A stretch of 64,000 nucleotides of DNA. Source: Aneurinibacillus soli (lineage in GTDB: Bacteria > Bacillota > Bacilli > Aneurinibacillales > Aneurinibacillaceae). The notes beneath the pieces are model-generated. The model did not search any database, was not told the DNA's origin, and saw only the letters and a list, made by a program, of their open reading frames with translations. This document shows positions 1-64,000 of this stretch, one piece after another (the first letter of the stretch is position 1; every line of letters begins with the position of its first letter). The stretch is taken from assembly GCF_002355375.1 (NCBI RefSeq), contig NZ_AP017312.1, positions 2,249,001 to 2,313,000 of the forward strand, read 5' to 3'. Position numbers and translations under genes: made by a program.

Positions 1-1300
1 TAGTCTTGGCCGTGAATAGTAACAAGTCCAAATCTGTCTTTTGTTGGTACGGTATGCAGTGGCTCTCGTACATCTTGCCCGATGCCAGCACCGTAGTATT
101 TCACCAGAAACGCTCTAACTTCTCCAACATGCTGCCCGCCGGCTGTAATTGTCGGCATAGGAACAGTTACTGGCTGGCCGTCTTTGCAAGTACCACGAAA
201 CTTAACCAAATGACTTGTGACAAGTGCGAATCGGTTGGCTGTACGATCGTGTGTAATGGTTCGTCTGGTTCATGACCGCGTACTTCTGTTGGTGATGTTT
301 CGCCATAGTATTTTGATAGAAAAGCTGTTACCAGGGCGTTATGATCAACCGTCGTTACTGTTGATAATGGCTCGTTGCAATCAGTTCCGGGTCCGGTATA
401 TCCTCCACCGTAATGCTTTGCTATGAACGGTTGTATTAATAAGTGCTCAGCTTTAGTGGTAATCGTAGTTAACGGTTGATTGATTTCGTATTGCAGACGA
501 TCTCCACCGAACCCTGTCTGCCCGATCCGCACGATGAATGGTTGCGGATTTTCTAATACAAATCGTTTAATTCCTCGGGCGATGCGCCGTAATGTATTCT
601 CAGCCAACTGTTTTTTCCGTTCAAATATGCTAGGGCATGGTAATGTCCAATCAATAATTTCCGATGCTGTTCTCCACGGCATCAAATTTCCTTTCTTAAC
701 ATCATCGCTATCTGGATCACCGTGCGTAGGCTTCGGCCAAACAATCGGCTTCCCATCACACCGTGCAATTAGGAAAAATCGTTTGCGTATTGTAGGAGCT
801 CCATAATCGCATGCTCTGAGTTCCCTATAGTCCACTTCATATCCACGTTTCTTTAACGCATTTACAAATTCGTCGAAGGTTTCACCTTTTCTATCAGGGT
901 CTGGCTTTCCGTTTTTCAACAGAGGCCCCCATGTCTTGAATTCCTCTACATTCTCCAACATAATGACCCTTGGCTTAACCGCATTTGCCCATTTGACAGC
1001 AACCCATGCTAATCCCCTGATGTTTTTCTCGACCGGCTTGCCCCCTTTTGCTTTTGAGAAATGTTTGCAATCTGGGCTAAACCATGCCAGTGCTACTGAT
1101 CGGCCTTTGACTGCTTCTTTAGGGTTCACAGTCCATACTGATTCGCAGTAGTGTTCTGTGTCTGGGTGATTTGCCTGATGCATCGCAATAGCATCCTCAT
1201 CATGATTGATGGCAATATCAACACTACGACCTGTTGCCATCTCAATACCGGTACTCGCACCGCCACCACCGGCGAAATTATCGACTATGATCTCCTGCAT
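1..1300 (-). pseudogene. DNA (cytosine-5) methyltransferase, frameshifted, continues past left edge
   Basis: The first 300 or so residues carry C5-methyltransferase motifs in order: SAM-binding motif I (VDNFAGGGGASTG, near residue 6), the catalytic-cysteine motif in the SPDCKHFS form instead of PPCQ, motif VI (MLENVEEF) and motif VIII (GAPTIRKRFFLIA). The start ATG at 1300 has a good AAAGGAG site. The target region then shows ~35-residue units of the type PFLxKYYG...EPLHTITT...ALVT. Near 236-245 the reading frame breaks: the original frame stops at 167-169, while the -1 frame continues the same repeats (ANRFALVTSHLVKFRG, then AFLVKYYG, EPLHTV) to position 1. One extra base near 240 would restore one long protein. 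So it is a recent frameshift, a sequencing error or, less likely, programmed shifting. Motifs IX and X would lie left of the window. An active enzyme would methylate phage DNA against host restriction. Confidence 0.8.
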
Positions 1301-1347
1301 TCAACTTCTCCTTTCCTCGCAATATCACCGTTTGACGTAATAATAGG

Positions 1348-1695
1348 CTATTCACTATCGTTAATATGTCGTAACCACTTGACATTCGGCATGTAGTAAT
1401 CGACAAGTTGACTTTTACCACCACGCGGAACAGCTACAATAGCACGATTGGTTTTCTGGGCTACATCCTGACCCTTTAACTGATTGCCACTGATACCTTT
1501 TGGAAGTATCTGTTTTGCTGATTCACCAGGAGGAAGGTATGTCAAGAATATGCCGATAGGTTGCTCTTTCTTGACTGGAAATGTGTTACCGATACCGTTG
1601 CTCCATGTTACTTTGTCGCCTGGTTGGAAATCTTCCCAGCCTACATAATCTACTTCAATTCTGATTTCATCATCGTAGAACATTGGATTCTTCAT
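1348..1695 (-). CDS. hypothetical protein, 115 aa
   Basis: I do not recognise the family. The start at 1695 is chosen because AGAAAGGAG lies 7-8 bases upstream; the longer open frame to 1749 has no ribosome site. The protein is soluble, with a beta-rich, charged middle (WEDFQPGDKVTWSNG) and a basic C-terminal part (RAIVAVPRGGKSQ). It lies between the methyltransferase and an HTH gene, apparently in one leftward transcription unit. A motif CGTATAGAGTAT at 1722-1740, also present twice near 62 kb, sits directly upstream. Confidence 0.6.
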   Translation of the reverse strand: MKNPMFYDDEIRIEVDYVGWEDFQPGDKVTWSNGIGNTFPVKKEQPIGIFLTYLPPGESAKQILPKGISGNQLKGQDVAQKTNRAIVAVPRGGKSQLVDYYMPNVKWLRHINDSE

Positions 1696-1721
1696 GCAAT
1701 TTCTCCTTTCTGTATTTTTCG

Positions 1722-1740
1722 CTATACATACTCTATACGG
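1722..1740 (-). promoter_or_regulatory. CGTATAGAGTAT motif, copy 1
   Basis: Read on the minus strand the site is CCGTATAGAGTATGTATAG. The same core occurs at 61971-61985 and 62051-62065, each time a short distance upstream of a small-gene start. It could be a regulator binding site or phage promoter element; this is inference from recurrence and position only. Confidence 0.4.
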
Positions 1741-1741
1741 A

Positions 1742-2161
1742 TCACTCACCCTTTTTTTCAGCTGATTTTATCTTTTTTACAACTCGACCGACTGCACTTT
1801 TGGAGTAACCGGTTTCCGCCGCGATCTTTCGCACGGTGTACCCTTTCCTATGCAGCTGCTCAATCTGCTGAAACTTTTCATCTTGCCATCCGAGGGCTTC
1901 TTTCAACTCTGGAACGGTGCAGCCAGATTTCCGTGCCTGATAGTACAGCCGGTTATAGACCGGAAAAGAGTGTTTCTGGGGAATAGGGGGGAGGGATGTG
2001 TCATCTACTAGCAAATATCTCTCATCCCGTAATTCCGGGGCCAGCTCAATAAAGTAATCTACTGCGTATCGATATAAGCGATAGTCTTTTCTCCTGACTA
2101 CACTTAGAAATACAATGCCGCCGTTATGATGCTTTGCTAATCGCTTGGCGACTGGAGTCAT
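1742..2161 (-). CDS. helix-turn-helix protein, 139 aa
   Basis: The C-terminal third reads as a classical resolvase/ParB-like helix-turn-helix: GYTVRKIAAETGYSKSAVGR, at about residues 107-126, followed by a basic tail (VVKKIKSAEKKGE). The N-terminal part is unfamiliar and has no transmembrane segment. Likely a DNA-binding protein, possibly a transcription regulator of this leftward early-type operon. The start ATG at 2161 has only a weak GTGAG-type ribosome site, suggesting coupling to the upstream gene, whose stop is 27 bases away. Confidence 0.7.
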   Translation of the reverse strand: MTPVAKRLAKHHNGGIVFLSVVRRKDYRLYRYAVDYFIELAPELRDERYLLVDDTSLPPIPQKHSFPVYNRLYYQARKSGCTVPELKEALGWQDEKFQQIEQLHRKGYTVRKIAAETGYSKSAVGRVVKKIKSAEKKGE

Positions 2162-2187
2162 ACATTTCTCACATCCCTCGCGCTGTA

Positions 2188-2517
2188 TTATCTGCCGCTG
2201 TAACGCAAATGAAGGGCTTCGAATACCATTTCTTTATTGTCGCTATCCAGATAATCCATGTCACCTAGATTGACTTTGTTATGATCGTTGAAGCAGTTTA
2301 GTGCAAGATTTAACATGAACTTTTCTGCTGGAGACCAGGCGCGTGCAGCTCGTTTGAGTTTAGCGATTTCGATCTGCTCACCTTTGAAGTCTACAAGGTG
2401 GATATATTGACTAAGCAGCTCATGCTGGGTAAAGAGGTAAATGATTGGGCGCCAGTACTGGCTGCGGTATAAATGATCGGGGATAGTCTGGCAAACGATT
2501 GGTTCAGTAGTTTTCAT
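2188..2517 (-). CDS. DUF6075-like hypothetical protein, 109 aa
   Basis: Start supported by CAGGAGATGATAAA upstream. The pattern of a tyrosine/tryptophan-rich N-terminus (YRSQYWRPIIYLFTQ), a central WSPAEKFMLNLALNCFN and a C-terminal EALHLRY resembles the DUF6075-type small proteins common in Bacillota phages and mobile elements; this assignment is from memory of the family pattern and tentative. Two direct ATCTACTT repeats (2532-2539, 2542-2549) lie upstream of its ribosome site. Confidence 0.6.
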   Translation of the reverse strand: MKTTEPIVCQTIPDHLYRSQYWRPIIYLFTQHELLSQYIHLVDFKGEQIEIAKLKRAARAWSPAEKFMLNLALNCFNDHNKVNLGDMDYLDSDNKEMVFEALHLRYSGR

Positions 2518-2531
2518 TTTATCATCTCCTG

Positions 2532-2549
2532 ATCTACTTTCATCTACTT
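2532..2549 (-). promoter_or_regulatory. two direct AAGTAGAT half-sites
   Basis: On the minus strand AAGTAGAT occurs twice with 10-bp spacing, one helical turn, upstream of the gene starting at 2517. Similar half-sites flank the promoters at 5.7, 7.4 and 16.9 kb. Candidate operator. Confidence 0.35.
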
Positions 2550-2586
2550 ACAGTATATTTAATGGGCAAGGCACATATACAGACAA

Positions 2587-2673
2587 TTATTTCTCCAGAC
2601 GACTACGCATTTCTTTGAGCATACGGCGAATGTCGCGGCCCTTACCAGCATAGACGAACATTATACGGTGCAT
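2587..2673 (-). CDS. small basic protein, 28 aa
   Basis: A short frame MHRIMFVYAGKGRDIRRML... ending in SRLEK. Its ATG at 2673 follows GGGGATGATACC, the ribosome site seen across this genome, and it overlaps the last 13 bases of the upstream gene, as expected for translational coupling. Highly basic; function unknown. Confidence 0.5.
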   Translation of the reverse strand: MHRIMFVYAGKGRDIRRMLKEMRSRLEK

Positions 2674-3914
2674 GGTATCATCCCCTGTTCAGTAGTGAAA
2701 TCATGAATTGGAACGAAACTATCACGGTTAATGAAAGTAAAGTTGTATATGAAATCTGCCCATCCTTCGAAAATCCGCATGTACATCGTTTTTCCATCGC
2801 GGTGAATACACTCCAGTAGTACCCAGTCGTATTGATCTGATTTGTATAGACGAACCGGAACGCCGATGCCTGTTTTCTGCCAGTGGGCCAGACGTGTAGA
2901 AATGTACTTGTTTTGCTCGGATGTGAGTTCTGGGTGAGAGAATACTGTATGCTCAACATGGTTCTGATACTCCCGAATTAGCGTGTATTTCTCAAGCTCG
3001 AATTTTTCAGCGGCTCCGCTTCGTTTCTGATTGCCAGCTATATCCCACATGAAACAAAATGGATATGGTGTTTCGAGTGATGTATTTACACATTCCAGGA
3101 TGATATGGCCGTCTTTGTCTTGGAACAGACGTAGCGGCTTGACGTTCGGTTTGCTCAAGCGTGCATCCAGTGCGACCTGTTGTGCATCGGTGAGTTGGGG
3201 CTCGGCAGGTTGTGAATCTGTACTGGGATCTCCTGTGCTTGACTCGCCGGAAAGAGACTGTGCGAACCCTAGGCGCTCCGGCGTTTGTTTGGCGATCCAT
3301 GCCTTTTTAGGCTGGAACCAGCGGAATCCATGTGCTTTGAGCTGGGCGAGAACTTCCGGTGCTGGCTTGGATCCGAAACTAACTTCGATACCGTTCTTTT
3401 CTTCGTTGAGTGTGATAGTGACAGACTCGGATGGTTCACTGATTTGTGCGACTTCTTCAGTGATCATGGTAGTTTCTGCACTTGTCTGGGATTGCTTGCG
3501 CTCGGCTTTTTTCGCTTGCCATTTTGCCAGACGCTCGGCATACAATTCATCAGCAATGCGATTGTACTCTTCGCGGTAGCGGCGGAAGTATGAGTGATCT
3601 TGCTCGTACTGCTCAATTAGTTCCTGGTCCATACGCTCCATGATGGCCGCACGTACTTCATCCGTTTCACTGGCTTGGGCTGTGATGAACATGTTACCGC
3701 CGCTCAAAATTTCTCCAGTTGCATCGCAGTAGCGAACTTTCGCGAAAGAGTCTGTGATTGTGGAAACAGTGGCAGTAGACGGCAGACCATCCCAAGATAC
3801 GCGAATAGATGCACCCAGGGAATAGCGCTCGGATCGGACAGAGAACTTTGTAGCTGGGAATTCCTTTTTCAGAACAGTGCGGATTTGCTTTGCGATTTCT
3901 ACAACATCAGCCAT
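2661..3914 (-). CDS. LPD29-domain polyvalent-type protein, 417 aa
   Basis: The N-terminal ~90 residues (IAKQIRTVLKKEFPATKFSV, then SIRVSWDGLP) match the pattern of the Large Polyvalent Protein-associated Domain LPD29, found on phage and conjugative-element proteins thought to enter cells with DNA or counter host defence. Next comes a Glu/Lys/Gln-rich helical stretch, then a conserved-looking module (LKAHGFRWFQPKKAWIAK) common in such proteins, then an unfamiliar C-terminal third. The start is placed at 3914, the fourth codon of an MICM opening, because AGGAG lies nine bases before it. A host-takeover or anti-defence role is inference. Confidence 0.7.
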   Translation of the reverse strand: MADVVEIAKQIRTVLKKEFPATKFSVRSERYSLGASIRVSWDGLPSTATVSTITDSFAKVRYCDATGEILSGGNMFITAQASETDEVRAAIMERMDQELIEQYEQDHSYFRRYREEYNRIADELYAERLAKWQAKKAERKQSQTSAETTMITEEVAQISEPSESVTITLNEEKNGIEVSFGSKPAPEVLAQLKAHGFRWFQPKKAWIAKQTPERLGFAQSLSGESSTGDPSTDSQPAEPQLTDAQQVALDARLSKPNVKPLRLFQDKDGHIILECVNTSLETPYPFCFMWDIAGNQKRSGAAEKFELEKYTLIREYQNHVEHTVFSHPELTSEQNKYISTRLAHWQKTGIGVPVRLYKSDQYDWVLLECIHRDGKTMYMRIFEGWADFIYNFTFINRDSFVPIHDFTTEQGMIPCTV

Positions 3915-4325
3915 ACATATCATCTCCTTGTAAATTGTCCCAGTTATATTTAGGGTAGAATAGCCAGATTGAAACACTGGTGGGAAAATGCCTACATCTA
4001 ATGCCGTTAATAGCGAGTGACACAATAAAGAGAGTACGGATAGGGGTAACAGGATACGGCGATGGATGAGAGAGGAGGGAGGCATGGTGAGAAAAGGGTG
4101 AAGGGGTGTCTGCTCCCGCCAGCATACTCGGATATAACTTTTCCATGCGTTGCACCATGCATATCGCGTACATTAGTGCCTGTATATGCGTATATCATCC
4201 GTGTTTTTCACCTCGAAATGCCACTCGTTCACATATCCGAATACACCACTTGCGCCAGAATATCCGAACAATACCATTTGCAGTAGGTAGAACAGGAGAG
4301 GGGAGTATAAACTCCCGCGCCCTGG
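3915..4325. other. 411-bp intergenic region with short repeats
   Basis: No convincing gene: open frames on either strand lack ribosome sites. ATATCCGAA occurs at 4233-4241 and 4260-4268, with an inverted TCGGATAT at 4128-4135, possibly binding sites. Purine-rich runs (gagagaggagggagg, near 4067) are present. The leader of the gene at 3914 lies at the left end. Confidence 0.4.
4301..4316 (-). terminator. hairpin after radC
   Basis: GGGAGT-ATAA-ACTCCC is a perfect 6-bp stem with a tetraloop, nine bases past the radC stop codon. There is no U-run, so termination would be weak; it may instead protect the mRNA 3' end. Confidence 0.35.
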
Positions 4326-4778
4326 TTAGTTCATGTGACCTTTACTTTTCAAACTGTAATGCCTTCCATCTCCTATGATAATGTGGTCAAGCAGTTCGAT
4401 GCCCAGAACCTTTCCAGCTTCTTGTAACCGGCGCGTCACGTCTAAATCTTCACGGCTCGGTCCTGGATCGCCGCTTGGATGGTTGTGAAACACTACGACA
4501 GATGTAGCGTTATTGAGCAATGCCCGTTGGAATACTTCGCGCGGATGTACTACGCTACTGTTTACCGAGCCGGAGAAAATCAGGTGTGCGCCGATGATCT
4601 CATTCTTGGTGTTGAGTGAGAACATGCCAAAGTGTTCATTCGGCTTGCTGGATAGGCTGAAAATCTCCTCGATTGCGCGATAGGCTGCGTCTGGACTGGT
4701 GACTTTCTTGCTCTCAATGTCATACAGCGCGGCTTTATCCCGGATTAATTCTACAGAAAATACGTTGATTCGTTTCAT
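4326..4778 (-). CDS. radC: RadC-family JAB/MPN domain protein, 150 aa
   Basis: Contains the full JAMM metal motif HNHPSGDPGPSREDLD and the family ending LLDHIIIGDGRHYSL. It is a short mobile-element form: the helix-hairpin-helix N-terminus of chromosomal RadC is missing. The start at 4778 follows AGGAG by nine bases; the codons before it (MIC) are probably not translated. RadC proteins are frequent on phages and plasmids; despite the name a role in DNA repair is not established, and metalloprotease or isopeptidase activity is a fold-based inference. Confidence 0.9.
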   Translation of the reverse strand: MKRINVFSVELIRDKAALYDIESKKVTSPDAAYRAIEEIFSLSSKPNEHFGMFSLNTKNEIIGAHLIFSGSVNSSVVHPREVFQRALLNNATSVVVFHNHPSGDPGPSREDLDVTRRLQEAGKVLGIELLDHIIIGDGRHYSLKSKGHMN

Positions 4779-4834
4779 ACATATCATCTCCTGGGTAAAA
4801 TTCGGGGTTCATCCCCTGTTCTGCCTACTGCTAC

Positions 4835-4858
4835 CTACCATAATGCGTATTATGGTAG
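4835..4858. promoter_or_regulatory. 10-bp palindrome upstream of radC
   Basis: CTACCATAAT, four bases (gcgt), then ATTATGGTAG: two perfect 10-bp inverted arms about 57-80 bases upstream of the radC start. The size suits a dimeric repressor operator; there is no T-run, so it is not a simple terminator. Confidence 0.55.
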
Positions 4859-4892
4859 ATGTAATGGGGTGGAAGCGCATCGACGCTCGGAA

Positions 4893-4973
4893 TTATAGGC
4901 GTTTATCCAGGCGATGCAGTAAAAACAAAGTGATAAGCAGCAGTACATTTGCCGATGCTAAAAGCCAAACCAT
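4893..4973 (-). CDS. small membrane protein, 26 aa
   Basis: The frame MVWLLASANVLLLITLFLLH... is one hydrophobic helix followed by a basic tail (RLDKRL), the usual form of a single-pass small membrane protein. AGAAGGTGA lies five bases before the ATG. Function unknown; a holin-like or regulatory membrane peptide is possible. Confidence 0.5.
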   Translation of the reverse strand: MVWLLASANVLLLITLFLLHRLDKRL

Positions 4974-5033
4974 GAAAATCACCTTCTTTCTTGCATTTTG
5001 GTGGTCACATCGCATAAACTACTGGTAAGGAGA

Positions 5034-5069
5034 GAAGGCGGGGAAGTTGAGCGACTTACGCCCGCCTTC
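5034..5069. terminator. 9-bp hairpin, possible terminator
   Basis: GAAGGCGGG and CCCGCCTTC form a perfect 9-bp stem around an 18-base loop, just downstream (minus strand) of the 58-residue membrane protein gene. The T-richer flank is on the plus side (CCTTTCTTTATTC), so it may work best rightward. Confidence 0.4.
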
Positions 5070-5076
5070 CCTTTCT

Positions 5077-5253
5077 TTATTCTTGCTGTGAATCCGATGT
5101 GTCCGCATCGGATTTTTCTTTTTTCTCCCTGCTTGCTTCGATGTTGAACTCTATGTTGTTCCATTTGAAGCTAATCTTGATGCTTTTGTATGCGATGCAG
5201 AGAGCAAGAAAGAGTGCAGTAACCGCAAGAATCGTGACTAAATCTGGTTGCAT
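5077..5253 (-). CDS. single-pass membrane protein, 58 aa
   Basis: A hydrophobic helix (LVTILAVTALFLALCIAY, residues 5-22) follows a short N-terminus, then a charged cytoplasmic tail (KWNNIEFNIEAS, then Lys/Glu/Asp/Ser-rich). The start has an excellent GGGAGGTGA ribosome site seven bases upstream. I do not recognise it; topology suggests a membrane anchor exposing an acidic tail. Confidence 0.65.
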   Translation of the reverse strand: MQPDLVTILAVTALFLALCIAYKSIKISFKWNNIEFNIEASREKKEKSDADTSDSQQE

Positions 5254-5326
5254 TTGCCTTCACCTCCCTTCTCAGTAGAGTCCTCTTTACCCGTGGAGGG
5301 GAGCGAGGAAGGAAGGGGATGTTCAT
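5171..5326 (-). CDS. possible overlapping small ORF, 51 aa
   Basis: MNIPFLPRSPPRVKRTLLRR... starts seven bases after an unusually strong AAAGGAGG. It runs out of frame into the next gene, overlapping it by 83 bases, and its second half is low-quality sequence (Cys/His/Ser-rich). It may be a leader peptide whose translation reaches the membrane-protein start, rather than a functional protein. Confidence 0.3.
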   Translation of the reverse strand: MNIPFLPRSPPRVKRTLLRREVKANATRFSHDSCGYCTLSCSLHRIQKHQD

Positions 5327-5660
5327 GCGTCTACCTCCTTTGTCGATGCGCTTCCGGTATTCGGTTTTCAAGGTGCGGCGTGTGTCTGTCGTGGTGTTGA
5401 CTCAACTATGCATGCGTGGAAAAAAGTTGGGTAGAAAAGTTTTTGTGTGCCGGTGGATGATAGGGAGCTGTCTGGTGATAGAGTGAATAGCCCCCCCAGT
5501 GCTTGGGATGACGCGGGTCTGCGCTTCGCGCCGGGGGTGTCTCCGAGCACATATATAAATTTTTTTGTCAACTCTGTTGCGCGTCTTGTAAAACTCAAAA
5601 TTTGCATGAAAAAATGGGCTATTCTTAAAAGTGAGCCTGAATTTTTTATATGGTAAATTT
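5327..5660. other. divergent intergenic region
   Basis: About 330 bases between the leftward accessory genes and the rightward early genes, without a supported gene. A GC-rich patch at 5510-5545 (containing GCGCTTCGCGC) is followed by an AT-rich stretch (5550-5580). Leftward promoters must lie here but I cannot place them with confidence. Confidence 0.4.
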
Positions 5661-5690
5661 TTGTTCCAAGTTGTTGCGGTGTGCTATGAT
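5661..5690 (+). promoter_or_regulatory. rightward promoter, extended -10
   Basis: TTGTTC (5661-5666), an 18-base spacer, then TATGAT (5685-5690) preceded by TGC, giving an extended -10. It is the only good sigma-A-type candidate ahead of the gene at 5761. Confidence 0.5.
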
Positions 5691-5692
5691 AT

Positions 5693-5722
5693 GAGTAGAT
5701 GGTAAGTAGATACTTGTATCTA
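5693..5722. promoter_or_regulatory. operator with inverted TAGATAC repeat
   Basis: TAGATAC-TT-GTATCTA (5707-5722) is a perfect 7-bp inverted repeat just downstream of the -10 box, overlapped by direct half-sites GAGTAGAT (5693-5700) and AAGTAGAT (5704-5711). Position over the expected transcription start suggests repression of the rightward early genes. Confidence 0.55.
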
Positions 5723-5760
5723 TCTACCGTCGCGATTTTGAAGATGAGGAGATGATGACG

Positions 5761-6201
5761 ATGGAGATGAATGAGCAGTATGTAACGGGTAGTCAACATG
5801 TAGCAACGCTCAAAACGTATGTATCGTACGAACAGGCGAAAGAGCACATGGAGTTGCTGCTGAAGCTTAAGTCTAACGGAATGAAAGTAGAGCAGGAGAT
5901 TTCGGCACTTGTAAAGTGGATGAGTGAAATGTTAGGTATCGAACCGGAAGATACGAGTTTTGCGGTGGCTAAACTAAAAGCATTCAGACCATCGATTATG
6001 GTGAGGATGTTCATGAGTCAAGCGAATATAAGTGAATACACTAAAGGGAAACCTTCTTATGGCTATAATGCCGATACGATTGGAGCACACAGTCAATCTG
6101 ATGTACAGGTATACGTTCCTGTAAGTGAAATTGTAAAGTTTGACAATGTTGCAGGAAAGCTTGTAGGGTACAAGATACGGGGAGATGAAGTATGTGAATG
6201 A
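5761..6201 (+). CDS. hypothetical protein, 146 aa
   Basis: First gene after the 5.66-kb promoter. Start at 5761 chosen because GGAG stands nine bases upstream, the spacing used throughout this genome. Mostly helical N-terminal half (AKEHMELLLKLKSNGMKVEQ), then a Ser/Tyr-rich C-terminal half. No known motif. Part of its coding sequence (GTAGAGCAGGAGATTTCGGC, near 5887) is copied in the broken gene at 6615. Confidence 0.6.
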   Translation: MEMNEQYVTGSQHVATLKTYVSYEQAKEHMELLLKLKSNGMKVEQEISALVKWMSEMLGIEPEDTSFAVAKLKAFRPSIMVRMFMSQANISEYTKGKPSYGYNADTIGAHSQSDVQVYVPVSEIVKFDNVAGKLVGYKIRGDEVCE

Positions 6202-6346
6202 GCGCTTGGAAGCTAAAATAGAAAATGCTCGAAAACTCCAAGATGAATTGAAGAGCACGGGAATTACTGCTGAGTTAGACGAGAAAACTGGTGAGTTGAA
6301 AATTAATGGTGCTGAATTTACAAAGGGAGATGATATGTATGGTTAA
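6194..6346 (+). CDS. small charged protein, 50 aa
   Basis: A GTG start at 6194 is placed nine bases after GGAG, the local rule, and overlaps the end of the previous gene. The product (NERLEAKIENARKLQDELKS...) is an amphipathic helix followed by a short charged tail. Its stop overlaps the start of the next gene by a few bases. Function unknown. Confidence 0.5.
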   Translation: MNERLEAKIENARKLQDELKSTGITAELDEKTGELKINGAEFTKGDDMYG

Positions 6347-6587
6347 TGAGAAGTCTTGGCAGGAGTTTAGAGACAGCGGTTTATTTTGGTTGATGAATAG
6401 TTTCCTGCATGTATTCGGATGGGCGATTGTTGTGGATGTTGATGATAATGGCATCGCTAAATCTGCTTATCCAGCCAGAGTGAAATTTAGAGGATTCACC
6501 GAGAAGATCAATACGGAGGGATATCAAAAGGTATCTGCGTACATGCTTGAGAATGCAGAAGAATTGTTAAAAGAATCCAAGGAGTAG
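6339..6587 (+). CDS. phage hypothetical protein, 82 aa
   Basis: Start at 6339 after GGGAGATGATATGT. An aromatic, hydrophobic N-terminus (GLFWLMNSFLHVFGWAIV) is followed by a small beta-rich domain. Proteins of this look are common single-copy genes in Bacillota phages; no function is known to me. Confidence 0.6.
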   Translation: MVNEKSWQEFRDSGLFWLMNSFLHVFGWAIVVDVDDNGIAKSAYPARVKFRGFTEKINTEGYQKVSAYMLENAEELLKESKE

Positions 6588-6614
6588 CAGCTTTATCAAA
6601 GGAAATCATGAGTG

Positions 6615-6803
6615 ATGAAACATACATTTACACTTTGCGCAGAGAATAGCTGTTGCTTGGTGGTGGAAGTAGAGTAGGAGATTTCGGCACTGGCAAAGCT
6701 GATGAACGAGATGATACGTCTGTTAAGCTTGGATCGTTACCTACTGGGTGCACGATTCTTCCAGAATTTCAATATCATGCAAATAGAATCTGACATTAGT
6801 TAA
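6615..6803 (+). pseudogene. chimeric, amber-interrupted small gene
   Basis: The first 20 codons (MKHTFTLCAENSCC...) are a near copy of the start of the gene at 6826 (MKRTFTLCTENSCC). From codon 18 the sequence instead matches the inside of the gene at 5761: EISALAKLMNEM versus EISALVKWMSEM. At the junction codon 21 is TAG (6675-6677) where the 5761 gene has CAG. The frame then stays open to 6803. It looks like a product of recombination between two neighbours, then silenced by a C-to-T change; read-through is conceivable but unsupported. Confidence 0.7.
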
Positions 6804-6825
6804 TGAGAAAGGAGATGATTTGCTT

Positions 6826-7080
6826 ATGAAACGTACCTTTACACTTTGCACAGAGAACAGTTGCTGTCCTGTAGTGGAGGTAGAACAAGAAATGTATACG
6901 GTGAAAGATGATTTTGGCGGAGTGCTTACGGCAGGTCGAGGATGGCTTCTGGATTGTGTTGTCGTTGCACTTGTAATGAATCATGATGACGTAGTTACAA
7001 TTGGCACAGACGGGACCGGGAAAGTTAAACTACTGCGTGGCGAACTCGAAATGCTGGAGAAGGATTTACGTGGGAATTGA
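6826..7080 (+). CDS. small Cys-containing protein, 84 aa
   Basis: ATG at 6826 with AAAGGAG upstream. Soluble, with a CTENSCC patch near the N-terminus and alternating beta/alpha pattern; C-terminus rich in Leu/Glu. Unknown family. A truncated paralog lies directly upstream at 6615. Confidence 0.55.
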   Translation: MKRTFTLCTENSCCPVVEVEQEMYTVKDDFGGVLTAGRGWLLDCVVVALVMNHDDVVTIGTDGTGKVKLLRGELEMLEKDLRGN

Positions 7081-7351
7081 ACTGCTGTATGCGCTAGCGT
7101 TACGTTTCTTCCTGATTGAATTCAAGTCAATCAAGCGGCTGCGTGATTGGTTTCGCAATTTACACCCGTTATGTGGGCAATGGACGAGCTGCCCATTTTG
7201 TAACGGATTTTGGTGCGGGCTGTTCATCTACTGGTTATTTCACGGAGTCAACCTGCAGATTCTGTTCTTCGCGCTGGCTGCTGGATTTGCTTCGTTTCTG
7301 GTGAAGATTGGGCAAGAGTATATGCTGTATCGAATGAACGGTGGCGAATAG
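7070..7351 (+). CDS. DUF1360-like membrane protein, 93 aa
   Basis: GTG start at 7070, five bases after GAGAAGGA and overlapping the previous gene. Hydrophobic segments at both ends flank a CPFCNGFWCGLFIYWL motif resembling the cysteine signature of DUF1360 inner-membrane proteins, which are frequent in Bacillus phages. Two transmembrane helices likely. Role unknown; assignment from motif resemblance. Confidence 0.6.
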   Translation: MGIELLYALALRFFLIEFKSIKRLRDWFRNLHPLCGQWTSCPFCNGFWCGLFIYWLFHGVNLQILFFALAAGFASFLVKIGQEYMLYRMNGGE

Positions 7352-7366
7352 CTGCCGTTTTCTTTT
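7337..7366 (+). terminator. rho-independent terminator
   Basis: AACGGTGGC and GCTGCCGTT pair through nine positions (two wobbles) around gaata, followed by TTTCTTTT. It overlaps the stop codon of the preceding gene and ends the early transcript from 5.7 kb. Confidence 0.65.
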
Positions 7367-7398
7367 GTATAAAACCGTAAAATACCGTCGAATATAGC

Positions 7399-7460
7399 GA
7401 GTAGATAGTTGATTTTTGACGAAACAATCAAGTGGAAAAACAACGTTGATGTGATAAAAT
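7399..7460 (+). promoter_or_regulatory. promoter with extended -10 and GAGTAGAT site
   Basis: TGATAAAAT (7452-7460) is an extended -10 40 bases before the gene at 7501; no clear -35 is seen. GAGTAGAT at 7399-7406 repeats the half-site found at the 5.7- and 16.9-kb promoters. Confidence 0.4.
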
Positions 7461-7500
7461 CTAGATATAAACTGAATAATCGTGATTGGGAGTGAATTGC

Positions 7501-8289
7501 ATGGTCCGTAGTTCTTCGGAATGGAGAAGCAGATTAGTTGAAGAAGCGTTGGAAGCTATGAACAACGGAGAGCGTGGAGAGATTAAGCAGGTATTAGAGC
7601 ACATTGCTGATACGCATAAAAAGACGTTTAATACTGTTAAAACTGTGTTTTACAAGGAGATACGCCCGAACATCTTTGAGAAAGACGGTGTATTCATCTA
7701 TCAAAATGACGATGAGCAAGTAGATGGAGATATTATTACGTATGTGGAGTCGCCGAGTGAGGTAAAAGTTGGCGATCATGTTCGTGTGACTGTGACTGAT
7801 ATTATGCATTATGGTGTATTTGCGCAGCTAGGTACTCTGAAATGTTTGTTGCACATTTCAAATGTGAGTACAGGATTTATCAAAGAAGATGATCTACCGA
7901 AGTTATTTAAGATTGGTGATGTATTCGATGCGTATGTGCATAAAGTAGAAGAAGGCCACATCGCAATTTCGACAAAAGGTATAGACTTGTCGAAGAAAGA
8001 TAAAAAAACGGAAAAAGTTGTTACAAAGGTAACTGCTTTGCGTGTTGTGAAAGAAGAAAAGCAAATTGAACATACGGATGATAAGTATGTAGCGGATATT
8101 GTTAAGTATTTGAACGAATACTTTGGTCCGGTTTCTCCTTCAGCGAAGGAAAAGTTACAGGAAATGTACAAAGAACACGGTCCCGTTACCTTGAGCATGG
8201 CAATATCGGAAGTGAAGAATGCATTCAAGGTTGACCCGGTGCTGCTATTTTTAGGAGAAGTTGATAAAAAAGTGAGTGGCTGTCTTTGA
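7501..8289 (+). CDS. S1 RNA-binding domain protein, 262 aa
   Basis: Start at 7501 (GGGAGTGA upstream). The N-terminal ~75 residues look like a small DNA-binding or helical domain (EWRSRLVEEALEAMNNGERG). A complete S1 fold follows at about residues 85-155: VGDHVRVTVTDIMHYGVFAQ, then LLHIS, FKIGDVFDAYVHKVEEGHIAIS. After a lysine-rich linker the C-terminus is helical (KYVADIVKYLNEYFG). S1 domains bind single-stranded RNA or DNA. Directly upstream of the terminase genes, so a role in late expression or packaging is possible but unproven. Confidence 0.75.
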   Translation: MVRSSSEWRSRLVEEALEAMNNGERGEIKQVLEHIADTHKKTFNTVKTVFYKEIRPNIFEKDGVFIYQNDDEQVDGDIITYVESPSEVKVGDHVRVTVTDIMHYGVFAQLGTLKCLLHISNVSTGFIKEDDLPKLFKIGDVFDAYVHKVEEGHIAISTKGIDLSKKDKKTEKVVTKVTALRVVKEEKQIEHTDDKYVADIVKYLNEYFGPVSPSAKEKLQEMYKEHGPVTLSMAISEVKNAFKVDPVLLFLGEVDKKVSGCL

Positions 8290-8587
8290 CCAGGCTTACT
8301 ACGCTTCTAATCATGCGGCAGAGGAGTATATAAGACGCTTTGATAATGACATTCCGACTCCAGAAACGATAAAAAAGACAAAGCGTATGTTACCTAATAT
8401 CGTAGCAAGTGGAGATATTATCATTGAGTTCAGAGAATATCGTTATGTGCGAAATGTAAAGGCGTTTTTCCCGTGTGTTCAAGTAGAAGGTGGAAAGTAT
8501 TTGATTCGTACGACGATGCGGTGGAGTGATGTGGAGCCGCGCTTACAGGAGATTGTGGATTTGTATAGCAGGGAGAGCGAGGGGTAG
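8276..8587 (+). CDS. hypothetical protein, 103 aa
   Basis: GTG start inside the end of the S1 gene (14-bp overlap) with weak ribosome site, so probably translationally coupled. Soluble alpha/beta protein with a Trp-Ser-Asp turn near the C-terminus. Not recognised. Confidence 0.55.
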   Translation: MAVFDQAYYASNHAAEEYIRRFDNDIPTPETIKKTKRMLPNIVASGDIIIEFREYRYVRNVKAFFPCVQVEGGKYLIRTTMRWSDVEPRLQEIVDLYSRESEG

Positions 8588-8637
8588 TCGTATGACTGCC
8601 CCTTTTGCCTATTCTAACTGCAAAGGTGGTGGATGGG

Positions 8638-9240
8638 ATGGAGACTCCTGAAAATGAGAAGCAAATCGTTCCACGTGGTAGCATCGGTAAGATTGAATTA
8701 TGGGAGCTTGAAAAAGATGTGATTGAGCTGCGTAAGATCGGGCTTTCCTATCAGCAGATTGTAGATGAGTTATTCCAGAGAGGTAAGGTTCCAGAAGGAG
8801 AAAAGCTGGATAAATACGTGATTAAGCGTTTTTTGGACAAAGTGCCGGAATTGAAAACAATTGTGCGTGGTAGTAAGAAGCGCATTGTGCAGGCGGTGTC
8901 GGCTGAACTGGATATTATCTACGAAGTGAGCTTGTTTGCGGCCAAGTGCAGGAACTTGCTTGAACTGTTGGAAGAGGAAGCGTTGGAGCACTCCACGTTG
9001 CCGAATCCTGGTCACTTCAAGGCGCTGTCGAGTGAGATGCGTGAATGGCTCAAGATGATGAAGGAGATTCAGAAGGAGATAGCTGACTATAACAACGTTC
9101 GTACATTCATGAAAATTGTGCTGGAGACGGTCAAAAAGGAAGCGCCGAAGGCATTGCCATCTATTTTGAGGCAGATGCAAGACATGAAGACTGCATCATG
9201 GTTTGATGGAATGGGAGAAGATACGGAAGGGGAGGTGTAG
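8638..9240 (+). CDS. putative terminase small subunit, 200 aa
   Basis: Two genes before the large terminase, the usual place for the small subunit. The N-terminal part resembles a DNA-binding helix-turn-helix (DVIELRKIGLSYQQIVDELF), the centre is a long helical, coiled-coil-like segment (LLELLEEEALEHS, EWLKMMKEIQKEIADYNNVR), and the C-terminus is acidic. This order suits TerS, which recognises pac/cos DNA and forms a ring. Start at 8638 follows AGGTGGTGG. Assignment rests on architecture and position. Confidence 0.65.
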   Translation: METPENEKQIVPRGSIGKIELWELEKDVIELRKIGLSYQQIVDELFQRGKVPEGEKLDKYVIKRFLDKVPELKTIVRGSKKRIVQAVSAELDIIYEVSLFAAKCRNLLELLEEEALEHSTLPNPGHFKALSSEMREWLKMMKEIQKEIADYNNVRTFMKIVLETVKKEAPKALPSILRQMQDMKTASWFDGMGEDTEGEV

Positions 9241-9241
9241 T

Positions 9242-9394
9242 GTGAAAGAGCATGGATTTACACTGGAGAAGCAAGTAGAACAGACATTGAAAAAGGAAGA
9301 TTTCTTCAAGGGATATAAGCGGCCTGAGTATTTCAAAACTGGTGGAAGATGCGATTGTAAAAACTGCTCATGTAAAAAAGGTAAGCAGTCATGA
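9242..9394 (+). CDS. Cys-rich small protein, 50 aa
   Basis: GTG start at 9242 directly after GGGAGGTGTAGT. The C-terminus contains four cysteines in CDCKNCSCKKGKQS, possibly metal-binding. It overlaps the large terminase start by four bases (ATGA), so the two are co-translated. Function unknown; a packaging accessory role is suggested only by position. Confidence 0.6.
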   Translation: MKEHGFTLEKQVEQTLKKEDFFKGYKRPEYFKTGGRCDCKNCSCKKGKQS

Positions 9395-11103
9395 GTAACT
9401 TTTATTTAAACAAACTTCTCGGTGATTTCGCTGAGATGGCCGAAAGTTATGAGGAAAAAGAGGGGATCTGGCGTGAAGAACCGCTAGATTTATTCGAATT
9501 TTGTAAGCAGCAGTTAGATATTACACCGTTTGAAGGTAAACAAACGGAAATTTTCCGTAAAATCAACAACGTTGTCATGTGGAAAATCACACAGGACGAG
9601 CAGTATGCGGATACAGCAGAGCAAGATTTAACTGAGATTTTACTCCTGCTCGGCAAGGGTTCTGGGAAAGATTATATACTAAGTGCGGTATTCTGTTGGA
9701 TTTCGTATCTGTTAAATTGCTTGAACGATCCACAGAAAACACTAGGAATAGCTGAGGGGGAAGCGGTTGATCTTGTCAACGTTGCGAATAACACGCATCA
9801 AGCGAATGAGGTGTTTTTCTTCAAATTCAAGCAGCGCCTTGCGAAGTGCGCGTTTTTCAAGCGTGTAGATCGGGAACCGCGTGCGTTTAATGAGTATCAG
9901 CCAATGCGGTCTATGATTCGCTTCTTCAACAACATCAAAGCACATTCCACTCATGCGGATGCGGAAACACTAGAAGGCGCGAATCCTTTCGTTGTGGTAT
10001 TCGATGAAATATCTGGTATACCATATGAACAGGCTGACAAAGTATATGATACGTTCAGTTCATCAGCGGCCACACGCTACAATGACCGTATGCTCCTTCT
10101 GTTTATCTCATTCCCGCGTCATCAGGGGGACTTCTTGTATGTCAAGTTCACTAAGTGGGAGCAGGAAGGTACGCCGCATATTTGGGGCATCAAGGGGAAG
10201 TCATGGGAAGTTAACCCGAAAATATCACGGGATAGTTTGCAGAAGTTTTACGACAAGAATCCAGAAGATGCTAAGATGCGTTATGAATGTATTGCACCGG
10301 AAGCGGAAGCAGGATTCTTCGAGTTCCCAGAGAAAATTGACTATGTAGTTGTGCCGGGGAAGGCTGCACAGTGTCCGGGTGTGGTGATTCAGCAAAAGGT
10401 TACGACTCGGATGCTGAAAAACGAAACAGAGGTTCACTTTGTCGGGTTGGAGATTTTTAACCTGCAATTGAATCCTGAGTACACCTATTATCTCGGCGGC
10501 GATGGCGGTGTGGTAACAGATAGCTATGTATTGTGCTTGATGCATGGAGAACCTACTGTGAAAGAAGAGACGATAGATGTCGAAGTAGTGACACGCATCG
10601 TGAATAAGCCGGTAGAGGATTTGTTACTTGAGTGGCGTCCGAACAAGAAAGAGCGCTTGCCGGTTGATTTGATGAACGTAGCGGAGATTATTGAGTTGAT
10701 ATGTAGTCAAGTGTATGTGAAGAAGGCGCTATTCGATAAGTTTAACTCCGCAGATATTACACAACGGTTGATTTCTCTTGGAGTTGATGCGGAGGACAAA
10801 AACTTCTCCAACCAGTTTCAAGTCGAAGCCTATAAAAACTTACGGGGCCTTATCTACACGCAGAATATTGAGTTGTTGGATCACCAGATTACAGATGGTA
10901 GTGAGCGTCTGAACGCGAATGAGGAATTGAAAAGGTTGAAGTTGATTAATGACTCGAAGATCGATCACGACAGGCAATACGCAAAGGATTTTTCCGATGC
11001 ACGGATAGCCGCGACTTGGATTTGTACGAACGATACGCCGGAATCAGAAAGTCATGCGGCTGATATTGGGTTGTTTGGAGCTGTGCGCGGTTCACGTATG
11101 TAG
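9391..11103 (+). CDS. terL: terminase large subunit, 570 aa
   Basis: The packaging motor ATPase-nuclease. The ATPase half shows a Walker A-type loop LLGKGSGKD (about residues 86-94) and Walker B VVVFDE (about 200-206), followed by a coupling motif region (FISFPRHQG). The nuclease half has RNase H-fold acidic positions such as LGGDGG near residue 371 and KKALFDKFNS near 450. Length fits the family. Its partner would be the portal at 17014, here unusually separated from terL by about 6 kb of plasmid-type genes on the other strand. Confidence 0.85.
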   Translation: MSNFYLNKLLGDFAEMAESYEEKEGIWREEPLDLFEFCKQQLDITPFEGKQTEIFRKINNVVMWKITQDEQYADTAEQDLTEILLLLGKGSGKDYILSAVFCWISYLLNCLNDPQKTLGIAEGEAVDLVNVANNTHQANEVFFFKFKQRLAKCAFFKRVDREPRAFNEYQPMRSMIRFFNNIKAHSTHADAETLEGANPFVVVFDEISGIPYEQADKVYDTFSSSAATRYNDRMLLLFISFPRHQGDFLYVKFTKWEQEGTPHIWGIKGKSWEVNPKISRDSLQKFYDKNPEDAKMRYECIAPEAEAGFFEFPEKIDYVVVPGKAAQCPGVVIQQKVTTRMLKNETEVHFVGLEIFNLQLNPEYTYYLGGDGGVVTDSYVLCLMHGEPTVKEETIDVEVVTRIVNKPVEDLLLEWRPNKKERLPVDLMNVAEIIELICSQVYVKKALFDKFNSADITQRLISLGVDAEDKNFSNQFQVEAYKNLRGLIYTQNIELLDHQITDGSERLNANEELKRLKLINDSKIDHDRQYAKDFSDARIAATWICTNDTPESESHAADIGLFGAVRGSRM

Positions 11104-11104
11104 A

Positions 11105-11131
11105 AATAACCCGGTATAGAACCGGGTTATT
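11105..11131. terminator. bidirectional terminator
   Basis: AATAACCCGG - tatagaa - CCGGGTTATT, a perfect 10-bp stem between the convergent terL (+) and replication-relaxation (-) genes; T-rich sequence follows on the plus side. Confidence 0.75.
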
Positions 11132-11729
11132 GGTCTTTTATAGCGTTTTTATCCATGAATTCATTGACATCTTTACTTTGGAATACCCGGAAGTGTTCAC
11201 TTTTTACATTGTATTCTCTTTCTGTAATAAGCCATACATGACCGAAATGGTTGCGTTTCTCGGTCCACTTGTCACTAAGAAAATAGGATTCGTATCGCTT
11301 GATTTTGTCCGTAATCATTTTTTCTGAATAGATGCTACGCTGAATCTCAATAAACCACGGAGCACCTTTCCAATGCATATAAATATCCGGCTCAGGTTCA
11401 CCTTTTTGGAATTTTGGTTCAACAATGAATTCTTTTGGATAGCCGTACATTAAGATTTGCTTGTAGAAATCTACGATGAGCAGGTAATGGTTCGTCTTTT
11501 GTCCTCCGATTTTGGTGGATGCCGGATTTGGATAGTACACATACGGCTGTGTGGTTGTATCCGCTTGAATGTATCCGTCTCGACGCAGACGTTTTAATAC
11601 CAAATTGCAATTGCTGGTTTTACTTTTGTTCGTAGAGAAAAACAGGTCTGCAATCTGATCGCGTGTCATACATCTAAACATAGACAGGGTGTCGATGATG
11701 CGCTTATCTCGTTGTCGCACATTTGTCAC
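11127..11729 (-). CDS. replication-relaxation family protein, 200 aa
   Basis: Matches the replication-relaxation family pattern: an N-terminal winged-helix (IIDTLSMFRCMTRDQIADLF, then LKRLRRDGYI), then a nuclease-like alpha/beta region with EPDIYMHWKG and FIEIQRS. These proteins are typical of Bacillota plasmids and integrative elements and are usually encoded beside an FtsK-like ATPase, exactly as here (the two genes overlap by 4 bp). They are proposed to act in plasmid replication or mobilisation; the biochemical role is not settled. Confidence 0.8.
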   Translation of the reverse strand: MTNVRQRDKRIIDTLSMFRCMTRDQIADLFFSTNKSKTSNCNLVLKRLRRDGYIQADTTTQPYVYYPNPASTKIGGQKTNHYLLIVDFYKQILMYGYPKEFIVEPKFQKGEPEPDIYMHWKGAPWFIEIQRSIYSEKMITDKIKRYESYFLSDKWTEKRNHFGHVWLITEREYNVKSEHFRVFQSKDVNEFMDKNAIKDQ

Positions 11730-13033
11730 TCCAAGTCGAATATTTTATTTTCCTCTATTTGCTCCGGTTCGGGCCGGGGCTTTTTTTGTTGGTATGGACG
11801 TAGCATTACCTTTGCCATTTTGTCAGCTAAGAACGGGGCCTGGATTTCCTGAAGGCCACGTTTATATTTTACAAAAGCATAGCCGTCTTCGATTTCTCTA
11901 TCTGGCTTCATTCGCATGTTTAGGGCGATACCGTAGTTAATATCGTCTGGCTGGCGGAAGCAGATGCGGACGGTAAGACATTGCTTCAGTTTTCCATCTA
12001 ATACAGTGCTGTCTGGGCGCTGCATACTTAGCAGGAGAAAGACTCCATTCGAGCGACCGACAATTGCGATGTTTTCGATTTTCTCCATGATCGCTTTGTT
12101 ATCACGGAGCAATGCTACTTCATCAACACAGACAACGATGTAAGGCACTTGCTCTGGCAGATCGTCAATGTGAACTTTGCCGTGCTGACGCAAAAGCTGA
12201 CCGCGTCTTTTGATTTCTTTCTCTATTTTAATCAGTAGTTTGAGTAGTTTTCCTTCATCGTTTTCATAAAGAGATGCCTGCACATGCTCAATGTTTTCAA
12301 ACAGGTGAAACTCACTTCCTTTTAAGTCGCAAAGATACAAGTGAAGTTTTTCAGGGGAAAGGTGTTTTATCCAGGTAGTAATAATCTGCCGGATTTCGGT
12401 TGATTTCCCGCTGCCAGTTTCGCCGCAGATAAGAAGGTGTGGATTGTCAATCATATCAACGATTAGCCAGTATCCTTCTTGGTCTTTACCGATGACGATA
12501 GGTAGTTTCATGTCGGATAAGTGGGGGAGAATTTCGTCGAAGTCGTAGGCGAACGTTTGAATTCCTTTATAATAGGCTTTTACTGTAAAGTGTTTTCCGG
12601 TATGCTCAATGAACACATGCTGACCAAATTCTTGTTTAAATAGCCATTCTGCTTTGTATACATCGTCTGGATTTATGCCGAAGACGATGTTAAATACGAT
12701 GGTAATACCTTTGTTGTCGTATTGAATCGCGCGGATTTGAGGATATATTTTCCGTCCGTTTTCTCTTTCTCTGTAGATTTCTCCTTCATCAAAAATTCGT
12801 TTCAAGCTGCGTCTTGCTTTTGTATTAGGCATTGACTGATACGTATAGTTGGCTACGCCGAGTGAGGTGCATATGCCTGCCAACTTTAAGGCTTGCGTTT
12901 TAAGCGCTGTGATTTCGTAAGGGCTAAGCGAATGGATAGGGAGAGGGATTCCAAACAGAGCCATAGTTTTCGCTGTCATGAAAGCACCGAAGCCGATAGC
13001 TAGTGTACCTTGCAACGGAGTCATCTTTTGCAT
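11726..13033 (-). CDS. FtsK/TcpA-like DNA translocase, 435 aa
   Basis: N-terminal hydrophobic segments (about residues 8-28 and 50-62) are followed by a P-loop ATPase: Walker A CGETGSGKS (203-211), Walker B YIVVCVDE (298-305), and the motif LLSMQRPD. That order and size fit the FtsK/SpoIIIE-like coupling ATPases of Gram-positive plasmids. It probably pumps or positions DNA at the membrane during plasmid segregation or transfer, together with the overlapping replication-relaxation gene. ATG at 13033 with a GAGGAG ribosome site. Confidence 0.85.
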   Translation of the reverse strand: MQKMTPLQGTLAIGFGAFMTAKTMALFGIPLPIHSLSPYEITALKTQALKLAGICTSLGVANYTYQSMPNTKARRSLKRIFDEGEIYRERENGRKIYPQIRAIQYDNKGITIVFNIVFGINPDDVYKAEWLFKQEFGQHVFIEHTGKHFTVKAYYKGIQTFAYDFDEILPHLSDMKLPIVIGKDQEGYWLIVDMIDNPHLLICGETGSGKSTEIRQIITTWIKHLSPEKLHLYLCDLKGSEFHLFENIEHVQASLYENDEGKLLKLLIKIEKEIKRRGQLLRQHGKVHIDDLPEQVPYIVVCVDEVALLRDNKAIMEKIENIAIVGRSNGVFLLLSMQRPDSTVLDGKLKQCLTVRICFRQPDDINYGIALNMRMKPDREIEDGYAFVKYKRGLQEIQAPFLADKMAKVMLRPYQQKKPRPEPEQIEENKIFDLE

Positions 13034-13080
13034 TTATTTACCAGCTCCTCATATCTTATGAACCGATGAAAAAACTCTTC

Positions 13081-13527
13081 CTATTCATTTAGACATACCG
13101 CATCTTCTTCGTAAAAAATCCGTCCATTTTCTTCTAGACAATCCAGTATCTTTACATACTCCGATAACGGAAGTCCTGTCTTTCTCCAAAGCAGATTAGG
13201 GTCCTCATTTTGTTCGTCTATACCTGTTGTTTCGATGGCATTTAAAACAAGTTGCTTAACGTAGGCAGTGGACTTTTTCCCATTCTCTACTAGCCGCTGA
13301 ATGCAGTACGTCACAATCCCTTCAACTCCGTCCCGGCCATACCCCCATCCAACGACATAAACAGCGCTCTCCATGCCATAACGCCCATATTTTGAGGCGT
13401 AGTACACACGATCAAGCAGAAATTCTTGCGTCAATAATTTGATTGCTGTCAGCATGTTTTGTGATTGTCTTGTTGCTAACAGATGTTCACCATCTTCATC
13501 CATAGTGCAGATGTGATATTCTCTCAT
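13081..13527 (-). CDS. hypothetical protein, 148 aa
   Basis: Good AAAGGAG ribosome site. N-terminal beta hairpin (YHICTMDEDGEHLLATRQSQ), a central Tyr/Gly-rich loop (YVVGWGYGRDGVEG) and a C-terminal helical part with a winged-helix-like ending (LPLSEYVKILDCLEENGRIF). Possibly DNA-binding; not recognised. Lies in the leftward plasmid-module operon between the tiny genes and the FtsK-like gene. Confidence 0.6.
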   Translation of the reverse strand: MREYHICTMDEDGEHLLATRQSQNMLTAIKLLTQEFLLDRVYYASKYGRYGMESAVYVVGWGYGRDGVEGIVTYCIQRLVENGKKSTAYVKQLVLNAIETTGIDEQNEDPNLLWRKTGLPLSEYVKILDCLEENGRIFYEEDAVCLNE

Positions 13528-13546
13528 GCGAATTCTCCTTTACGTT

Positions 13547-13645
13547 TTATACCCAAAACCTTTGCCAAGAGATGACATGCTCTTTATGTTGCCGTTTCCA
13601 CCATACCTTATGGGCGATATAGCAGCAGATGATGATTGTTTTCAC
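13547..13645 (-). CDS. tiny basic protein, 32 aa
   Basis: GTG start (13645) overlapping the stop of the upstream gene as GTGA; product KTIIICCYIAHKVWWKRQHK... is a short hydrophobic stretch with basic and aromatic residues, perhaps membrane-associated. Supported by the chain of overlapping starts and stops, not by homology. Confidence 0.45.
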   Translation of the reverse strand: MKTIIICCYIAHKVWWKRQHKEHVISWQRFWV

Positions 13646-13803
13646 GGCTTAATTACCTCCTCGATAAATTCACGTAGGAATCCAACATAGGACCGGATAT
13701 CTTCGACATGGTTATAGACTTCATCAGAAGAAGCAAGGTCTGGAAGTTCAGATAACTTTCCGCTAATGCGCTTAAATATGAATTCGATTGCTTTTTCTTT
13801 CAC
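13642..13803 (-). CDS. small paralogous protein B, 53 aa
   Basis: GTG start overlaps the previous stop (GTGA). KEKAIEFIFKRISGKLSEL... and the ending FLREFIEEVIKP are clearly homologous to the next gene upstream (13800-13967), so this is a tandem duplication. Fully helical and amphipathic. Function unknown. Confidence 0.6.
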   Translation of the reverse strand: MKEKAIEFIFKRISGKLSELPDLASSDEVYNHVEDIRSYVGFLREFIEEVIKP

Positions 13804-13967
13804 GGTTTAATCGCCTCCTCAACGACTTCCTGCAAGAATTCCAAGTACGATTTCATATCGTCCATATGCGGGTGTACTTCTTCCCATCCCCCTAAAATAT
13901 CTTTTACGTCATAGAATTTCGTTTGAATGCGCTTGAAAAGGAACTCGATTATTTTCTCTTTTGTCAT
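13800..13967 (-). CDS. small paralogous protein A, 55 aa
   Basis: ATG overlaps the upstream stop (ATGA). TKEKIIEFLFKRIQTKFYD... ends FLQEVVEEAIKP, matching the neighbour downstream along its whole length. The duplication and conserved hydrophobic spacing argue that both are real proteins, possibly forming a helical hetero-oligomer. Confidence 0.6.
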   Translation of the reverse strand: MTKEKIIEFLFKRIQTKFYDVKDILGGWEEVHPHMDDMKSYLEFLQEVVEEAIKP

Positions 13968-14092
13968 GGCTTTACCACTTCCTTCGCTAACTCGATAAGT
14001 GCGTTAATGGTGTCCTGAGTCATGAAGTCAGTCGGATCAACTTTCTGTACTTTCTCACTGGCTCTAAGCAGCCATTGAAGTAGCTTCCCCAT
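13964..14092 (-). CDS. small helical protein, 42 aa
   Basis: MGKLLQWLLRASEKVQKVD... with ATG overlapping the upstream stop (TGATG) and its own stop overlapping the next ATG. Its ending IELAKEVVKP resembles the ends of paralogs A and B (VVEEAIKP, FIEEVIKP), so all three may share ancestry. Confidence 0.55.
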   Translation of the reverse strand: MGKLLQWLLRASEKVQKVDPTDFMTQDTINALIELAKEVVKP

Positions 14093-14478
14093 CACACAAA
14101 GTCCTTTAGAAAGTCGATTGCATCATGCAGTGATAGTTCTTTTCCGGGCTGAAGCAGCGTGCGTTTTAGTTCGATGATTTCCTGCTGAAGTTCATGGATT
14201 AAATCCATTTCTGATTTTGGAGGAGTAATGTCTTTTGATACTCTATCCAGAATTGATTTAAAGCTGGGTGCTTCTTTGACATCGTGCCTGATGAGGTAAT
14301 CACGAAGCATCTCCAGTTGCTCCTTTGAAGAAGCATTTTTTCGTAGGTCTTCCAAATACTCAACGGGGTAGAGATATGGTGTGTCAGCCAAATCTTTGAA
14401 CCGCCATCCCCAGAAGTTGGGTGATGATTTCAGTCCTTGGGAAACACCTTCCACGATACCTTTCACAAATCTAATCAT
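14092..14478 (-). CDS. hypothetical protein, 128 aa
   Basis: First gene of the leftward chain of overlapping genes; start 14478 follows AGGAGG by eight bases. N-terminus IRFVKGIVEGVSQGLKSSP is amphipathic; a later part is coiled-coil-like (DLIHELQQEIIELKRTLLQ). Not recognised. Confidence 0.6.
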   Translation of the reverse strand: MIRFVKGIVEGVSQGLKSSPNFWGWRFKDLADTPYLYPVEYLEDLRKNASSKEQLEMLRDYLIRHDVKEAPSFKSILDRVSKDITPPKSEMDLIHELQQEIIELKRTLLQPGKELSLHDAIDFLKDFV

Positions 14479-14519
14479 GGAAAAATCCTCCTGATGTTTT
14501 TTTCGCTTATGATGCATAA

Positions 14520-14756
14520 AAAGCGATAAAGTTGGGCATTGAAATTCAGTCGCTTCACTCGGCTATCGCCTCACTCTGCTCCTTTAAACAAATGAAAAAG
14601 TGTTGATTTTGTTGACTTAAATCCACTAATACTTACGTTTCAGTTACTTAATCAGGTAGCTAAGTAGATGCTTAAGTTTTTGCTTATGTTTCAACCTATG
14701 TCGGTAGTTAACTACTTTTGCCTGTACCAGTTAAAAAAATCTACTCGGAAAAATGG
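14520..14756. other. intergenic region with degenerate ACGTTTCA repeats
   Basis: No gene. ACGTTTCA (14635-14642) and ATGTTTCAACCTATG (14686-14700) resemble the units of the 16.7-kb tandem repeat, and AAGTAGAT occurs at 14662-14669. The region separates the ParMR operon from the small-gene operon and probably carries the latter's promoter. Confidence 0.4.
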
Positions 14757-14758
14757 CA

Positions 14759-14785
14759 TAAAAAAAGAGGAGCAGTTAGCCCCTC
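14759..14785 (-). terminator. terminator of the parMR operon
   Basis: Minus strand: GAGGGGC - taact - GCTCCTC (one mismatch pair) followed by TTTTTTT, ending just at the parR stop. Confidence 0.65.
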
Positions 14786-15095
14786 AAAGAAAGTCATCCA
14801 TATCCAATTGTTCATGTGAATTTGATTGATTTGTAATATTTATAGGGTGAGAACTTGAGATATGATCTGGTGCGGTTGAAAGGTGATCTGTTTGCTTATG
14901 TGAGGGATGAACTCCGTAGTTATAAACCTTCATATCCATGTAAGATGTCAGTGCTTTTTTAGCCCAGCCACTGAAATTTGTCGTTTCTTTCCCGATGGTA
15001 CTCTTACTGGTAGCCTGCGACATACAGTAGTCATAGAGAGCTTTGTCATGTGGATTATCAAGGTTAAACACGATTGGCTTAACGATTTTTTGCAT
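14784..15095 (-). CDS. parR: ParR-like adaptor, 103 aa
   Basis: Start set to 15095, where GGAG stands seven bases upstream inside the parM end; the two genes overlap by 17 bp. The N-terminus QKIVKPIVFNLDNPHDKALY looks like a ribbon-helix-helix entry strand and helix, and the C-terminus is Ser/His/Asn-rich ending in the acidic hydrophobic tail LDMDDFL. This layout (DNA-binding N-terminus, acidic tail binding the filament) is typical of ParR partners of ParM. Assignment rests on position and layout. Confidence 0.65.
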   Translation of the reverse strand: MQKIVKPIVFNLDNPHDKALYDYCMSQATSKSTIGKETTNFSGWAKKALTSYMDMKVYNYGVHPSHKQTDHLSTAPDHISSSHPINITNQSNSHEQLDMDDFL

Positions 15096-15879
15096 ACTTT
15101 TTCTCCAGGAGCTCATAGTATCCGATTGCATTAGCAAGCAGGTATTCATCAGGTACGTAGGCTTTTGGATAATATTGTTGGATATACGGCAGCAATTCCA
15201 GTGCTTTCCCACCCACAATTCGTACACTTTCATCTGTATCCCAGAAGCGAGAAACATCAGAGACGATAGCTAATGCTAAATCCTTTATGGAAGAAAAGCG
15301 ACTTGTATCACAACCATAGGGTAGTGTGAATGATAATTTGTCAATAAATCGTTTGTTGTTTATTGTGACACAGTTAACAGTCTTCGCTCCAGCATCAATG
15401 ATATGCTCTAATCCATCTACTTGCCTTGCCCAAAACGCACCGCCACCCTCAAAGCTGATTTCGACTACCGGAATTTCTAATTGGCGTGGTCTTCCGTTGA
15501 AAATGATATCGTGACGCCCGGATAGAAGGTGACGTAATTTACTTTTTTCTTCAGCAGTGTGTTGATCCTTCGGCAGTCCAGTAATCAGTGTAATTTTATC
15601 ATGGGCAGTTGCTGAACAAATGGCAGCGAGAGTGAGGAGGAGTGTTTGTTCGTGGACTTTTGTTTTTGTCATAAGTCGGCGAGGCAGCTCACTTTCGCGT
15701 ATGGCTAGATCACCAACGAAATGGTGCTCACCTTTGTAAACGAGTTCAATGTCAGAAGGCTCTACTTCTCTCAAGTCACGTCTTCGTCCAGAACCAATAA
15801 CAGACGGAATAACCTTGCCGTTATGTCCGTCATACACTTTGACATTACATCTCCCACAATCTATAGCCAGTAATTGCAT
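15079..15879 (-). CDS. parM: ParM/Alp-type actin-like ATPase, 266 aa
   Basis: N-terminal phosphate-1 loop LLAIDCGRCNVKVYDG, a second phosphate region with IDAGAKTVNCVTINNKRF (about 160-177) and adenosine motif VRIVGGKALELL (about 221-232) are in actin-family order, and the length suits the StbA/ParM group. It should polymerise to push plasmid copies apart, with the downstream ParR linking it to centromere repeats. GGGGGT lies upstream of the ATG. Presence implies low-copy extrachromosomal maintenance. Confidence 0.85.
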   Translation of the reverse strand: MQLLAIDCGRCNVKVYDGHNGKVIPSVIGSGRRRDLREVEPSDIELVYKGEHHFVGDLAIRESELPRRLMTKTKVHEQTLLLTLAAICSATAHDKITLITGLPKDQHTAEEKSKLRHLLSGRHDIIFNGRPRQLEIPVVEISFEGGGAFWARQVDGLEHIIDAGAKTVNCVTINNKRFIDKLSFTLPYGCDTSRFSSIKDLALAIVSDVSRFWDTDESVRIVGGKALELLPYIQQYYPKAYVPDEYLLANAIGYYELLEKKYAKNR

Positions 15880-15934
15880 CTCCCATACCCCCAGAGTGGT
15901 ATTACGCAGGTGAAACCTATGCTGATTGGGGTGT

Positions 15935-15977
15935 TACCTACGTTATACCACATTGTATTGAAGGTCTAACGTAGGTA
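15935..15977. repeat. inverted repeat TACCTACGTTA / TAACGTAGGTA
   Basis: Two perfect 11-bp inverted arms (15935-15945 and 15967-15977), 21 bp apart, upstream of parM. They share the ACGTAGG core with the tandem repeats at 16.7 kb, suggesting binding by one protein, probably ParR, for centromere function and parM autoregulation. Confidence 0.65.
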
Positions 15978-15994
15978 TGACTACAAGTAGAGTT

Positions 15995-16543
15995 TTAATC
16001 GTAATCAATTTCGACATTTTTTAGTATTTTTCTGAAAGCTGTAAAATCAGAATGTTGAAATGGGAAAAAGTCGTTACTCCATTGGTGACCGTATCGTGCC
16101 TGTGAGTCTAGGATGCTTAGGATTGCCATTGCATCATCGAATTTCATTGTTACCATCAAGTGTTCATTCCAATTTTGTTTTTTCTTCAGAATTTTGTCTG
16201 CTTCTTGATATACTGTTCGTGCTTCGGTAGTTAGTCTTTTTAATGAATCACGAGTATACAAATTTTTTTTGCCATAAAATTTTTCGTTCCATGTAACCAA
16301 CTCGAAGAATGCGATGGCGTGAAATCTATTGTCGAAACTATGATACTTACCGCCAGTAAACTTGTTCAGTATAGAAATTCGCTGTTTCGTCAAGTGCTTC
16401 TTTTGCCATGCCAACGCATCTTTTTGTTGTTTTGTCAAAGTAGCAGCATGTACAGAAGTGATGACGAAAGATGATTGGACGAAAAGTAGTCCTACAACAT
16501 TGATTATTAACATCGATGTTAAAGCGATGATTTTCTTTCGCAT
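15995..16543 (-). CDS. secreted protein, 182 aa
   Basis: Clear Sec signal peptide: MRKK, hydrophobic core (IIALTSMLIINVVGLLFV), cleavage likely after VHA-A near residue 33. The mature part is helical and basic (QQKDALAWQKKHLTKQRIS, LKRLTTEARTVYQEADKILK), without lipobox or cell-wall anchor. Strong GGGAGG ribosome site. Not recognised. Lying in the segregation module, it may be a lysogenic-conversion or surface-exclusion factor; this is inference. Confidence 0.7.
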   Translation of the reverse strand: MRKKIIALTSMLIINVVGLLFVQSSFVITSVHAATLTKQQKDALAWQKKHLTKQRISILNKFTGGKYHSFDNRFHAIAFFELVTWNEKFYGKKNLYTRDSLKRLTTEARTVYQEADKILKKKQNWNEHLMVTMKFDDAMAILSILDSQARYGHQWSNDFFPFQHSDFTAFRKILKNVEIDYD

Positions 16544-16677
16544 TTTTATACCTCCCTCGTTAAATGTGCATTCGCCTTCATGTATGCAGTTTCCTGCTTT
16601 ATTGGATTAATATGTAAAGTCTGCTCTTTTTTAGCGTTCTTGAAGTATCTAAAAAGTAAAAAAAGTAAAATCATAGA

Positions 16678-16769
16678 TAACATCAACGTAGGAGCCTGTT
16701 ACGTTTCAGCGTATGACCCTTATACGTTCTAACGTACCACCCTCATACGTTTCACCGTAGGACAAATAC
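16678..16769. repeat. four tandem 23-bp repeats (iteron or centromere)
   Basis: Units begin at 16678 (degenerate), 16701, 16724 and 16747, each exactly 23 bp. Shared core TCANCGTANGAC; the last three also start ACGTT. The exact spacing of about two helical turns suits a ParR-bound centromere or replication iterons. Another TAACGTAAC lies at about 16828. Confidence 0.75.
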
Positions 16770-16924
16770 ATAGATTACTACAAAGATTTAAAAGAGAAGA
16801 AGAGGACAGGATAAATCCGAGAAAAGCTAACGTAACAGGGGGATAGAAAATTATGGGCTACACTCCATATTGCACATGTTGTAGTTCAGCACTTACGTGC
16901 TTGGTGATGCAAAAGTTGAAACAT

Positions 16925-16978
16925 GAGTAGATGTTTAGATTATAAAGTTGATTTCTAGGTAGATGTTTGTGATATAAT
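16925..16978 (+). promoter_or_regulatory. late promoter upstream of portal
   Basis: TGATATAATA: an extended -10 with perfect TATAAT (16973-16978); a TTGATT at 16948-16953 is spaced 19 bp, long for a -35. GTAGATGTTT occurs twice (16928-, 16959-), the second within the spacer, so a regulator may cover the promoter. Confidence 0.55.
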
Positions 16979-17013
16979 AAAAGCAAATGGTGATCGGGAG
17001 ATGGTGAGTGTAG

Positions 17014-18441
17014 ATGGCAAGCAGGAGATACCAAAAGCGAAAGCAGGTTAAACAAAAGCAAGCGATGGCGAAGTCGTCTGCACCATTGACGAACGTAAAT
17101 GACTTTGGTGGAGCACGAACAACAAAGTCGCAACTACGTGCAGGTGATTCAGTACCAAGGCGTGTACGGAAAGATTTGAGCCTTGATGAACGGAAGCTGA
17201 ACACACTACCTGTCGAAAGATTGATGGACTTACTTATCGATGCTCACCCTGATGTGGGGTTTGCACTATGGAATTTCCTACGAATCGGAAATACGGATTA
17301 CATCATCAATGTGAAGAAGCTAAACAGCGATGGTGAGTTTACACAAGGTAAAAAAATCATCGACCAGTTTATTCAGGCATTATCGATGCCGAACCCGGAA
17401 CGATACGAGATTAACAGATCGCTTGATAATTTGATTAACCAGCTACTTTTGACAACCGTAACGCGAGGTGCTGCATCGCTGGAGACGGTGCTTGGTCAAT
17501 CGATGTCTGGTGTTGCTTTTCTAGCCCCAATTGATCCGGCCACCATCGAGTTTAAGTTTGAGAACGACAGATTTATCCCATATCAGGACAGCTTAAGTCT
17601 TGATATTCCCACCTTTTTCTACGAAGCACTAGATCCACTAATCGATAGCCCAACCGGAAGAAGCCCCTTTTTAAACGCTATTCAAACCGTCATGTTCCAA
17701 CTACAGCTACTCAACGATATCAAAGCCGTTGTGCATAACCAGGGATACCCACGCCTAGACATTAAGATACTTGAAGAACTTGTTATCAAGCGCATGCCTC
17801 CACATGTTAAGCAGAACGAAGAGAAAAAGCGTCAATATCTACAGGAGAAGTTACAAGAAATTATCACGATGTACGAACAACTAGAAGCAGATACCACGTT
17901 TGTACACTACGATTCCGTGGAGATGGGGATGGTTGGTGGTAAAAGTGGCGGCGGTGGCGCAATGTTCGATGTGGAGAAGCTAATGGGCGTGATCGACGGG
18001 CTTCTTGCAGCTGCATTAAAGACACTGACGACCATTTTAGGACGTAGAAGCACTGGGAATACGGAGAGTTTTGCCAAGCTTGAAGTAAAAATGTATCTTA
18101 AAAGTGTCAAGGCACTTCAAGATGTGGTGGCAAAGCTGTTGAGTCGAGCGTTCACACTTCTGCTTAATCTGAACGGTAAGCAGGGGATTGTTGAGTTTAA
18201 GTTTAGAGAGGCAGACTTACGAAGTGAACTGGAAAAAGCGCAGTTTGAACAGATTCACCTGCTTAATTGCCAGTTTAAATACAATATGGGCTGGTGGACG
18301 GCAGACGAAGCGGCTCAGGCTGCGGTTGGACACAGTGCCGTGTCAGATCCAATTCATAATGTTGTGCCGACGAATAAAGATGGACAAACACCAAAAGGAA
18401 GTACGGACAACAACCCTAAAGCTGGCGGTAGTAGCGGATAA
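17014..18441 (+). CDS. portal protein, 475 aa
   Basis: Identified by length, position before the capsid protease and major capsid genes, and content: a basic N-terminus, a central alpha/beta domain with a long helix (VIKRMPPHVKQNEEKKRQYL), a Gly-rich loop (GMVGGKSGGGGAMFD) and a C-terminal helical part typical of HK97-type portals. It forms the dodecameric ring through which the terminase pumps DNA. First gene of the rightward virion operon. Confidence 0.75.
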   Translation: MASRRYQKRKQVKQKQAMAKSSAPLTNVNDFGGARTTKSQLRAGDSVPRRVRKDLSLDERKLNTLPVERLMDLLIDAHPDVGFALWNFLRIGNTDYIINVKKLNSDGEFTQGKKIIDQFIQALSMPNPERYEINRSLDNLINQLLLTTVTRGAASLETVLGQSMSGVAFLAPIDPATIEFKFENDRFIPYQDSLSLDIPTFFYEALDPLIDSPTGRSPFLNAIQTVMFQLQLLNDIKAVVHNQGYPRLDIKILEELVIKRMPPHVKQNEEKKRQYLQEKLQEIITMYEQLEADTTFVHYDSVEMGMVGGKSGGGGAMFDVEKLMGVIDGLLAAALKTLTTILGRRSTGNTESFAKLEVKMYLKSVKALQDVVAKLLSRAFTLLLNLNGKQGIVEFKFREADLRSELEKAQFEQIHLLNCQFKYNMGWWTADEAAQAAVGHSAVSDPIHNVVPTNKDGQTPKGSTDNNPKAGGSSG

Positions 18442-18496
18442 ACAGAAGATAGTTCAGCATAAATGCCTACTCTAGCTCAGAAAGGAGATGAAATGC

Positions 18497-19993
18497 ATGG
18501 GAACACCAACGCCGGAACAGTTGCAATTGATCAACAATCGCTTTGCCAAAGCACCGCTAAAGTCGGAGCAGGTGTATGTGTTTGAGTGTATTGCAGCAGA
18601 TACATTGCCGGTTTTGCGTAAAAGTTGGTACGGTGAATATACAATCACCATGACTGACAAAATGTTAGTGCAGCTTATGGACGACTTCAAACAAGGATGT
18701 GCGCTATTAGCATCGCACAACTCCTGGAAGCTACCATTCGGACGCACATTTGATGCTCGTGTAGGATATGAGACTGTAGACGACAAGAACGTGAACACAA
18801 TGCGGATATGGCAGTACATGGTTACACATACGATCAAAGAAGATGGAAGTATGGAGGAGATTCATACAGAAGTCGGTAAGATGTCTACAAAGGATATTGC
18901 CTCGCATATTGATGCAGGGACAATTTTCGATACTTCAATCGGGTTTGTAATTTCTAGCGCAAAGTGTAGTGTGTGCGAACATGATGTTCGAAGTGAGAAA
19001 TGTGGTCATTATCCCGGAAAATACTATGTTATCGATGAGCAAGCTGTGCGATGTGATATTATCGCAGAAGACGGCCAAGGTATAGAAAACTCATTGGTTT
19101 TTTCTGGGGCTGTTGATCGAGCAACTATTACGGCTTCAGCAAATGGGAGAGGTATTGAAAATAGCGAGACTGAGGAGAAAACGGTCTACTCTATTGATGA
19201 CATTAAGAAAGTGCCGCTTGATGAACCGATTGTGTGCCACTACTCCAAACATAGCGGAGTAGAGTGGTTCACACGTTCGTCCCGCCGTATCGAGCGGCCA
19301 GAAGAATTAGCAAGTGAAAAGGAGATGAAAGATGTGAGTGGTACGAATGTAGAGTTTAAGGATATTCAACTTGCTTTTGCGAAAGCTGGCATTAACTTTG
19401 ACAAAATCGGTGATGTTTCATCTGCGGTGGGGGCGGCGTTTGCTGCAGAAAGCGCGAAGGCAACGGAAGAAATGAATAAGCAATTGGAAGCGAAAGATGC
19501 GGAGTTTGCACGTGTTTCTGCCGAATTGGACAAGTTGAAAACGGACTTTTCCGATGCGCAGTCAAAAATCATGGAGCTTACCGATCAGAAAGAAGAGTTG
19601 TCCAAAAAAGCAGAACTGGTCGAGCAGTACCGCAAAGATTTGATCGAAGCTACTGTCGAAGCTGGTATCCGTGTTATGGGTAATACGTTCAACAAAGAGC
19701 GGCAGGAGAAGTATCTGTCTACTCTATCTATTGATGAGCTGAAAGAAGAGAAGGCAGCGTATGAAGGACAGTTCCAGGAGCGATTTGCAGGATCACGTAC
19801 TACGAAGCCGAAACAGCAAGCGAAATCGGCTGTAAATGGTGAAATGATGCGTCGTTCTGATTTTGAAAACGAGCAGGAGTTCCGCACCTATGTCGGCAAG
19901 GAAGCAATGAAGCTGTCGCGTAAAAACGGTACGAATGTAGCAGACGAAACAATGAAGCTGTACCGCGAATTGTCGGAAGAGGATGGTGAATAA
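18497..19993 (+). CDS. prohead protease-scaffold fusion, 498 aa
   Basis: N-terminal protease domain: catalytic-type His in LLASHNSW (near residue 73) and Ser in FDTSIGFVIS (near 146) match the HK97/herpes assemblin pattern. A small cysteine cluster (CSVCEHDVRSEKCGHYPG) interrupts it, possibly zinc-binding. The C-terminal ~200 residues are scaffold-like: long coiled coil (QLEAKDAEFARVSAELDKLK, MELTDQKEELSKKAELVEQY) and a helical tail. It should guide capsid assembly and then be self-digested. Start 18497 follows GGAG by nine bases. Confidence 0.75.
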   Translation: MGTPTPEQLQLINNRFAKAPLKSEQVYVFECIAADTLPVLRKSWYGEYTITMTDKMLVQLMDDFKQGCALLASHNSWKLPFGRTFDARVGYETVDDKNVNTMRIWQYMVTHTIKEDGSMEEIHTEVGKMSTKDIASHIDAGTIFDTSIGFVISSAKCSVCEHDVRSEKCGHYPGKYYVIDEQAVRCDIIAEDGQGIENSLVFSGAVDRATITASANGRGIENSETEEKTVYSIDDIKKVPLDEPIVCHYSKHSGVEWFTRSSRRIERPEELASEKEMKDVSGTNVEFKDIQLAFAKAGINFDKIGDVSSAVGAAFAAESAKATEEMNKQLEAKDAEFARVSAELDKLKTDFSDAQSKIMELTDQKEELSKKAELVEQYRKDLIEATVEAGIRVMGNTFNKERQEKYLSTLSIDELKEEKAAYEGQFQERFAGSRTTKPKQQAKSAVNGEMMRRSDFENEQEFRTYVGKEAMKLSRKNGTNVADETMKLYRELSEEDGE

Positions 19994-19995
19994 AC

Positions 19996-20418
19996 ATGGC
20001 AGGGAAAATTACCGGACTTGAGATTGCGTATGCGATTGCTACTGATAATGTAAATCCAGACAGTGGTTTTAATGAAGTGCCGATGTTCCGGATTCTGGTG
20101 TACGGCGACAAGCAAGGAGAATGCAAAATCGCAACCGGGGCGGCAGGAGAAGTATTTCTCGGTGTAAACGCAAATGACCAACGCCTGCAAGATCAGCGCA
20201 TGGGCGGTGGGGGATCGCAAGCTGGCAAGCATTTGGCTGTCATGCGTACCGGGATTGCGATGGCTAAACTAACAGCCGATTGTCCGAAGCAAGGAACAAA
20301 ATTCACGCTCGTAGCAGGTGGATTCATGAAACCAGCTACCGGGACTGATCAGGTTATCGGAATTGCGGAGTCGGCAGGCAAAGCAGGAGAGTTTATCCCA
20401 TTCTGGATTGTGTCGTAG
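19996..20418 (+). CDS. DUF2190-like head decoration protein, 140 aa
   Basis: Gly/Ala-rich beta protein immediately before the major capsid gene. The run FRILVYGDKQGECKIATGAAGE and the ending GEFIPFWIVS resemble the DUF2190/decoration proteins that coat HK97-fold capsids. It is two bases after the protease stop. Confidence 0.6.
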   Translation: MAGKITGLEIAYAIATDNVNPDSGFNEVPMFRILVYGDKQGECKIATGAAGEVFLGVNANDQRLQDQRMGGGGSQAGKHLAVMRTGIAMAKLTADCPKQGTKFTLVAGGFMKPATGTDQVIGIAESAGKAGEFIPFWIVS

Positions 20419-20491
20419 GAGATGAAAAGTAGGTAGGGACTATCCCTATAGTAATGAACGCGAAAATGTTGATGAAAGGAAGATGACATGT

Positions 20492-21484
20492 ATGGGTAAT
20501 TCACGTGGATACAAGTCTACGCAGGAAGCACATGATGACGTGCTGCTTACCAATATTGCGGTGGGCTATAAAAATGAGCAGTTTATTGCGGATATGGTGT
20601 TTCCGAAACTCCCAATGGTGAGCAAGCAATCAAACCGCTACAAAGTGTTCGGTATGGAAGATTTCCGCCAATGGGACGATAAAATCGCTGCTAATGGGGC
20701 TGTAAATGAAATTCAGTACGGTGAATCAGAAGATGCGTATTTCTGTGACGGGCACGGTTTGTCGCGTCCGATCTCGAAACAGGAGAAATCGAACAGTGAC
20801 GATGAGACGCAACTCGAAGTTAATGCTACGAGACTTACCACAAGTCTTGTACTGTTGAACAAAGAAATTGATGCGGCGAACAGAGCGATGAATCCAGCAT
20901 CGTATGCGTCTGGACTTTCTACAACGCTCGGAACAACAACGCTGGATACGATTTTCGGGAAAAAGTGGACGGACCCTACTTCTGATCCGGTTAAACAGGT
21001 GGACAAGGCGAAAGAGTATATCCATATTAATTCCGGTATCCGTCCAAATGTGCTGGTTGTCTCAGAAAAAGGGTTTACAGCACTTAAAAATCATCCGATG
21101 TTTATGGAATTAATCAAGTATTCCCAAACAGGTATTGTCACAAAAGAGCTGCTGAAAGCCGCGCTCGGGGTGAATGATATTTACGTTGGCGCTGCACTCC
21201 GCACGACTCAACCATTTGGGGCTACGCCTCCAGGTAAACCGGAAGCGCTGAACTATATCTGGGGTAACGGCGCTGCACTCATCCACGTCACTGACACGCC
21301 GGATCCCCTTTCTCCAACATTCGGTTACACCTTTGAATGGGATTTTGCTGGAGAGAAGGTGGCACGCCGCGTTCGTAAATGGGAAGATGTGCGCTCGGAA
21401 GCTACTTATGTGGAGACGAAATATTACTACGATCAAAAGGTCGTGTGTAACATTGCAGGCTTCTTGATGGCCGATGCGATTTAG
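20492..21484 (+). CDS. major capsid protein, 330 aa
   Basis: Position (after protease and decoration protein), size and composition fit an HK97-fold or capsid-E-type shell protein: N-arm, a spine-helix-like region (ETQLEVNATRLTTSLVLLNK), and an A-domain-like segment (RPNVLVVSEKGFTALKNHPM). The start is put at 20492 (the codons MTC before it are adjacent to the GGAAG site). A small hairpin with arms TAGGGA/TCCCTA lies in its leader (about 20434-20450). Confidence 0.8.
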   Translation: MGNSRGYKSTQEAHDDVLLTNIAVGYKNEQFIADMVFPKLPMVSKQSNRYKVFGMEDFRQWDDKIAANGAVNEIQYGESEDAYFCDGHGLSRPISKQEKSNSDDETQLEVNATRLTTSLVLLNKEIDAANRAMNPASYASGLSTTLGTTTLDTIFGKKWTDPTSDPVKQVDKAKEYIHINSGIRPNVLVVSEKGFTALKNHPMFMELIKYSQTGIVTKELLKAALGVNDIYVGAALRTTQPFGATPPGKPEALNYIWGNGAALIHVTDTPDPLSPTFGYTFEWDFAGEKVARRVRKWEDVRSEATYVETKYYYDQKVVCNIAGFLMADAI

Positions 21485-21492
21485 GCGGTGAT

Positions 21493-21771
21493 ATGATGGC
21501 GGCTAAAAAGCAATCCGATGCCGATGAAAAAGTCGTTCACGTCCAGCGTGTAACACTTCGCATTTCCGAATATGGACGGATTTACTCGTACGGCCATAAA
21601 GTCATTGTCACGAACACAGGCGGCGGTGATGCCTATGTCGGAATGGATAATCAAAATGTTCCTTCATCAGAAACGCTGCTGCCAGTCGGTGAAACGCGAG
21701 AGTTTGATGATACGGTTAATGCGTTCGCGTATTCGTGTCCGACATTGGAAGTTAAGCTTGTAGAGAAGTGA
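21493..21771 (+). CDS. small beta-rich head protein, 92 aa
   Basis: Eight bases after the capsid gene with GGCGGTG ribosome site. Nearly all beta (HVQRVTLRISEYGRIYSYGH; VTNTGGGDAYVG), a compact jelly-roll-like size. Probably a capsid decoration or head-fibre base protein; assignment by position and fold impression. Confidence 0.5.
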   Translation: MMAAKKQSDADEKVVHVQRVTLRISEYGRIYSYGHKVIVTNTGGGDAYVGMDNQNVPSSETLLPVGETREFDDTVNAFAYSCPTLEVKLVEK

Positions 21772-21777
21772 AACTAA

Positions 21778-21804
21778 TCCCATCGCCTGTGCGGTGGGAT
21801 TTTT
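21778..21804 (+). terminator. terminator within head operon
   Basis: TCCCATCGC - ctgt - GCGGTGGGA with one wobble, followed by TTTTT. It probably lowers transcription beyond the capsid genes, so shell proteins are made in excess over connectors. Confidence 0.7.
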
Positions 21805-21820
21805 AGCAGGGGGAATCAAA

Positions 21821-22228
21821 GTGATTATTCTCCAACCAGGATTTGAAGCAGCAGTACGGTCAAAATTCGGTGTGTCTCAGAAAGAACTTCCTGATAGCGA
21901 GATAAACGTACCATTTCTTGTAGACCGAGCAGAAGCGGATATAATCAGGCGTGTTCCGGGGTACGCCGAACTAACTGACCCGTTAGATAAGCTGAACTTG
22001 CAGGGTGCGGCCATTACATATCTTGCGATGATGATAGCCCCATCAATGGCACGGCGGTTGAAACACAAGGTCAAGACTATTGATGTGTCATGGGAAAAGG
22101 AGAAAGTCGACTGGGAAGCATTTGCGGCACGTCTTCGCGATGAGTACGAGGAACTTATTGGTGAGTTAATCGGCTATGATTCACCATTAGTAGGTCGAAT
22201 CGATATCGATCCGAGGAATACCATATGA
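21821..22228 (+). CDS. head-tail connector (gp6-like), 135 aa
   Basis: GTG start at 21821 chosen for CAGGGGG seven bases upstream. Helical protein (LVDRAEADIIRRVPG; LQGAAITYLAMMIAPSMARR) in the first connector position after the capsid genes, as for HK97 gp6/SPP1 gp15 adaptors. Four-base overlap with the next gene. Confidence 0.65.
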   Translation: MIILQPGFEAAVRSKFGVSQKELPDSEINVPFLVDRAEADIIRRVPGYAELTDPLDKLNLQGAAITYLAMMIAPSMARRLKHKVKTIDVSWEKEKVDWEAFAARLRDEYEELIGELIGYDSPLVGRIDIDPRNTI

Positions 22229-22836
22229 TCGATGATAAGCGCGATATTATCATTTCAGAAGGCGTGTCTGTGGAAGTATACGGCGTAGATTATGCTGTAT
22301 CTACTATCGCCATTATCGGACGGGCATCAACTTCTACAGCGACTCTCATTGCACTTGAGTCGCATCGCCGCGCTAATTTCTTACCGGAAGTGCCGATGCC
22401 ATGCGGCTCCACCGTGTATAACAATGTGACGAACGAGCGGTATGTGATCATTTCTACGTTTGAAGAAGTCTTAGAAGGTGAAAAGGCTACCACCGTTTGT
22501 ATCATGTATTTATGCAACGCAAGCCTAACGGTAAGCGCCATTGTAGAAGATGCGGATGAGGACGGCAATATTGACTATAAGCCGGTTGATAAGTACAAAG
22601 ATGTACCCGTTCATATTGCGCAGGTAAACGCAGACTTACGACAGATGGATCCCGGACTATCACCGGATGCTGAGTATGTGATTTACATGACGGGATATGA
22701 TTTGGACATACTGGACAAGTTTGTGGTGAAGAAAGGGAGTCGGGAACTTCCGTTAAAGGTACTGTCGTGTGATTACTTCGTATTTGATGGGGCGGTGCAG
22801 ATTCAGGCTGCCACAGAAACGAGGAGACAGGAATGA
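22225..22836 (+). CDS. head closure/connector protein, 203 aa
   Basis: Second connector position. Beta-barrel-like pattern (GVSVEVYGVDYAVSTIAIIG; VPMPCGSTVYNN) with a duplicated look: a second similar half follows after a charged linker. This suits SPP1 gp16-type head-closure proteins. Overlaps both neighbours by four bases, so translation is coupled. Confidence 0.55.
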   Translation: MIDDKRDIIISEGVSVEVYGVDYAVSTIAIIGRASTSTATLIALESHRRANFLPEVPMPCGSTVYNNVTNERYVIISTFEEVLEGEKATTVCIMYLCNASLTVSAIVEDADEDGNIDYKPVDKYKDVPVHIAQVNADLRQMDPGLSPDAEYVIYMTGYDLDILDKFVVKKGSRELPLKVLSCDYFVFDGAVQIQAATETRRQE

Positions 22837-23492
22837 GCAAAGAGTTCATTTCATTCGATGCAGGGCGATATTTGCAGGCGCTGGCGAAAACGTTGGAGAA
22901 GGCTGTGCAAGAAATTGGGAAGGACTTGCAGCAGAAACTCCGGGCTAAAGTTGGGATGATACCGTTTCGATCACATAAAGTTACGCTCGAATCCGGCATG
23001 GTAACGGATGATACGACACGGGGGCGAGCGCTAGCTGACTCCATTCAAACATATGCATCCGGGCAAGTGTCTCTGATGGCAAACAGAGTGTATCGTACTG
23101 CTGTAACAGCGATGGAGAGGAATTTTGAGCAATCACATATCGGCCTATACTACGAGTATGGGACAGGAACGCTGGAACTACCAAATAGTCCGTTGCCACG
23201 AATGGGAGAATGGAACCCGGCGAGGAACAATGGTGTTCCTGCAGCAGGAGCTCCGATTGTGACACGTAGCGGCATGTGGCGTGATGCAGGTGGAAATATA
23301 CGAACAACGATATCTAAAACATCAGGTAGAGCGATTGGTGACCCAAGCTGGGAAACACCTGCTTTGCGATGGTTTGCGAACACTTTTCAAGAGAATAAGT
23401 CGTGGTACTATGCGATGCTGATGGAAGCTGTAAAGAGCGTCAATCCCGGTAAGTATATCAAGTTGCGAAAATCCATTCGTATAATGAGGTGA
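22833..23492 (+). CDS. HK97 gp10-like tail completion protein, 219 aa
   Basis: The helical N-terminus (YLQALAKTLEKAVQEIGKDL), the Gly/Tyr turn (GLYYEYGTGTLE) and a region with conserved-looking tryptophans (WETPALRWFANTF) fit the gp10 family, which sits between head and tail. Third connector position supports this. Confidence 0.7.
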   Translation: MSKEFISFDAGRYLQALAKTLEKAVQEIGKDLQQKLRAKVGMIPFRSHKVTLESGMVTDDTTRGRALADSIQTYASGQVSLMANRVYRTAVTAMERNFEQSHIGLYYEYGTGTLELPNSPLPRMGEWNPARNNGVPAAGAPIVTRSGMWRDAGGNIRTTISKTSGRAIGDPSWETPALRWFANTFQENKSWYYAMLMEAVKSVNPGKYIKLRKSIRIMR

Positions 23493-23496
23493 TTAC

Positions 23497-23943
23497 ATGG
23501 CGGCGGTTAATGTATACAATGCGGTGTATCGGTTGCTGGCGGCAGATAAGGATATTTTGGAATTACTCGGATTGACACTTGCTTCTTCAAATATTGATAA
23601 GGCGAAAAAGTTGATAAAACGCAAGAAGCCGCCGAATTTAACGACATTACCTATCGTCACATTCTATGCGTTACCTGGTGGCCGAGATGGTGAGAACAAG
23701 GAAGTGTATGTAGCACCATTCATGTTCGATATTTACACGAATGATGATGTAGATAAGGCGCAGAAGATAGCGCAGCGTATTATCGGGATGTTCGATGGTG
23801 TACTTCCAGATGTGAAGGAGACAGCCACATTGGAAGCAATGTTCGTGACCGAGCATGAGAGTGAGACGAATCAGGTAAATACGTATTGCTATAGCGTGGG
23901 GATTGACTTTGCGGTTGTGGTGGATAAAGCACGGTACAAGTAA
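23497..23943 (+). CDS. tail terminator protein, 148 aa
   Basis: Size, alpha/beta pattern (LPIVTFYALPGG; VAPFMFDIYTNDDVDKAQKI) and position just before the tail-tube gene match the lambda gpU/SPP1 gp17 group that caps the tail tube. Confidence 0.65.
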   Translation: MAAVNVYNAVYRLLAADKDILELLGLTLASSNIDKAKKLIKRKKPPNLTTLPIVTFYALPGGRDGENKEVYVAPFMFDIYTNDDVDKAQKIAQRIIGMFDGVLPDVKETATLEAMFVTEHESETNQVNTYCYSVGIDFAVVVDKARYK

Positions 23944-23945
23944 CT

Positions 23946-23973
23946 GTCTACTCTATATATGGAATGAGTAGAC
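23946..23973 (+). terminator. hairpin before tail-tube gene
   Basis: GTCTACTC and GAGTAGAC form a perfect 8-bp stem with a 12-base loop, three bases before the AAGGAG of the tail-tube gene. Weak terminator or mRNA 5'-end stabiliser for this highly expressed gene. Confidence 0.5.
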
Positions 23974-23992
23974 TTTAAGGAGATGATATGAC

Positions 23993-24901
23993 ATGACTCA
24001 GATCGGAAACCCAAAGAAAGTCATTATCAAAGGTGTCGGCGCACTCATGGGTTCATACGAGGTGCCAAACCCGGACAAGACTTCTGCACAGAAAACAATT
24101 CGCCGGGCGTTGACGCTTGGTACGCTGCAAAGTCTCAAGATTGATTTTAACGTGGAGATGGAAGATATTTTCGGCGGTGACTCCAGCTTTCCGCTTGATC
24201 AAATGGTAAAAAGTAAGATGATCGAGATTTCAGCAACAGAAGCGAAGTTCGATATGAATTCCGTGTCATTGCTGATGGGTTCGCCTATCCGAGAGAAAGA
24301 AAACAATGACTATCTATGGGAAGTGGGGCGACTTGTAAAAGTAGTAGCTGGTACAGCAGGAGACCCCAGCACAGCTACCATTACGAATCAGGCAATTACT
24401 GGGGCCAGCGGAACAATCACTGCACTCGATGTAAACGTAACCCTCCAAGAATCAAACACACAGCTTGAGTTCGAAGGAGTAGCAACTAGCATCACGGATG
24501 TACCGGCTGCTGGCAAGTTCAAGGTATGGGTTCCAACCAGCGGGACAGTCGGCACATATGATTCAGTGATTCTACTCGAACCGAGCATTACAGAAAACGT
24601 ATATGTTTCGTATCGCCGTAAAATGGCACCTGATGATGAGCTGCAGGTCATGAACATGTTCAAGAATGACCTGCCGTTCCCGATCTCGGTTGTGCATACA
24701 GGTGCATATGTAAAAGATGGACGATTCCACGGTGTACAAACAGAGCTGTACAAGTGTATTGCAAAAGGTCAGTTCTCGCTCGACTTCCAGCGTGCGAATG
24801 CTTCAACCAATGCACTAAGTCTCAAAATTGTGGACCCAGAGCTGCCGTGCGGCCTGATTGGTACGATGAAGAAATTCGTGACTACGCCGCCTGCTTGCTA
24901 G
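23993..24901 (+). CDS. major tail (tube) protein, 302 aa
   Basis: Follows the tail terminator and precedes the chaperone pair and tape measure, the standard place. An N-terminal tube-like part (LGTLQSLKIDFNVEMEDIFG) is followed by a Thr/Ser/Val-rich Ig-like insert (about residues 115-205; TITALDVNVTLQ) and then the tube fold resumes (LPFPISVVHTGAYVKDGRFH). Ig-like domains decorating siphovirus tubes are well known. Confidence 0.75.
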   Translation: MTQIGNPKKVIIKGVGALMGSYEVPNPDKTSAQKTIRRALTLGTLQSLKIDFNVEMEDIFGGDSSFPLDQMVKSKMIEISATEAKFDMNSVSLLMGSPIREKENNDYLWEVGRLVKVVAGTAGDPSTATITNQAITGASGTITALDVNVTLQESNTQLEFEGVATSITDVPAAGKFKVWVPTSGTVGTYDSVILLEPSITENVYVSYRRKMAPDDELQVMNMFKNDLPFPISVVHTGAYVKDGRFHGVQTELYKCIAKGQFSLDFQRANASTNALSLKIVDPELPCGLIGTMKKFVTTPPAC

Positions 24902-24969
24902 TTGCGAATTGATCGAACAAGCCATCGGTATACGTATCGGTGGCTATTTTCACATAGGAGATGATATGT

Positions 24970-25422
24970 ATGGATACTGAACAACAAGCGCTAGAGATTG
25001 CTCGTAAAATGAACGAAGAAGCTGTGCAGCGTGTAGGCGAGACGATTACGGAGCAAAAAGAAGATGATAAAGTTACATCGGAGCAGGCTGAGCAAAACAA
25101 AAAAGTGTGGATGGAAACAGGAGAACCATTTACATTCCGTGATGGTAAAACGTATTATGTGCAGCCGTCTGCGCTGGCCGATGCGTTTGAAATTATGGAC
25201 ATTCTCTCTAAAATTAACGTATCACTGGTTATCGCTAACTTCATGCCGACAGGTGACGCAGAAAAGGATAAAGAGCGTATCGGCAATGTATACCGGATTA
25301 TGGAGCTGGCGTTCAAACAGTACGGATTAACGAGAGAGTATATTGATCAGAACGTAGATGTGGTCATGGCTTCTCGGATTATCGAAGCGATTGCAGGGAT
25401 GAACGGCCTTCTAAAGGTATAA
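24970..25422 (+). CDS. tail assembly chaperone (gpG-like), 150 aa
   Basis: Between tail tube and tape measure. Helical protein (FEIMDILSKINVSLVIANFM; IYRIMELAFKQYG) ending GLLKV, stop at 25420-25422. The frame -1 to it stays open for a further 107 codons, the classical gpG/gpGT arrangement. Start follows the full AGGAGATGATATGT context. Confidence 0.75.
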   Translation: MDTEQQALEIARKMNEEAVQRVGETITEQKEDDKVTSEQAEQNKKVWMETGEPFTFRDGKTYYVQPSALADAFEIMDILSKINVSLVIANFMPTGDAEKDKERIGNVYRIMELAFKQYGLTREYIDQNVDVVMASRIIEAIAGMNGLLKV

Positions 25423-25733
25423 GCCCATCGTCTGAAAAAGAGGGAGAAGTCGAAATTCAGGATGACGATGGGAATGTCATAGACTGGGGCCATATCTTCA
25501 CAGCTCTTTATTTGCACACTTCACTTCGCAAATGGGACATATGGCAGCATACAATTCCGCAGATCGCCGCTTTAATGGCCGCTATCGGGAAGAAAATCAA
25601 GTTTCAGATTCAGATTAGCGCAGGAGGTCTGTTCGGAGGTGTGTCCGGTGAAGATGGTGAAACAGACGAAGAAGGTTATCATATCGCAACAGAGAAAGAT
25701 ATTGATTTAATAGTATCAGTGCTCGGAGGATAA
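25410..25733 (+). CDS. -1 frameshift extension of tail chaperone (gpGT-like)
   Basis: This frame has no ATG or GTG start with a ribosome site; the first weak start, TTG at 25512, has none. It reads SKGISPSSEKEGEVE... then ALYLHTSLRKWDIWQHTIPQ and GGLFGGVSGEDGE. Shifting back one base around CTTCTAAAG (25408-25416), two codons before the 0-frame stop, would fuse it to the upstream protein. Lys AAG to AAA re-pairing in the A site is good; the P-site is not a canonical slippery pair, so the exact slip point is uncertain. The fusion would load the tape measure. Confidence 0.65.
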   Translation, partial: SKGISPSSEKEGEVEIQDDDGNVIDWGHIFTALYLHTSLRKWDIWQHTIPQIAALMAAIGKKIKFQIQISAGGLFGGVSGEDGETDEEGYHIATEKDIDLIVSVLGG

Positions 25734-25768
25734 ATCCTGCCTACTCTAAGGGCAGGATTATTTTTTTT
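25733..25768 (+). terminator. terminator before tape measure gene
   Basis: AATCCTGCC - tactctaag - GGCAGGATT, perfect 9-bp stem followed by ATTTTTTTT. It lies between the chaperone stop and the tape measure ribosome site, so tape measure transcription is probably attenuated. Confidence 0.85.
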
Positions 25769-25784
25769 GATCGGAGGCGCTTAT

Positions 25785-28700
25785 ATGTCAGAAGAAAAGC
25801 ACACGTTAGCCACGGAGATCGAACTGTTATTCGGTAACGCTGTCAGTGAAACAGAACGGTTAGCTAACGCTATGGCTCTGCTTAACACATCCGTTACAGC
25901 TTCGGAAGGAAAGCTGAATCTTTCTCAGTTAGTGTCTGATGTGAGCAAGTTGAAAGAAGCTCTTTCCGGTGAAGGTAAATTCATTGCAGAACTGGACGGG
26001 GGCAATATAAAAAAGCGTGTAGAGTCGTTTTTAAACAATGCTATTAACAATATGCAGATTGAACTTAAACATGAAACGCGCGGGCGAAAAGCGAATCAGA
26101 TTGATGTTTCGCAGGAAACAGGCAAGCTGGCAGAGCAAGCGCATAAGCAAATGATGGCAGAAGTTAAGAAAGCGATTGAGGAAGGTATCGTACCGGAAAG
26201 TTTCCGAGTAAAGGGAGCGGCAGGGAAGGTAAATGTAGATGTACTGAAGTTAAATAATATTGATGAAATGATAAAGTTGACAGCGCAGGCTGGGTATGAA
26301 GGTGCTGTAGATACATTAAATCGTATCAAAAATAGAGTCACACAATCACAGATGGAACAGGAAGGATTCAAGTTTACCATTCCATCTAATGCTGTAAACG
26401 CGATAAAAAATACGATTCAAGACAAAATCATCGCTGCAATGGAAAATGCAAATGTTAACGGAAACTTTAAACCAGTGGCATCATTCAACCTACAATCATT
26501 GGATTTGATTCAGAAACGGATGCGGACAGCGCTGGAAGAATCGATTAACAAGAATCTCGAATTTGAGTTCATCAACGGTAAGACGAAAGAAAAGGTGCCA
26601 TTCAAATTCACGTTTACAACTGAGCTCATGCATCGAGTGACCGAAATGGCACAACGCGAGCTCGCTAACGTGTTGGTGCAGCCGGGTAGTGTGAAGCTGC
26701 CCGAAGGATTCACGGGTGCAGACCTAAAAATCAACGTATCCGGTTTGGAGGAAACGCTGAATAAGATTAAAGCGTGGCTGGCCGCTGTTAATCGACACCT
26801 GCTTACAACGGATACAGAAGTTAACACACTTGTTTCATCCGGTGCCGGTATGGAATCGTTCCAACAGCAGGTCACAGCGGTCAGCGAGAAAATCAAGCGG
26901 ATTACTGGAATGCTAGGTCAGGTGCATGTTTCAGATGATACGGCAGGGCTAACGGCGTTCATCAAGGAAGTAGATGCTTTGCAAGGCTCACTGGTTCATT
27001 TTCTAAATGTATACAAGAAGATCCCGGCCACGATGCGATCATCATTTGATGAACAGTTATCCGTTGTGCTGAAAGAATATGAGTCTACGGTATCTCAATT
27101 GAAAAGTCAGGTGTCTCTAAAAGGACTGTCAGAGGGCGTGGCGACTTTACAGAAGAAAATGCAAGATTCGATTGAACAGACATTTGCACAGTTGATGAAA
27201 GAAGCACCGCCAACGATTGATGCCGAGAAGTTGCTTGCTGTATATAAAGCATGGTCAGGTTCACTTACGGAGCATTTGGGCCAGCTCTCAGCAGAGGAGC
27301 TAAAGCGAGTAACTGTTGCTTTGGTATCGGAAAGTGAAGGCATACAAGGCCAAGTAACAAGGTCTCTTCAGAAGTTACTGCATGTGGCGATGCCGACCCA
27401 GGTAGAGGGTGAAGGCATTACCCTTCCGTATCATGATGTTCAAGAACGAGTAAAAACGAATGTGCAGGCGTTTGTACGTCAACTTGTTAGCGAATTTGAG
27501 ATTACCCGTCCTCCAAAAGAAGGAGAAGGGCTGGGTGTTTCTATAGAGATGCCAAAGCAGGCTATCGAGCGTGTGCAGACCATGCTGAAAAGTATGGTAG
27601 AGGAGCAACTGCGTGAGATCGCTGCACAGACAGGTAAGCAGAAACCGTCTTTGTCTGGTGAGGAAGCGAAGCAGATGGATGCCCTGCTGTATGCGGAGTC
27701 TAAGCAATTCCTCAACCTTGTCGTAGATCAGGCCCGTTCTATCGCTAAGTCATTTACGGACGGCATATCGAAAGACGGATTCGCTACCTTTACGCAGGAA
27801 GAGCGTGGCAAGGTACGGGATGAGCTGTTAAAAGGTATCGGGCATATCGTATCGGAACTGTCTACCACGATTCAGGTCCTGCTTAAATCGTTTTCCGTGC
27901 CTACTGATTTACAGGTGGTAACTGGCGGGAAAACAGCTGGGATGCTTCAACAGATCATGGAGAATATTGACCGGGAAATTATTCGGCACATGGATCAGAT
28001 TCAGAGCGTAGTAGAGGGTGGAACTGGTGCGAAAACTACGTCACGTTTGCATCGCTTGAAAACGGAACTGTCTGCATTAGAACATGGCAGCATTCCGAAA
28101 GCGGAGATAGAGCGATTGAAGAAAGAGGATGATGCCTATCGTTTCTTCACAGCACTAAGCCAAGCAGGAGTAGCCCGACCGAAGCAGGGCGACGATCAGT
28201 ATGGGAAGTTCTACGTCTCGAAAGATCCATTAACTGGAGAAAAGGTACAGCCCGAGATTCCGAAGTGGGTACGTTCCCTGTTCGCCCCTTCCGATACAGG
28301 AGTTAGCTTTTCACATGCGGCACGTAGCCTATCGGAGAACTACCCGAATTTAGGTATTCATTCAGAAGATGCCTTGATGGAGCGGCTTAAGGTACTGGCA
28401 AACCGATACAAGGGATTTCGCGATATTGAAGAAAATATTAGACGACAAATGATGACGGAAGCAGATCAGGCGGTGGCTGACCATATCCGGGCTGATATTG
28501 CGCGTTTAGAACGAAAGGAGCGTCTGCTTCGTGCCGCGAGAAACTATACACCAAAAGGACGCAGCTACCGAATAAAGGACGAGTCATGGGAACCACTAGC
28601 CAATTCTTTTTCCCGTGAATCACAGATGTACGGTGGAAATATCCCGCGCTTTTCGCAAGAAGAAGTACAAACGATTGTGGAGCAAAAGCGAGAAGGGAAT

Positions 28701-31700
28701 GCACCTGTTCGAGAATTACGCGAGAAGCTTACTACCACGCAAACCGCGCTGGCAAAAGAAATCGAGGACAAAATCATCAATAATGCCGACTCGTCTATGC
28801 GTGATTTAGCACTTGCGATTCGAGAGATTCAACTGCCACCGATGGAGTTTACGATCGTAGGCCGTATCCGGTCATGGATGCAGCAGATTCAGGATGAGAC
28901 GATGCATGTACTGGAACGGATGGTTGATAGTTCGTTGCGTCCGGTGCTCGAACATGGCGTTCCATTCCCGGCGCACAACACAGGTCAACCGTTTATTCAT
29001 GCAGGACAGCCGTATCCACCTGGATTCAACCCGTTTGGTGGTCCTGTTCCTCCGAGTCTAGTACCAATCAACGTACCGCATGCAGATGGCGGAATGGTTC
29101 GAACAGACTTTGACCAGATGCATGCGTTGGAACGGCAGGCTCTTATCAATGCAGAGCGGATTCAGAATCGATTCAACGACCTGATGCAGAAAGGGACGTT
29201 TACACAGGAGAACTTCGCTTCACTCACAAATTTCCTGAACGCCTATCAGTCTGAGGTACGGGCGGCGGCAGGTCGTTATCGAAATGTACTTACTCAATTA
29301 GGAACAGACGGCATAACGGGGACTGAAGATCAAACAGTCGCCCGTTTGTTGGCAGAAGCAAGAACAAGACTACGTGAAGAAGCGAATCTTGCTAAACAAC
29401 GACTCGATCATTACATTGAGAATAGCTTCAAACCAGCTAATCAATCTGATGCATTGACGAAGCGCTTATTACAGCAGGAGCTGAAAAATATAGGATACCT
29501 TGATGCAGCAGACTTGAACATGCAGAAGATGCAGACGAAATTTCATGGCAAACTAGATGTTTCTCAGATGCAGTTGTTAAATGATGAGTTGCTGCGTTAT
29601 CAGAAACGTGCAGAACAACTAGGTTCTATGCGCTTGTTGAATGAGGAGGACATTTTAGCATCGAAGCGTGAGATACAGCATTTGAATCAGTTGCTTGCGT
29701 CGATTTCGGCAAGGTATAGCCAGCTTGCTAAACAAGCAACAGAGGTAGCGAAGCAACAACGAGCAGAGGAGAAGCGAGGGGAGCTCATCGGGCAACATAA
29801 TTTGCTTCGTGGTAGAACTCCATTCCAGTTCAATCAAATTGAAAATGTTTTAAAGTCGCTACCGTCCCTCAACCAGCATGAAGTAGTATTGAAACGAATA
29901 AGTGACTCAACGAATACATGGTCCGCTACTGTCGCGGATGCGAACGGGAATGTACGCACCCTAACTGGAACGATTGATCGAGCAACCGGGGAAATATTCA
30001 AGCACGCAGAATCTCTAGCAGCTGCTAAAAAAGCGCAACAAGAACTAATCAAACAATCGGAACATGACATTTTCGCAACCGGAAATCAAGGTAGAAGACG
30101 TAGCATGGATGGATATATGTCGCCCAGTACTGCATTTGTGAACGAAGAATATCACCCGATTGCACCAGGTGGTGATATGAAATCTTTCATCGGAAGTATC
30201 ACAAACACTATACGTTATATCCTGAGTGGTTACCTGATTAATCTTCCTATGGCATTGATGCAGGGAGCTACGGATACATTCAAAGACATGGAACTAGAAG
30301 TCATGCGAGCAAAACAGAACTTTTATGTCAAGGATTCGTCATCTGATAAATCAATGCTGAATGCCGCTGTTTTTCGGCTTGCTGAACTAAATGAAGCTGC
30401 AAAGCTTAAGAATGCTGATCCTGAGATCAAGAAAAAGTATAGCGATGATCGATACAACGATAATGCTGAGTATAAAAAAATGCTCGAAGAAGAAAAACAA
30501 CGAACAGTTTCCATGACTAGTGATGAAGCAGTAAGGAAAATCAAAAAAATATCCTATATCTATGCTACAGAAATAGAGGATACGTCCAAAATTTTTGCGG
30601 TAGCTTCCAGACGTATTCAAGACCCAAACGAAGCAATGGCGATGACTCGCGCTGTTTCAAAAGTGACAATGTTCGATGAGACAAAGAATGTGGAGCAGCT
30701 ATCCCAAGGATTCGAGGCTATCTTATCGCAATGGGGCGTAAACGGATACGGACTAGAAAAAATTGCAGACATGATGATCATGGCAACCAAAACATCGCAA
30801 GCAACGATTACAGACCTGATTCAAACACAACAACGTGCAGGTGCGATCTTCCGTAATGGTCTTCCTAATATGGATAAAGAGACCGCCCTTGCTACATCTA
30901 TTGCGTTTTCCTCAATCTTCAACCAAGCGACTGCGCAGTCTGGTAATTTAGGCGGTACGTTCTATAAGAATATGGTCGAACGTCCATATACAGCGGATAT
31001 GGCTGCTATGTTGGCGCGATATTCTGAGCAACCGATCTTTAAGAACGCAGGAATTGATCTAAATCCTTACACTGTCGATGCAAATGGGACTCGTCACCGA
31101 AAAGATTTTACTGAGGTGTTTTTTAACCTCATGGATGCAAAAAAAGTAACGGATGATGCCGGAATGTCTAAAATACTCGTTCCTGTTATCCAACGTTGGT
31201 ACTTAGGACAAGCAAATGCGATCGAAGCTTTCATTGCTGATGTTGAGCATTCTACGGAAGCAATGAACAAGTCAATGGAGAAGTTTGACGAGGTAGAAGG
31301 GAAACCGCATAAAAAAGAAGAGAAGAAAACCCAGGAAGAGTTGCGTTCGGAGCTAGAAAATAGGCTGAAAAATGCCTCTCCTGAAATCAGAGACAAGATG
31401 TTAGCTAATTTTGCTGGTGATAAAGTTAACGACATCATGAAAATGACACGCGAAAATGTCGAGATGAAGTTGAAACAGTTAGATGAAATCGAGGGTAAAC
31501 CGCACAAAAAAATCGAAGGGAAATCCATCAACGCATTTAATGAGTTTAGAGACAGGATAAAAAATGTATCGCCTGAAACAATCGCAAAATTAGAAGCGAT
31601 GAACATGGACACTCTTTCATTCCAAGAGCGCCGACTGAAAGTATCATGGGAAATCGCTTCAACGAATGTGTTGGAGCAATTCAGGGGAGATTTTACTGGA

Positions 31701-34493
31701 TTAATCACGCGATTGAATATCTTGTTGAAAGCGTTAGGCAACCACTCCGTTTTAGTCTCTGGATTGATTGGAGCAATAACAAAAGTGGGACTTACATTCG
31801 GCGCATATGCAATGGTGAACAAAGTACGAGAAAAAGTAGATAATATTAATAAAAATATCCTAGCCGAAAAAATGGATATGAACCGCGCTGCTTTGAATGA
31901 GGAAGGACGCTACTTAAATACGCGTAGGCTACTGATTGATGATCGATTAGCAGAGGGGAAAGTTAAACGTGATGGGCAAAATAAACTGCGTGGAGAGATA
32001 GAAGGTAGAAGAATCGAAGCGCAGGCGGAACTTTTATATGCGGAAGATAATCTTAAAATATTACGTGATCGGCATCGCAAATTAGTAGCTAATCCTCTTT
32101 CAACACCAGAGGAGAGAGCAGCGAGTGGGACCGAGGTACAACAGGCAGCTAAAGAAGTAAGCCGGAAGAGAAGAGAAGTTCGTAAAGAAGAAAAAGCTAT
32201 CATACGCATTGACAGTTCCGTAAGTAAAGAAGAAAAGGCATTGGGAGATGAGATGGCCTTGGTGTCTGCTCAGGCGCATCATTTAAACGAGCGGATGAAA
32301 GTATTGGATATAGCAACAACAGAGTTAGGCATAGATTCAAGTAAATTGAAAAACGAGATGAATCAAATTTCTACGTCATTTGAAAATGGAAGTGTAGATG
32401 CTGCCAAATTTGAAAAAGCACTGAAAAAGATCCATCAAGAAGCAGGTCTTACTGGAAAAGAATTCGAGAAGTTGGATAAGGAACTCAAAAGACTATATGC
32501 AGACTATACCAAAACAGGTAGCACGATGACCCATCAGCAGTTCCAGCAAGGTGTGTCAAATATTCAAAGACAGCATATGACAGGATCGGCAGGATTACAT
32601 GGTGGTGGACCAAACGGGCTGCCAGCAGAAGAACAGACCGGTGGCGGACTCGCTAATATGGTTATGGACACGGCACTGCTTGCTGGTGGAGCCAGCATGT
32701 TCAAGCAGGGAAGAAGTGCTTTGGGGAACATCGCATCTTATATAGGCTCCAAAGCAGCTCCTCTAGCTAAATTAGGCGGTAGACTATTTTTTGCATATGA
32801 GGCTTTGGACTACGGATTGAAGTTTTTAGACAATCTTAGTGTAGCAGCACTAGCTCCCTCTGATAAGGCAAGTGTAACGGCACAAAAATTGGATGAGATC
32901 GCCAAAGGATATCAGGCGATGCAAACAGAGTGGTATGATCTTTCAAGGATCGGACCGCAGATGGAATTAGGGAAAAATCGTATGGTACAAGGAATAACGC
33001 ACTGGTTAACAGGAGAAGGTCCATCTTGGGATGATTATTCAAAGATGGCGAAGTTACGAGCAGATAACCCGAATATGTCGAAAGAAGAGTTTTATCGCCT
33101 TGCAAAAAAAGAGTTGGGGATTGATGAATTAAAGGGAAAAGCTCAATTAAAGCTTACGGAAGAGGATAACAAACAAACGGAGGCATTGCAGAAGTTAGAA
33201 ATCACCCGATGGAGAGAAGTTCGCGAAACAGGTAAATTCTCCAACTTGTACGACGAGACTCAAGTAGCTCAAGCGTTAGAAATGCCGAATAAAGAGTTGA
33301 CACACGGCATGTTTCAAGCTCAGTTGCAATATGAAAAAGGAAAATCAGATTTGTCCATTAAAGGGTTTCGTGAAGATTCTGCCGAGATGATGAAGTTAAA
33401 CGATGAATTCTTTACAAAGCAACGTGAGCTGCTACAGATCAATATAAAAGTTATCGAAGACATGTTAAAACAAATGAAAGCAAAAGGTGATGATAATAAC
33501 CCAACGTTCTGGGCTGCTGAAAATGAACTGGCGCAGAAAAAAATTCAAGATGAACAAATCTCTGCTCAACAAGAACAACAAAAGCGCCAAGGGGCTGTCA
33601 GCAATATTGAGTATCACTTTGACATTGCACAACGTATAACGCAAGCGGATACATCCATCGCGAGAGACCGCCTGATTATGGATGGAGTACGAGAAGATTC
33701 GCTGGCAGGAAGGCTATTAAACAAAGAAGGATTAAAAAAAGCAAACAGCGACCTTGCAAAAGCGATCAAAGAACTACAGGAACAAGCGAGTTCAGGCAAG
33801 TTTTCAGGGGATGAACTAAGCGATTTACAAGCTAAAATTAAAGAGAGGCAGGCTGAACAAAGCAGAAACGATGTATCGTCTCATCAAATCGATAAATCAG
33901 CTGTAAGTGACATCGATTTCAGGCTTGGGCGAGCGAAGAAAGAAGCACAACTCCAAGCACAGATGAAGCACGATAACTTAATGATTGCAGGAGCGAAGGC
34001 GGATTCTATCAGCGTGCGTCTTGCAGATGTCGAAGGGTTAAAAATGCAAAACGTACAACTTTCTTCCGCGTTGGCAGAGCTACAGAAACAACTCAACAGC
34101 GGGAATTTCAAAGGTGATGATCTGAAAGATATTCAATTGCGTATGCTAGAGATTCAGGCAGAGCAGAAAGATAACCTAGTGAAAATTCGTGAGAAGTTAA
34201 CAAACAGCCTATCTACGTATAACCTACCATCCGGCATACAAGGGATGACATACCAGGAAGCTATGCAACGGAAAAATGACTATCGTTCGTATGCGATAAC
34301 AGATGGCAATACGATCGTCAATGTGAACGTACCTGTGCAGGGGCATTTTGGTGATGAAAATGTGGCAAAGCAACGTGGTCAAGCTACAGCGCGGCAGGTG
34401 GCGCAGGAAGTGGCAAATACGTTGAGTCGTCAGGTTAAATCATTCGGGGCAGGAGTTGGATATTTTAGCCCGTTCTCAGGCGGGCGTGCATAG
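25785..34493 (+). CDS. tape measure protein, 2902 aa
   Basis: Extremely long, almost wholly helical and coiled-coil protein right after the tail chaperones. Start 25785 after CGGAGG. Hydrophobic segments near residues 1480-1500 (YILSGYLINLPMALMQG), 1995-2010 (LIGAITKVGLTFGAYAMV) and 2290-2350 (Gly/Ala-rich) probably cross the host membrane during injection. Internal duplications: EGKPHKK units near residues 1840 and 1910, and a ~100-residue repeat (DSxxxRL...EGLK...N...L) near 2605 and 2710 with a weaker copy near 2515. Using the usual ~0.15 nm per residue, the tail would be about 430 nm, inferred from length only. Confidence 0.9.
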   Translation: MSEEKHTLATEIELLFGNAVSETERLANAMALLNTSVTASEGKLNLSQLVSDVSKLKEALSGEGKFIAELDGGNIKKRVESFLNNAINNMQIELKHETRGRKANQIDVSQETGKLAEQAHKQMMAEVKKAIEEGIVPESFRVKGAAGKVNVDVLKLNNIDEMIKLTAQAGYEGAVDTLNRIKNRVTQSQMEQEGFKFTIPSNAVNAIKNTIQDKIIAAMENANVNGNFKPVASFNLQSLDLIQKRMRTALEESINKNLEFEFINGKTKEKVPFKFTFTTELMHRVTEMAQRELANVLVQPGSVKLPEGFTGADLKINVSGLEETLNKIKAWLAAVNRHLLTTDTEVNTLVSSGAGMESFQQQVTAVSEKIKRITGMLGQVHVSDDTAGLTAFIKEVDALQGSLVHFLNVYKKIPATMRSSFDEQLSVVLKEYESTVSQLKSQVSLKGLSEGVATLQKKMQDSIEQTFAQLMKEAPPTIDAEKLLAVYKAWSGSLTEHLGQLSAEELKRVTVALVSESEGIQGQVTRSLQKLLHVAMPTQVEGEGITLPYHDVQERVKTNVQAFVRQLVSEFEITRPPKEGEGLGVSIEMPKQAIERVQTMLKSMVEEQLREIAAQTGKQKPSLSGEEAKQMDALLYAESKQFLNLVVDQARSIAKSFTDGISKDGFATFTQEERGKVRDELLKGIGHIVSELSTTIQVLLKSFSVPTDLQVVTGGKTAGMLQQIMENIDREIIRHMDQIQSVVEGGTGAKTTSRLHRLKTELSALEHGSIPKAEIERLKKEDDAYRFFTALSQAGVARPKQGDDQYGKFYVSKDPLTGEKVQPEIPKWVRSLFAPSDTGVSFSHAARSLSENYPNLGIHSEDALMERLKVLANRYKGFRDIEENIRRQMMTEADQAVADHIRADIARLERKERLLRAARNYTPKGRSYRIKDESWEPLANSFSRESQMYGGNIPRFSQEEVQTIVEQKREGNAPVRELREKLTTTQTALAKEIEDKIINNADSSMRDLALAIREIQLPPMEFTIVGRIRSWMQQIQDETMHVLERMVDSSLRPVLEHGVPFPAHNTGQPFIHAGQPYPPGFNPFGGPVPPSLVPINVPHADGGMVRTDFDQMHALERQALINAERIQNRFNDLMQKGTFTQENFASLTNFLNAYQSEVRAAAGRYRNVLTQLGTDGITGTEDQTVARLLAEARTRLREEANLAKQRLDHYIENSFKPANQSDALTKRLLQQELKNIGYLDAADLNMQKMQTKFHGKLDVSQMQLLNDELLRYQKRAEQLGSMRLLNEEDILASKREIQHLNQLLASISARYSQLAKQATEVAKQQRAEEKRGELIGQHNLLRGRTPFQFNQIENVLKSLPSLNQHEVVLKRISDSTNTWSATVADANGNVRTLTGTIDRATGEIFKHAESLAAAKKAQQELIKQSEHDIFATGNQGRRRSMDGYMSPSTAFVNEEYHPIAPGGDMKSFIGSITNTIRYILSGYLINLPMALMQGATDTFKDMELEVMRAKQNFYVKDSSSDKSMLNAAVFRLAELNEAAKLKNADPEIKKKYSDDRYNDNAEYKKMLEEEKQRTVSMTSDEAVRKIKKISYIYATEIEDTSKIFAVASRRIQDPNEAMAMTRAVSKVTMFDETKNVEQLSQGFEAILSQWGVNGYGLEKIADMMIMATKTSQATITDLIQTQQRAGAIFRNGLPNMDKETALATSIAFSSIFNQATAQSGNLGGTFYKNMVERPYTADMAAMLARYSEQPIFKNAGIDLNPYTVDANGTRHRKDFTEVFFNLMDAKKVTDDAGMSKILVPVIQRWYLGQANAIEAFIADVEHSTEAMNKSMEKFDEVEGKPHKKEEKKTQEELRSELENRLKNASPEIRDKMLANFAGDKVNDIMKMTRENVEMKLKQLDEIEGKPHKKIEGKSINAFNEFRDRIKNVSPETIAKLEAMNMDTLSFQERRLKVSWEIASTNVLEQFRGDFTGLITRLNILLKALGNHSVLVSGLIGAITKVGLTFGAYAMVNKVREKVDNINKNILAEKMDMNRAALNEEGRYLNTRRLLIDDRLAEGKVKRDGQNKLRGEIEGRRIEAQAELLYAEDNLKILRDRHRKLVANPLSTPEERAASGTEVQQAAKEVSRKRREVRKEEKAIIRIDSSVSKEEKALGDEMALVSAQAHHLNERMKVLDIATTELGIDSSKLKNEMNQISTSFENGSVDAAKFEKALKKIHQEAGLTGKEFEKLDKELKRLYADYTKTGSTMTHQQFQQGVSNIQRQHMTGSAGLHGGGPNGLPAEEQTGGGLANMVMDTALLAGGASMFKQGRSALGNIASYIGSKAAPLAKLGGRLFFAYEALDYGLKFLDNLSVAALAPSDKASVTAQKLDEIAKGYQAMQTEWYDLSRIGPQMELGKNRMVQGITHWLTGEGPSWDDYSKMAKLRADNPNMSKEEFYRLAKKELGIDELKGKAQLKLTEEDNKQTEALQKLEITRWREVRETGKFSNLYDETQVAQALEMPNKELTHGMFQAQLQYEKGKSDLSIKGFREDSAEMMKLNDEFFTKQRELLQINIKVIEDMLKQMKAKGDDNNPTFWAAENELAQKKIQDEQISAQQEQQKRQGAVSNIEYHFDIAQRITQADTSIARDRLIMDGVREDSLAGRLLNKEGLKKANSDLAKAIKELQEQASSGKFSGDELSDLQAKIKERQAEQSRNDVSSHQIDKSAVSDIDFRLGRAKKEAQLQAQMKHDNLMIAGAKADSISVRLADVEGLKMQNVQLSSALAELQKQLNSGNFKGDDLKDIQLRMLEIQAEQKDNLVKIREKLTNSLSTYNLPSGIQGMTYQEAMQRKNDYRSYAITDGNTIVNVNVPVQGHFGDENVAKQRGQATARQVAQEVANTLSRQVKSFGAGVGYFSPFSGGRA

Positions 34494-34500
34494 TATAGTG

Positions 34501-34536
34501 AAAGTCGTTACCGATTGGTAGCGGCTTTTCTTTTTA
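34501..34536 (+). terminator. terminator after tape measure
   Basis: GTCGTTACC - gatt - GGTAGCGGC (two wobbles) then TTTTCTTTTT. Confidence 0.8.
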
Positions 34537-34671
34537 TCGAAGGGTTTTTCTTCTATGATTAAATGTTTTAATGTTATTTACGAGTGTTCATGTTTCTTTA
34601 TTACGAGATATGTAAGTGCTGTTTATTGTTGATGGGGAAAGAAGAGTAACTGAGACATAGTAGCATAAATA

Positions 34672-34696
34672 AAACCCCATCTTAAAGACAGGGTTT
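34672..34696 (-). terminator. terminator of the 440-aa gene
   Basis: On the minus strand AAACCC-TG-TCTT / AAGA-TG-GGGTTT forms an interrupted stem followed by TTATTT, 45 bases after the stop at 34741. Confidence 0.55.
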
Positions 34697-34740
34697 GTCA
34701 TTTAGTTTGTTTTCAGTTAATAATAAAAATTTTCTTTTTA

Positions 34741-36063
34741 TTATTTCACAAATGGTATTTGTGGTAAAGCACACCATGACGCAATTGTATTATAATGCTT
34801 GGCTAATTTTTTAACTAGTTCAATACCTTCGTTTGCTGTAGTAATAGATTTGCTAACATTACTTTCTGCATTATTGATATTCTCAAGGAATTTTTGCAAC
34901 TTAGGTATGCTTGGAGAGTCCTTTAAGTGGCTTACATCCGTTTCTGACAAGTCGTCTTTTATTTCATCTAGTAATTCAATATCATGTGGGGAATTCAATA
35001 AACCACTTAAACTCTTTATGGTCTCAATAATATTACTTAACTCGTTATGTATATTATTCTGTTGGCTTAAAGATGTTTCAACTGTAATTACAGGTGATAC
35101 GTGAATGGTAGGAGGTAAGGCTGGTTTTGCTAGTCCATTACTTATAATATCAAGAAGCTTATCAATTTGATTCTTTTGGAACGTCAATATATCATTTTGA
35201 TTTTCAATGCGTAACTTTGCGATTCTGAGTTCGTTTTTTAGTTCGAGTATTTGTGTAGCTGAAGCAAAGTATTCCTCAGGCTTAATTTCACCTTTTACGA
35301 CTAACTCATATTCTTCTAATGCTTGTTCAATAATATGCTTATTGCCATCTTCAGACTCTATAATCATTTTAACTACTAAACCATCTTGTATGATTTTTAC
35401 AGTTGCTGGTGTATTTGGATACTTTTCTTGAAGGATTTTGTTAAAATAGCTAAGTATACCTAAGCCAGCTTGATAATATTCAGGTGGAAATTCAATACTC
35501 CTATTTATTACTACTTTATTATCAAACCCCTCTATAATACTAGGGATATTGGTAACTTGTAATGGTGTTTCATACTCGGAGATACCAAGTATAAGGAAAG
35601 GATAATTTATAGAAAGTGGAGATAAATCTTCAAGTTCCCTTGCACTGTTTTCAAAATAAGCTATAGGATTTGGTCCACCAAAAATTTTATTGGTTGATTC
35701 TTTCGTAAGCACAATAAGTATTGGTATTTCACAAACGGTTTCTTTTACTGCTAAGTTACTTCTTTTAAATAACCATGAAGTAAAAGTCTGAGTACTTCCT
35801 GAGGCTGTCGTGACTGCCACCATATTTTTTATAATTCCAATATGTGGATATCTTTTACTTTCTAACCAACCATATGTTTGCAAATTGAAGTCTAATTTAT
35901 TGATAAAACGTCTTATATTTTTATAGTGTGGTTCTTCTAAAGCCATATAATCGGCGAGGTTAATGTTTTCCACGGATTTAATTATATCAATAAATTCCTC
36001 TGGGTATTTTTTATTTAGTTTTTCCCATGCATCTAAGTAACTAATAACCGAATTTAAAAACAT
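34741..36063 (-). CDS. unknown accessory protein, 440 aa
   Basis: AT-rich gene opposed to the surrounding tail genes, so an inserted cargo gene. I do not recognise it. Residues 1-90 are helical; about 95-180 alternate strands and helices (EIPILIVLTKEST; FLILGISEYETPLQV), about 195-260 look like a small alpha/beta domain (YYQAGLGILSYFNKILQEKY; GLVVKMIIESEDGN), then a long coiled coil (ELRIAKLRIENQNDILTFQK) and a helical C-terminus. No membrane segment and no obvious catalytic motif. The build (sensor-like domains plus coiled coil) resembles adaptor or effector parts of defence systems, but this is a guess. Confidence 0.6.
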   Translation of the reverse strand: MFLNSVISYLDAWEKLNKKYPEEFIDIIKSVENINLADYMALEEPHYKNIRRFINKLDFNLQTYGWLESKRYPHIGIIKNMVAVTTASGSTQTFTSWLFKRSNLAVKETVCEIPILIVLTKESTNKIFGGPNPIAYFENSARELEDLSPLSINYPFLILGISEYETPLQVTNIPSIIEGFDNKVVINRSIEFPPEYYQAGLGILSYFNKILQEKYPNTPATVKIIQDGLVVKMIIESEDGNKHIIEQALEEYELVVKGEIKPEEYFASATQILELKNELRIAKLRIENQNDILTFQKNQIDKLLDIISNGLAKPALPPTIHVSPVITVETSLSQQNNIHNELSNIIETIKSLSGLLNSPHDIELLDEIKDDLSETDVSHLKDSPSIPKLQKFLENINNAESNVSKSITTANEGIELVKKLAKHYNTIASWCALPQIPFVK

Positions 36064-36338
36064 GATTTTTCCCCCTAAACTATTAGATGTAATAATTTTT
36101 ATTTTTAAAACTATATCATTAGCAACTTATTCTTAAATGAATAATTATGAAACTTATGATAGTTAATAAAAGTATAGGTTATTAAAGATTAAATTTAATG
36201 AATATGTAAGATAATATAAAATCAATTAAACTAACGAAAAAATATCATGACGAGTATAGGGATATTTTTATTTTACCTAAGTTTCCAACAAATGTGAACT
36301 TGGCTGGTGTAAAATGTAGGAAAAAAGGAGGCGGGGCT
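36064..36338. other. AT-rich intergenic region
   Basis: Very AT-rich, no open frame with ribosome site. It contains the divergent leaders of the 440-aa gene (minus) and of the broken membrane protein (plus), whose AAAAGGAGG ends the region. Confidence 0.4.
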
Positions 36339-36530
36339 GTGAAAGTTGCTAAATATGCAGGGATAGCAATTATAACTTTGTGTTTGTTGGTACTGGCCGG
36401 TGTATATGTGTAGCAGAAGTTTTTTCCGTTTGAGAAGGGTGCAAAAACGGTTAATGCGGATAAGAAACCAGAGCAGGAAGTGAAGCAAGAGGAGAAAAGG
36501 GAAGCTGTATCAATAAGAGACATACACTAA
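36339..36530 (+). pseudogene. small membrane protein interrupted by amber codon
   Basis: GTG start at 36339 after AGGAGG. The first 24 codons encode one transmembrane helix (VAKYAGIAIITLCLLVLAGV), then TAG at 36411-36413. The same frame continues without a break for 38 codons (KFFPFEKGAKTVNADKKPEQ, then Glu/Lys-rich) to TAA at 36528. The whole would be a 63-residue single-pass protein with a charged tail, so the TAG looks like a point nonsense mutation. TAG ends many normal genes here, so codon reassignment is unlikely. Confidence 0.65.
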
Positions 36531-36567
36531 AAAAGACCGTCTGGTGCTGGTAACACCAAAACGGTCT
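36528..36567 (-). terminator. minus-strand terminator, nested stems
   Basis: AGACCGT..ACGGTCT encloses a second stem GGTG..CACC; on the minus strand it is followed by TTTTTT. It lies beyond the toxin terminator and could stop read-through into the broken membrane gene. Confidence 0.65.
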
Positions 36568-36570
36568 ATG

Positions 36571-36665
36571 TACAATAGACATTCCCCAAGGGGGATGGCT
36601 CAGATGATGGATAGAGCAAGAAAAAGGTCCCCGGTGTTCGCCAAAACTCAAGGGGGCCTATTTCT
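36571..36665 (+). ncRNA. candidate antitoxin RNA of the Hol-Tox toxin
   Basis: A TACAAT -10-like box at 36571-36576 could start a short plus-strand RNA running to the shared hairpin at 36626-36657, antisense to the toxin mRNA 3' end. Type I systems with this toxin family use such RNAs. No good -35 is visible, so this is a candidate only. Confidence 0.35.
36621..36665. terminator. bidirectional terminator at toxin 3' end
   Basis: GGTCCCC and GGGGGCC pair with one mismatch around an 18-base loop; the minus side is followed by TTTTTCTT, the plus side by TATTTCTTTT. It would end both the toxin mRNA and an opposing RNA. Confidence 0.6.
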
Positions 36666-36741
36666 TTTGATTAAATGACAGCATCGCAACAATCAGCGAT
36701 CCGAAAGCGACCATTAACATTAACGCCTCGTATACTGTCAT
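36658..36741 (-). CDS. Hol-Tox type I toxin, 27 aa
   Basis: MTVYEALMLMVAFGSLIVAM, then LSFNQKK, is a textbook member of the putative holin-like toxin family (Hol-Tox; BsrG/TxpA-like): a short N-terminus, one membrane helix and a basic end. The very strong AAAGGGGGTG ribosome site seven bases upstream is also typical. Such peptides disturb the membrane when their antisense RNA is lost, stabilising plasmids and prophages. Fits maintenance of a phage-plasmid. Too short for standard gene finders. Confidence 0.85.
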   Translation of the reverse strand: MTVYEALMLMVAFGSLIVAMLSFNQKK

Positions 36742-36898
36742 GGCGTCACCCCCTTTCTATCGGGGATGAGCCAACCCACCTTAGGGAGCCGTATCTATTT
36801 GTACGAGGTTGATTCTACATATTTTACTTTTGACTATTACTAAATTCTTATAATAAACGTGAGAAGATGTTTATGTAGATTGTTCGCAATAACAGTTT
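36742..36898. other. leader region between toxin and Phd-like gene
   Basis: Holds the 5' leader of the toxin mRNA (minus strand) and AT-rich sequence including TATAAT at 36849-36854. No open frame with a ribosome site. Confidence 0.35.
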
Positions 36899-36929
36899 TT
36901 GAGTGCGATTTTTTTGTAGATAATTCTAC
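36899..36929 (+). promoter_or_regulatory. promoter with GTAGA-taat-TCTAC operator
   Basis: TTGAGT (36899-36904), 16-base spacer, TAATTC (36921-36926). The perfect inverted repeat GTAGA-taat-TCTAC (36916-36929) covers the -10, as expected for autorepression by a Phd-like antitoxin encoded at 36986. Confidence 0.5.
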
Positions 36930-36985
36930 CAAAATTTAATAAAATGAAAATTAGGAAAACAATAGATGTGGAGGATAATATATTA

Positions 36986-37531
36986 ATGATAAAAAAACTC
37001 GAAATAAATATAAAATCAGAAGAGATTATATCATCAAGTGATTTGCAAGAGCGGTATGAGGAAATTAGCCAAGAGCTTAATGATACAACTATACGAAAGT
37101 ATGTGGTATTTAAAGAAAATAAACCTGATGTCATTATTATTAATCCACTACAATATGAGTTGTTTTTAAAACAATTAGATGAATACTCGATGTTAAGAAA
37201 AAGTCGTGATGAAAGTGTTGAGAAATTTTTAGTTGAATGTATAGAGAAAGTAGAGAAAAACACATTTTATTATTTTTGTGAACCATGTCATATACTCTTT
37301 TCTTCTGAAAAAAATATCATGAAGAAAGAAGAGGTTATTTGCCCAACATGCTATAAAAGTCATCCTGATAGTAAATTTGGAATTTTAGATATAGACAGTT
37401 GTAGTAAAAACGCTGCAAAGATTCTTACACATAAGTTAACAAATTATTATTCATTCTTAGTTGTTGATCAACTTGAAATAAAAATAGCAAACGACAAAAA
37501 GTCTCTTAAAATAGATGTTATACTGGATTAA
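36986..37531 (+). CDS. Phd/YefM-like protein with zinc ribbon, 181 aa
   Basis: N-terminal ~65 residues follow the Phd antitoxin pattern: SSSDLQERYEEISQELNDTT, YVVFKENKPDVIIINPLQYE. After a helical stretch, two CxxC pairs (CEPCHILFSSE and CPTCYKSH) suggest a zinc ribbon at about residues 90-125, then an alpha/beta tail. Phd domains repress their own operon and bind a toxin; no Doc, RelE or PIN partner lies next to it, so the C-terminal part may replace the toxin or the protein may be a solitary regulator. Start 36986 with GGAGG upstream. AT-rich like the rest of the island. Confidence 0.6.
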   Translation: MIKKLEINIKSEEIISSSDLQERYEEISQELNDTTIRKYVVFKENKPDVIIINPLQYELFLKQLDEYSMLRKSRDESVEKFLVECIEKVEKNTFYYFCEPCHILFSSEKNIMKKEEVICPTCYKSHPDSKFGILDIDSCSKNAAKILTHKLTNYYSFLVVDQLEIKIANDKKSLKIDVILD

Positions 37532-37535
37532 GATC

Positions 37536-37565
37536 ACCGAGCTGGCTAGCTCGGTTTTTCTTTTG
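37536..37565 (+). terminator. terminator at right end of accessory island
   Basis: ACCGAGC - tggcta - GCTCGGT then TTTTCTTTT; perfect stem. Confidence 0.85.
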
Positions 37566-37620
37566 AATGCATTCAACACCTCTTTACTATGCATATTCTA
37601 CTTATTGAGGTGATTTTTTT

Positions 37621-38229
37621 ATGTCGCAAATTAGACCGTTTGACAACGCCAACGAATCGCATAAACGAAAACTTTTCTATGCAACAGGTGTCGCCGGAGC
37701 TGAGTGGAGTGAAGTACCAGCACGTATCATCGAGCCATACCAACCACCGACACCTTCCCTGCGAGTCAAAGAGAATAAGATCATAAACGCTCCATCAGAT
37801 TTAACCGGCAGTACTACAGCAAGCTATCGAACAAAGATGCGCCTGCTGTTTCAAACTCGGCAAGATTTGTCGTCATATCTCATTTATATAAACTTCCCAC
37901 ACAAATTTTACGATGAGCGGGGCGCAATCTATATCGGATCAGTCGATGACCACGTCCCAAGTGTGTATGAAGCACTACAACGCTATATTGTGGAAATATC
38001 CATAATCATGACCCGTAAAGACCAGTATGACAAGAAATATGACAATCCATTCATCGATACTGATCCGAACGCCTGGTATTACCAAGACATGCTAGAACTC
38101 ATCGACATGGGCGTGATTGCCGGGAAAACAGATACAACGTTTCAACCAAACGGTTACGTTACACGGGCCGAGTTTACAGCACTGCTTAACCGGATGCGGC
38201 GATTCGTTGAGCTGACGATTCGAACATAG
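37621..38229 (+). CDS. SLH-domain tail protein, 202 aa
   Basis: First gene of the distal tail block. The N-terminal two thirds are unfamiliar (a beta protein with SSYLIYINFPHKFY). The C-terminal ~60 residues form one S-layer homology domain: FIDTDPNAWYYQDMLELIDM, GVIAGKTDTTFQPNGYVTRA, then EFTALLNRM. SLH domains bind pyruvylated secondary wall polymer, so this virion protein probably helps fix the tail to an S-layer-bearing host. GAGGTG ribosome site. Confidence 0.75.
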   Translation: MSQIRPFDNANESHKRKLFYATGVAGAEWSEVPARIIEPYQPPTPSLRVKENKIINAPSDLTGSTTASYRTKMRLLFQTRQDLSSYLIYINFPHKFYDERGAIYIGSVDDHVPSVYEALQRYIVEISIIMTRKDQYDKKYDNPFIDTDPNAWYYQDMLELIDMGVIAGKTDTTFQPNGYVTRAEFTALLNRMRRFVELTIRT

Positions 38230-38240
38230 GAGATGAGAGT

Positions 38241-39599
38241 ATGACAGTACGTGGGTTTGTAGATGTAACACCCGACAAATGGTTCTACGATGATGTAATG
38301 GATTGTGCTAACTACATGTTAGAAGATGATTCACCGCTGGTAGTCGGGATTCCATATTGTTCATTTGAAGCAGGTAAGCCGAATTATATCAAGGAGTTTA
38401 AAGATAACGGACAGGTTATTTTCACGTTGGACGTAGCGCTAACGATTACAGCGGATAATCCGTTATTGGTGTATATTGATGGCATACAAACGTTTTATCG
38501 GGAAGCGAAAGATGTAAACGGAAAAACAACCGTAACGATGTATGCTCCGGTTAATGGGCAGGTACTATTCAAATACATCGGTTCACCACGTATGCGCCGC
38601 ATTGATGTCACGAACACATTAGACGGACACGGAAAGCCAGCAGGAGATTGTTCACCTGGTCTGGAATATCCTCATTACCAGCTTCAATTTGGCAAGGAAG
38701 CTGATAAGTCAATCTATGAATATGTGTATAATCCTAACAGCCGTACTTTCTTTGAAAATGTATCGTGCGCCGGAACGCAGTTAAAACGTGTTCATATCCC
38801 TAACGGTGAATGGTACATATCCGACCATAACGAGCTGCTGACAAAGTATATTGGTGACAAGCCGAATCTATACATTATCACACCGGGCGGTAATATCTAC
38901 TGTTCATTCAACGTTGCGAATATCAAATGTAACATTCGGTATCAGATGAAAGTGCGTGGTATCCTGATGAATACGGGCGGTGACTTTATTCCAGTATCAC
39001 AGAAAGTGAAGTACCTTGATCGCTTTTTCCCGGACGGTCATCTGACAAGAGCGGAAGCTTTTGCGATTGTAGACCGATTACGGCGCTCGTATTATCAACG
39101 TTTCACAGATTCGGAGCCGCCAAGTGCTGTCATTAACGATACGTTTGTCGCGGAATCTTGCCAGGACAGCTTTGTGACTTCATCCCGTTTTCGAGTAGGA
39201 GAGCAACTAGAAATAAAGGTGAATGGATTTTTGAAGCAAGTCGGTATTGATTATGTGCATGCCAATGACCATACGATTCAATTCAAGTATAACGTGCCCG
39301 AAGGTTCAGTCGTAACAATCAAGCGAGTCAAGCAGGAGAGTATATTTTTCGACGGGAGATTGTTTGATCAGTATTTATCTGATGGGAGCAAGAATTCGAA
39401 AAACCTACTGAACACATGGTATCGCGACACCGTAATCAGTATGGAGAATGAACGGACAAGATCAGGAGATGCATTGGTTGTAGGGGTACCACATGAAGAT
39501 GTGATTAAGTTTGATGGCGAAGAATATATGACGCGAGCGCAGGCTGTTGTATTGCTGAATCGTTTCAGAAAATGGGCGATTGAAACTTTCAAGGGGTGA
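38241..39599 (+). CDS. SLH-like tail protein, 452 aa
   Basis: Starts with half of an SLH motif (GFVDVTPDKWFYDDVMDCAN) and has two further SLH-type endings, FFPDGHLTRAEAFAIVDRLR (near 250-275) and FDGEEYMTRAQAVVLLNRFR (near 425-446). Between them are beta-rich sections (VIFTLDVALTITADNPLLVY; EQLEIKVNGFLKQVGIDY). The SLH motifs are thus split and interleaved with structural domains. A wall-binding distal tail component is the likely role. Confidence 0.7.
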   Translation: MTVRGFVDVTPDKWFYDDVMDCANYMLEDDSPLVVGIPYCSFEAGKPNYIKEFKDNGQVIFTLDVALTITADNPLLVYIDGIQTFYREAKDVNGKTTVTMYAPVNGQVLFKYIGSPRMRRIDVTNTLDGHGKPAGDCSPGLEYPHYQLQFGKEADKSIYEYVYNPNSRTFFENVSCAGTQLKRVHIPNGEWYISDHNELLTKYIGDKPNLYIITPGGNIYCSFNVANIKCNIRYQMKVRGILMNTGGDFIPVSQKVKYLDRFFPDGHLTRAEAFAIVDRLRRSYYQRFTDSEPPSAVINDTFVAESCQDSFVTSSRFRVGEQLEIKVNGFLKQVGIDYVHANDHTIQFKYNVPEGSVVTIKRVKQESIFFDGRLFDQYLSDGSKNSKNLLNTWYRDTVISMENERTRSGDALVVGVPHEDVIKFDGEEYMTRAQAVVLLNRFRKWAIETFKG

Positions 39600-39604
39600 T
39601 ATGT

Positions 39605-42600
39605 ATGCAGCCGATTTCAGATGAGTTTAGAAAGCTTATTAAGAATCATGTCAAAGTCGGACCGCATGAAATGCCTGTGTGTATAGTAGAAGTAGACCGA
39701 ATGGTATTTGTACCGGGGCGTGTAGAGGAGATTCAGTATCTCGTTGGTGATCCAAACGTAAAGACGGTGCAGGATAGTAGTATCATAGGAGAAGGAGAAA
39801 CGATTCCGACAGATGGAATTGTGTTTCCGGTGAAAGGAAAAACACTTGCGGATGTAGGATCGAAGTTCGGGATGCGATTACATCCGATTGACCATGTATG
39901 GAAAATGCATACAGGGGTAGATATTGGTGCTCCACAAGGTACACCAATTCTAGCAGCGTGGGGTGGAACGGTCAAAAAAGCCGGATGGCAAAATGGCTAT
40001 GGTAATACAGTAATAATCGATCATGGGCATGGATATTATACACGTTATGGTCATATGTGTGATAACTGCATCAATGTAAAAGAGGGAACCATTGTGAAAT
40101 CTGGGCAGGAAATTGGTGCGGTCGGGAGTACTGGAAAGTCGACGAAACCGCATCTTCACTTTGAAGTACTGTATAAAGGAGTAGACCCAGCTACTAGCTA
40201 TGCCCGTGACCCGTTGCCATACCTGCAAAAGAAGCAGACCGTTCCTGCACCCGTGCAGAACACAGGACCTGATGTTGTGACACAAACGCCTATTACGTTT
40301 AGTTTAGGGGCGATGGCTTTTTCAGCAACGTTTGATTTATCTAAATGGGCGAGTATGCCGGAGTTGAAACTCCCTGGTAAAGAAGACTTTTATTTTAAGG
40401 GTTTAAATCCAAAAGTAACGGGTATTCCGGTTATTTACTTTGAATTTGATCCAGCAAAAATGCTGGAGGAGGGGCTAAGCACCGCAGTTGGTCGTCCGTT
40501 GATACTGAATCTTGATTTAGAGAAACGCGCACTACTTGATGTGTCATTTCTCACAAATTTTGTTTCAGACTCAGGTGATTCTTTTTCTATCATGGTTAAC
40601 GGAGTAACAAAAGCTGTTTTGAAAAAGTTTAAGCCGGGAGCGACCGTGGATCGGTTATCAGATATTTTATTGGAAGCGGGGAAGACAGAAATACAGTTCG
40701 TAGTATATTGGCATGGTCCTTCTCATCCACAAGACAAAGTTTTGAAACGGTTCGGTTTCAAGTCGATTAATGTACGCTACGTGAATGAAATTGTTGGTCA
40801 GTCTCAATCTCAATCAGAATCAGACGATCCAACCTTGATTGCTCGTTCGTTAGCCAACGTATTTAACCCTACGCGGCGGGAGAAAATCTCGCTTCCGGTC
40901 GGTGATTTCGTGCCAGCAGAAACGATTCGATTGGATAATGTGAAAGAAGTAGAAATCGATGACAAATTCGAGATGGAAGCAGCAGAGGCGAGAATTATCA
41001 TGTCGAATCCAAAAGGCTTTTATTCGTCTACGTATGATACAGGTTTATTCCCAGAGCTTCGCTATGAAACACCATTTTCCTATACGGCTAATGGTGTTCA
41101 CATGGGACTACTGTCTGAGAATACACCGATTCGTATTCATATGGGATATGGTCGGCACACAATACGAGTGTTTACCGGGCTGATTGATAAAGTAGATAGT
41201 AATAGCGAGGAAGAAACGATTACCATAACATGCCGGAACATGTACAAGCGGTTGATCGAAAAGGTTGTTACAGAGGATTTGGAATATGGCTATTCAGCGA
41301 GCGATGCATCTGTTGCGAATGTAGCGGCAGCGTTGAATGATGGTACGGATGTTGATAATTTATCGCGACTGAAAAAAATCATTTACTACGCTCAAAAGTG
41401 GGCTAAGCATTATGGTGTGGACCCGATTGTGATTCTGGCTGTTGCTCAAAAGGAAACAGAACTTGGTACAACAGGTGCAGGTCGGGAGGTTGGGGGAGAT
41501 TACATCTGTGGATATGGAGTGCCGAGTAAAACAAAAAAACTTCCGCAATTCGCAGGAATCGAAGCTCAATGCAAAGCGGTTGCCGAACGTATGAAAAAGG
41601 TGTGCGGTACAGGAGAAGTTACTCGCGAGTACATCAGGAAACTTTGGATATCGTATGAAAATGGCGATCCTACATGGACACCAGATGTGTGGAGTATTTA
41701 TCAAAAAATGAAGGGAGATGCTCAATTCACAGAAGCAGTGTTCAAGGCAGACTCCGCACCTGTCCCGAGTGGGAACACGTCTAATTTATCTGTTAATATC
41801 AAGCAGAATTTGTTACGTATGAATCCAAAATCTCGTTCAGGGAAAAAGTTAAAAGGAGTAAAAGGCATTGTTCTTCACTACACGGCAGGTCCTGGACAAA
41901 GCGCCGAGCAAATTCGTAACTACTTCAATAATATTTCAGACCGTTACGCATCTGCTAATTATGTAGTAGATGATTCAACTATTGTACAATGCATCCCAGA
42001 TGATGAGGAGGCTTATCATTGCGGTGCTGAACATTATCAACCAGGTGTGACGGATGCTTTGGGCAATCACCCGAATGAAACCACACTCGGTATCGAGATG
42101 TGTGTAGATAGCAACAATCAAATTACAGCAGCGACATATCAGAACGCAGTCAACTTGACAGCCTATTTGTGCAAAAAATACGGCCTAACAGCAGGACAAC
42201 TATGGCGACATCATGATATTACGGGAAAAGATTGTCCGGCACCATGGGTAGACGATCCGTCGAAATGGGAGAAGTTTAAAAAAGATGTAGCCGCAAAACT
42301 GGATGGACAAGGTGTGACGACTGTTTCGGCACAGGAAGCAGCTGGGTTATCATCGTATTGGTTGAAGTCAGCTATTTTACAGGACTTGATTCGTGTCGGC
42401 GGCCTTGTTGGTTGGAGAAAGCAATATGAAGATCGAATATATCCTGATTCTATCATCGAAGAAACATATTACATCGATGTGAAACCAGAAAAACGAATGG
42501 TGGTCAAGGCGAATCCGGCAGAGAATGGGGAATATACTTTCTCAGAAATTCCACTTACTACCATCAAGACGATAGATGGATGGAAGAACGGGCTATATCA

Positions 42601-43219
42601 GCTCCCAACTACATTTTCGGCGTTCAAATACAAGGTGAATGAATGTATCCGTGAAATCACGAAGGACACAAACTATCGGACATGGTGTGACCGATATGGA
42701 ACATTCCGAGCAGAGCCTGTTGAGTATGATTCTCCAGTGGTGGAACGTTTTACAGACATGGAGAATCTATGTGCGGTCAGTTCTTCAATCGATTACTCAC
42801 GGGCGAGGTCGCATGTGATTGTAGTAGATGGGACAGGTAAGGCGCGGCATTACATTGACCCAGAGATTCTGCTCGAGCTGAAAGGAGAGTTGCGCAGCGC
42901 AGTATTAGAAGTGTCGTGGGCTAAGACTGATGAACAAAAAGACGAAGATGCACGCCGTGTATTCTGGGATATGAAACGTATGTGCCGCACACTACAAGTC
43001 TCGATCCCAGCGCATCCTCATTTGGACGTACTCGATTGTATTCATATATCTGATGTACGAACATGTACACGGGGTGACTTTACGATAAAGGGGATTCATA
43101 CTACGTTTAAAGAAGGTGCGGAGTTTACGCAGACACTTGACCTTACTTGGATGGAAACAAATGAGATGATAACAAAAAATAATGCGAGATTGATCGCGAG
43201 TGAAGCGAAGCAGGCGTAA
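39605..43219 (+). CDS. tail hub with three peptidoglycan hydrolase domains, 1204 aa
   Basis: Tail-associated lysin. In order: N-terminal hub part; M23 endopeptidase (about 85-205) with HTGVDIG and HLHFE zinc motifs; beta-rich domains; hub/gp27-like part (about 455-570); a lysozyme/transglycosylase-like domain (about 590-710) with YGVDPIVILAVAQKETELG; an amidase_2 domain (about 745-900) with zinc-type IVLHYTAG and HHDITGKDC; then hub sequence resumes to the C-terminus. It should cut peptide cross-links, glycan and the amide bond to let DNA through a thick wall. The enzymes appear as insertions in the hub. Start 39605. Confidence 0.85.
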   Translation: MQPISDEFRKLIKNHVKVGPHEMPVCIVEVDRMVFVPGRVEEIQYLVGDPNVKTVQDSSIIGEGETIPTDGIVFPVKGKTLADVGSKFGMRLHPIDHVWKMHTGVDIGAPQGTPILAAWGGTVKKAGWQNGYGNTVIIDHGHGYYTRYGHMCDNCINVKEGTIVKSGQEIGAVGSTGKSTKPHLHFEVLYKGVDPATSYARDPLPYLQKKQTVPAPVQNTGPDVVTQTPITFSLGAMAFSATFDLSKWASMPELKLPGKEDFYFKGLNPKVTGIPVIYFEFDPAKMLEEGLSTAVGRPLILNLDLEKRALLDVSFLTNFVSDSGDSFSIMVNGVTKAVLKKFKPGATVDRLSDILLEAGKTEIQFVVYWHGPSHPQDKVLKRFGFKSINVRYVNEIVGQSQSQSESDDPTLIARSLANVFNPTRREKISLPVGDFVPAETIRLDNVKEVEIDDKFEMEAAEARIIMSNPKGFYSSTYDTGLFPELRYETPFSYTANGVHMGLLSENTPIRIHMGYGRHTIRVFTGLIDKVDSNSEEETITITCRNMYKRLIEKVVTEDLEYGYSASDASVANVAAALNDGTDVDNLSRLKKIIYYAQKWAKHYGVDPIVILAVAQKETELGTTGAGREVGGDYICGYGVPSKTKKLPQFAGIEAQCKAVAERMKKVCGTGEVTREYIRKLWISYENGDPTWTPDVWSIYQKMKGDAQFTEAVFKADSAPVPSGNTSNLSVNIKQNLLRMNPKSRSGKKLKGVKGIVLHYTAGPGQSAEQIRNYFNNISDRYASANYVVDDSTIVQCIPDDEEAYHCGAEHYQPGVTDALGNHPNETTLGIEMCVDSNNQITAATYQNAVNLTAYLCKKYGLTAGQLWRHHDITGKDCPAPWVDDPSKWEKFKKDVAAKLDGQGVTTVSAQEAAGLSSYWLKSAILQDLIRVGGLVGWRKQYEDRIYPDSIIEETYYIDVKPEKRMVVKANPAENGEYTFSEIPLTTIKTIDGWKNGLYQLPTTFSAFKYKVNECIREITKDTNYRTWCDRYGTFRAEPVEYDSPVVERFTDMENLCAVSSSIDYSRARSHVIVVDGTGKARHYIDPEILLELKGELRSAVLEVSWAKTDEQKDEDARRVFWDMKRMCRTLQVSIPAHPHLDVLDCIHISDVRTCTRGDFTIKGIHTTFKEGAEFTQTLDLTWMETNEMITKNNARLIASEAKQA

Positions 43220-43237
43220 CATAGCGTCTGCTTTTTT
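43209..43237 (+). terminator. terminator after tail hub gene
   Basis: AGCAGGCG - taacatag - CGTCTGCT (one wobble) followed by TTTTT; it overlaps the hub stop codon. Confidence 0.75.
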
Positions 43238-43264
43238 GTATATTCTACTTTCGAGGTGGTATTT

Positions 43265-43711
43265 GTGGCCGGTATTGTGAATGACTATCTGATTTATCCT
43301 GTCCTTGATCTAATCAAAGCAGGGGTTAAAGATGCGATGTCCAACGTAAAAGATGCTGAAGATGGCATTGACTTTTTTAACGGTATCCCATCGGTTGAGT
43401 TAATTCGGGACCATCCAAATGATTCATCCAAGACGTTTCTTACACAAGTCATTCAGACGTATGAAAATGGATATGTGATGAGTGTGCGATTACTTTATGG
43501 AGACGACAGTTCACCGTATCACAAATGGCGATTAAGCGGAGTAATATCGAGTCTGATGAATGAAGAGGGAGAATTAGTTCTTCAACATGAGCTTGTGTTG
43601 CTTTATGGAGAAAGAAACGAAGTGAAGTTTGCAGACGTTACGTGTTTGTATGGTCCTGATGACTGGGAAGATGAAGGAGAGGATATGATTGACGAAGAGA
43701 CAGATTATTAA
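43265..43711 (+). CDS. tail tip protein, 148 aa
   Basis: GTG start at 43265 after CGAGGTGG. N-terminal helix (IYPVLDLIKAGVKDAMSNVK), then beta-rich body and acidic C-terminus (DDWEDEGEDMIDEETDY). Not recognised; position just after the hub suggests a baseplate component. Confidence 0.55.
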   Translation: MAGIVNDYLIYPVLDLIKAGVKDAMSNVKDAEDGIDFFNGIPSVELIRDHPNDSSKTFLTQVIQTYENGYVMSVRLLYGDDSSPYHKWRLSGVISSLMNEEGELVLQHELVLLYGERNEVKFADVTCLYGPDDWEDEGEDMIDEETDY

Positions 43712-44102
43712 CGCGAATAGCCAATTTACGGTAGCTGAACTTAGTGGTGGTCGATTAAGCTGGCCGTTCTTTCCATCGAAAATAAAGCCGTTTGTAAAAG
43801 GTTTTTGCTTGGAAGTTCCGGGAATCAGCGGTGTACATCGCATGACATACTCGCCGCCGATGGATGCGGAGCTGTTAAGTGTCGCGGTAGGAGCGAGTAG
43901 GTATGACTCGAAAGACAACTGGAGTGTAGAGATTAACGGAGAGCGGTTTATTGAGAGTATATATACAAAGGACTTGCCAGAAGGAATGTATCTAATGGTT
44001 GTAAAACCAGTGTTGACCGGAGATGAAATGAAATTCGTGTTTGATAATCAAAGCGGTGAGCCGAAAGAAGTCTGGTTCAATTACCAGTTTCTGATCGACT
44101 AG
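43689..44102 (+). CDS. tail tip protein, 137 aa
   Basis: TTG start at 43689 overlapping the previous gene by 23 bases, with GGAGAGG upstream. Mostly beta strands (FVKGFCLEVPGISGVHRMTY; EGMYLMVVKPVLTGDEMKF), similar in feel to small baseplate jelly-rolls. Not recognised. Confidence 0.5.
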   Translation: MTKRQIINANSQFTVAELSGGRLSWPFFPSKIKPFVKGFCLEVPGISGVHRMTYSPPMDAELLSVAVGASRYDSKDNWSVEINGERFIESIYTKDLPEGMYLMVVKPVLTGDEMKFVFDNQSGEPKEVWFNYQFLID

Positions 44103-44110
44103 GTGATCAC

Positions 44111-45388
44111 ATGACGGTGAAATGGCTTGATTTTTATGTAAGAGATGCTGATTTTGGACAAAGGCTTGCGGAAGAGTTGAAAAGTAAGGGTTGGCAGGTG
44201 TTTGAATTTTATCAGATCGTGTACGACTTCCCGATTGATGCACCGCCGGATGAAGCACTTGTACAGGTGGCGCGACACTATGTATTTCGGAACGCCGCAG
44301 GTGCTTATGTTGGAGTAGCTTATACAGGTAGCGTAACAGTAGGTGTTCCAGTAGATGATGAGGGGATAGTAGATTTACTACTTTTCGCAGAAGTATGTCG
44401 TGCTGCTGATACGAAAGAATTCGAATGGTATACGTATATGCTCGATGACTTTGAATGGGCGGAGCAAGAAGCAACGTTTATCGAATCGGGTGACTTTCTA
44501 CAACGTGTTCTTGATGTTTCCTCATCAGGGGGGATTCACCAATCCTATATCGCACACATCGGATATAAGGACATTGATTCGATACCGGAAGTACAGTCGT
44601 ATAATACTGCGTATAAAGTAAAAGATACAAAGACTAACTGGTGGCCAGATAGTGAGATTCACGTTATCGGCCATTGTACAGATTTACACTTTTTTATACT
44701 GCTGCAATATGATGTATCGCCAAAATGGACAGATATGCACTTTCCGTATGTACCACTTTTTTTCGGTAACTTTGTATTAGCCAGCAAGAAGAAATTACCG
44801 AAGGGGTGGAGAGGAAATGTGGCGCTGTTTACCGGATCATGTCGTGTTACCCCAAAAGATTCAATTGTTCCAGTGGATCAAATACTGTTATCAGATCGTG
44901 GTGATGGAATCACAAGTGTAATTGTCAAAGAAAGTATTGATGGCTACTATTATAAAGCACATTACCTGGAATGGTTTCGTATACCTGAAATATCGCCTCC
45001 ACATGATGAAATAACGTATAATGAATATAGGAAGGCGATTGATCACGAATCGTATCCTTATCATTTTGAACCGAATCCATCAAAGTATGATGAGCATACG
45101 CAAACATCGCCGCTGTATATTTTTGATAAGGATAAAGGTGTATACGGGCACCCGCCAGATGTAGTAGTAGTGTCACCGATAACAGGGATGACGAATGGAA
45201 AGAAACTGCTTGCAGAACATCCGTGTCGAAAGGATAGTCCTGGTGTGTACCAGTATCAAGTTATCGATGCGCCACATACGCCGCTAGTAAGACCGTTGGA
45301 TAATGGAGAGATGTATCCGCAGTACGTAGGGATTGGATTGTTGCGAAAGGGGACAACGTTCCATTCGCGTAGTGACATGACAATGTGA
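44111..45388 (+). CDS. tail appendage protein, paralog 1, 425 aa
   Basis: First of three related proteins. Shared blocks: HYVFRNAAGAYVGVAYTGSV near the N-terminus, YKVKDTKTNWWPDSEIHVIG and YVPLFFGNF in the centre, and an ending with EPNPSKYDEHTQTSPLYIFD. Beta-rich, no membrane helix. Probably a baseplate or side-fibre protein that forms a mixed ring with its paralogs. Confidence 0.6.
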   Translation: MTVKWLDFYVRDADFGQRLAEELKSKGWQVFEFYQIVYDFPIDAPPDEALVQVARHYVFRNAAGAYVGVAYTGSVTVGVPVDDEGIVDLLLFAEVCRAADTKEFEWYTYMLDDFEWAEQEATFIESGDFLQRVLDVSSSGGIHQSYIAHIGYKDIDSIPEVQSYNTAYKVKDTKTNWWPDSEIHVIGHCTDLHFFILLQYDVSPKWTDMHFPYVPLFFGNFVLASKKKLPKGWRGNVALFTGSCRVTPKDSIVPVDQILLSDRGDGITSVIVKESIDGYYYKAHYLEWFRIPEISPPHDEITYNEYRKAIDHESYPYHFEPNPSKYDEHTQTSPLYIFDKDKGVYGHPPDVVVVSPITGMTNGKKLLAEHPCRKDSPGVYQYQVIDAPHTPLVRPLDNGEMYPQYVGIGLLRKGTTFHSRSDMTM

Positions 45389-45400
45389 GGAGATGATAGG

Positions 45401-46996
45401 ATGCCACACTATGATACACATATGATGCCGGAATCAAAACGGTTGAAAGAGCCGTATTTTCAGGAGAGATTTACGGAACTGATTACAGGATATGAAGGAA
45501 GTACATGGAAGCTGGAACGAGTATTTTACAAGGCTGTGTACGATTCATCGGCGCTACACGATGAGATAAATGCGAATAAACCAGATTCTGTTCCGGAACC
45601 ACAAGCGCTTATTGATGTAGCGGTAGCAAAGCATTATGTGTTCAAAAACGAAAATTTGCCCAAGGCGTACTTTGGCATTGTGATCATTGGTTCGGTTTGC
45701 TACGAGTATGAAAAACTGAAAAAGGAAGGGCAGCTACCGAAAAACGACCTTGACAGTCCTGAAACAGCTGCATTCTTACAGATGGTTCAAGAGAAGATCG
45801 AATCACTTGAACCGTCACCTACAGATGACCCGCCAAAAGTAACGAAATTCTACGATGCGTCTACTATTTACTTTTATACCTGTGAGCATATGCCTTCTAT
45901 CGAAAATGAAGGATGGAGCATCATGCCGTGGGATAACTGGCGGTACGGAACGGTAGATGCTGTTGATCGCCGAACCATGAATAATGCCGCTGTTGATATC
46001 GAAGTCTGGAAAACGCAGTACAATGAGAATGCTGACTTTGTGATTCTGGAGCCAGAGCCATATTGTATGCAGTCTCCTATCGTAAAATCTACACTACGCT
46101 GGTCAGAGCCACCGCTAGAACGTAAATACAATCCATCCTATAAAATCGAGGACACAAAAACAAACTGGTGGTATGATTCAGAGATTCGACTCACTGGGTT
46201 CATTGATAATTACAGTATGTTCTTTTCGCTTCAAGCTGATAATACGCCAGCATGGGAGGACAATGTTGTTCCGAAGGTTCCGCTATACTTTGGAGCATTT
46301 GAACCGTTGAAAAAAGAAGGAGAAAATGGAGAGCAAGTAGATTCTGAGCCGTTGGGAGATGTAACAGTTCTATTTGCTGGCGCGTTGCCATTAGTGGGAA
46401 AAAGCAAGGTGGAACAGTTCGAAAACATACCGAGATATGACTTTGATAACGATGACAAAAAGTACGTAACGCCGCCGATGTTCCCTATTCTGAAAAACTA
46501 TGCAAGACATCCAGGGAATGGATTGAATAATTGTATCGTGCGAAAGGCGAAAGCGGGCGGGCGTTACGAAGGGTACTACCTCTCCTTGGATACTGTACCA
46601 AATGAAATGCCGCCAAAACGTGCAGGTACGTACAGCACAGAGTTCAGTCGAGAGATGGAGCGCGGTTATCCACGAGCATGGCAGAACCACATGAATCCAG
46701 CGTATAACTACGAACATACACCATCACGTTATACGGATCGTGCGCATGTATCCAAAATCTACATTGACCATCCAGAGGAAGGAAAACGCGGTTTCTTACG
46801 TCATGCGATCGGATCGGTACCAGTTGGTAAGGTGGCGACACGGATTCGATTGGAGAAAGAACCATGTGCTGCGGTGGAGTCTGGTAATAAATACGACTAT
46901 TTTAAAATGCATGTATTTGATGGACTTTCCCCTCTAACTGTACGACCAGGAACACCCTACCGTCCAGTTGGTGTAGGAATTAAGGATACGGAATAG
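45401..46996 (+). CDS. tail appendage protein, paralog 2, 531 aa
   Basis: Shares with its neighbours KHYVFKNENLPKAYFGIVII, YKIEDTKTNWWYDSEIRLTG, VPLYFGAF, and YEHTPSRYTDRAHVSKIYID. Longer than paralog 1 through inserts in the first third. Full AGGAGATGATAGG start context. Likely the same structural role. Confidence 0.6.
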   Translation: MPHYDTHMMPESKRLKEPYFQERFTELITGYEGSTWKLERVFYKAVYDSSALHDEINANKPDSVPEPQALIDVAVAKHYVFKNENLPKAYFGIVIIGSVCYEYEKLKKEGQLPKNDLDSPETAAFLQMVQEKIESLEPSPTDDPPKVTKFYDASTIYFYTCEHMPSIENEGWSIMPWDNWRYGTVDAVDRRTMNNAAVDIEVWKTQYNENADFVILEPEPYCMQSPIVKSTLRWSEPPLERKYNPSYKIEDTKTNWWYDSEIRLTGFIDNYSMFFSLQADNTPAWEDNVVPKVPLYFGAFEPLKKEGENGEQVDSEPLGDVTVLFAGALPLVGKSKVEQFENIPRYDFDNDDKKYVTPPMFPILKNYARHPGNGLNNCIVRKAKAGGRYEGYYLSLDTVPNEMPPKRAGTYSTEFSREMERGYPRAWQNHMNPAYNYEHTPSRYTDRAHVSKIYIDHPEEGKRGFLRHAIGSVPVGKVATRIRLEKEPCAAVESGNKYDYFKMHVFDGLSPLTVRPGTPYRPVGVGIKDTE

Positions 46997-47013
46997 ATGG
47001 GAGATGTGAGGAG

Positions 47014-48804
47014 ATGTTTGTAAAAGAAAAGTTCCTTATGCAGTTGCTGCCGGACAACTTAGAGAGTCTGTTTAATGATTGGGGATGGGAGACGATTTTT
47101 CGATATCGACTCCATTTCGACTCGGGCCCAGGTAAAAAGGCAAAGGATTATGCACGAGTTCATCTGTTTCGTTCAACAGGATCAGACGGGGTGATTCGTC
47201 ACTTCGGAATGATTCATACCCATGGCCGAGAACCATTACCGGGGTTTGGACAAGAAGAAATTATTTCGCACACTTCCCCGCTTGGAGCGCTGAAAAGAGC
47301 GTTCGATGAAACGGGAGGTACATTGATTGATAAATTCTTTCTACCTGTCTATCCGATTACATTACCTTACGTAAAGGTATTCAATGAATCAGGTGTTCCG
47401 GTAGATCCGGCAGGGTACTATATTGAAAACGAAGAGGACCGCAAACGAGGAATTATCTCCATTATTGGAGGAACTGAAGCATACAAAGTCACATACGGTA
47501 TTGACCCTGATGCGCCGGATGTTCCGCGTAAAACATGGTTTTTCCTGCTAGATGAAGTGATTGTCAAGAAAGTAGATAAAGCAACAAAATCTGAATTTAC
47601 CGATGTGGAGTTCAATCCAAAACAAGACCCGCAGTATGATGTTGATATGACAGCAATCAAATCATTTGACCCGGATAATGGATATGAAGTGTTTGAAGCA
47701 GTCATTAATTCGTTCTTGCTGGACGATCCAGATTACGCAGAATCCATGTATTTTATTCGACTTCTCAATCCGTCATTTCCCTCTACTGCAACGTATATTG
47801 ACAAGTACGAAGCAGGATGGGGACGGGATACGGAAATTACGGTATGGGGAAACATTACAAAAAATCGCATTGCCTTGAATTTGCGTGTCGATCCAGCACC
47901 GGGACCTGAAAAGGCGTATTTTGTACCACTGTATATTGGAAAGCTCATTACAATGGGGAAATGGCCGCAACTAAACAGTATACTAATTACTGGAACAACG
48001 GAGAAGGATGAGATTCGTGTTTTGTCACCGTCAAGCGGACTGACAGCAGATAAACTTTCTGTACGACCAAGCGCTCCAGCTCCAAAAGTTATTCAGGAAC
48101 AAATAGGTGTGATTGATCATGGTGGGTGGGCATCCAATGGAAATGATAGCGTGATGCTACATCGTACCATCGGCGGAGCCAACTATCAGCGCCATGTGTT
48201 TCAATTTATCACATTCGATGATAAGGCGGCACCGGACCCGGAGCACAAATACAATCCATCTGCTTACACAGATCGTTATCACGTCTCTGCGATGGCAATT
48301 TCACACTGTAATGATGGAACAATCGGCGTGTTGGATGAAGTGTATGCGGTACACCCTAAAGGTATTGGACAGAGTGAAGAGCTTGAAATTGTAGAAGATG
48401 TTCACAATGAAATGGTCAGTATAGGGGACGGAGAGACGTACATTTTTCACCTGCGGCACGCCCCGATAGAGGGAACGCTACGTCTGCGATTGGGGGCGAT
48501 GCCGGGAGAAACGGAATGTACGGAGATATTGGATGGCGAGTATGCGATTTATACAGAGGAAGGTCTGAAACCTGATGGTTCTCCTAACCCTGATAAAGAC
48601 AAGGAATTGAAGATGATAAAGATTATTAGGAAAGAGAAAACGCCGAAGCTGGGACAGGTATTGTACGCAGATTATAAGTTTGAACAGACGTACGTATTCA
48701 ATCTGCCTACTACACCAATTACCCCGTTTCGTTTGCCAGATGTAACACCATACAATCCGATTGGATGGGCTTTGTTAAAATCAAATACGAAATTAACACC
48801 GTGA
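47014..48804 (+). CDS. tail appendage protein, paralog 3, 596 aa
   Basis: More divergent third member: YIDKYEAGWGRDTEITVWGN with VPLYIGKL, and HKYNPSAYTDRYHVSAMAIS are in the same order as in paralogs 1 and 2. The N-terminus (FGMIHTHGREPLPGFG) and C-terminal beta domain are its own. Confidence 0.6.
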   Translation: MFVKEKFLMQLLPDNLESLFNDWGWETIFRYRLHFDSGPGKKAKDYARVHLFRSTGSDGVIRHFGMIHTHGREPLPGFGQEEIISHTSPLGALKRAFDETGGTLIDKFFLPVYPITLPYVKVFNESGVPVDPAGYYIENEEDRKRGIISIIGGTEAYKVTYGIDPDAPDVPRKTWFFLLDEVIVKKVDKATKSEFTDVEFNPKQDPQYDVDMTAIKSFDPDNGYEVFEAVINSFLLDDPDYAESMYFIRLLNPSFPSTATYIDKYEAGWGRDTEITVWGNITKNRIALNLRVDPAPGPEKAYFVPLYIGKLITMGKWPQLNSILITGTTEKDEIRVLSPSSGLTADKLSVRPSAPAPKVIQEQIGVIDHGGWASNGNDSVMLHRTIGGANYQRHVFQFITFDDKAAPDPEHKYNPSAYTDRYHVSAMAISHCNDGTIGVLDEVYAVHPKGIGQSEELEIVEDVHNEMVSIGDGETYIFHLRHAPIEGTLRLRLGAMPGETECTEILDGEYAIYTEEGLKPDGSPNPDKDKELKMIKIIRKEKTPKLGQVLYADYKFEQTYVFNLPTTPITPFRLPDVTPYNPIGWALLKSNTKLTP

Positions 48805-48822
48805 TAGAAGGAGGGGGAGCTG

Positions 48823-51537
48823 ATGGATAAAGTATCATATCTAGTACAGGCTTCTCCTCTTTCGTTTGCCAGGCTATCATATTCCATTCAATTTAATGCG
48901 AATCCTGTAAATGTAGCAAGTTATGCAGTTCAAGTTGATGTATTAAACAGGCACAACGCATTAGAGGAGAGAAACCTGTACACGCCTGTAAAACGCACAA
49001 CACGCAAGGTGTTTGAGAATAAAGGTAGCGGTATGATGCTTCGGAAGCGGATGCGGCGTATGATTGAGCATAAAGAGAGTCAAGCAACTATACTGGAATT
49101 AATCCTTGATGGCGTAATGATCGGTCAAGATTCGGCAAAACAAAGGGAAAGTATAGGCGATAGTATACCAGAACAAATTGTGGGTGCAGAAGTTATACAG
49201 AATAGTCAGGTATCTTTATTGGATGGGAAACGATTAGTAGGCAAGTCGGTAATGGACTCGACAACGCCTAAAGTCGATGTGTCCAAAACAATGTGTATAG
49301 GCGATGGAATTGAAAAAGAAGTTTGTACGTCTTGTGAATCTCGAAAACAAGGTGGTAGGTATGATTCGCTCGTTACGTTTAGTCTGAAGCGAGACTACCG
49401 TGATGGAATCGAAAAGCATATACATACAGCTGCACGTGACGGGGAACAAACAGGATTCTCGAAAAATTTGTATGATAGTAGGATTCAGGATAGTCAACAT
49501 GGACTTCCGATACAACAGAGCAGTGCAGTGGTACAGCGGATCACAATCGGAGTAGAGGCAGAAAGACGATTGGCTAAAGCCGAAGAGAACGGTGAAGCTA
49601 TAGAAAGCAGCAATAGGTATACCAGAACAGCAAAACCGCAGCATGTCATGTCTCCTCAATATTCTAATGATTTTTTAATTAACCGTATTGCTGATACGGT
49701 AGAGAAGGCGCAAGATCATGCGGTATCGTATGGGGAGATTGGAACGGAAGAGGGCGGTCAAAGCGGCGTTATAACTGCTATGTATGAAGCAAATGAAAAA
49801 GAGTTACGTGATGTTCCGGTGAACGAGACTCAGGGCAGAGTCACAGATATAGAAAACGGTGCAGCAACGGTAGAATATCAAGGGATTTCCAATAAATCTT
49901 GGGAAGGAAATAATGTTCTATATGTTGGTCATATAACTAGGGATACAGAGGGGAATATACCAGATATAGAACAGGCTATTTTTCATGCAGGAGAAGTTGG
50001 AACAATCATAGGAGCAGAAGTAATCGTACATGATGACAATGAAGCACTCAGTAGGTTAGGAACTGTCGGGGTAGAGAATTTAATTCAAGAATCCAGCTTA
50101 CATGACGTTGCTGGCGAGGAAAGTAAAAATGAACAAGGTTACGGCGATGCGATCCAAAATGGATGTGAAAAAGATATACACAAAGTTGATGTATCCTTAC
50201 AAGAAGCAGTACAGATTAGGAATGATGAACAAATAACTGAAATAGGAGATGTAAAGGATACATTTTGCAGTCAGAGTCATCGTTTCTTTGTTGCTGAGAG
50301 AGAAGCTGTCCGAACGAATTTGGATGATAGCATGGCGGGGGATAGCGCAATAAATGGTACTGCTTATGCACGACTTATTAACTCTACGATTAGCACGGGG
50401 GACTCTGTTATACGTGATGAGGAACAAGGGTGGACCGTATTAGAGAATGAAGCTAGCGAGGAAAAAAATATACCATCCGTTAGTAAAGTGCAGGATAGCA
50501 TGAATACCGAAAATGTACGGATAGTCGGTACGAGGCAAGAGCAAGTCGGAATTATGTCGGACGTAGACAAGGTTAAATCACAGGATATAACAGGAGAAAA
50601 AGTAGATAATGCGTGTGATATGAGGAGGAAAATAGTAAATGATGTGATTGAAAAGACAGAAGAAACGGTTTGTATGAACGGTTCGGATGGGATAGACGTT
50701 AGCAGCACAGAAATGGCAGATATTCATATGGAGGTTTACACTTTCATACAGAAAGATGAACAGATAAGCAAAATAAAAGCTATAGATTCAATTGAGCAGA
50801 AGAATACGCAGGCGCACAGTTCTCTGACAGATGCGGTTCATGGCAAAAGCGAGCAGGCTTATTTCAATATGGTTGATGTGGTTTGGGATAAAAGTGAACA
50901 GGCTTATCCTGGTATGTTCGATACGCTCTTACATCGAGCGGATATGGGGAATGTAGGGATATTGGTAGGAGAAGTATTTGCAGGAGATGAAACGTTTTCT
51001 TCATCATCAGCTTCGCCTGGAATACATGTACACGCAGAAGAAAAGGCTAGCGCTCATTTTCTTGATACCATGCATCAGGGAGATGAAAAACTAAAGACAG
51101 AATCCGTTGTCCTGTCTGCTACGTGTGAAATTACGCAAGATCAAGTCATTATTAAACCGATAGTTGGGGTGATGGAAGAAATAAGACAAGTTTTACCTTC
51201 TCTGATGGATACAATTATGTCTCATGGGGAGATGGCTAATGTTCTATATATCGACACAACAATGTCACACGATACCTCGATGTTCATGGGAGTCGTCATA
51301 GCTGTAGAAGATCAAAAGATGCACAACGGTATCGTTACAGCGGTTGACGGGAGAGAAATAAAATTTAGTGAAGCTGAACTTGGCTCCAATAAGATTAAGA
51401 TATGGTTCTTAGGAGAAGGAGAAAGAATGGAAGAGATACCTGATCCAGACTCAGAACCGCAGGAGAAGCGGAGAATTTGGCTTATCATGGGTAAACCGAA
51501 TTTCTGGAACGGGTGGAATTGGAAGAAAACAAGATAA
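48823..51537 (+). CDS. repetitive fibre-like protein, 904 aa
   Basis: Not recognised. After a basic N-terminal ~85 residues, about 750 residues have a strikingly uniform composition (Asp, Glu, Gln, Ser, Val, Ile) and loose short repeats. The clearest is a 16-residue unit: SLTDAVHGKSEQAY, NMVDVVWDKSEQAY, GMFDTLLHRADMGN. It ends with a compact aromatic tail (LIMGKPNFWNGWNWKK). No Gly-X-Y and no heptad pattern. Position among tail appendages suggests an extended fibre or linker; the periodicity hints at a beta-solenoid or elongated trimer. Confidence 0.6.
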   Translation: MDKVSYLVQASPLSFARLSYSIQFNANPVNVASYAVQVDVLNRHNALEERNLYTPVKRTTRKVFENKGSGMMLRKRMRRMIEHKESQATILELILDGVMIGQDSAKQRESIGDSIPEQIVGAEVIQNSQVSLLDGKRLVGKSVMDSTTPKVDVSKTMCIGDGIEKEVCTSCESRKQGGRYDSLVTFSLKRDYRDGIEKHIHTAARDGEQTGFSKNLYDSRIQDSQHGLPIQQSSAVVQRITIGVEAERRLAKAEENGEAIESSNRYTRTAKPQHVMSPQYSNDFLINRIADTVEKAQDHAVSYGEIGTEEGGQSGVITAMYEANEKELRDVPVNETQGRVTDIENGAATVEYQGISNKSWEGNNVLYVGHITRDTEGNIPDIEQAIFHAGEVGTIIGAEVIVHDDNEALSRLGTVGVENLIQESSLHDVAGEESKNEQGYGDAIQNGCEKDIHKVDVSLQEAVQIRNDEQITEIGDVKDTFCSQSHRFFVAEREAVRTNLDDSMAGDSAINGTAYARLINSTISTGDSVIRDEEQGWTVLENEASEEKNIPSVSKVQDSMNTENVRIVGTRQEQVGIMSDVDKVKSQDITGEKVDNACDMRRKIVNDVIEKTEETVCMNGSDGIDVSSTEMADIHMEVYTFIQKDEQISKIKAIDSIEQKNTQAHSSLTDAVHGKSEQAYFNMVDVVWDKSEQAYPGMFDTLLHRADMGNVGILVGEVFAGDETFSSSSASPGIHVHAEEKASAHFLDTMHQGDEKLKTESVVLSATCEITQDQVIIKPIVGVMEEIRQVLPSLMDTIMSHGEMANVLYIDTTMSHDTSMFMGVVIAVEDQKMHNGIVTAVDGREIKFSEAELGSNKIKIWFLGEGERMEEIPDPDSEPQEKRRIWLIMGKPNFWNGWNWKKTR

Positions 51538-51550
51538 GGAGATGATATGT

Positions 51551-53266
51551 ATGCGATGGGATTATATGTATGGTGGTGGACAGTGGCTGGAAAAAGAAGA
51601 TCCGCCATTTCAACTTGGAAAGGCTGATCCGAGTTACATTGGGAGAGATTCAAGAGGCAATCTTATTTTAAAAACCTGGTGCGTATGGGAAAGCAACAAT
51701 ACGATGCCACCTATTATGAGAAAAGTATGTGGCAGTCTTACGTATGAGCTTAAAAATATTTTTCGTCCAGACCGTTTATTTGCGATTGAGTTTAATTTGA
51801 AGGCACTAGTTGCTAGTGATGGTGGGGCCACAGTCCGAATCGGAAATGGGGAGCTGGAAGCGGTATTTAATTTTACGCCTACTACGGTCATCTTAAACGG
51901 GATTGATCTTAGGATTCATCCAGGTCGGTTCAAAACGTTTACCTTGTTTCAGGCATGCTTAGAGCGGGCAGAACTGTACATTGGCACGGAGAAGCGTTTT
52001 AACCGCCCGATTCTTAAGCCATCCACATTCAACGGTATTTCGATTGAAGTAAGCGGAAATGCAGAAGTAGTGCTGCGATACCTTTTCTTCTGTGTGGACT
52101 ACGTACCGTGTCGACTTGCTACTGTTACGAGTAAGTCGACATGTCAGGTTAGACGATTCGTATTCGCCCAGAAGATGGGGGAAGAACTTGTCATGCATAC
52201 GGTAGAAGAGGACCAATTTGGCAACTTGGTGGAGATTGGGAATACGGGACTGTCCATCTATAAGCCACAGGTGAAGCTATTCAAAGCAGAATCAGGCGAG
52301 GTTATGGCAGTTTTCCGGCGTAACAAAAGCAGCGCACCGCTTGAGATTGTAGGGGGCTATATTGAAACGTTTTCGGGATACAACAAAAAAGCAATGCCAT
52401 GGACAAAAGTAGCCAGTCTGAACAAGGCAGAGATCACAGAAATACCATGGGATACAGCGCATACGTATGAAGAGTTCGATGCGATAGAGGAAAAGACAGA
52501 ATCTATGCTCGGTGCCATGATAAACGATGATACAGACCCGAAGAGGGATGGGAGTATCACATTAAACTTTGAAGTGGACTGTGGGATAAAGGATAATCCA
52601 CTATTACCAGATGAACCGGCAGGAGACTATGACTTCTATATTGACTTGTTCTGGACCATTCCAGATGATCGGGCAGACCCTAAAAATCCATTTGTAGACC
52701 TTGACTTGTGGGCGGTATCAGCGGAGGAAGTAGACGGACAATACGTATATAACCCGGATTCGATACTGGATTATACTACATCAGCGAAAATAGGGACAAA
52801 TGTAGTTCAGATAGATGACTGGCTGAAAATGAGTCTCGTAAAAGATAATCGGTCGAACCATCGGACAACAGAAGATATAGAAAAGGCATGGAGCGCTTAT
52901 CGGGAAACAATTACGGTGAAAGGGAACTATGGTAGGGTCTTGACGGTGGGCGTGGCGAATTATGCAGCGCTGGAAAACTACGCGAAGGCTGAGAATGTGT
53001 TGTATTTGCGTGAGCGTCATGGAGTGAAAATCGAAATGGTAGTGTGGGATAAAAAGAATAAAGAACGAAAAGGACGACTGGTAATAGAACCAGAATGGTT
53101 GTATCGAGAAGGAGCCAACAAAGGATGCGTACTTCCAATATTCGATATTATAGTCGATGAAAATAGAGATATTAAGGTTGAGGAACGACCGCATGATGGC
53201 GTGATACCATTACCTATCTACTCCGATGAGTTCAGAAATAATCTAGATGATAAGCTTGGTCACTAG
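51551..53266 (+). CDS. tail baseplate/fibre protein, 571 aa
   Basis: Full AGGAGATGATATGT start context. Beta-rich throughout (FAIEFNLKALVASDGGATVR; FNGISIEVSGNAEVVLRYLF), with DPKNPFVDLDLWAVSAEEVD toward the C-terminus. Several virion-type jelly-roll blocks probable. Last plus-strand gene before the inserted secreted-protein gene. Confidence 0.55.
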   Translation: MRWDYMYGGGQWLEKEDPPFQLGKADPSYIGRDSRGNLILKTWCVWESNNTMPPIMRKVCGSLTYELKNIFRPDRLFAIEFNLKALVASDGGATVRIGNGELEAVFNFTPTTVILNGIDLRIHPGRFKTFTLFQACLERAELYIGTEKRFNRPILKPSTFNGISIEVSGNAEVVLRYLFFCVDYVPCRLATVTSKSTCQVRRFVFAQKMGEELVMHTVEEDQFGNLVEIGNTGLSIYKPQVKLFKAESGEVMAVFRRNKSSAPLEIVGGYIETFSGYNKKAMPWTKVASLNKAEITEIPWDTAHTYEEFDAIEEKTESMLGAMINDDTDPKRDGSITLNFEVDCGIKDNPLLPDEPAGDYDFYIDLFWTIPDDRADPKNPFVDLDLWAVSAEEVDGQYVYNPDSILDYTTSAKIGTNVVQIDDWLKMSLVKDNRSNHRTTEDIEKAWSAYRETITVKGNYGRVLTVGVANYAALENYAKAENVLYLRERHGVKIEMVVWDKKNKERKGRLVIEPEWLYREGANKGCVLPIFDIIVDENRDIKVEERPHDGVIPLPIYSDEFRNNLDDKLGH

Positions 53267-53273
53267 AACGAAA

Positions 53274-53300
53274 GAAGGACTCTGGCTGAGAGTCCTTCAC
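53274..53300. terminator. bidirectional terminator
   Basis: GAAGGACTCT - ggctg - AGAGTCCTTC, perfect 10-bp stem between convergent genes. Confidence 0.75.
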
Positions 53301-53305
53301 TTTAC

Positions 53306-53881
53306 TTATCTTGTTTTAGTCGCGCTTCCTCCATTAAGAGTAACATAAGCGCTATGCTTTCCATTTTTCAATTGGTAACCTGTCACCTTTAGTTTCAAGT
53401 CCATGTATTTTCCATTGTACGAAATGGTTACGGGATACTCCCCATTTTTTGTAGCGGTGATGATGCCATTTTTATCAACGGAGATTGGCGTTCCTTTTGG
53501 GATTTCCCATACGACTTTATCAGTAATTTTAATAGGTTTTGAGCCATACACAGCATCTATGTCAATCTTACTTTGAACAACTTTATCCTTGCCGATACTT
53601 CTTTCAATTGGATCAACTGCTAGTCTAAAATCTGCATTTTCCGTTTTCGTATCATCTTTCGGCTGAGTTGTGGTCGATGGAGTAGTCGGAGTCGTTGGTG
53701 TAGATGGTGTTGTAGGAGTCGTTTTCGGCTTGGTAATAATAATTTGCGTACTCGTTTCCGTAACTTTTAACCCATCTTTCTCTGCTAATGCCTTAATATC
53801 AGCGATACTATCAGCAAATACGGCAACAGGAGCTAATACTAGAGTGGCTGCCGTTACTGTAGCAGCAATAAACTTTTTCAT
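53306..53881 (-). CDS. secreted protein with Ig-like domain, 191 aa
   Basis: Signal peptide MKKFIAATVTAATLVLAPVA with cleavage after VFA-D near residue 23, a short helical part, then a Thr/Pro linker (TTPTTPSTPTTPTTPS) and a C-terminal bacterial Ig-like (Big_2-type) domain: VVWEIPKGTPISVDKNGIIT, NGEYPVTISYNGK. Start 53881 follows AAGGGAGAGG. It opposes the tail genes and has its own terminator, the mark of a moron expressed in the lysogen. It probably acts outside the cell or at the wall; target unknown. A GTGACT/TACAAT pair near 53930-53960 may be its promoter. Confidence 0.75.
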   Translation of the reverse strand: MKKFIAATVTAATLVLAPVAVFADSIADIKALAEKDGLKVTETSTQIIITKPKTTPTTPSTPTTPTTPSTTTQPKDDTKTENADFRLAVDPIERSIGKDKVVQSKIDIDAVYGSKPIKITDKVVWEIPKGTPISVDKNGIITATKNGEYPVTISYNGKYMDLKLKVTGYQLKNGKHSAYVTLNGGSATKTR

Positions 53882-53992
53882 GCTTCCCTCTCCCTTTTTA
53901 CAATATATGTTTGTATTGATTCTATTGTATATATGGGACAAGTAGAAAGTCACTTGTTTTTTGGTAAAGTTTGTATAAGGTAGGTGAAGGAG

Positions 53993-55039
53993 ATGCTTTA
54001 TAAATATAGAAGTGGTTTAATTTTTGATGATACGTTCCAAGCGATGAAAAACGACTGGATATACAGCGTTCCATCAGCAGTACGGCTTCATACAGACCTG
54101 GTACGCTTGTCTCACAGTCGATCAGGAACGATGATGCTACTTAATTTACCACACAACGAATCAGAGTTGGTATTGGAGGTGGAAGCAAGCTATGGGCCGG
54201 TAGATTCTGGTGATATGGGTGGCCTAATCATCTGGAAGTCGCCGGATGAGTGTCTGGAATTTCTCGAAAGCGTGGATACAAGTCATGGTGACTATTCCCG
54301 ATGGCGAGCGGTGAAGTACGGGCTACAGTGGGATTTCTATGCACGTATTAATCAAGATTGGGAGTACTTCGATACCGGGGAGTTGGATGCTAATAAAATA
54401 GGCGTAACGTTGCAAGGAGAAAGCGGCGTTCCACTTGATATAACGAGAGTAACGGTGTGCCGTGGCGAGTATGTAGGAGTCGGAAATCTGATGGCTGATT
54501 CTATAGTGACGTTGAAGGATAAAAACGGGGCCGTGGTTGAAACGCATGTTGTGCCAGATGGTTATAGCGGTGTGAATATTCGTTTGCCGCTTGCGGTGTT
54601 CGAGGGGGAGATCAAGGTTATAGAAGAGGGAGAAACCCAAACAATCGCAACTACATTTTACGGTGGGGACATGTATTTGTATGCGACAACTCCATTGAAA
54701 ATCTATCGGGATGGGGTAGAACTGAACCGGATCGACTTTTCTGACTGGGGGTATTTCCGAAATAGGGATGTAGAGATGAAACTACAGCTCGTTAATTCGA
54801 GTGATAATAATCTGCATAATATAAAAGTAAAGGCATCACAGCACGAATCAGACGTGGCATACCAATGGATTATCCTAGCAGAAGATATGAATGGTTTACC
54901 GGGAGAGTATCGAGGAGATGTAGCGTTCTCGCAGATATCAGGCGATGAAACGAAAGATTTCTGGCTACGGATTGAGCGGGCGCGGGATTATTTTGGTTTT
55001 AATCCACTACAGTTTAAGTTAGATATTACACACGATTAG
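53993..55039 (+). CDS. tail protein, lectin-like N-terminus, 349 aa
   Basis: Start 53993 after GGTAGGTG. The first ~165 residues (FDDTFQAMKNDWIYSVPSAV; SGTMMLLNLPHNESELVLEV; GGLIIWKSPDECLEFLESV) have the strand order and aromatic positions of laminin-G/concanavalin-like sugar-binding folds; the rest is beta sandwich. Likely a virion carbohydrate-binding protein. Fold assignment is by eye. Confidence 0.55.
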   Translation: MLYKYRSGLIFDDTFQAMKNDWIYSVPSAVRLHTDLVRLSHSRSGTMMLLNLPHNESELVLEVEASYGPVDSGDMGGLIIWKSPDECLEFLESVDTSHGDYSRWRAVKYGLQWDFYARINQDWEYFDTGELDANKIGVTLQGESGVPLDITRVTVCRGEYVGVGNLMADSIVTLKDKNGAVVETHVVPDGYSGVNIRLPLAVFEGEIKVIEEGETQTIATTFYGGDMYLYATTPLKIYRDGVELNRIDFSDWGYFRNRDVEMKLQLVNSSDNNLHNIKVKASQHESDVAYQWIILAEDMNGLPGEYRGDVAFSQISGDETKDFWLRIERARDYFGFNPLQFKLDITHD

Positions 55040-55052
55040 GGGGCAGTTGCTT

Positions 55053-56378
55053 GTGACACGAATGAGTTTACGAAGAAAAACAGTGACTCCTCCACTAGAC
55101 CCACGTATTTCAGCATTAGAAGATGAGATTATACGAGCGCGGCAGTACCGGACATATGATGCACCACATCGGTCGCTGGATGAGCGCTTAGATGAGATAG
55201 AGAGCCGTCTAGGTATTATTGGAACAGGAGATATGAAAAGGTCACAGTATGATCGAAATGCAGATGGGAAAGTAGATTATGCGGAAATAGCTGACTGGGC
55301 ATACAGTGTAGATTGGTCCGGAGTGTACAACAAACCACACATTCCTGCTCCATACATACTACCGATGGCAACCCAATATACACTTGGCGGAATAAAGTCT
55401 GGTGGTGACATTGAAGTACAGCAGGATGGAACGATTCGTGTTATTCGTGGTGGTGGAGGAAGTGCTGTCGAAGATTCGCTATACAATGGATACATTCGAG
55501 TAGATGGACAGGACATTGAAGTGTATCGTCATCCAGATAATGAATACTTTCGACATGTAACGGATAGTCAGATTCAGTATTGGAATGCAAAGGCGAATAG
55601 AGATGTAGCGACACAGTATAATGATGGACTACTTTCATTGCAGGATAAACGTAAGTTAGATGAATTGGTTATAGGTATCTCAGAAGCAAAAGCAGATGAG
55701 AAATATGCGGCAAAATACCATACACATACACTTGTTACTCAGTTCTCAAGTGGTCTTATGAGTCCAGAAGATAAGCAAAAACTTGATGGATTGCCAAATG
55801 TAGAAGCTGGTAATTTTGTTAAGGACACAGAGCTACAGGCGGAGATACAAAGCGTAAAAGTAGAGGCAGATAGCAAGTATGCAACGAAAGTACATTCCCA
55901 TAGTCTTGCTTCTCATACATCAAACGGCTTTATGAGTACTATCGACAAACAGAAGCTAGATAGTTTGGACCCAGCAAGTTATGCAAACACAGAGGACTTG
56001 CAAGCATTAGAACTACGGTTAAATAATTTTGAAAACGGGGGCGGTGGTGTGCCAAAGCTAGAAGAAATCACCGGCACTGTGGCTGTACCTGCTGGAGGAA
56101 CAGTTCAGCAGTCATTTCCTACTTCATTTGGGAAATTCGATATTCGTACAGTGTGGGCAAAAGGAACAAAAAATTCTTCGATTGTTATACAGATTAATGA
56201 AAAATCAGATGGGACGCTTCCTGTTTATCGTAGTAATCAAACTACCGAAGTTGAGGATATTGCTCTTGTTCCATACATTGACAAAACAAATGAAAATAAG
56301 CTACATCTTCAGATTGAAAATAAGGGCGGAATCAGCGATACGATCAGTTTTGTAATAAAAATTGTTCAATTAATTTAA
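55053..56378 (+). CDS. tail fibre with repeat modules, 441 aa
   Basis: GTG start at 55053, nine bases after GGGGG. Contains the fibre repeat GLMSPEDKQKLDGL, varied as GLLSLQDKRKLDEL and GFMSTIDKQKLDSL, alternating with KYHTHTL/KVHSHSL (HxH motifs that can bind metal inside trimeric fibres). A coiled stretch (LQALELRLNNFENGG) leads to a C-terminal beta domain of ~110 residues, perhaps the receptor-binding tip. Confidence 0.75.
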   Translation: MTRMSLRRKTVTPPLDPRISALEDEIIRARQYRTYDAPHRSLDERLDEIESRLGIIGTGDMKRSQYDRNADGKVDYAEIADWAYSVDWSGVYNKPHIPAPYILPMATQYTLGGIKSGGDIEVQQDGTIRVIRGGGGSAVEDSLYNGYIRVDGQDIEVYRHPDNEYFRHVTDSQIQYWNAKANRDVATQYNDGLLSLQDKRKLDELVIGISEAKADEKYAAKYHTHTLVTQFSSGLMSPEDKQKLDGLPNVEAGNFVKDTELQAEIQSVKVEADSKYATKVHSHSLASHTSNGFMSTIDKQKLDSLDPASYANTEDLQALELRLNNFENGGGGVPKLEEITGTVAVPAGGTVQQSFPTSFGKFDIRTVWAKGTKNSSIVIQINEKSDGTLPVYRSNQTTEVEDIALVPYIDKTNENKLHLQIENKGGISDTISFVIKIVQLI

Positions 56379-56389
56379 GGGGTGGGAGA

Positions 56390-57241
56390 ATGGGATATAA
56401 ATTTCTTTCGGGGACTTGTTTAGTGTCTAATATTTACGAAACATTTACAGGACTATTGGCGGCGGCAGGTTGGCAAAATATTAGTTCTAAACCAGCAACT
56501 GACTACGAAGTATGGTATTCTTCTGGTGGGCAGGGTAATAAACGATTAATTATTCAACTAAGGAAAGATTCGAACAGTAATGTAGGTTACAGATTTATTG
56601 CTGATTATACTCCAGGTGCAGCGGGGGGAGGGGGAACTATACAACGAACAACAGCAGGATGGAGAAGTTGCAGGTTTTTCTCCAACGCTTTCGCAAGTTC
56701 TTATCCTCAATCAAATCAAGTGTCTTACAAGTACCATGCCAATAAAGACAGGTTAATATTCTATTGTGAAGCTACTTATTTAGATGTAACGATGTACAAC
56801 GGTGTTATTTATCTAGGTTCACCAGACGTTATGTACCATAACGAACCTGGTAGTAAATCTTTGTGTTTGTTAGCCGGTGGTAATTATAGTTATTCAAATT
56901 ATTACGGAGATATTAGTGATGCTTTAGATGGAAGGATAACATCTAGCGATACCATTTATTGCTCTCCTACTTATATAGGGGGAAGTTATACAGATATCAC
57001 AAAAAGTCCGAGTCCCCAAGGAAACTATGTATTTACACCTCACTACGTAAAAGATGGCAACAATGATTTACGTGGTAAGCTAACGGGATTGTATATTATC
57101 TATGCCAAAGGAGCATTACATGGAGATATAGTGAAGATTGGAACAAGAAGTTTTTATCTTGCCATGATGACAGGAAGTTATGGCTTCTTTCGGACATCTA
57201 CGGTAGCTGAGTACATCACTTTTTTAGCGTTCGAGGTGTAG
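56390..57241 (+). CDS. putative receptor-binding tail protein, 283 aa
   Basis: Ser/Tyr/Gly-rich beta protein (YGDISDALDGRITSSDTIYC; GTRSFYLAMMTGSYGFFRTS) with a Gly-rich turn (GAAGGGGTIQR). GGGGTGGGAG ribosome site. Composition is typical of tip or capsid-fibre proteins in siphophages that start with a conserved MGYKFLSG-like opening; no firm family. Confidence 0.5.
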   Translation: MGYKFLSGTCLVSNIYETFTGLLAAAGWQNISSKPATDYEVWYSSGGQGNKRLIIQLRKDSNSNVGYRFIADYTPGAAGGGGTIQRTTAGWRSCRFFSNAFASSYPQSNQVSYKYHANKDRLIFYCEATYLDVTMYNGVIYLGSPDVMYHNEPGSKSLCLLAGGNYSYSNYYGDISDALDGRITSSDTIYCSPTYIGGSYTDITKSPSPQGNYVFTPHYVKDGNNDLRGKLTGLYIIYAKGALHGDIVKIGTRSFYLAMMTGSYGFFRTSTVAEYITFLAFEV

Positions 57242-57242
57242 C

Positions 57243-57497
57243 ATGGCTACGTTTAATGGGCTTATTTTAGATGAGAATGGTGAAGATTTACTTCTCGCAT
57301 CGCCACCTCCATCGCGTACTCTTGCAGAAGGTATTCTTATTGAGGAAGATAATGAAGATGATATTTTATTAGCTTCCTCCCCGCCTGCTCGTATTTTTAC
57401 GGGTGGATTGCTGATCGAAGAAAACACCTGCGAAAACATGTATAAACCACCACGTCAGTTTCCGCTTGAAATAAGTTGGACCAAAGGAAGTGATTGA
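57243..57497 (+). CDS. small tail-associated protein, 84 aa
   Basis: Contains a duplicated segment: GLILDENGEDLLLASPPPSR, then GILIEEDNEDDILLASSPPA, then GLLIEENTCENM. The ~28-residue repeat suggests a short, extended beta structure. Sits in the fibre operon one base after the preceding stop. Confidence 0.5.
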   Translation: MATFNGLILDENGEDLLLASPPPSRTLAEGILIEEDNEDDILLASSPPARIFTGGLLIEENTCENMYKPPRQFPLEISWTKGSD

Positions 57498-57498
57498 T

Positions 57499-57783
57499 TT
57501 GGAAGAAGTAAAACGAATCACACTATCCCCTAACATAGAACGCGTATTCGCGTATACCAAGCCTCAACATAAAGTAGAGGTTCATAACTTGGGAGATGGA
57601 AATTTATATTTCAGACGCGATGGTGTAGCTACAGTAAATGGAGAAAACTGTGTGAAAATCCCTAGTGGATTTGGGATGACGTATTCACCTAAAGCAACAT
57701 GGCTGTCCTTGCACGTAATCAGCGATACAGGCACAGAGGTACAAATTGTACAAGTACGTGGAGAGTTAGACAGGTACATGTAA
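57499..57783 (+). CDS. small beta-rich tail protein, 94 aa
   Basis: TTG start at 57499 (six bases after AAAGGAAGTG) or TTG at 57490. Similar in design to the head protein at 21493: a beta sandwich with HNLGDGNLYFRRDGVATVNG and an ending LHVISDTGTEVQIVQVRGEL. Probably caps or decorates another virion protein. Confidence 0.5.
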   Translation: MEEVKRITLSPNIERVFAYTKPQHKVEVHNLGDGNLYFRRDGVATVNGENCVKIPSGFGMTYSPKATWLSLHVISDTGTEVQIVQVRGELDRYM

Positions 57784-57795
57784 GGAGATGGTAAG

Positions 57796-58572
57796 ATGTA
57801 TCCGATTAAACTGCCTTCCGGTAGTAGTGTAGGTACTAGTCCACATAATCATGATGATATTTATTACAGAAAAAATACGGTAGATATATTACTAGATAAT
57901 AAAGCTTCACTTAGTTATGAACATGCGACAACGGGTGATGTGTCATTATATATTGATGCAGTGACAGGAAACGATACCAATGATGGTATAGCACCAGAAA
58001 CGGCATTACAGACAATAGGAGCTGCTATTGCCAAGATTCCACAGATCGTAAACCATACAGTTATGATTCATGTTGTACACGGACATAAATCAGATGAAGT
58101 GATTACACTAAGTGGAATAAGTGGTAAAGGTACTATTAAAATATGTGGAGGGAAAGAGGTAGAAGAATCGCAAAATTATGTTGTCAAGCAGGTATCTATT
58201 CACAACGTTTCGATACCTGTTCAGGTTACTGGAATACGGGCGAATATTGGTGACGGTACCGCTTTCTATGTTACAGCATCTATGTCTGTGAAATTATACG
58301 GATGTAGTGCAGTAACTCCAATAAGCGTAGGTGGATGTGGTGTTGAAGTGTTATATTCAAATGTAACCACTGATTCTTGTGAGTTTTCGAATAAAGAACG
58401 AGCAGTAATAGCAAAACAGTGTGCTATCGTCCTAAGTAAAAACAATATAGGGATTGCTAATCATTATGCGTTATCTTCTTTTACAGGGGCAACTGTAGTG
58501 AAGTTAGGGACACAGCCAGAATACCTCATAGCGGCAGAATTAACAGAGGCAGGTGGTGTGATTCGAACATGA
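57796..58572 (+). CDS. beta-helix tail spike-like protein, 258 aa
   Basis: After a short fibre-type opening (SPHNHDDIYYRKNTVDILLD) comes the classic lead-in YIDAVTGNDTNDGIAPETAL, QTIGAAIAKIP, found at the start of right-handed beta-helix (pectate-lyase-fold) tail proteins. The following ~180 residues show beta-helix rungs (VQVTGIRANIGDGTAFYVTA). It may bind or cleave host surface polysaccharide; catalytic residues cannot be assigned. Confidence 0.7.
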   Translation: MYPIKLPSGSSVGTSPHNHDDIYYRKNTVDILLDNKASLSYEHATTGDVSLYIDAVTGNDTNDGIAPETALQTIGAAIAKIPQIVNHTVMIHVVHGHKSDEVITLSGISGKGTIKICGGKEVEESQNYVVKQVSIHNVSIPVQVTGIRANIGDGTAFYVTASMSVKLYGCSAVTPISVGGCGVEVLYSNVTTDSCEFSNKERAVIAKQCAIVLSKNNIGIANHYALSSFTGATVVKLGTQPEYLIAAELTEAGGVIRT

Positions 58573-58880
58573 AAGGTATTATATTTAGAGTTGATACAAG
58601 GGAAGTCGTTTTAATTATTGACCATGTAAAAAAGACACTACCAGATAGTGTTATTGGTGCAAATGCCTCTATTAGTGGTATTAACAACACGCAAGTTGAT
58701 TATACGATAACGCTAGATACAGACTTACAAGTAGGAGAGATACTATCTATAGACGCATATGAGCTATACAAATACACATTGGCAGTATCGAATGAAGCCC
58801 TGCATATTGATGATGTACCTGATAAGTATCGTGAAGCAGTACAACGGGTGGTAGAAGGACAAATATACGGGAATAATTGA
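58569..58880 (+). CDS. tail-associated protein, 103 aa
   Basis: ATG overlaps the preceding stop (ATGA). Beta strands with an XkdW-region flavour; C-terminus helical (KYREAVQRVVEGQIYG). Not recognised; probably fibre assembly. Confidence 0.45.
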   Translation: MKGIIFRVDTREVVLIIDHVKKTLPDSVIGANASISGINNTQVDYTITLDTDLQVGEILSIDAYELYKYTLAVSNEALHIDDVPDKYREAVQRVVEGQIYGNN

Positions 58881-58903
58881 ATTTGATAGGTATACGTGAG
58901 GAG

Positions 58904-59173
58904 ATGATATGTGTTGTAGTAAATTGCAGTACAGGGGCAACACACGAGGAAAATTTTGAGTTTATACCGCATGTGCCGACTGTGGAAGAACTGCTCGCTC
59001 GAATTCGTCAGGAACGCAATGCAAAACTCTTGGTGTGTGACTGTACTGTACTGCCATGCTCGCCGTTGTCGGATGAACAAAGGCAAGCATGGATAGAATA
59101 CCGGCAGGCTCTAAGAGATTTCACTGAGATATGTGATCTAGCAAATGTAGTGTGGCCGAAGATTCCCGAATAG
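58904..59173 (+). CDS. phage tail assembly chaperone-like protein, 89 aa
   Basis: The C-terminal half has the tail-chaperone signature: IRQERNAKLLVCDCTVLPCS, PLSDEQRQAWIEYRQALRDF, i.e. R..RN.LL..CD...LP.....E....W..YRQALRD. These are small fibre-folding chaperones placed after fibre genes, as here. The start is odd: in the usual AGGAGATGATATGT context the ATG is replaced by GTT, so only the upstream in-frame ATG at 58904, touching the GGAG, is left; a TTG at 58877 is the alternative. Confidence 0.7.
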   Translation: MICVVVNCSTGATHEENFEFIPHVPTVEELLARIRQERNAKLLVCDCTVLPCSPLSDEQRQAWIEYRQALRDFTEICDLANVVWPKIPE

Positions 59174-59202
59174 ATTAAATTTGGTTATTAATATAGTATG
59201 GA

Positions 59203-59241
59203 ACAAAAAGCCGCCCTTCATTTTGAGGAGCGACTTTTTGT
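59203..59241. terminator. bidirectional terminator
   Basis: ACAAAAAGCCGC and GCGACTTTTTGT pair with one mismatch; T-rich on both sides. Separates the fibre operon (+) from the 240-aa gene (-). Confidence 0.7.
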
Positions 59242-59265
59242 TTATGATTTCCTAAAGTATTTTTA

Positions 59266-59988
59266 TTAACGATTAGAGAGAAGGAATTTGAACATAATTT
59301 TAAGATCTTCTTTATTGGCTTCAAATGTGCGTAGTTTTTCATTTGCTGACTCTTCTAAAACTTGTTTAATCTCCTCATATCCATTTAAGATGCTGAATGC
59401 TTGAAGATAATCAAGTAACCCATCCTGTTTACTTATCTCTTCCTCAAGGGCTGTTATTGCATCTAATCGCCCTTTTTTATCCCAATAAATAGAAATGTTG
59501 TTTTTAATTAACTTTAGGCCGTGTTCTTCAATATACTGATCATTTTTTTCGTGGTTGTTTTCATCCAAATCCAGAATTATTACTGGTTCTTCAAGTGCTA
59601 ATAAATTGTACCATTGAGGTTGCATTTTATGAAAAGCTAAGTAATTAGCGAGGAGCCGCATTCCTTGGCTTACTAAATCAGCTGTTGTGTATGGCGTCCC
59701 ATTGATTAAGTAAATATAAGGGGCCTCACTTTTATTTGTTTTACTTTTAGTAGTCATTACTTCTATTAAATCATTCATTAATTGAGAACGACTAACAGCA
59801 CGCGGCATTTTATCAAAATCAATATCGGTTGACTCATTCTCCTTTTCTATCGTTGTTTTAACTCCAAGATCTGATAATATAGAGTATTTACCTAAGCACA
59901 TCATGTCTAAACGAGATAAATTTTCTTTTTCTAGTACCAAACTTGTCCTAATTTTCTCTGGACTGCCGTCTGTGTTGATTACCTTCAT
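59266..59988 (-). CDS. unknown accessory protein, 240 aa
   Basis: AT-rich and on the opposite strand, like the 34.7-kb gene. Not recognised. A segment RAVSRSQLMNDLIEVMTTKS could be a ribbon-helix-helix, followed by a helical domain (LVSQGMRLLANYLAFHKMQP) and an acidic helical C-terminus. An accessory regulator or defence gene carried by the prophage is possible; no more can be said. Confidence 0.55.
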   Translation of the reverse strand: MKVINTDGSPEKIRTSLVLEKENLSRLDMMCLGKYSILSDLGVKTTIEKENESTDIDFDKMPRAVSRSQLMNDLIEVMTTKSKTNKSEAPYIYLINGTPYTTADLVSQGMRLLANYLAFHKMQPQWYNLLALEEPVIILDLDENNHEKNDQYIEEHGLKLIKNNISIYWDKKGRLDAITALEEEISKQDGLLDYLQAFSILNGYEEIKQVLEESANEKLRTFEANKEDLKIMFKFLLSNR

Positions 59989-60156
59989 TTCTAAGCACTC
60001 CTTTTTATCAAAATAATTATTACTTAATTTATTACTAAAATCATAAATATTAAGGAGGTAAATGTCAATACTTTCTTGATGAATTGTAAATCACTTAAAA
60101 GATAGGGATATTTTTCATTGGGATTGTCGATGTTAGATGGAGAAGAGGTGATATTT

Positions 60157-60633
60157 TTGGAATATGTGCTACCGATCATAGTAGTGGCAGGAGCCATACT
60201 GATTCTATCTTGTTTAAAACCGATTGAGCCAACATTTTCGAAAGTTGACTGGTCACAGCGAAGAAAATGCCAATCAAACCCGGAAAAGCTAATGTTTGAT
60301 GCGTTGGCAAAATGGGATGTAGTAATTCTGACCCAAGTTCCGATTAAGCAGTATCAAATTGACTTATTCTTACCTAAGTATAAATTGGCTATTGAGTGCG
60401 ACAGCATATTTCACGATACGCCAGAAGCGCAGGAGCGTGACAGGAAAAAAGATGTTGCTATTACGGAGGCGGGATGGAAAGTTATCAGGGTACGGGATGA
60501 AGAAATAAAGAAGGATATGACAGGCGTATTATCTAAAGTTGCTCAAGCGATGGATTGGACACCGGAAGAAGCTAATAAGAAAGACGATGAATCTGCGATA
60601 AAAGATCAAATTCAGCAAAAGGCATCCCGATAA
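60157..60633 (+). CDS. membrane-anchored DUF559/Vsr-like nuclease, 158 aa
   Basis: TTG start at 60157 after AGAGGTGA. Residues 3-20 form one transmembrane helix (YVLPIIVVAGAILILSCL). About residues 40-140 have the short PD-(D/E)XK fold of DUF559/DUF2726/Vsr proteins: QVPIKQYQIDLFLPKYKLAI, EC-D, H near 88, RDRKKDVAITEAGWKVIRV. Catalytic-type residues (Q-I-D-x-F, E-C-D, K) seem kept. A membrane-fixed DNA nuclease could attack entering DNA or process phage DNA at the membrane; this is inference. Confidence 0.7.
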   Translation: MEYVLPIIVVAGAILILSCLKPIEPTFSKVDWSQRRKCQSNPEKLMFDALAKWDVVILTQVPIKQYQIDLFLPKYKLAIECDSIFHDTPEAQERDRKKDVAITEAGWKVIRVRDEEIKKDMTGVLSKVAQAMDWTPEEANKKDDESAIKDQIQQKASR

Positions 60634-60648
60634 TGATGGATGCCTTTT
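60617..60648 (+). terminator. rho-independent terminator
   Basis: AAAAGGCATCC - cgataatgat - GGATGCCTTTT followed by C-TT; perfect 11-bp stem overlapping the stop of the nuclease gene. Confidence 0.75.
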
Positions 60649-60716
60649 CTTATGGTAATAATTATTTTCCAATCGCGGATAATACAGTTATACATAATGA
60701 AAGGAGTATGGTTCAA

Positions 60717-61064
60717 ATGGAAAAAAGAGATTTTTCTTGGGAACACTATGAGCAACTTTTAAAACAAAACAGGAAGTTAGCCCAAGAAAATAAATGGTTA
60801 CATGAACGTATGGTAGAGAAAGATGAGAATATCCAAGAGAAGGACGAATTAATTTTTGCACAGAATCTTTATTTAGATGATGCAGATGAAAAAGTTTCCA
60901 AACTTACTGAAACAGTAAAAGATAATCAAAGCAAAGGAGCTTCCATACTAAAAGCATCAAGCGATACACTAAAGGGAGTAGAGGAAGTAACTTCAGACGT
61001 TAAGATTAGGATAGTGCCCTTGGATGGAACTTCTTGTAGTCCTGCAATTTCTTCTCCATCGTAA
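60717..61064 (+). CDS. coiled-coil protein, 115 aa
   Basis: Start at 60717, ten bases after AAAGGAG. Residues 10-75 are a continuous coiled coil (YEQLLKQNRKLAQENKWLHE; MVEKDENIQEKDELIFAQNL). The last ~20 codons run antisense into the recombinase gene end (59-bp overlap), so the natural C-terminus may have been altered by recombination there. Similar in build to the protein at 62087. Confidence 0.5.
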   Translation: MEKRDFSWEHYEQLLKQNRKLAQENKWLHERMVEKDENIQEKDELIFAQNLYLDDADEKVSKLTETVKDNQSKGASILKASSDTLKGVEEVTSDVKIRIVPLDGTSCSPAISSPS

Positions 61065-61842
61065 CAGCCGTATAGCGTTCAGTGGTTGCGATAGTTTCAT
61101 GCCCCATAAACTCCTGAATAGTACGTAGATCAGCCCCGTTACTGAGCAAATCAGTCGCAAATGAGTGGCGCAACTTATGCGGCGTGATGTTCGCATTACC
61201 GCGCCATTTCCGAATTACTTCCCCAACTTGCCATGCGCATAGTTGGGGTTTCTTTTTGCCTGGGAACAGATACATCGGATCGCCGTTGCCATCTACCCTC
61301 CTCTCATGTAGCCATTCTGCAATCATGTCCATTGTTGCTGGAGCCAGTGGCACAATGCGCTCCTTATTGCCTTTGCCAAATACCAGAATATATCCTTGGT
61401 GATTAATGTCGCTTACCCTGATACCGACAAGTTCACTACGCCGTACACCGGTGCAGTACAGAAGTTCAATCATCAGTTTATCACGCAGGTTGTCGATTTT
61501 ATCTACGGTTGCGTCAATATCCTGTACATCAACTGGGCGTGGCAGCTTCTTCTCCTGCTTTGCGCCTTCAACTAGGATAGCAGGATTGTTTTGGAGGCTT
61601 CCTTTTTTAACAAGAAACTTGAAGTATGTCTTGATAGCTGAAAGTTTACGGTTAGAAGTGGCGGCGCTACAGCCTTGCTTGCGTACACCAATGATGAAAT
61701 CGGAAATGTCATGTGGAGTCACTTCGGAGTAAGGCTTGGTGATGGAGGAAAGGAACTGGTTAATATCGCGACAGTAGCCATCAAGTGTGTTCTCAGACAG
61801 GTTACGCTCATAGCGCAGGTAATTTTTGAAATCCTCAATCAT
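61006..61842 (-). CDS. XerC/D-like tyrosine recombinase, 278 aa
   Basis: N-terminal SAM-like core-binding domain (DFKNYLRYERNLSENTLDGY), then the catalytic domain with the family residues: Arg in GVRRSELVGI, His-x-x-Arg in HKLRHSFATDLL, His in GHETIATTERY and Tyr at the end of that motif. Length fits the short XerC/D group rather than large phage integrases. It could resolve dimers of a phage-plasmid or integrate it at a dif-like site. Start 61842 in the genome's AGGAGATGATACGT context. Confidence 0.85.
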   Translation of the reverse strand: MIEDFKNYLRYERNLSENTLDGYCRDINQFLSSITKPYSEVTPHDISDFIIGVRKQGCSAATSNRKLSAIKTYFKFLVKKGSLQNNPAILVEGAKQEKKLPRPVDVQDIDATVDKIDNLRDKLMIELLYCTGVRRSELVGIRVSDINHQGYILVFGKGNKERIVPLAPATMDMIAEWLHERRVDGNGDPMYLFPGKKKPQLCAWQVGEVIRKWRGNANITPHKLRHSFATDLLSNGADLRTIQEFMGHETIATTERYTAVTMEKKLQDYKKFHPRALS

Positions 61843-61921
61843 ACGTATCATCTCCTTATATCTACTTTCCGACACCTACTTTATCATCTGCCATAATATT
61901 TTACAACAATATTCAGAAAAT

Positions 61922-61937
61922 AATTATCGGGATAATT
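61922..61937. promoter_or_regulatory. AATTATC-GG-GATAATT palindrome
   Basis: Perfect 7-bp arms, 80 bases upstream of the recombinase gene. Candidate autoregulatory operator or recombination site; AAGTAGAT-type half-sites lie at 61860-61881. Confidence 0.4.
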
Positions 61938-61970
61938 TTTCGTTTCGACTGAAATTCTGTGGAGATGTCC

Positions 61971-61985
61971 CGTATAGAGTATACG
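61971..61985 (+). promoter_or_regulatory. CGTATAGAGTATACG motif, copy 2
   Basis: Perfect CGTATA-gag-TATACG inverted repeat, same core as 1722-1740 and 62051-62065. Confidence 0.45.
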
Positions 61986-62050
61986 AACAGAAAATGAGGG
62001 GGAGGTGAAATAAAAAAATCAGTTTCCACTAAAATTTATTCTTTGTGCAA

Positions 62051-62065
62051 CGTATAGAGTATGTG
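62051..62065 (+). promoter_or_regulatory. CGTATAGAGTATGTG motif, copy 3
   Basis: Directly upstream of the AAAAGGAG of the gene at 62087; 80 bp from copy 2 in the same orientation. Suggests cooperative binding or twin promoters. Confidence 0.45.
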
Positions 62066-62086
62066 AGCAAGCAAAAAGGAGATGAC

Positions 62087-62407
62087 ATGATGAGAAAAAA
62101 GATTTGGTACTGGATTATTCCGTCATATCGTCGATTACATGATGATCGCGAAATGATGCTTGCCCATCTTGAAGCGACTCACCACAACCTGCATTTGTAC
62201 GAGCGACTGTATCAGGAGATGGCAGACGTGGTTGTAAAGCAAGATGAATGTATCCGGTTCCTGCGTGATGACCGGGACAAGTCGGGAGAGAAAGTAGATA
62301 AGTTGGCAAAGATGATCAATGAGGTGATCGAAGAAGATGGTGTAAGTGAAGTACAGGCAGCTACTGCGCAGGAGATTACCGATGGAATCAGGCAGGTTGG
62401 AGTATGA
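62087..62407 (+). CDS. basic N-terminus coiled-coil protein, 106 aa
   Basis: ATG at 62087 (AAGGAG five bases upstream) or 62090. Opens with a short aromatic-basic stretch (MMRKKIWYWIIPSYRRL), which may touch the membrane, then helix and coiled coil (CIRFLRDDRDKSGEKVDKLA). First of a run of four rightward early-type genes, overlapping the next by four bases. Confidence 0.55.
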   Translation: MMRKKIWYWIIPSYRRLHDDREMMLAHLEATHHNLHLYERLYQEMADVVVKQDECIRFLRDDRDKSGEKVDKLAKMINEVIEEDGVSEVQAATAQEITDGIRQVGV

Positions 62408-62859
62408 AAGCGTACCTGAATCGGCAAGAACGCGAGAACATTGTCACCATGCTGGTGTTCGAGCTGACGATGGACAGCCTACTTCAAGCAAGTCCGCGAG
62501 TGCAGAAACTGTTTGGTAAGCATTGGTCTGATATGAAGCGGGCGCGGACGTATATTCACAAAGCGTTGAAGGAGGGGCTTGCCGAATCGCTTGACCAGAA
62601 GGAGATTTTACGCATTCACAAAATCGCGCAGAAATGTGACTTCATCGTGCGTGAACGTGCCGGGAAGCCGTTACCGGATAAACGGGTGGTAGCGGTGCCG
62701 GATACGTTGATAGCGGATTTGGCTGAGTTGGCGATTGCTAACCATTGTCGGGACTGCAAGCGGTGTGATTGGCAGGAGTGTCGCGTGTTTACGGTGATGC
62801 AGGAAGCAGATATTCCGGCAGCACATATGGAGACGGGCGATTGTCCGTATCGGCAGTAA
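62404..62859 (+). CDS. DUF5651-like zinc-finger protein, 151 aa
   Basis: Helical N-terminal domain and a C-terminal cysteine cluster CRDCKRCDWQECRVFTVMQE followed by CPY, consistent with a zinc site. The pattern fits DUF5651 proteins of Bacillota phages (assignment from memory of the motif). Overlaps the previous gene as ATGA. Probably binds nucleic acid. Confidence 0.65.
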   Translation: MKAYLNRQERENIVTMLVFELTMDSLLQASPRVQKLFGKHWSDMKRARTYIHKALKEGLAESLDQKEILRIHKIAQKCDFIVRERAGKPLPDKRVVAVPDTLIADLAELAIANHCRDCKRCDWQECRVFTVMQEADIPAAHMETGDCPYRQ

Positions 62860-62882
62860 TCATGATGAATGGCGGTGGATGT

Positions 62883-63383
62883 GTGAGCCATGAATTTTAC
62901 ATTACGCCGGAGGAATACAAAAGAGCACAGCAGAATGGCATTGATGCTGCAAACCTAGAACGGCGTATTCATTTGTTGGGTTGGAAGAAGGAAAGGGCTA
63001 TGAATACCCCTTTGAGAGAAAAGTTGGACCGGGGTGAGTGGGCGAAAATTGCAGAACAAAACGGCATCAAGTACGACACGTTCATGAGCCGTGTGAACGT
63101 CTATGGATGGGATGAGGAACGAGCTGCTACCCAACCGTTACAGGATAGAAAAGCGGCGGCATTGAAAGGTACAGAAAAGAATCGAGTATATGATCCTGCA
63201 CATGTAGAGTTGGCGGCTAAAAACGGAATTGCGTACCATACTTTTGTGCGCAGGATAAAGCGAGGATGGGATTCTGAGAGAGCGGCTACAGAACCAGTCA
63301 TGACAGCGAGTACAGCAGGTAGAAAAGGTAAGGAGAAAACCATAGAGTTGTATGGTGACTGGAATAGATTTTCGTTTAAGTAA
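62883..63383 (+). CDS. triple-repeat HTH-like protein, 166 aa
   Basis: GTG start at 62883 behind GGCGGTGG; an ATG at 62862 is possible. Three copies of one ~30-residue unit: AQQNGIDAANLERRIHLLGW, AEQNGIKYDTFMSRVNVYGW, AAKNGIAYHTFVRRIKRGW, each followed by ERA..xP. The unit looks like a helix-turn-helix in which NGI is the turn entry; such serial HTH units occur in phage regulators. Likely DNA-binding. Confidence 0.65.
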   Translation: MSHEFYITPEEYKRAQQNGIDAANLERRIHLLGWKKERAMNTPLREKLDRGEWAKIAEQNGIKYDTFMSRVNVYGWDEERAATQPLQDRKAAALKGTEKNRVYDPAHVELAAKNGIAYHTFVRRIKRGWDSERAATEPVMTASTAGRKGKEKTIELYGDWNRFSFK

Positions 63384-63397
63384 AGGAGATGTGATGC

Positions 63398-63988
63398 ATG
63401 ACGAGTAAAGAAGAAGTTGCTGTTGCACTACGCTACATGCTGCCCACATTCGATGCAGAAAGCTATGTATTTGCCTGCATAGGGACGGACCGTTCGACAG
63501 GAGATAGTCTGGGGCCGTTAGTTGGCAGTAAGCTAGCGGCGGACGGATATGATGTGATTGGCACATTAGATAAGCCGCTACATGCGGTGAATTTAGAAGA
63601 ACGATTAAGCCAAGTGCCAGCGGGGAAAACGGTGATTGCGATTGATGCCTGCTTAGGGAGTATGAGGAAGGTTGGTACAGTTAGCGTAACGGAGGGACCG
63701 CTCAAGCCAGGTGCCGGAGTTGGCAAGAAGCTAGTAGAAGTAGGAGATTACCATATCAAAGCGTTTGTAAATGTCGGAACACCTAACTACGCAGAAAATT
63801 ATTTTAATTTAGCAAATACCAGATTGTCGATTGTATTTAAACTTGCAAGTGTCATCTGTGATGCCATTATGGAGGTGATTGCACCTGTGGTTTTCGAAGA
63901 AGTTGCGGCGAGTGAAGATACAGACAGATTTTCAGCTGGATTATCCGATCAGCAAGAGCAGAAGATTGTAGATGAATGTATCGGTTGA
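63398..63988 (+). CDS. yyaC: YyaC-family (GPR-related) spore protein, 196 aa
   Basis: Contains the YyaC/DUF1256 hallmarks CIGTDRSTGDSLGPLVGSKL, VIAIDACLGSMRKVGTVSV and KAFVNVGTPNYAENYFNLAN. The family is related to the spore protease GPR and is normally a chromosomal gene of spore formers, expressed in sporulation; its substrate is unknown. Here it follows early phage genes with the genome's standard GGAGATGTGATGC start context, so it belongs to the phage. Complete except that its downstream context is cut by the window end. Confidence 0.85.
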   Translation: MTSKEEVAVALRYMLPTFDAESYVFACIGTDRSTGDSLGPLVGSKLAADGYDVIGTLDKPLHAVNLEERLSQVPAGKTVIAIDACLGSMRKVGTVSVTEGPLKPGAGVGKKLVEVGDYHIKAFVNVGTPNYAENYFNLANTRLSIVFKLASVICDAIMEVIAPVVFEEVAASEDTDRFSAGLSDQQEQKIVDECIG

Positions 63989-64000
63989 GGTGGCGAGATA

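Follow-up and report, generated by a model that had tools for sequence, protein, structure and literature searches.

The Tal protein gp59 of siphophage 80alpha is described as a trimer at the tail tip that unites a gp27-like hub with a putative wall hydrolase, the latter C-terminal to the hub (PMC7048315). A review of staphylococcal virion-associated hydrolases gives them "one or two catalytic domains" (PMC5784253), and an enterococcal survey states that most Tal proteins carry a single lysin (PMC10194240). Staphylococcus phage JS1 is described as having three separate virion hydrolases, one of which (JS1_0224) has two catalytic domains (PMC12977511). Three catalytic domains in one polypeptide are reported for the predicted endolysin 1G20T in PhaLP 2.0 (PMC13237592) and for engineered LysK-lysostaphin chimeras (PMC5784253). 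The architecture analysis of PhaLP 2.0 (section 13) covers endolysins alone (PMC13237592), and in PhaLP 1.0, 8.8% of the entries have several different catalytic domains with no binding domain annotated (PMC8310338). Since the PhaLP figures given in these sources are not counted per virion lysin, triple virion lysins may exist unnamed in PhaLP. The literature searched showed no tail protein that carries three catalytic domains, which is weak evidence of absence because most subscription journals lie outside that search.

The stretch of DNA analysed here (the window) comprises 64,000 nucleotides of Aneurinibacillus soli. It was found that a single prophage-borne tail hub protein holds an M23 endopeptidase, a lysozyme/transglycosylase-like domain (LYZ) and a zinc amidase (Amidase_2), as the first-pass annotation of the locus had proposed; the M23 and Amidase_2 domains are recognised by Pfam and LYZ by its predicted fold. 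The staphylococcal review and the enterococcal survey are in line with the remark in that annotation that one or two catalytic domains are usual for tail lysins. Like 80alpha Tal, the protein has a hub and at least one peptidoglycan-hydrolase domain (M23 and Amidase_2, over the Pfam cut-offs) in one polypeptide, and the hub with three hydrolases is a variant of the tail-associated lysin, not a new kind. In contrast to the 80alpha layout, which the class does not require, the three hydrolases are inserted inside the hub core, and the last hub segment comes after all of them. JS1 likewise has several wall hydrolases per virion but spreads them over three proteins, while 1G20T and the LysK-lysostaphin chimeras are an endolysin and artificial fusions, unlike the tail hub of the window.

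All window coordinates given below are on its plus strand. The ORF is intact from 39596 to 43219 (1207 aa counted from a GTG). An ATG at 39605 is also open, so that the hub has 1204-1207 aa. Since AAGGGGTGAT precedes this ATG, which is codon 4 of the GTG-started ORF and falls beyond 39599, where the upstream gene stops, the ATG is judged from the sequence to be the likelier start, in favour of the extent first read (39605..43219). The hub gene is placed after the tape measure gene and two tail genes, matching the order in Brevibacillus phage Jenst, which is a siphovirus by TEM (PMC4909266). The tape measure protein (25767..34493; 2908 aa) matches phrog_28 (E 2.8e-8) and PhageMin_Tail (E 6.8e-8; 33.1 bits, just below the cut-off of 33.2). 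It is followed by an SLH-domain tail protein (37621..38229; PF00395, E 2.6e-11) and by the tail protein that immediately precedes the hub (38241..39599; phrog_29574, E 2.8e-28). Judged by eye, the same SLH gene lies before the hub in loci L007 and L008, and the second tail gene has counterparts, by eye and position, in L007, L008, L009, L010 and L012.

The M23 endopeptidase (residues 80-215; 39833..40240) has a Pfam Peptidase_M23 match at residues 103-195 (E 3.7e-33; 114 bits against a cut-off of 28.7) and a Z of 20.7 to 9gy1 (model 51-207). The HxxxD and HxH motifs of the zinc site and the catalytic His are present. H105, D109, H153 and H188 are invariant in 34 hubs and H186 is kept in at least 90% of them; by the roles in LytM-type enzymes, I take H105, D109 and H188 to be the zinc ligands and H153 and H186 the catalytic histidines. 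The Amidase_2 match lies at residues 755-883 (89.4 bits against a cut-off of 26; E 3.2e-25), and its His/His/Cys site (H761, H872 and C880) aligns with that of XlyA (3hmb). By the roles in T7-lysozyme-type amidases, these three are candidate zinc ligands, and E834 and K878 are further residues of note. Both Pfam scores are far beyond what chance would give. The ligand and catalytic residues to be expected of the two metalloenzymes are in place, among them H/D and H/H/C zinc ligands as named in the first-pass annotation.

LYZ (about residues 578-716; 41327..41743) stays under every Pfam cut-off (Glucosaminidase 16.9 bits against 30.2; SLT_2 12.9 against 24.3). The GH73 glucosaminidase (PF01832) gathering score is also missed by a related domain in L140 (24.7 bits, E 4.1e-5), a viral protein in which LYZ is fused to NlpC/P60 and which has no hub sequence. 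PF01832 was not found in the window's own genome, and a sequence search with LYZ against solved structures gave nothing credible (3 unrelated matches, best E 0.42). The LYZ profile did not match the GH73 domain of L047 (probability 0.1), and LYZ is thus not called GH73. In structure prediction, proposed earlier as a check, LYZ folded alone reaches pLDDT 86.7. Going by their titles, all 50 PDB matches listed belong to lysozyme-superfamily enzymes or to proteins with such a domain, at marginal E values (best 0.027; best in the viral library 0.0051, also marginal). Auto and FlgJ are matched by Foldseek with probability 1.00 (TM 0.54-0.56), and Z is 8-10 (best by VIA 10.1) to the GH73 enzyme Auto, a Thermotoga glucosaminidase, FlgJ, g-type lysozyme and MltF, although a VIA Z under about 13 can reflect a common arrangement of helical folds. 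With the same caveat, LYZ has the lysozyme-superfamily fold with a Glu at a helix end (helix 43-54). This candidate catalytic residue, E620 (codon 41453-41455), is invariant in 29/29 sequences (A4). A search from the domain of Bacillus phage EZ-2018a alone finds the LYZ of the window (iE 4.3e-10). On the other hand, the LYZ of the window and of L033 is without the GGD motif and some 8 residues that the other 14 of 16 LYZ rows retain, and this absence could harm catalysis. LYZ is like GH73 enzymes, g-type lysozyme and lytic transglycosylases in its predicted fold, and its activity is the least certain of the three domains.

The first-pass annotation had placed hub sequence before, between and after the hydrolases. 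This holds before M23 (segment 1, residues 10-62; 39623..39781), between M23 and LYZ (segment 2, residues 418-562; 40847..41281) and after the amidase (segment 3, residues 921-1192; 42356..43171). LYZ and the amidase, however, adjoin in one loop (loop 2), with no hub sequence separating them. Loop 1 has M23 and a beta-rich insert (residues 225-400; 40268..40795), a possible binding module with beta strands in the AF2 model; its profile is matched in the representatives of that half of the family to which the hub of the window belongs. The segment borders are marked off by family profiles. The three segments score E 1e-25 (profile hubN), E 3e-71 (hubM) and E 6e-129 (profile of A1), respectively, partly by construction because the local family profiles, LYZ included, were built from alignments containing the window; segments 2 and 3 are matched in 30/30 clusters of the family, and segment 1 lies within the range aligned to solved hubs. 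By tblastn, the hub parts are linked to the hubs of EZ-2018a (E 7e-41) and Jenst (E 3e-34). The hub C-terminal profile gave nothing credible against solved structures (1 match, E 0.42). The full-length model, whose residue numbers are the protein's minus 7, is weak (mean pLDDT 59.5; 440 of 1200 residues below 50; the amidase in 0 of 25 aligned relatives). In this low-confidence model, a Mu gp44/T4 gp27-type hub fold is indicated by five solved hubs: HFTV1 tail 9h4p (Z 15.1, 240 aligned), MuSo2 43-kDa tail protein 3cdd (Z 14.1, 266 aligned, model 17..1179), E217 hub 8eon_E (Z 13.9, 223 aligned), R2 pyocin hub 6u5h (Z 13.6, 271 aligned) and Mu gp44 1wru (Z 13.4, 273 aligned, model 20..1180). These matches came from a VIA second look (rmsd 4.1-6.5 A); M23 fills the 50 Foldseek matches listed, with no hubs among them. 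The predicted hub core, split over three segments, thus resembles Mu gp44/E217 gp41-type hubs.

How are the loops filled in related hubs? The 77 loci gave 75 full hubs (L086, with a hub split over two frames, and the partial L087, 273 aa, were left out), which are 59 distinct sequences and 30 clusters at 90% identity; several loci are one phage in two collections. L185, L193, L205 and L211 were added to the Pfam count alone, making 34 representative hubs, and stand outside the tree and the loop-length count. Pfam found M23 in 34, 3D in 10, GH73 in 2, PG_binding_1 in 1 and Amidase_2 in the window only. Loop 2, from the hub middle to the hub C-terminus, is 14-23 residues long in 16/30 clusters, 172-198 (one domain) in 13/30 and 358 in the window; a Paenibacillus peoriae plasmid hub (H63), the short-locus hubs and a partial contig-end hub (L011 in G003) lie outside this analysis. 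Among the 30 clusters there are 6 architectures, for which the hub tree needs 6 changes (minimum 5; shuffled mean 16.8; 0 of 200 shuffles as low), in support of hydrolase swapping at fixed hub sites. The hubs of Jenst (JENST_38, matched by phrog_36429) and EZ-2018a belong to the same family by their middle and C-terminal segments, with M23 in the first loop and the same gene order after the tape measure. Unlike that of the window, they have an empty loop 2 and no amidase; Jenst has M23 and a 3D domain, while EZ-2018a has LYZ ahead of M23. Two annotated public records of such hubs name them just "M23" peptidase.

The closest hub is that of IMG/VR contig 3300033753_000334 (L007/L033), which is 76% identical over the alignment and has M23 and LYZ in the same segment order but no amidase. 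The six segments shared by the window and L033 show a purifying pattern (pN 0.07-0.23 against pS 0.63-0.83); dN/dS is lacking for five of them because synonymous sites are saturated. Where the window carries the amidase insertion (residues 731-912; 41786..42331), L033 has a 26-residue linker, and PF01510 was not found in the L007 record, which may be a fragment. Since so close a relative is without it, the amidase is most likely a recent insertion, which would have entered, in frame, the linker that joins LYZ to hub segment 3, from an endolysin-type source; its nearest phage relatives are endolysins. The Jenst Amidase_2 gene was considered as the direct source and rejected, since it is just 32% identical to the hub amidase. 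A scan of viral contigs for close amidase relatives gave 5 pattern matches and 0 relatives. No foreign composition was seen by GC (0.422, within the tail-gene range with mean 0.438 and sd 0.026) or GC3; both are ordinary and therefore uninformative on the origin of the amidase.

The reading that I consider probable is that of a siphovirus-like prophage hub whose three loop-borne hydrolases open the wall at entry, the amidase being a recent gain of endolysin type. The protein would be the central tail hub (Tal or Mu gp44-T4 gp27-like) of a prophage whose siphovirus form is suggested by Jenst, with a core folded from three separated chain stretches and, by analogy with 80alpha Tal, presumably a trimer. 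Loop 1 would bear the endopeptidase and the beta-rich module, and loop 2 LYZ followed by the amidase. After adsorption, these domains would face the wall from the tail tip. There, the endopeptidase may cut peptide cross-links, the glycosidase the glycan and the amidase the MurNAc-L-Ala bond, and together they would make an opening through which tail tube and DNA can pass. All three domains may be active and cut three bond types. Opening of peptidoglycan is the most likely role, and its timing at entry is presumed.

It is doubtful, if far from negligible, that just one or two of the domains are active, with M23 cutting and LYZ or the amidase serving as a wall-binding module. M23 is the sole hydrolase found in all 34 representative hubs, and in 4/30 clusters it occurs without any of the four further catalytic domains looked for; the motif loss in LYZ points the same way. 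Moreover, L185 has the wall-binding domain PG_binding_1 in the linker where the window has the amidase, and thus binding may be the purpose of that linker. The invariant candidate Glu of LYZ and the match of the three amidase ligand positions with XlyA argue against such a module, as does the genuine GH73 domain that L047 (E 7.6e-38) and L085 carry in place of LYZ, which suggests that this site calls for a glycosidase.

Two further explanations concern the amidase of the preferred three-hydrolase reading. Since no other Amidase_2 was found in the 4.12-Mb genome and its nearest phage relatives are endolysins, it might replace the phage's endolysin. This is unlikely because a separate endolysin-like M15 peptidase gene (267 aa; G000:C1:2344036-2344839; Pfam Peptidase_M15_4, E 6.1e-17), which apparently belongs to the same prophage, lies downstream; the homology to hubs and the place of the gene also favour a virion part. 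That the amidase is no true hub part, having been joined to it by an assembly chimera or a sequencing artefact, is very improbable: its presence in 1/34 hubs would fit, but one uninterrupted ORF spans both joints in a single-contig genome, no second Amidase_2 was found there to supply a chimera, and the GC content is within the range of the tail genes.

More broadly, the evidence leaves evenly balanced the idea of the hub as a natural chassis: its docking loops would be fixed, and phages would insert, move and swap hydrolases and binding domains in them with tail assembly intact. The phage of the window would then have stacked a peptidase, a glycosidase and an amidase, and LYZ would be a glycosidase family outside Pfam occurring almost only in such hubs. 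The three-hydrolase hub illustrates how wall-cutting tools can be gained and exchanged at such tail tips, and it brings to view a predicted, hub-associated glycosidase-like domain unnamed in Pfam. The hub loop points to a grafting site in the tail tip, and its empty, single and double states are ready-made controls. With relatives that have two domains or one at the same places, it may be tested how phages gain hydrolases and whether they fit the mix to the host wall.

The hub ORF lies at 39596-43219 on the plus strand and is stop-free over 1207 residues; translation more likely begins at the ATG at 39605, which follows AAGGGGTGAT. It matches phrog_36429 of the PHROG families (best stretch 916-1186, E 2.5e-72) and comes after a tape measure gene (phrog_28) and two tail genes, as in the Brevibacillus phage Jenst, which is described as a siphovirus by electron microscopy (PMC4909266). 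Parts of the protein are connected by tblastn with the hubs of Jenst and of the Bacillus phage EZ-2018a. An AlphaFold2 model of residues 8-1207, built from 26 aligned sequences, was weak (mean pLDDT 59.5), and M23 enzymes filled the best 50 Foldseek matches listed for it, solved hubs being absent among these. Despite the weak model, a second-look structural alignment superposed model residues from about 17 as far as 1180 on hubs of known structure at rmsd 4.1-6.5 Å: a Haloferax virus tail protein (9h4p, Z 15.1), MuSo2 (3cdd, Z 14.1), E217 (8eon_E, Z 13.9), R2 pyocin (6u5h, Z 13.6), and Mu gp44 (1wru, Z 13.4). With much of 80-215 and 578-912 taken by the catalytic domains, the hub is inferred from the model to consist of three stretches, some 60 residues at the start, about 418-562 in the middle, and 290 at the end; the exact pieces are approximate, as the alignment reports the first and last aligned residues only. 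Three hub segments were also delimited by family profiles, in which the window itself is included. A beta-rich module at 40268-40795, between M23 and the hub middle, is conserved within the half of the family to which the window's hub belongs.

The first-pass annotation placed an M23 endopeptidase, a zinc amidase, and a lysozyme/transglycosylase-like domain inside this one protein, and the former two were borne out. Pfam finds Peptidase_M23 at residues 103-195 (E 3.7e-33), and the modelled region aligns well with M23 enzymes of known structure (9gy1, Z 20.7). Among 34 representative hubs, H105, D109, H153, and H188 are invariant, while H186 is kept in at least 90%. Amidase_2 is found at residues 755-883 (E 3.2e-25) and aligns to XlyA (3hmb, E 1.7e-9) with H761, H872, C880, E834, and K878 in register. 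After T7-lysozyme-type amidases, I take H761, H872, and C880 to be the candidate zinc ligands, and E834 and K878 presumably have the corresponding roles. Many endolysin families match over the M23 and amidase parts, among the 25 of 50 PHROG matches listed.

The third domain (LYZ, about 578-716) was supported by its predicted fold. No library match exceeded the cut-off, with only faint Glucosaminidase (E 0.011) and SLT_2 (E 0.063) scores. Folded alone from 29 aligned sequences, it reached pLDDT 86.7, and E620, invariant in 29/29, lies at a helix end. Foldseek against the PDB gave 142 matches up to E 10 (best E 0.027, none below 0.001). The top places go to the listerial autolysin Auto, FlgJ, g-type lysozyme, a type VI effector, and LytB; further down come a Thermotoga glucosaminidase and lytic transglycosylases. 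Glucosaminidases and transglycosylases also led the matches in a viral structure library (best E 0.0051). VIA-align gave Z 8-10 to the same enzyme kinds, although Z values of this size can reflect an arrangement common in helical folds. Direct profile comparison with the GH73 domain of L047 gave no match, and a GGD motif, together with about eight residues, is missing from the window and its nearest relative, the IMG/VR hub L033, but kept in the other 14 of 16 rows. Because of the missing motif, the negative GH73 comparison, and the non-specific Z, I call LYZ only a lysozyme-fold, glycosidase-like domain. On the viral contig L140, the LYZ profile also found (E 1e-23) a domain that is fused to NlpC/P60 (E 1.1e-16) and has a Glucosaminidase score (E 4.1e-5) under the cut-off; the fusion supports a wall-hydrolase role for LYZ. 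This L140 protein (3947-5014) contains no hub sequence. Using the window domain, tblastn against 50,697 phage records found LYZ only in EZ-2018a, besides one chance-level match (E 2), while 299 genomes of the class gave 14 matches, all in open frames of hub size (1016-1211 aa).

The comparison of homologous hubs drew on viral contigs (38 loci), genome contigs (32 loci), phages, and other genomes, giving 75 full hubs from 77 loci and 30 clusters at 90% identity; four later hubs were added to the Pfam count. In the 34 representatives, M23 is found in all, 3D in 10, Glucosaminidase in two, and PG_binding_1 and Amidase_2 in one each, the last being the window. Of the 30 clusters, 12 (the window included) have LYZ after the hub middle and four have it before M23, while in 14 it was not found; L047 and L085 have GH73 at the position held by LYZ in their relatives. 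In 16 clusters, a loop of 14-23 residues joins the hub middle to the hub C-terminus; this loop has 172-198 residues in another 13 clusters and 358 in the window. Placed on the hub-segment tree, the six architectures can be explained by 6 changes (minimum 5, shuffled mean 16.8). L033, 76% identical, has a 26-residue linker in place of the amidase, which was found in none of the other hubs examined. Thus, the simplest reading of the sequences is that the amidase was gained in the window's lineage. The same linker holds PG_binding_1 in L185, and therefore domains can be accommodated at this position. Relatives of the amidase were found in 147 phage records altogether, the closest being endolysins of Listeria phages (about 46% identity). 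No other Amidase_2 was found in its own genome, and its GC is ordinary. Since pN (0.07-0.23) is far below pS (0.63-0.83) in each of six segments shared with L033, selection appears to maintain the hub along with M23 and LYZ. The L185 frame (1893-5912; 1340 aa, M23, LYZ, and PG_binding_1, with an extra C-terminal stretch past the hub) is the longest among the hub frames examined. Split or partial hub genes in two Paenibacillus chromosomes (L086 and L087) may indicate that some such prophages are decaying.

Of the two tail genes before the hub, that at 37621-38229 has an SLH-type wall-binding sequence (PF00395, E 2.6e-11), and that at 38241-39599 has SLH-type repeats by eye only, Pfam finding none. 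Such sequence is also seen by eye in the tail genes before the hubs of relatives, and these S-layer-type anchoring domains may be what binds the receptor at the tip of the tail. After the tape measure gene and ahead of the SLH-bearing tail gene, the tail operon is split by two genes, 34741-36063 (minus strand) and 36944-37531 (plus strand), which have no tail likeness by eye and are possibly cargo or defence. Another gene against the operon (53306-53953, minus strand) encodes a secreted-looking protein, possibly lysogeny cargo, in which inspection by eye suggests a signal peptide as well as Thr/Pro repeats. An M15 endolysin-like gene downstream of the hub (267 aa; 11036-11839 of L162, G000:C1:2344036-2344839 of the host contig) and a serine recombinase gene, also downstream, apparently belong to the same prophage. 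The M15 peptidase has a Cu_amine_oxidN1-type C-terminus, an unexpected partner in an endolysin.

It is known that Tal proteins carry a gp27-like hub and a putative hydrolase in one chain. In 80alpha the hydrolase is C-terminal (PMC7048315), whereas in the window three are inserted inside the hub. Staphylococcal virion lysins are described with one or two catalytic domains (PMC5784253), in agreement with the first-pass statement that this is usual for tail lysins. Phage JS1 has several hydrolases on one virion, but as separate proteins (PMC12977511), in contrast to the single hub chain here. Chains with three catalytic domains are on record as a predicted endolysin (PMC13237592) and as engineered fusions (PMC5784253), and PhaLP 1.0 gives 8.8% of lysins with several different catalytic domains and no annotated binding domain, a count that is not per virion lysin (PMC8310338). 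No tail protein with three was found in the open-access literature searched. I file the predicted protein as a new form of tail-associated lysin, with hydrolases inserted within the hub and three in number. The three hydrolases would be active, in a hub carried in the virion, and used at entry.
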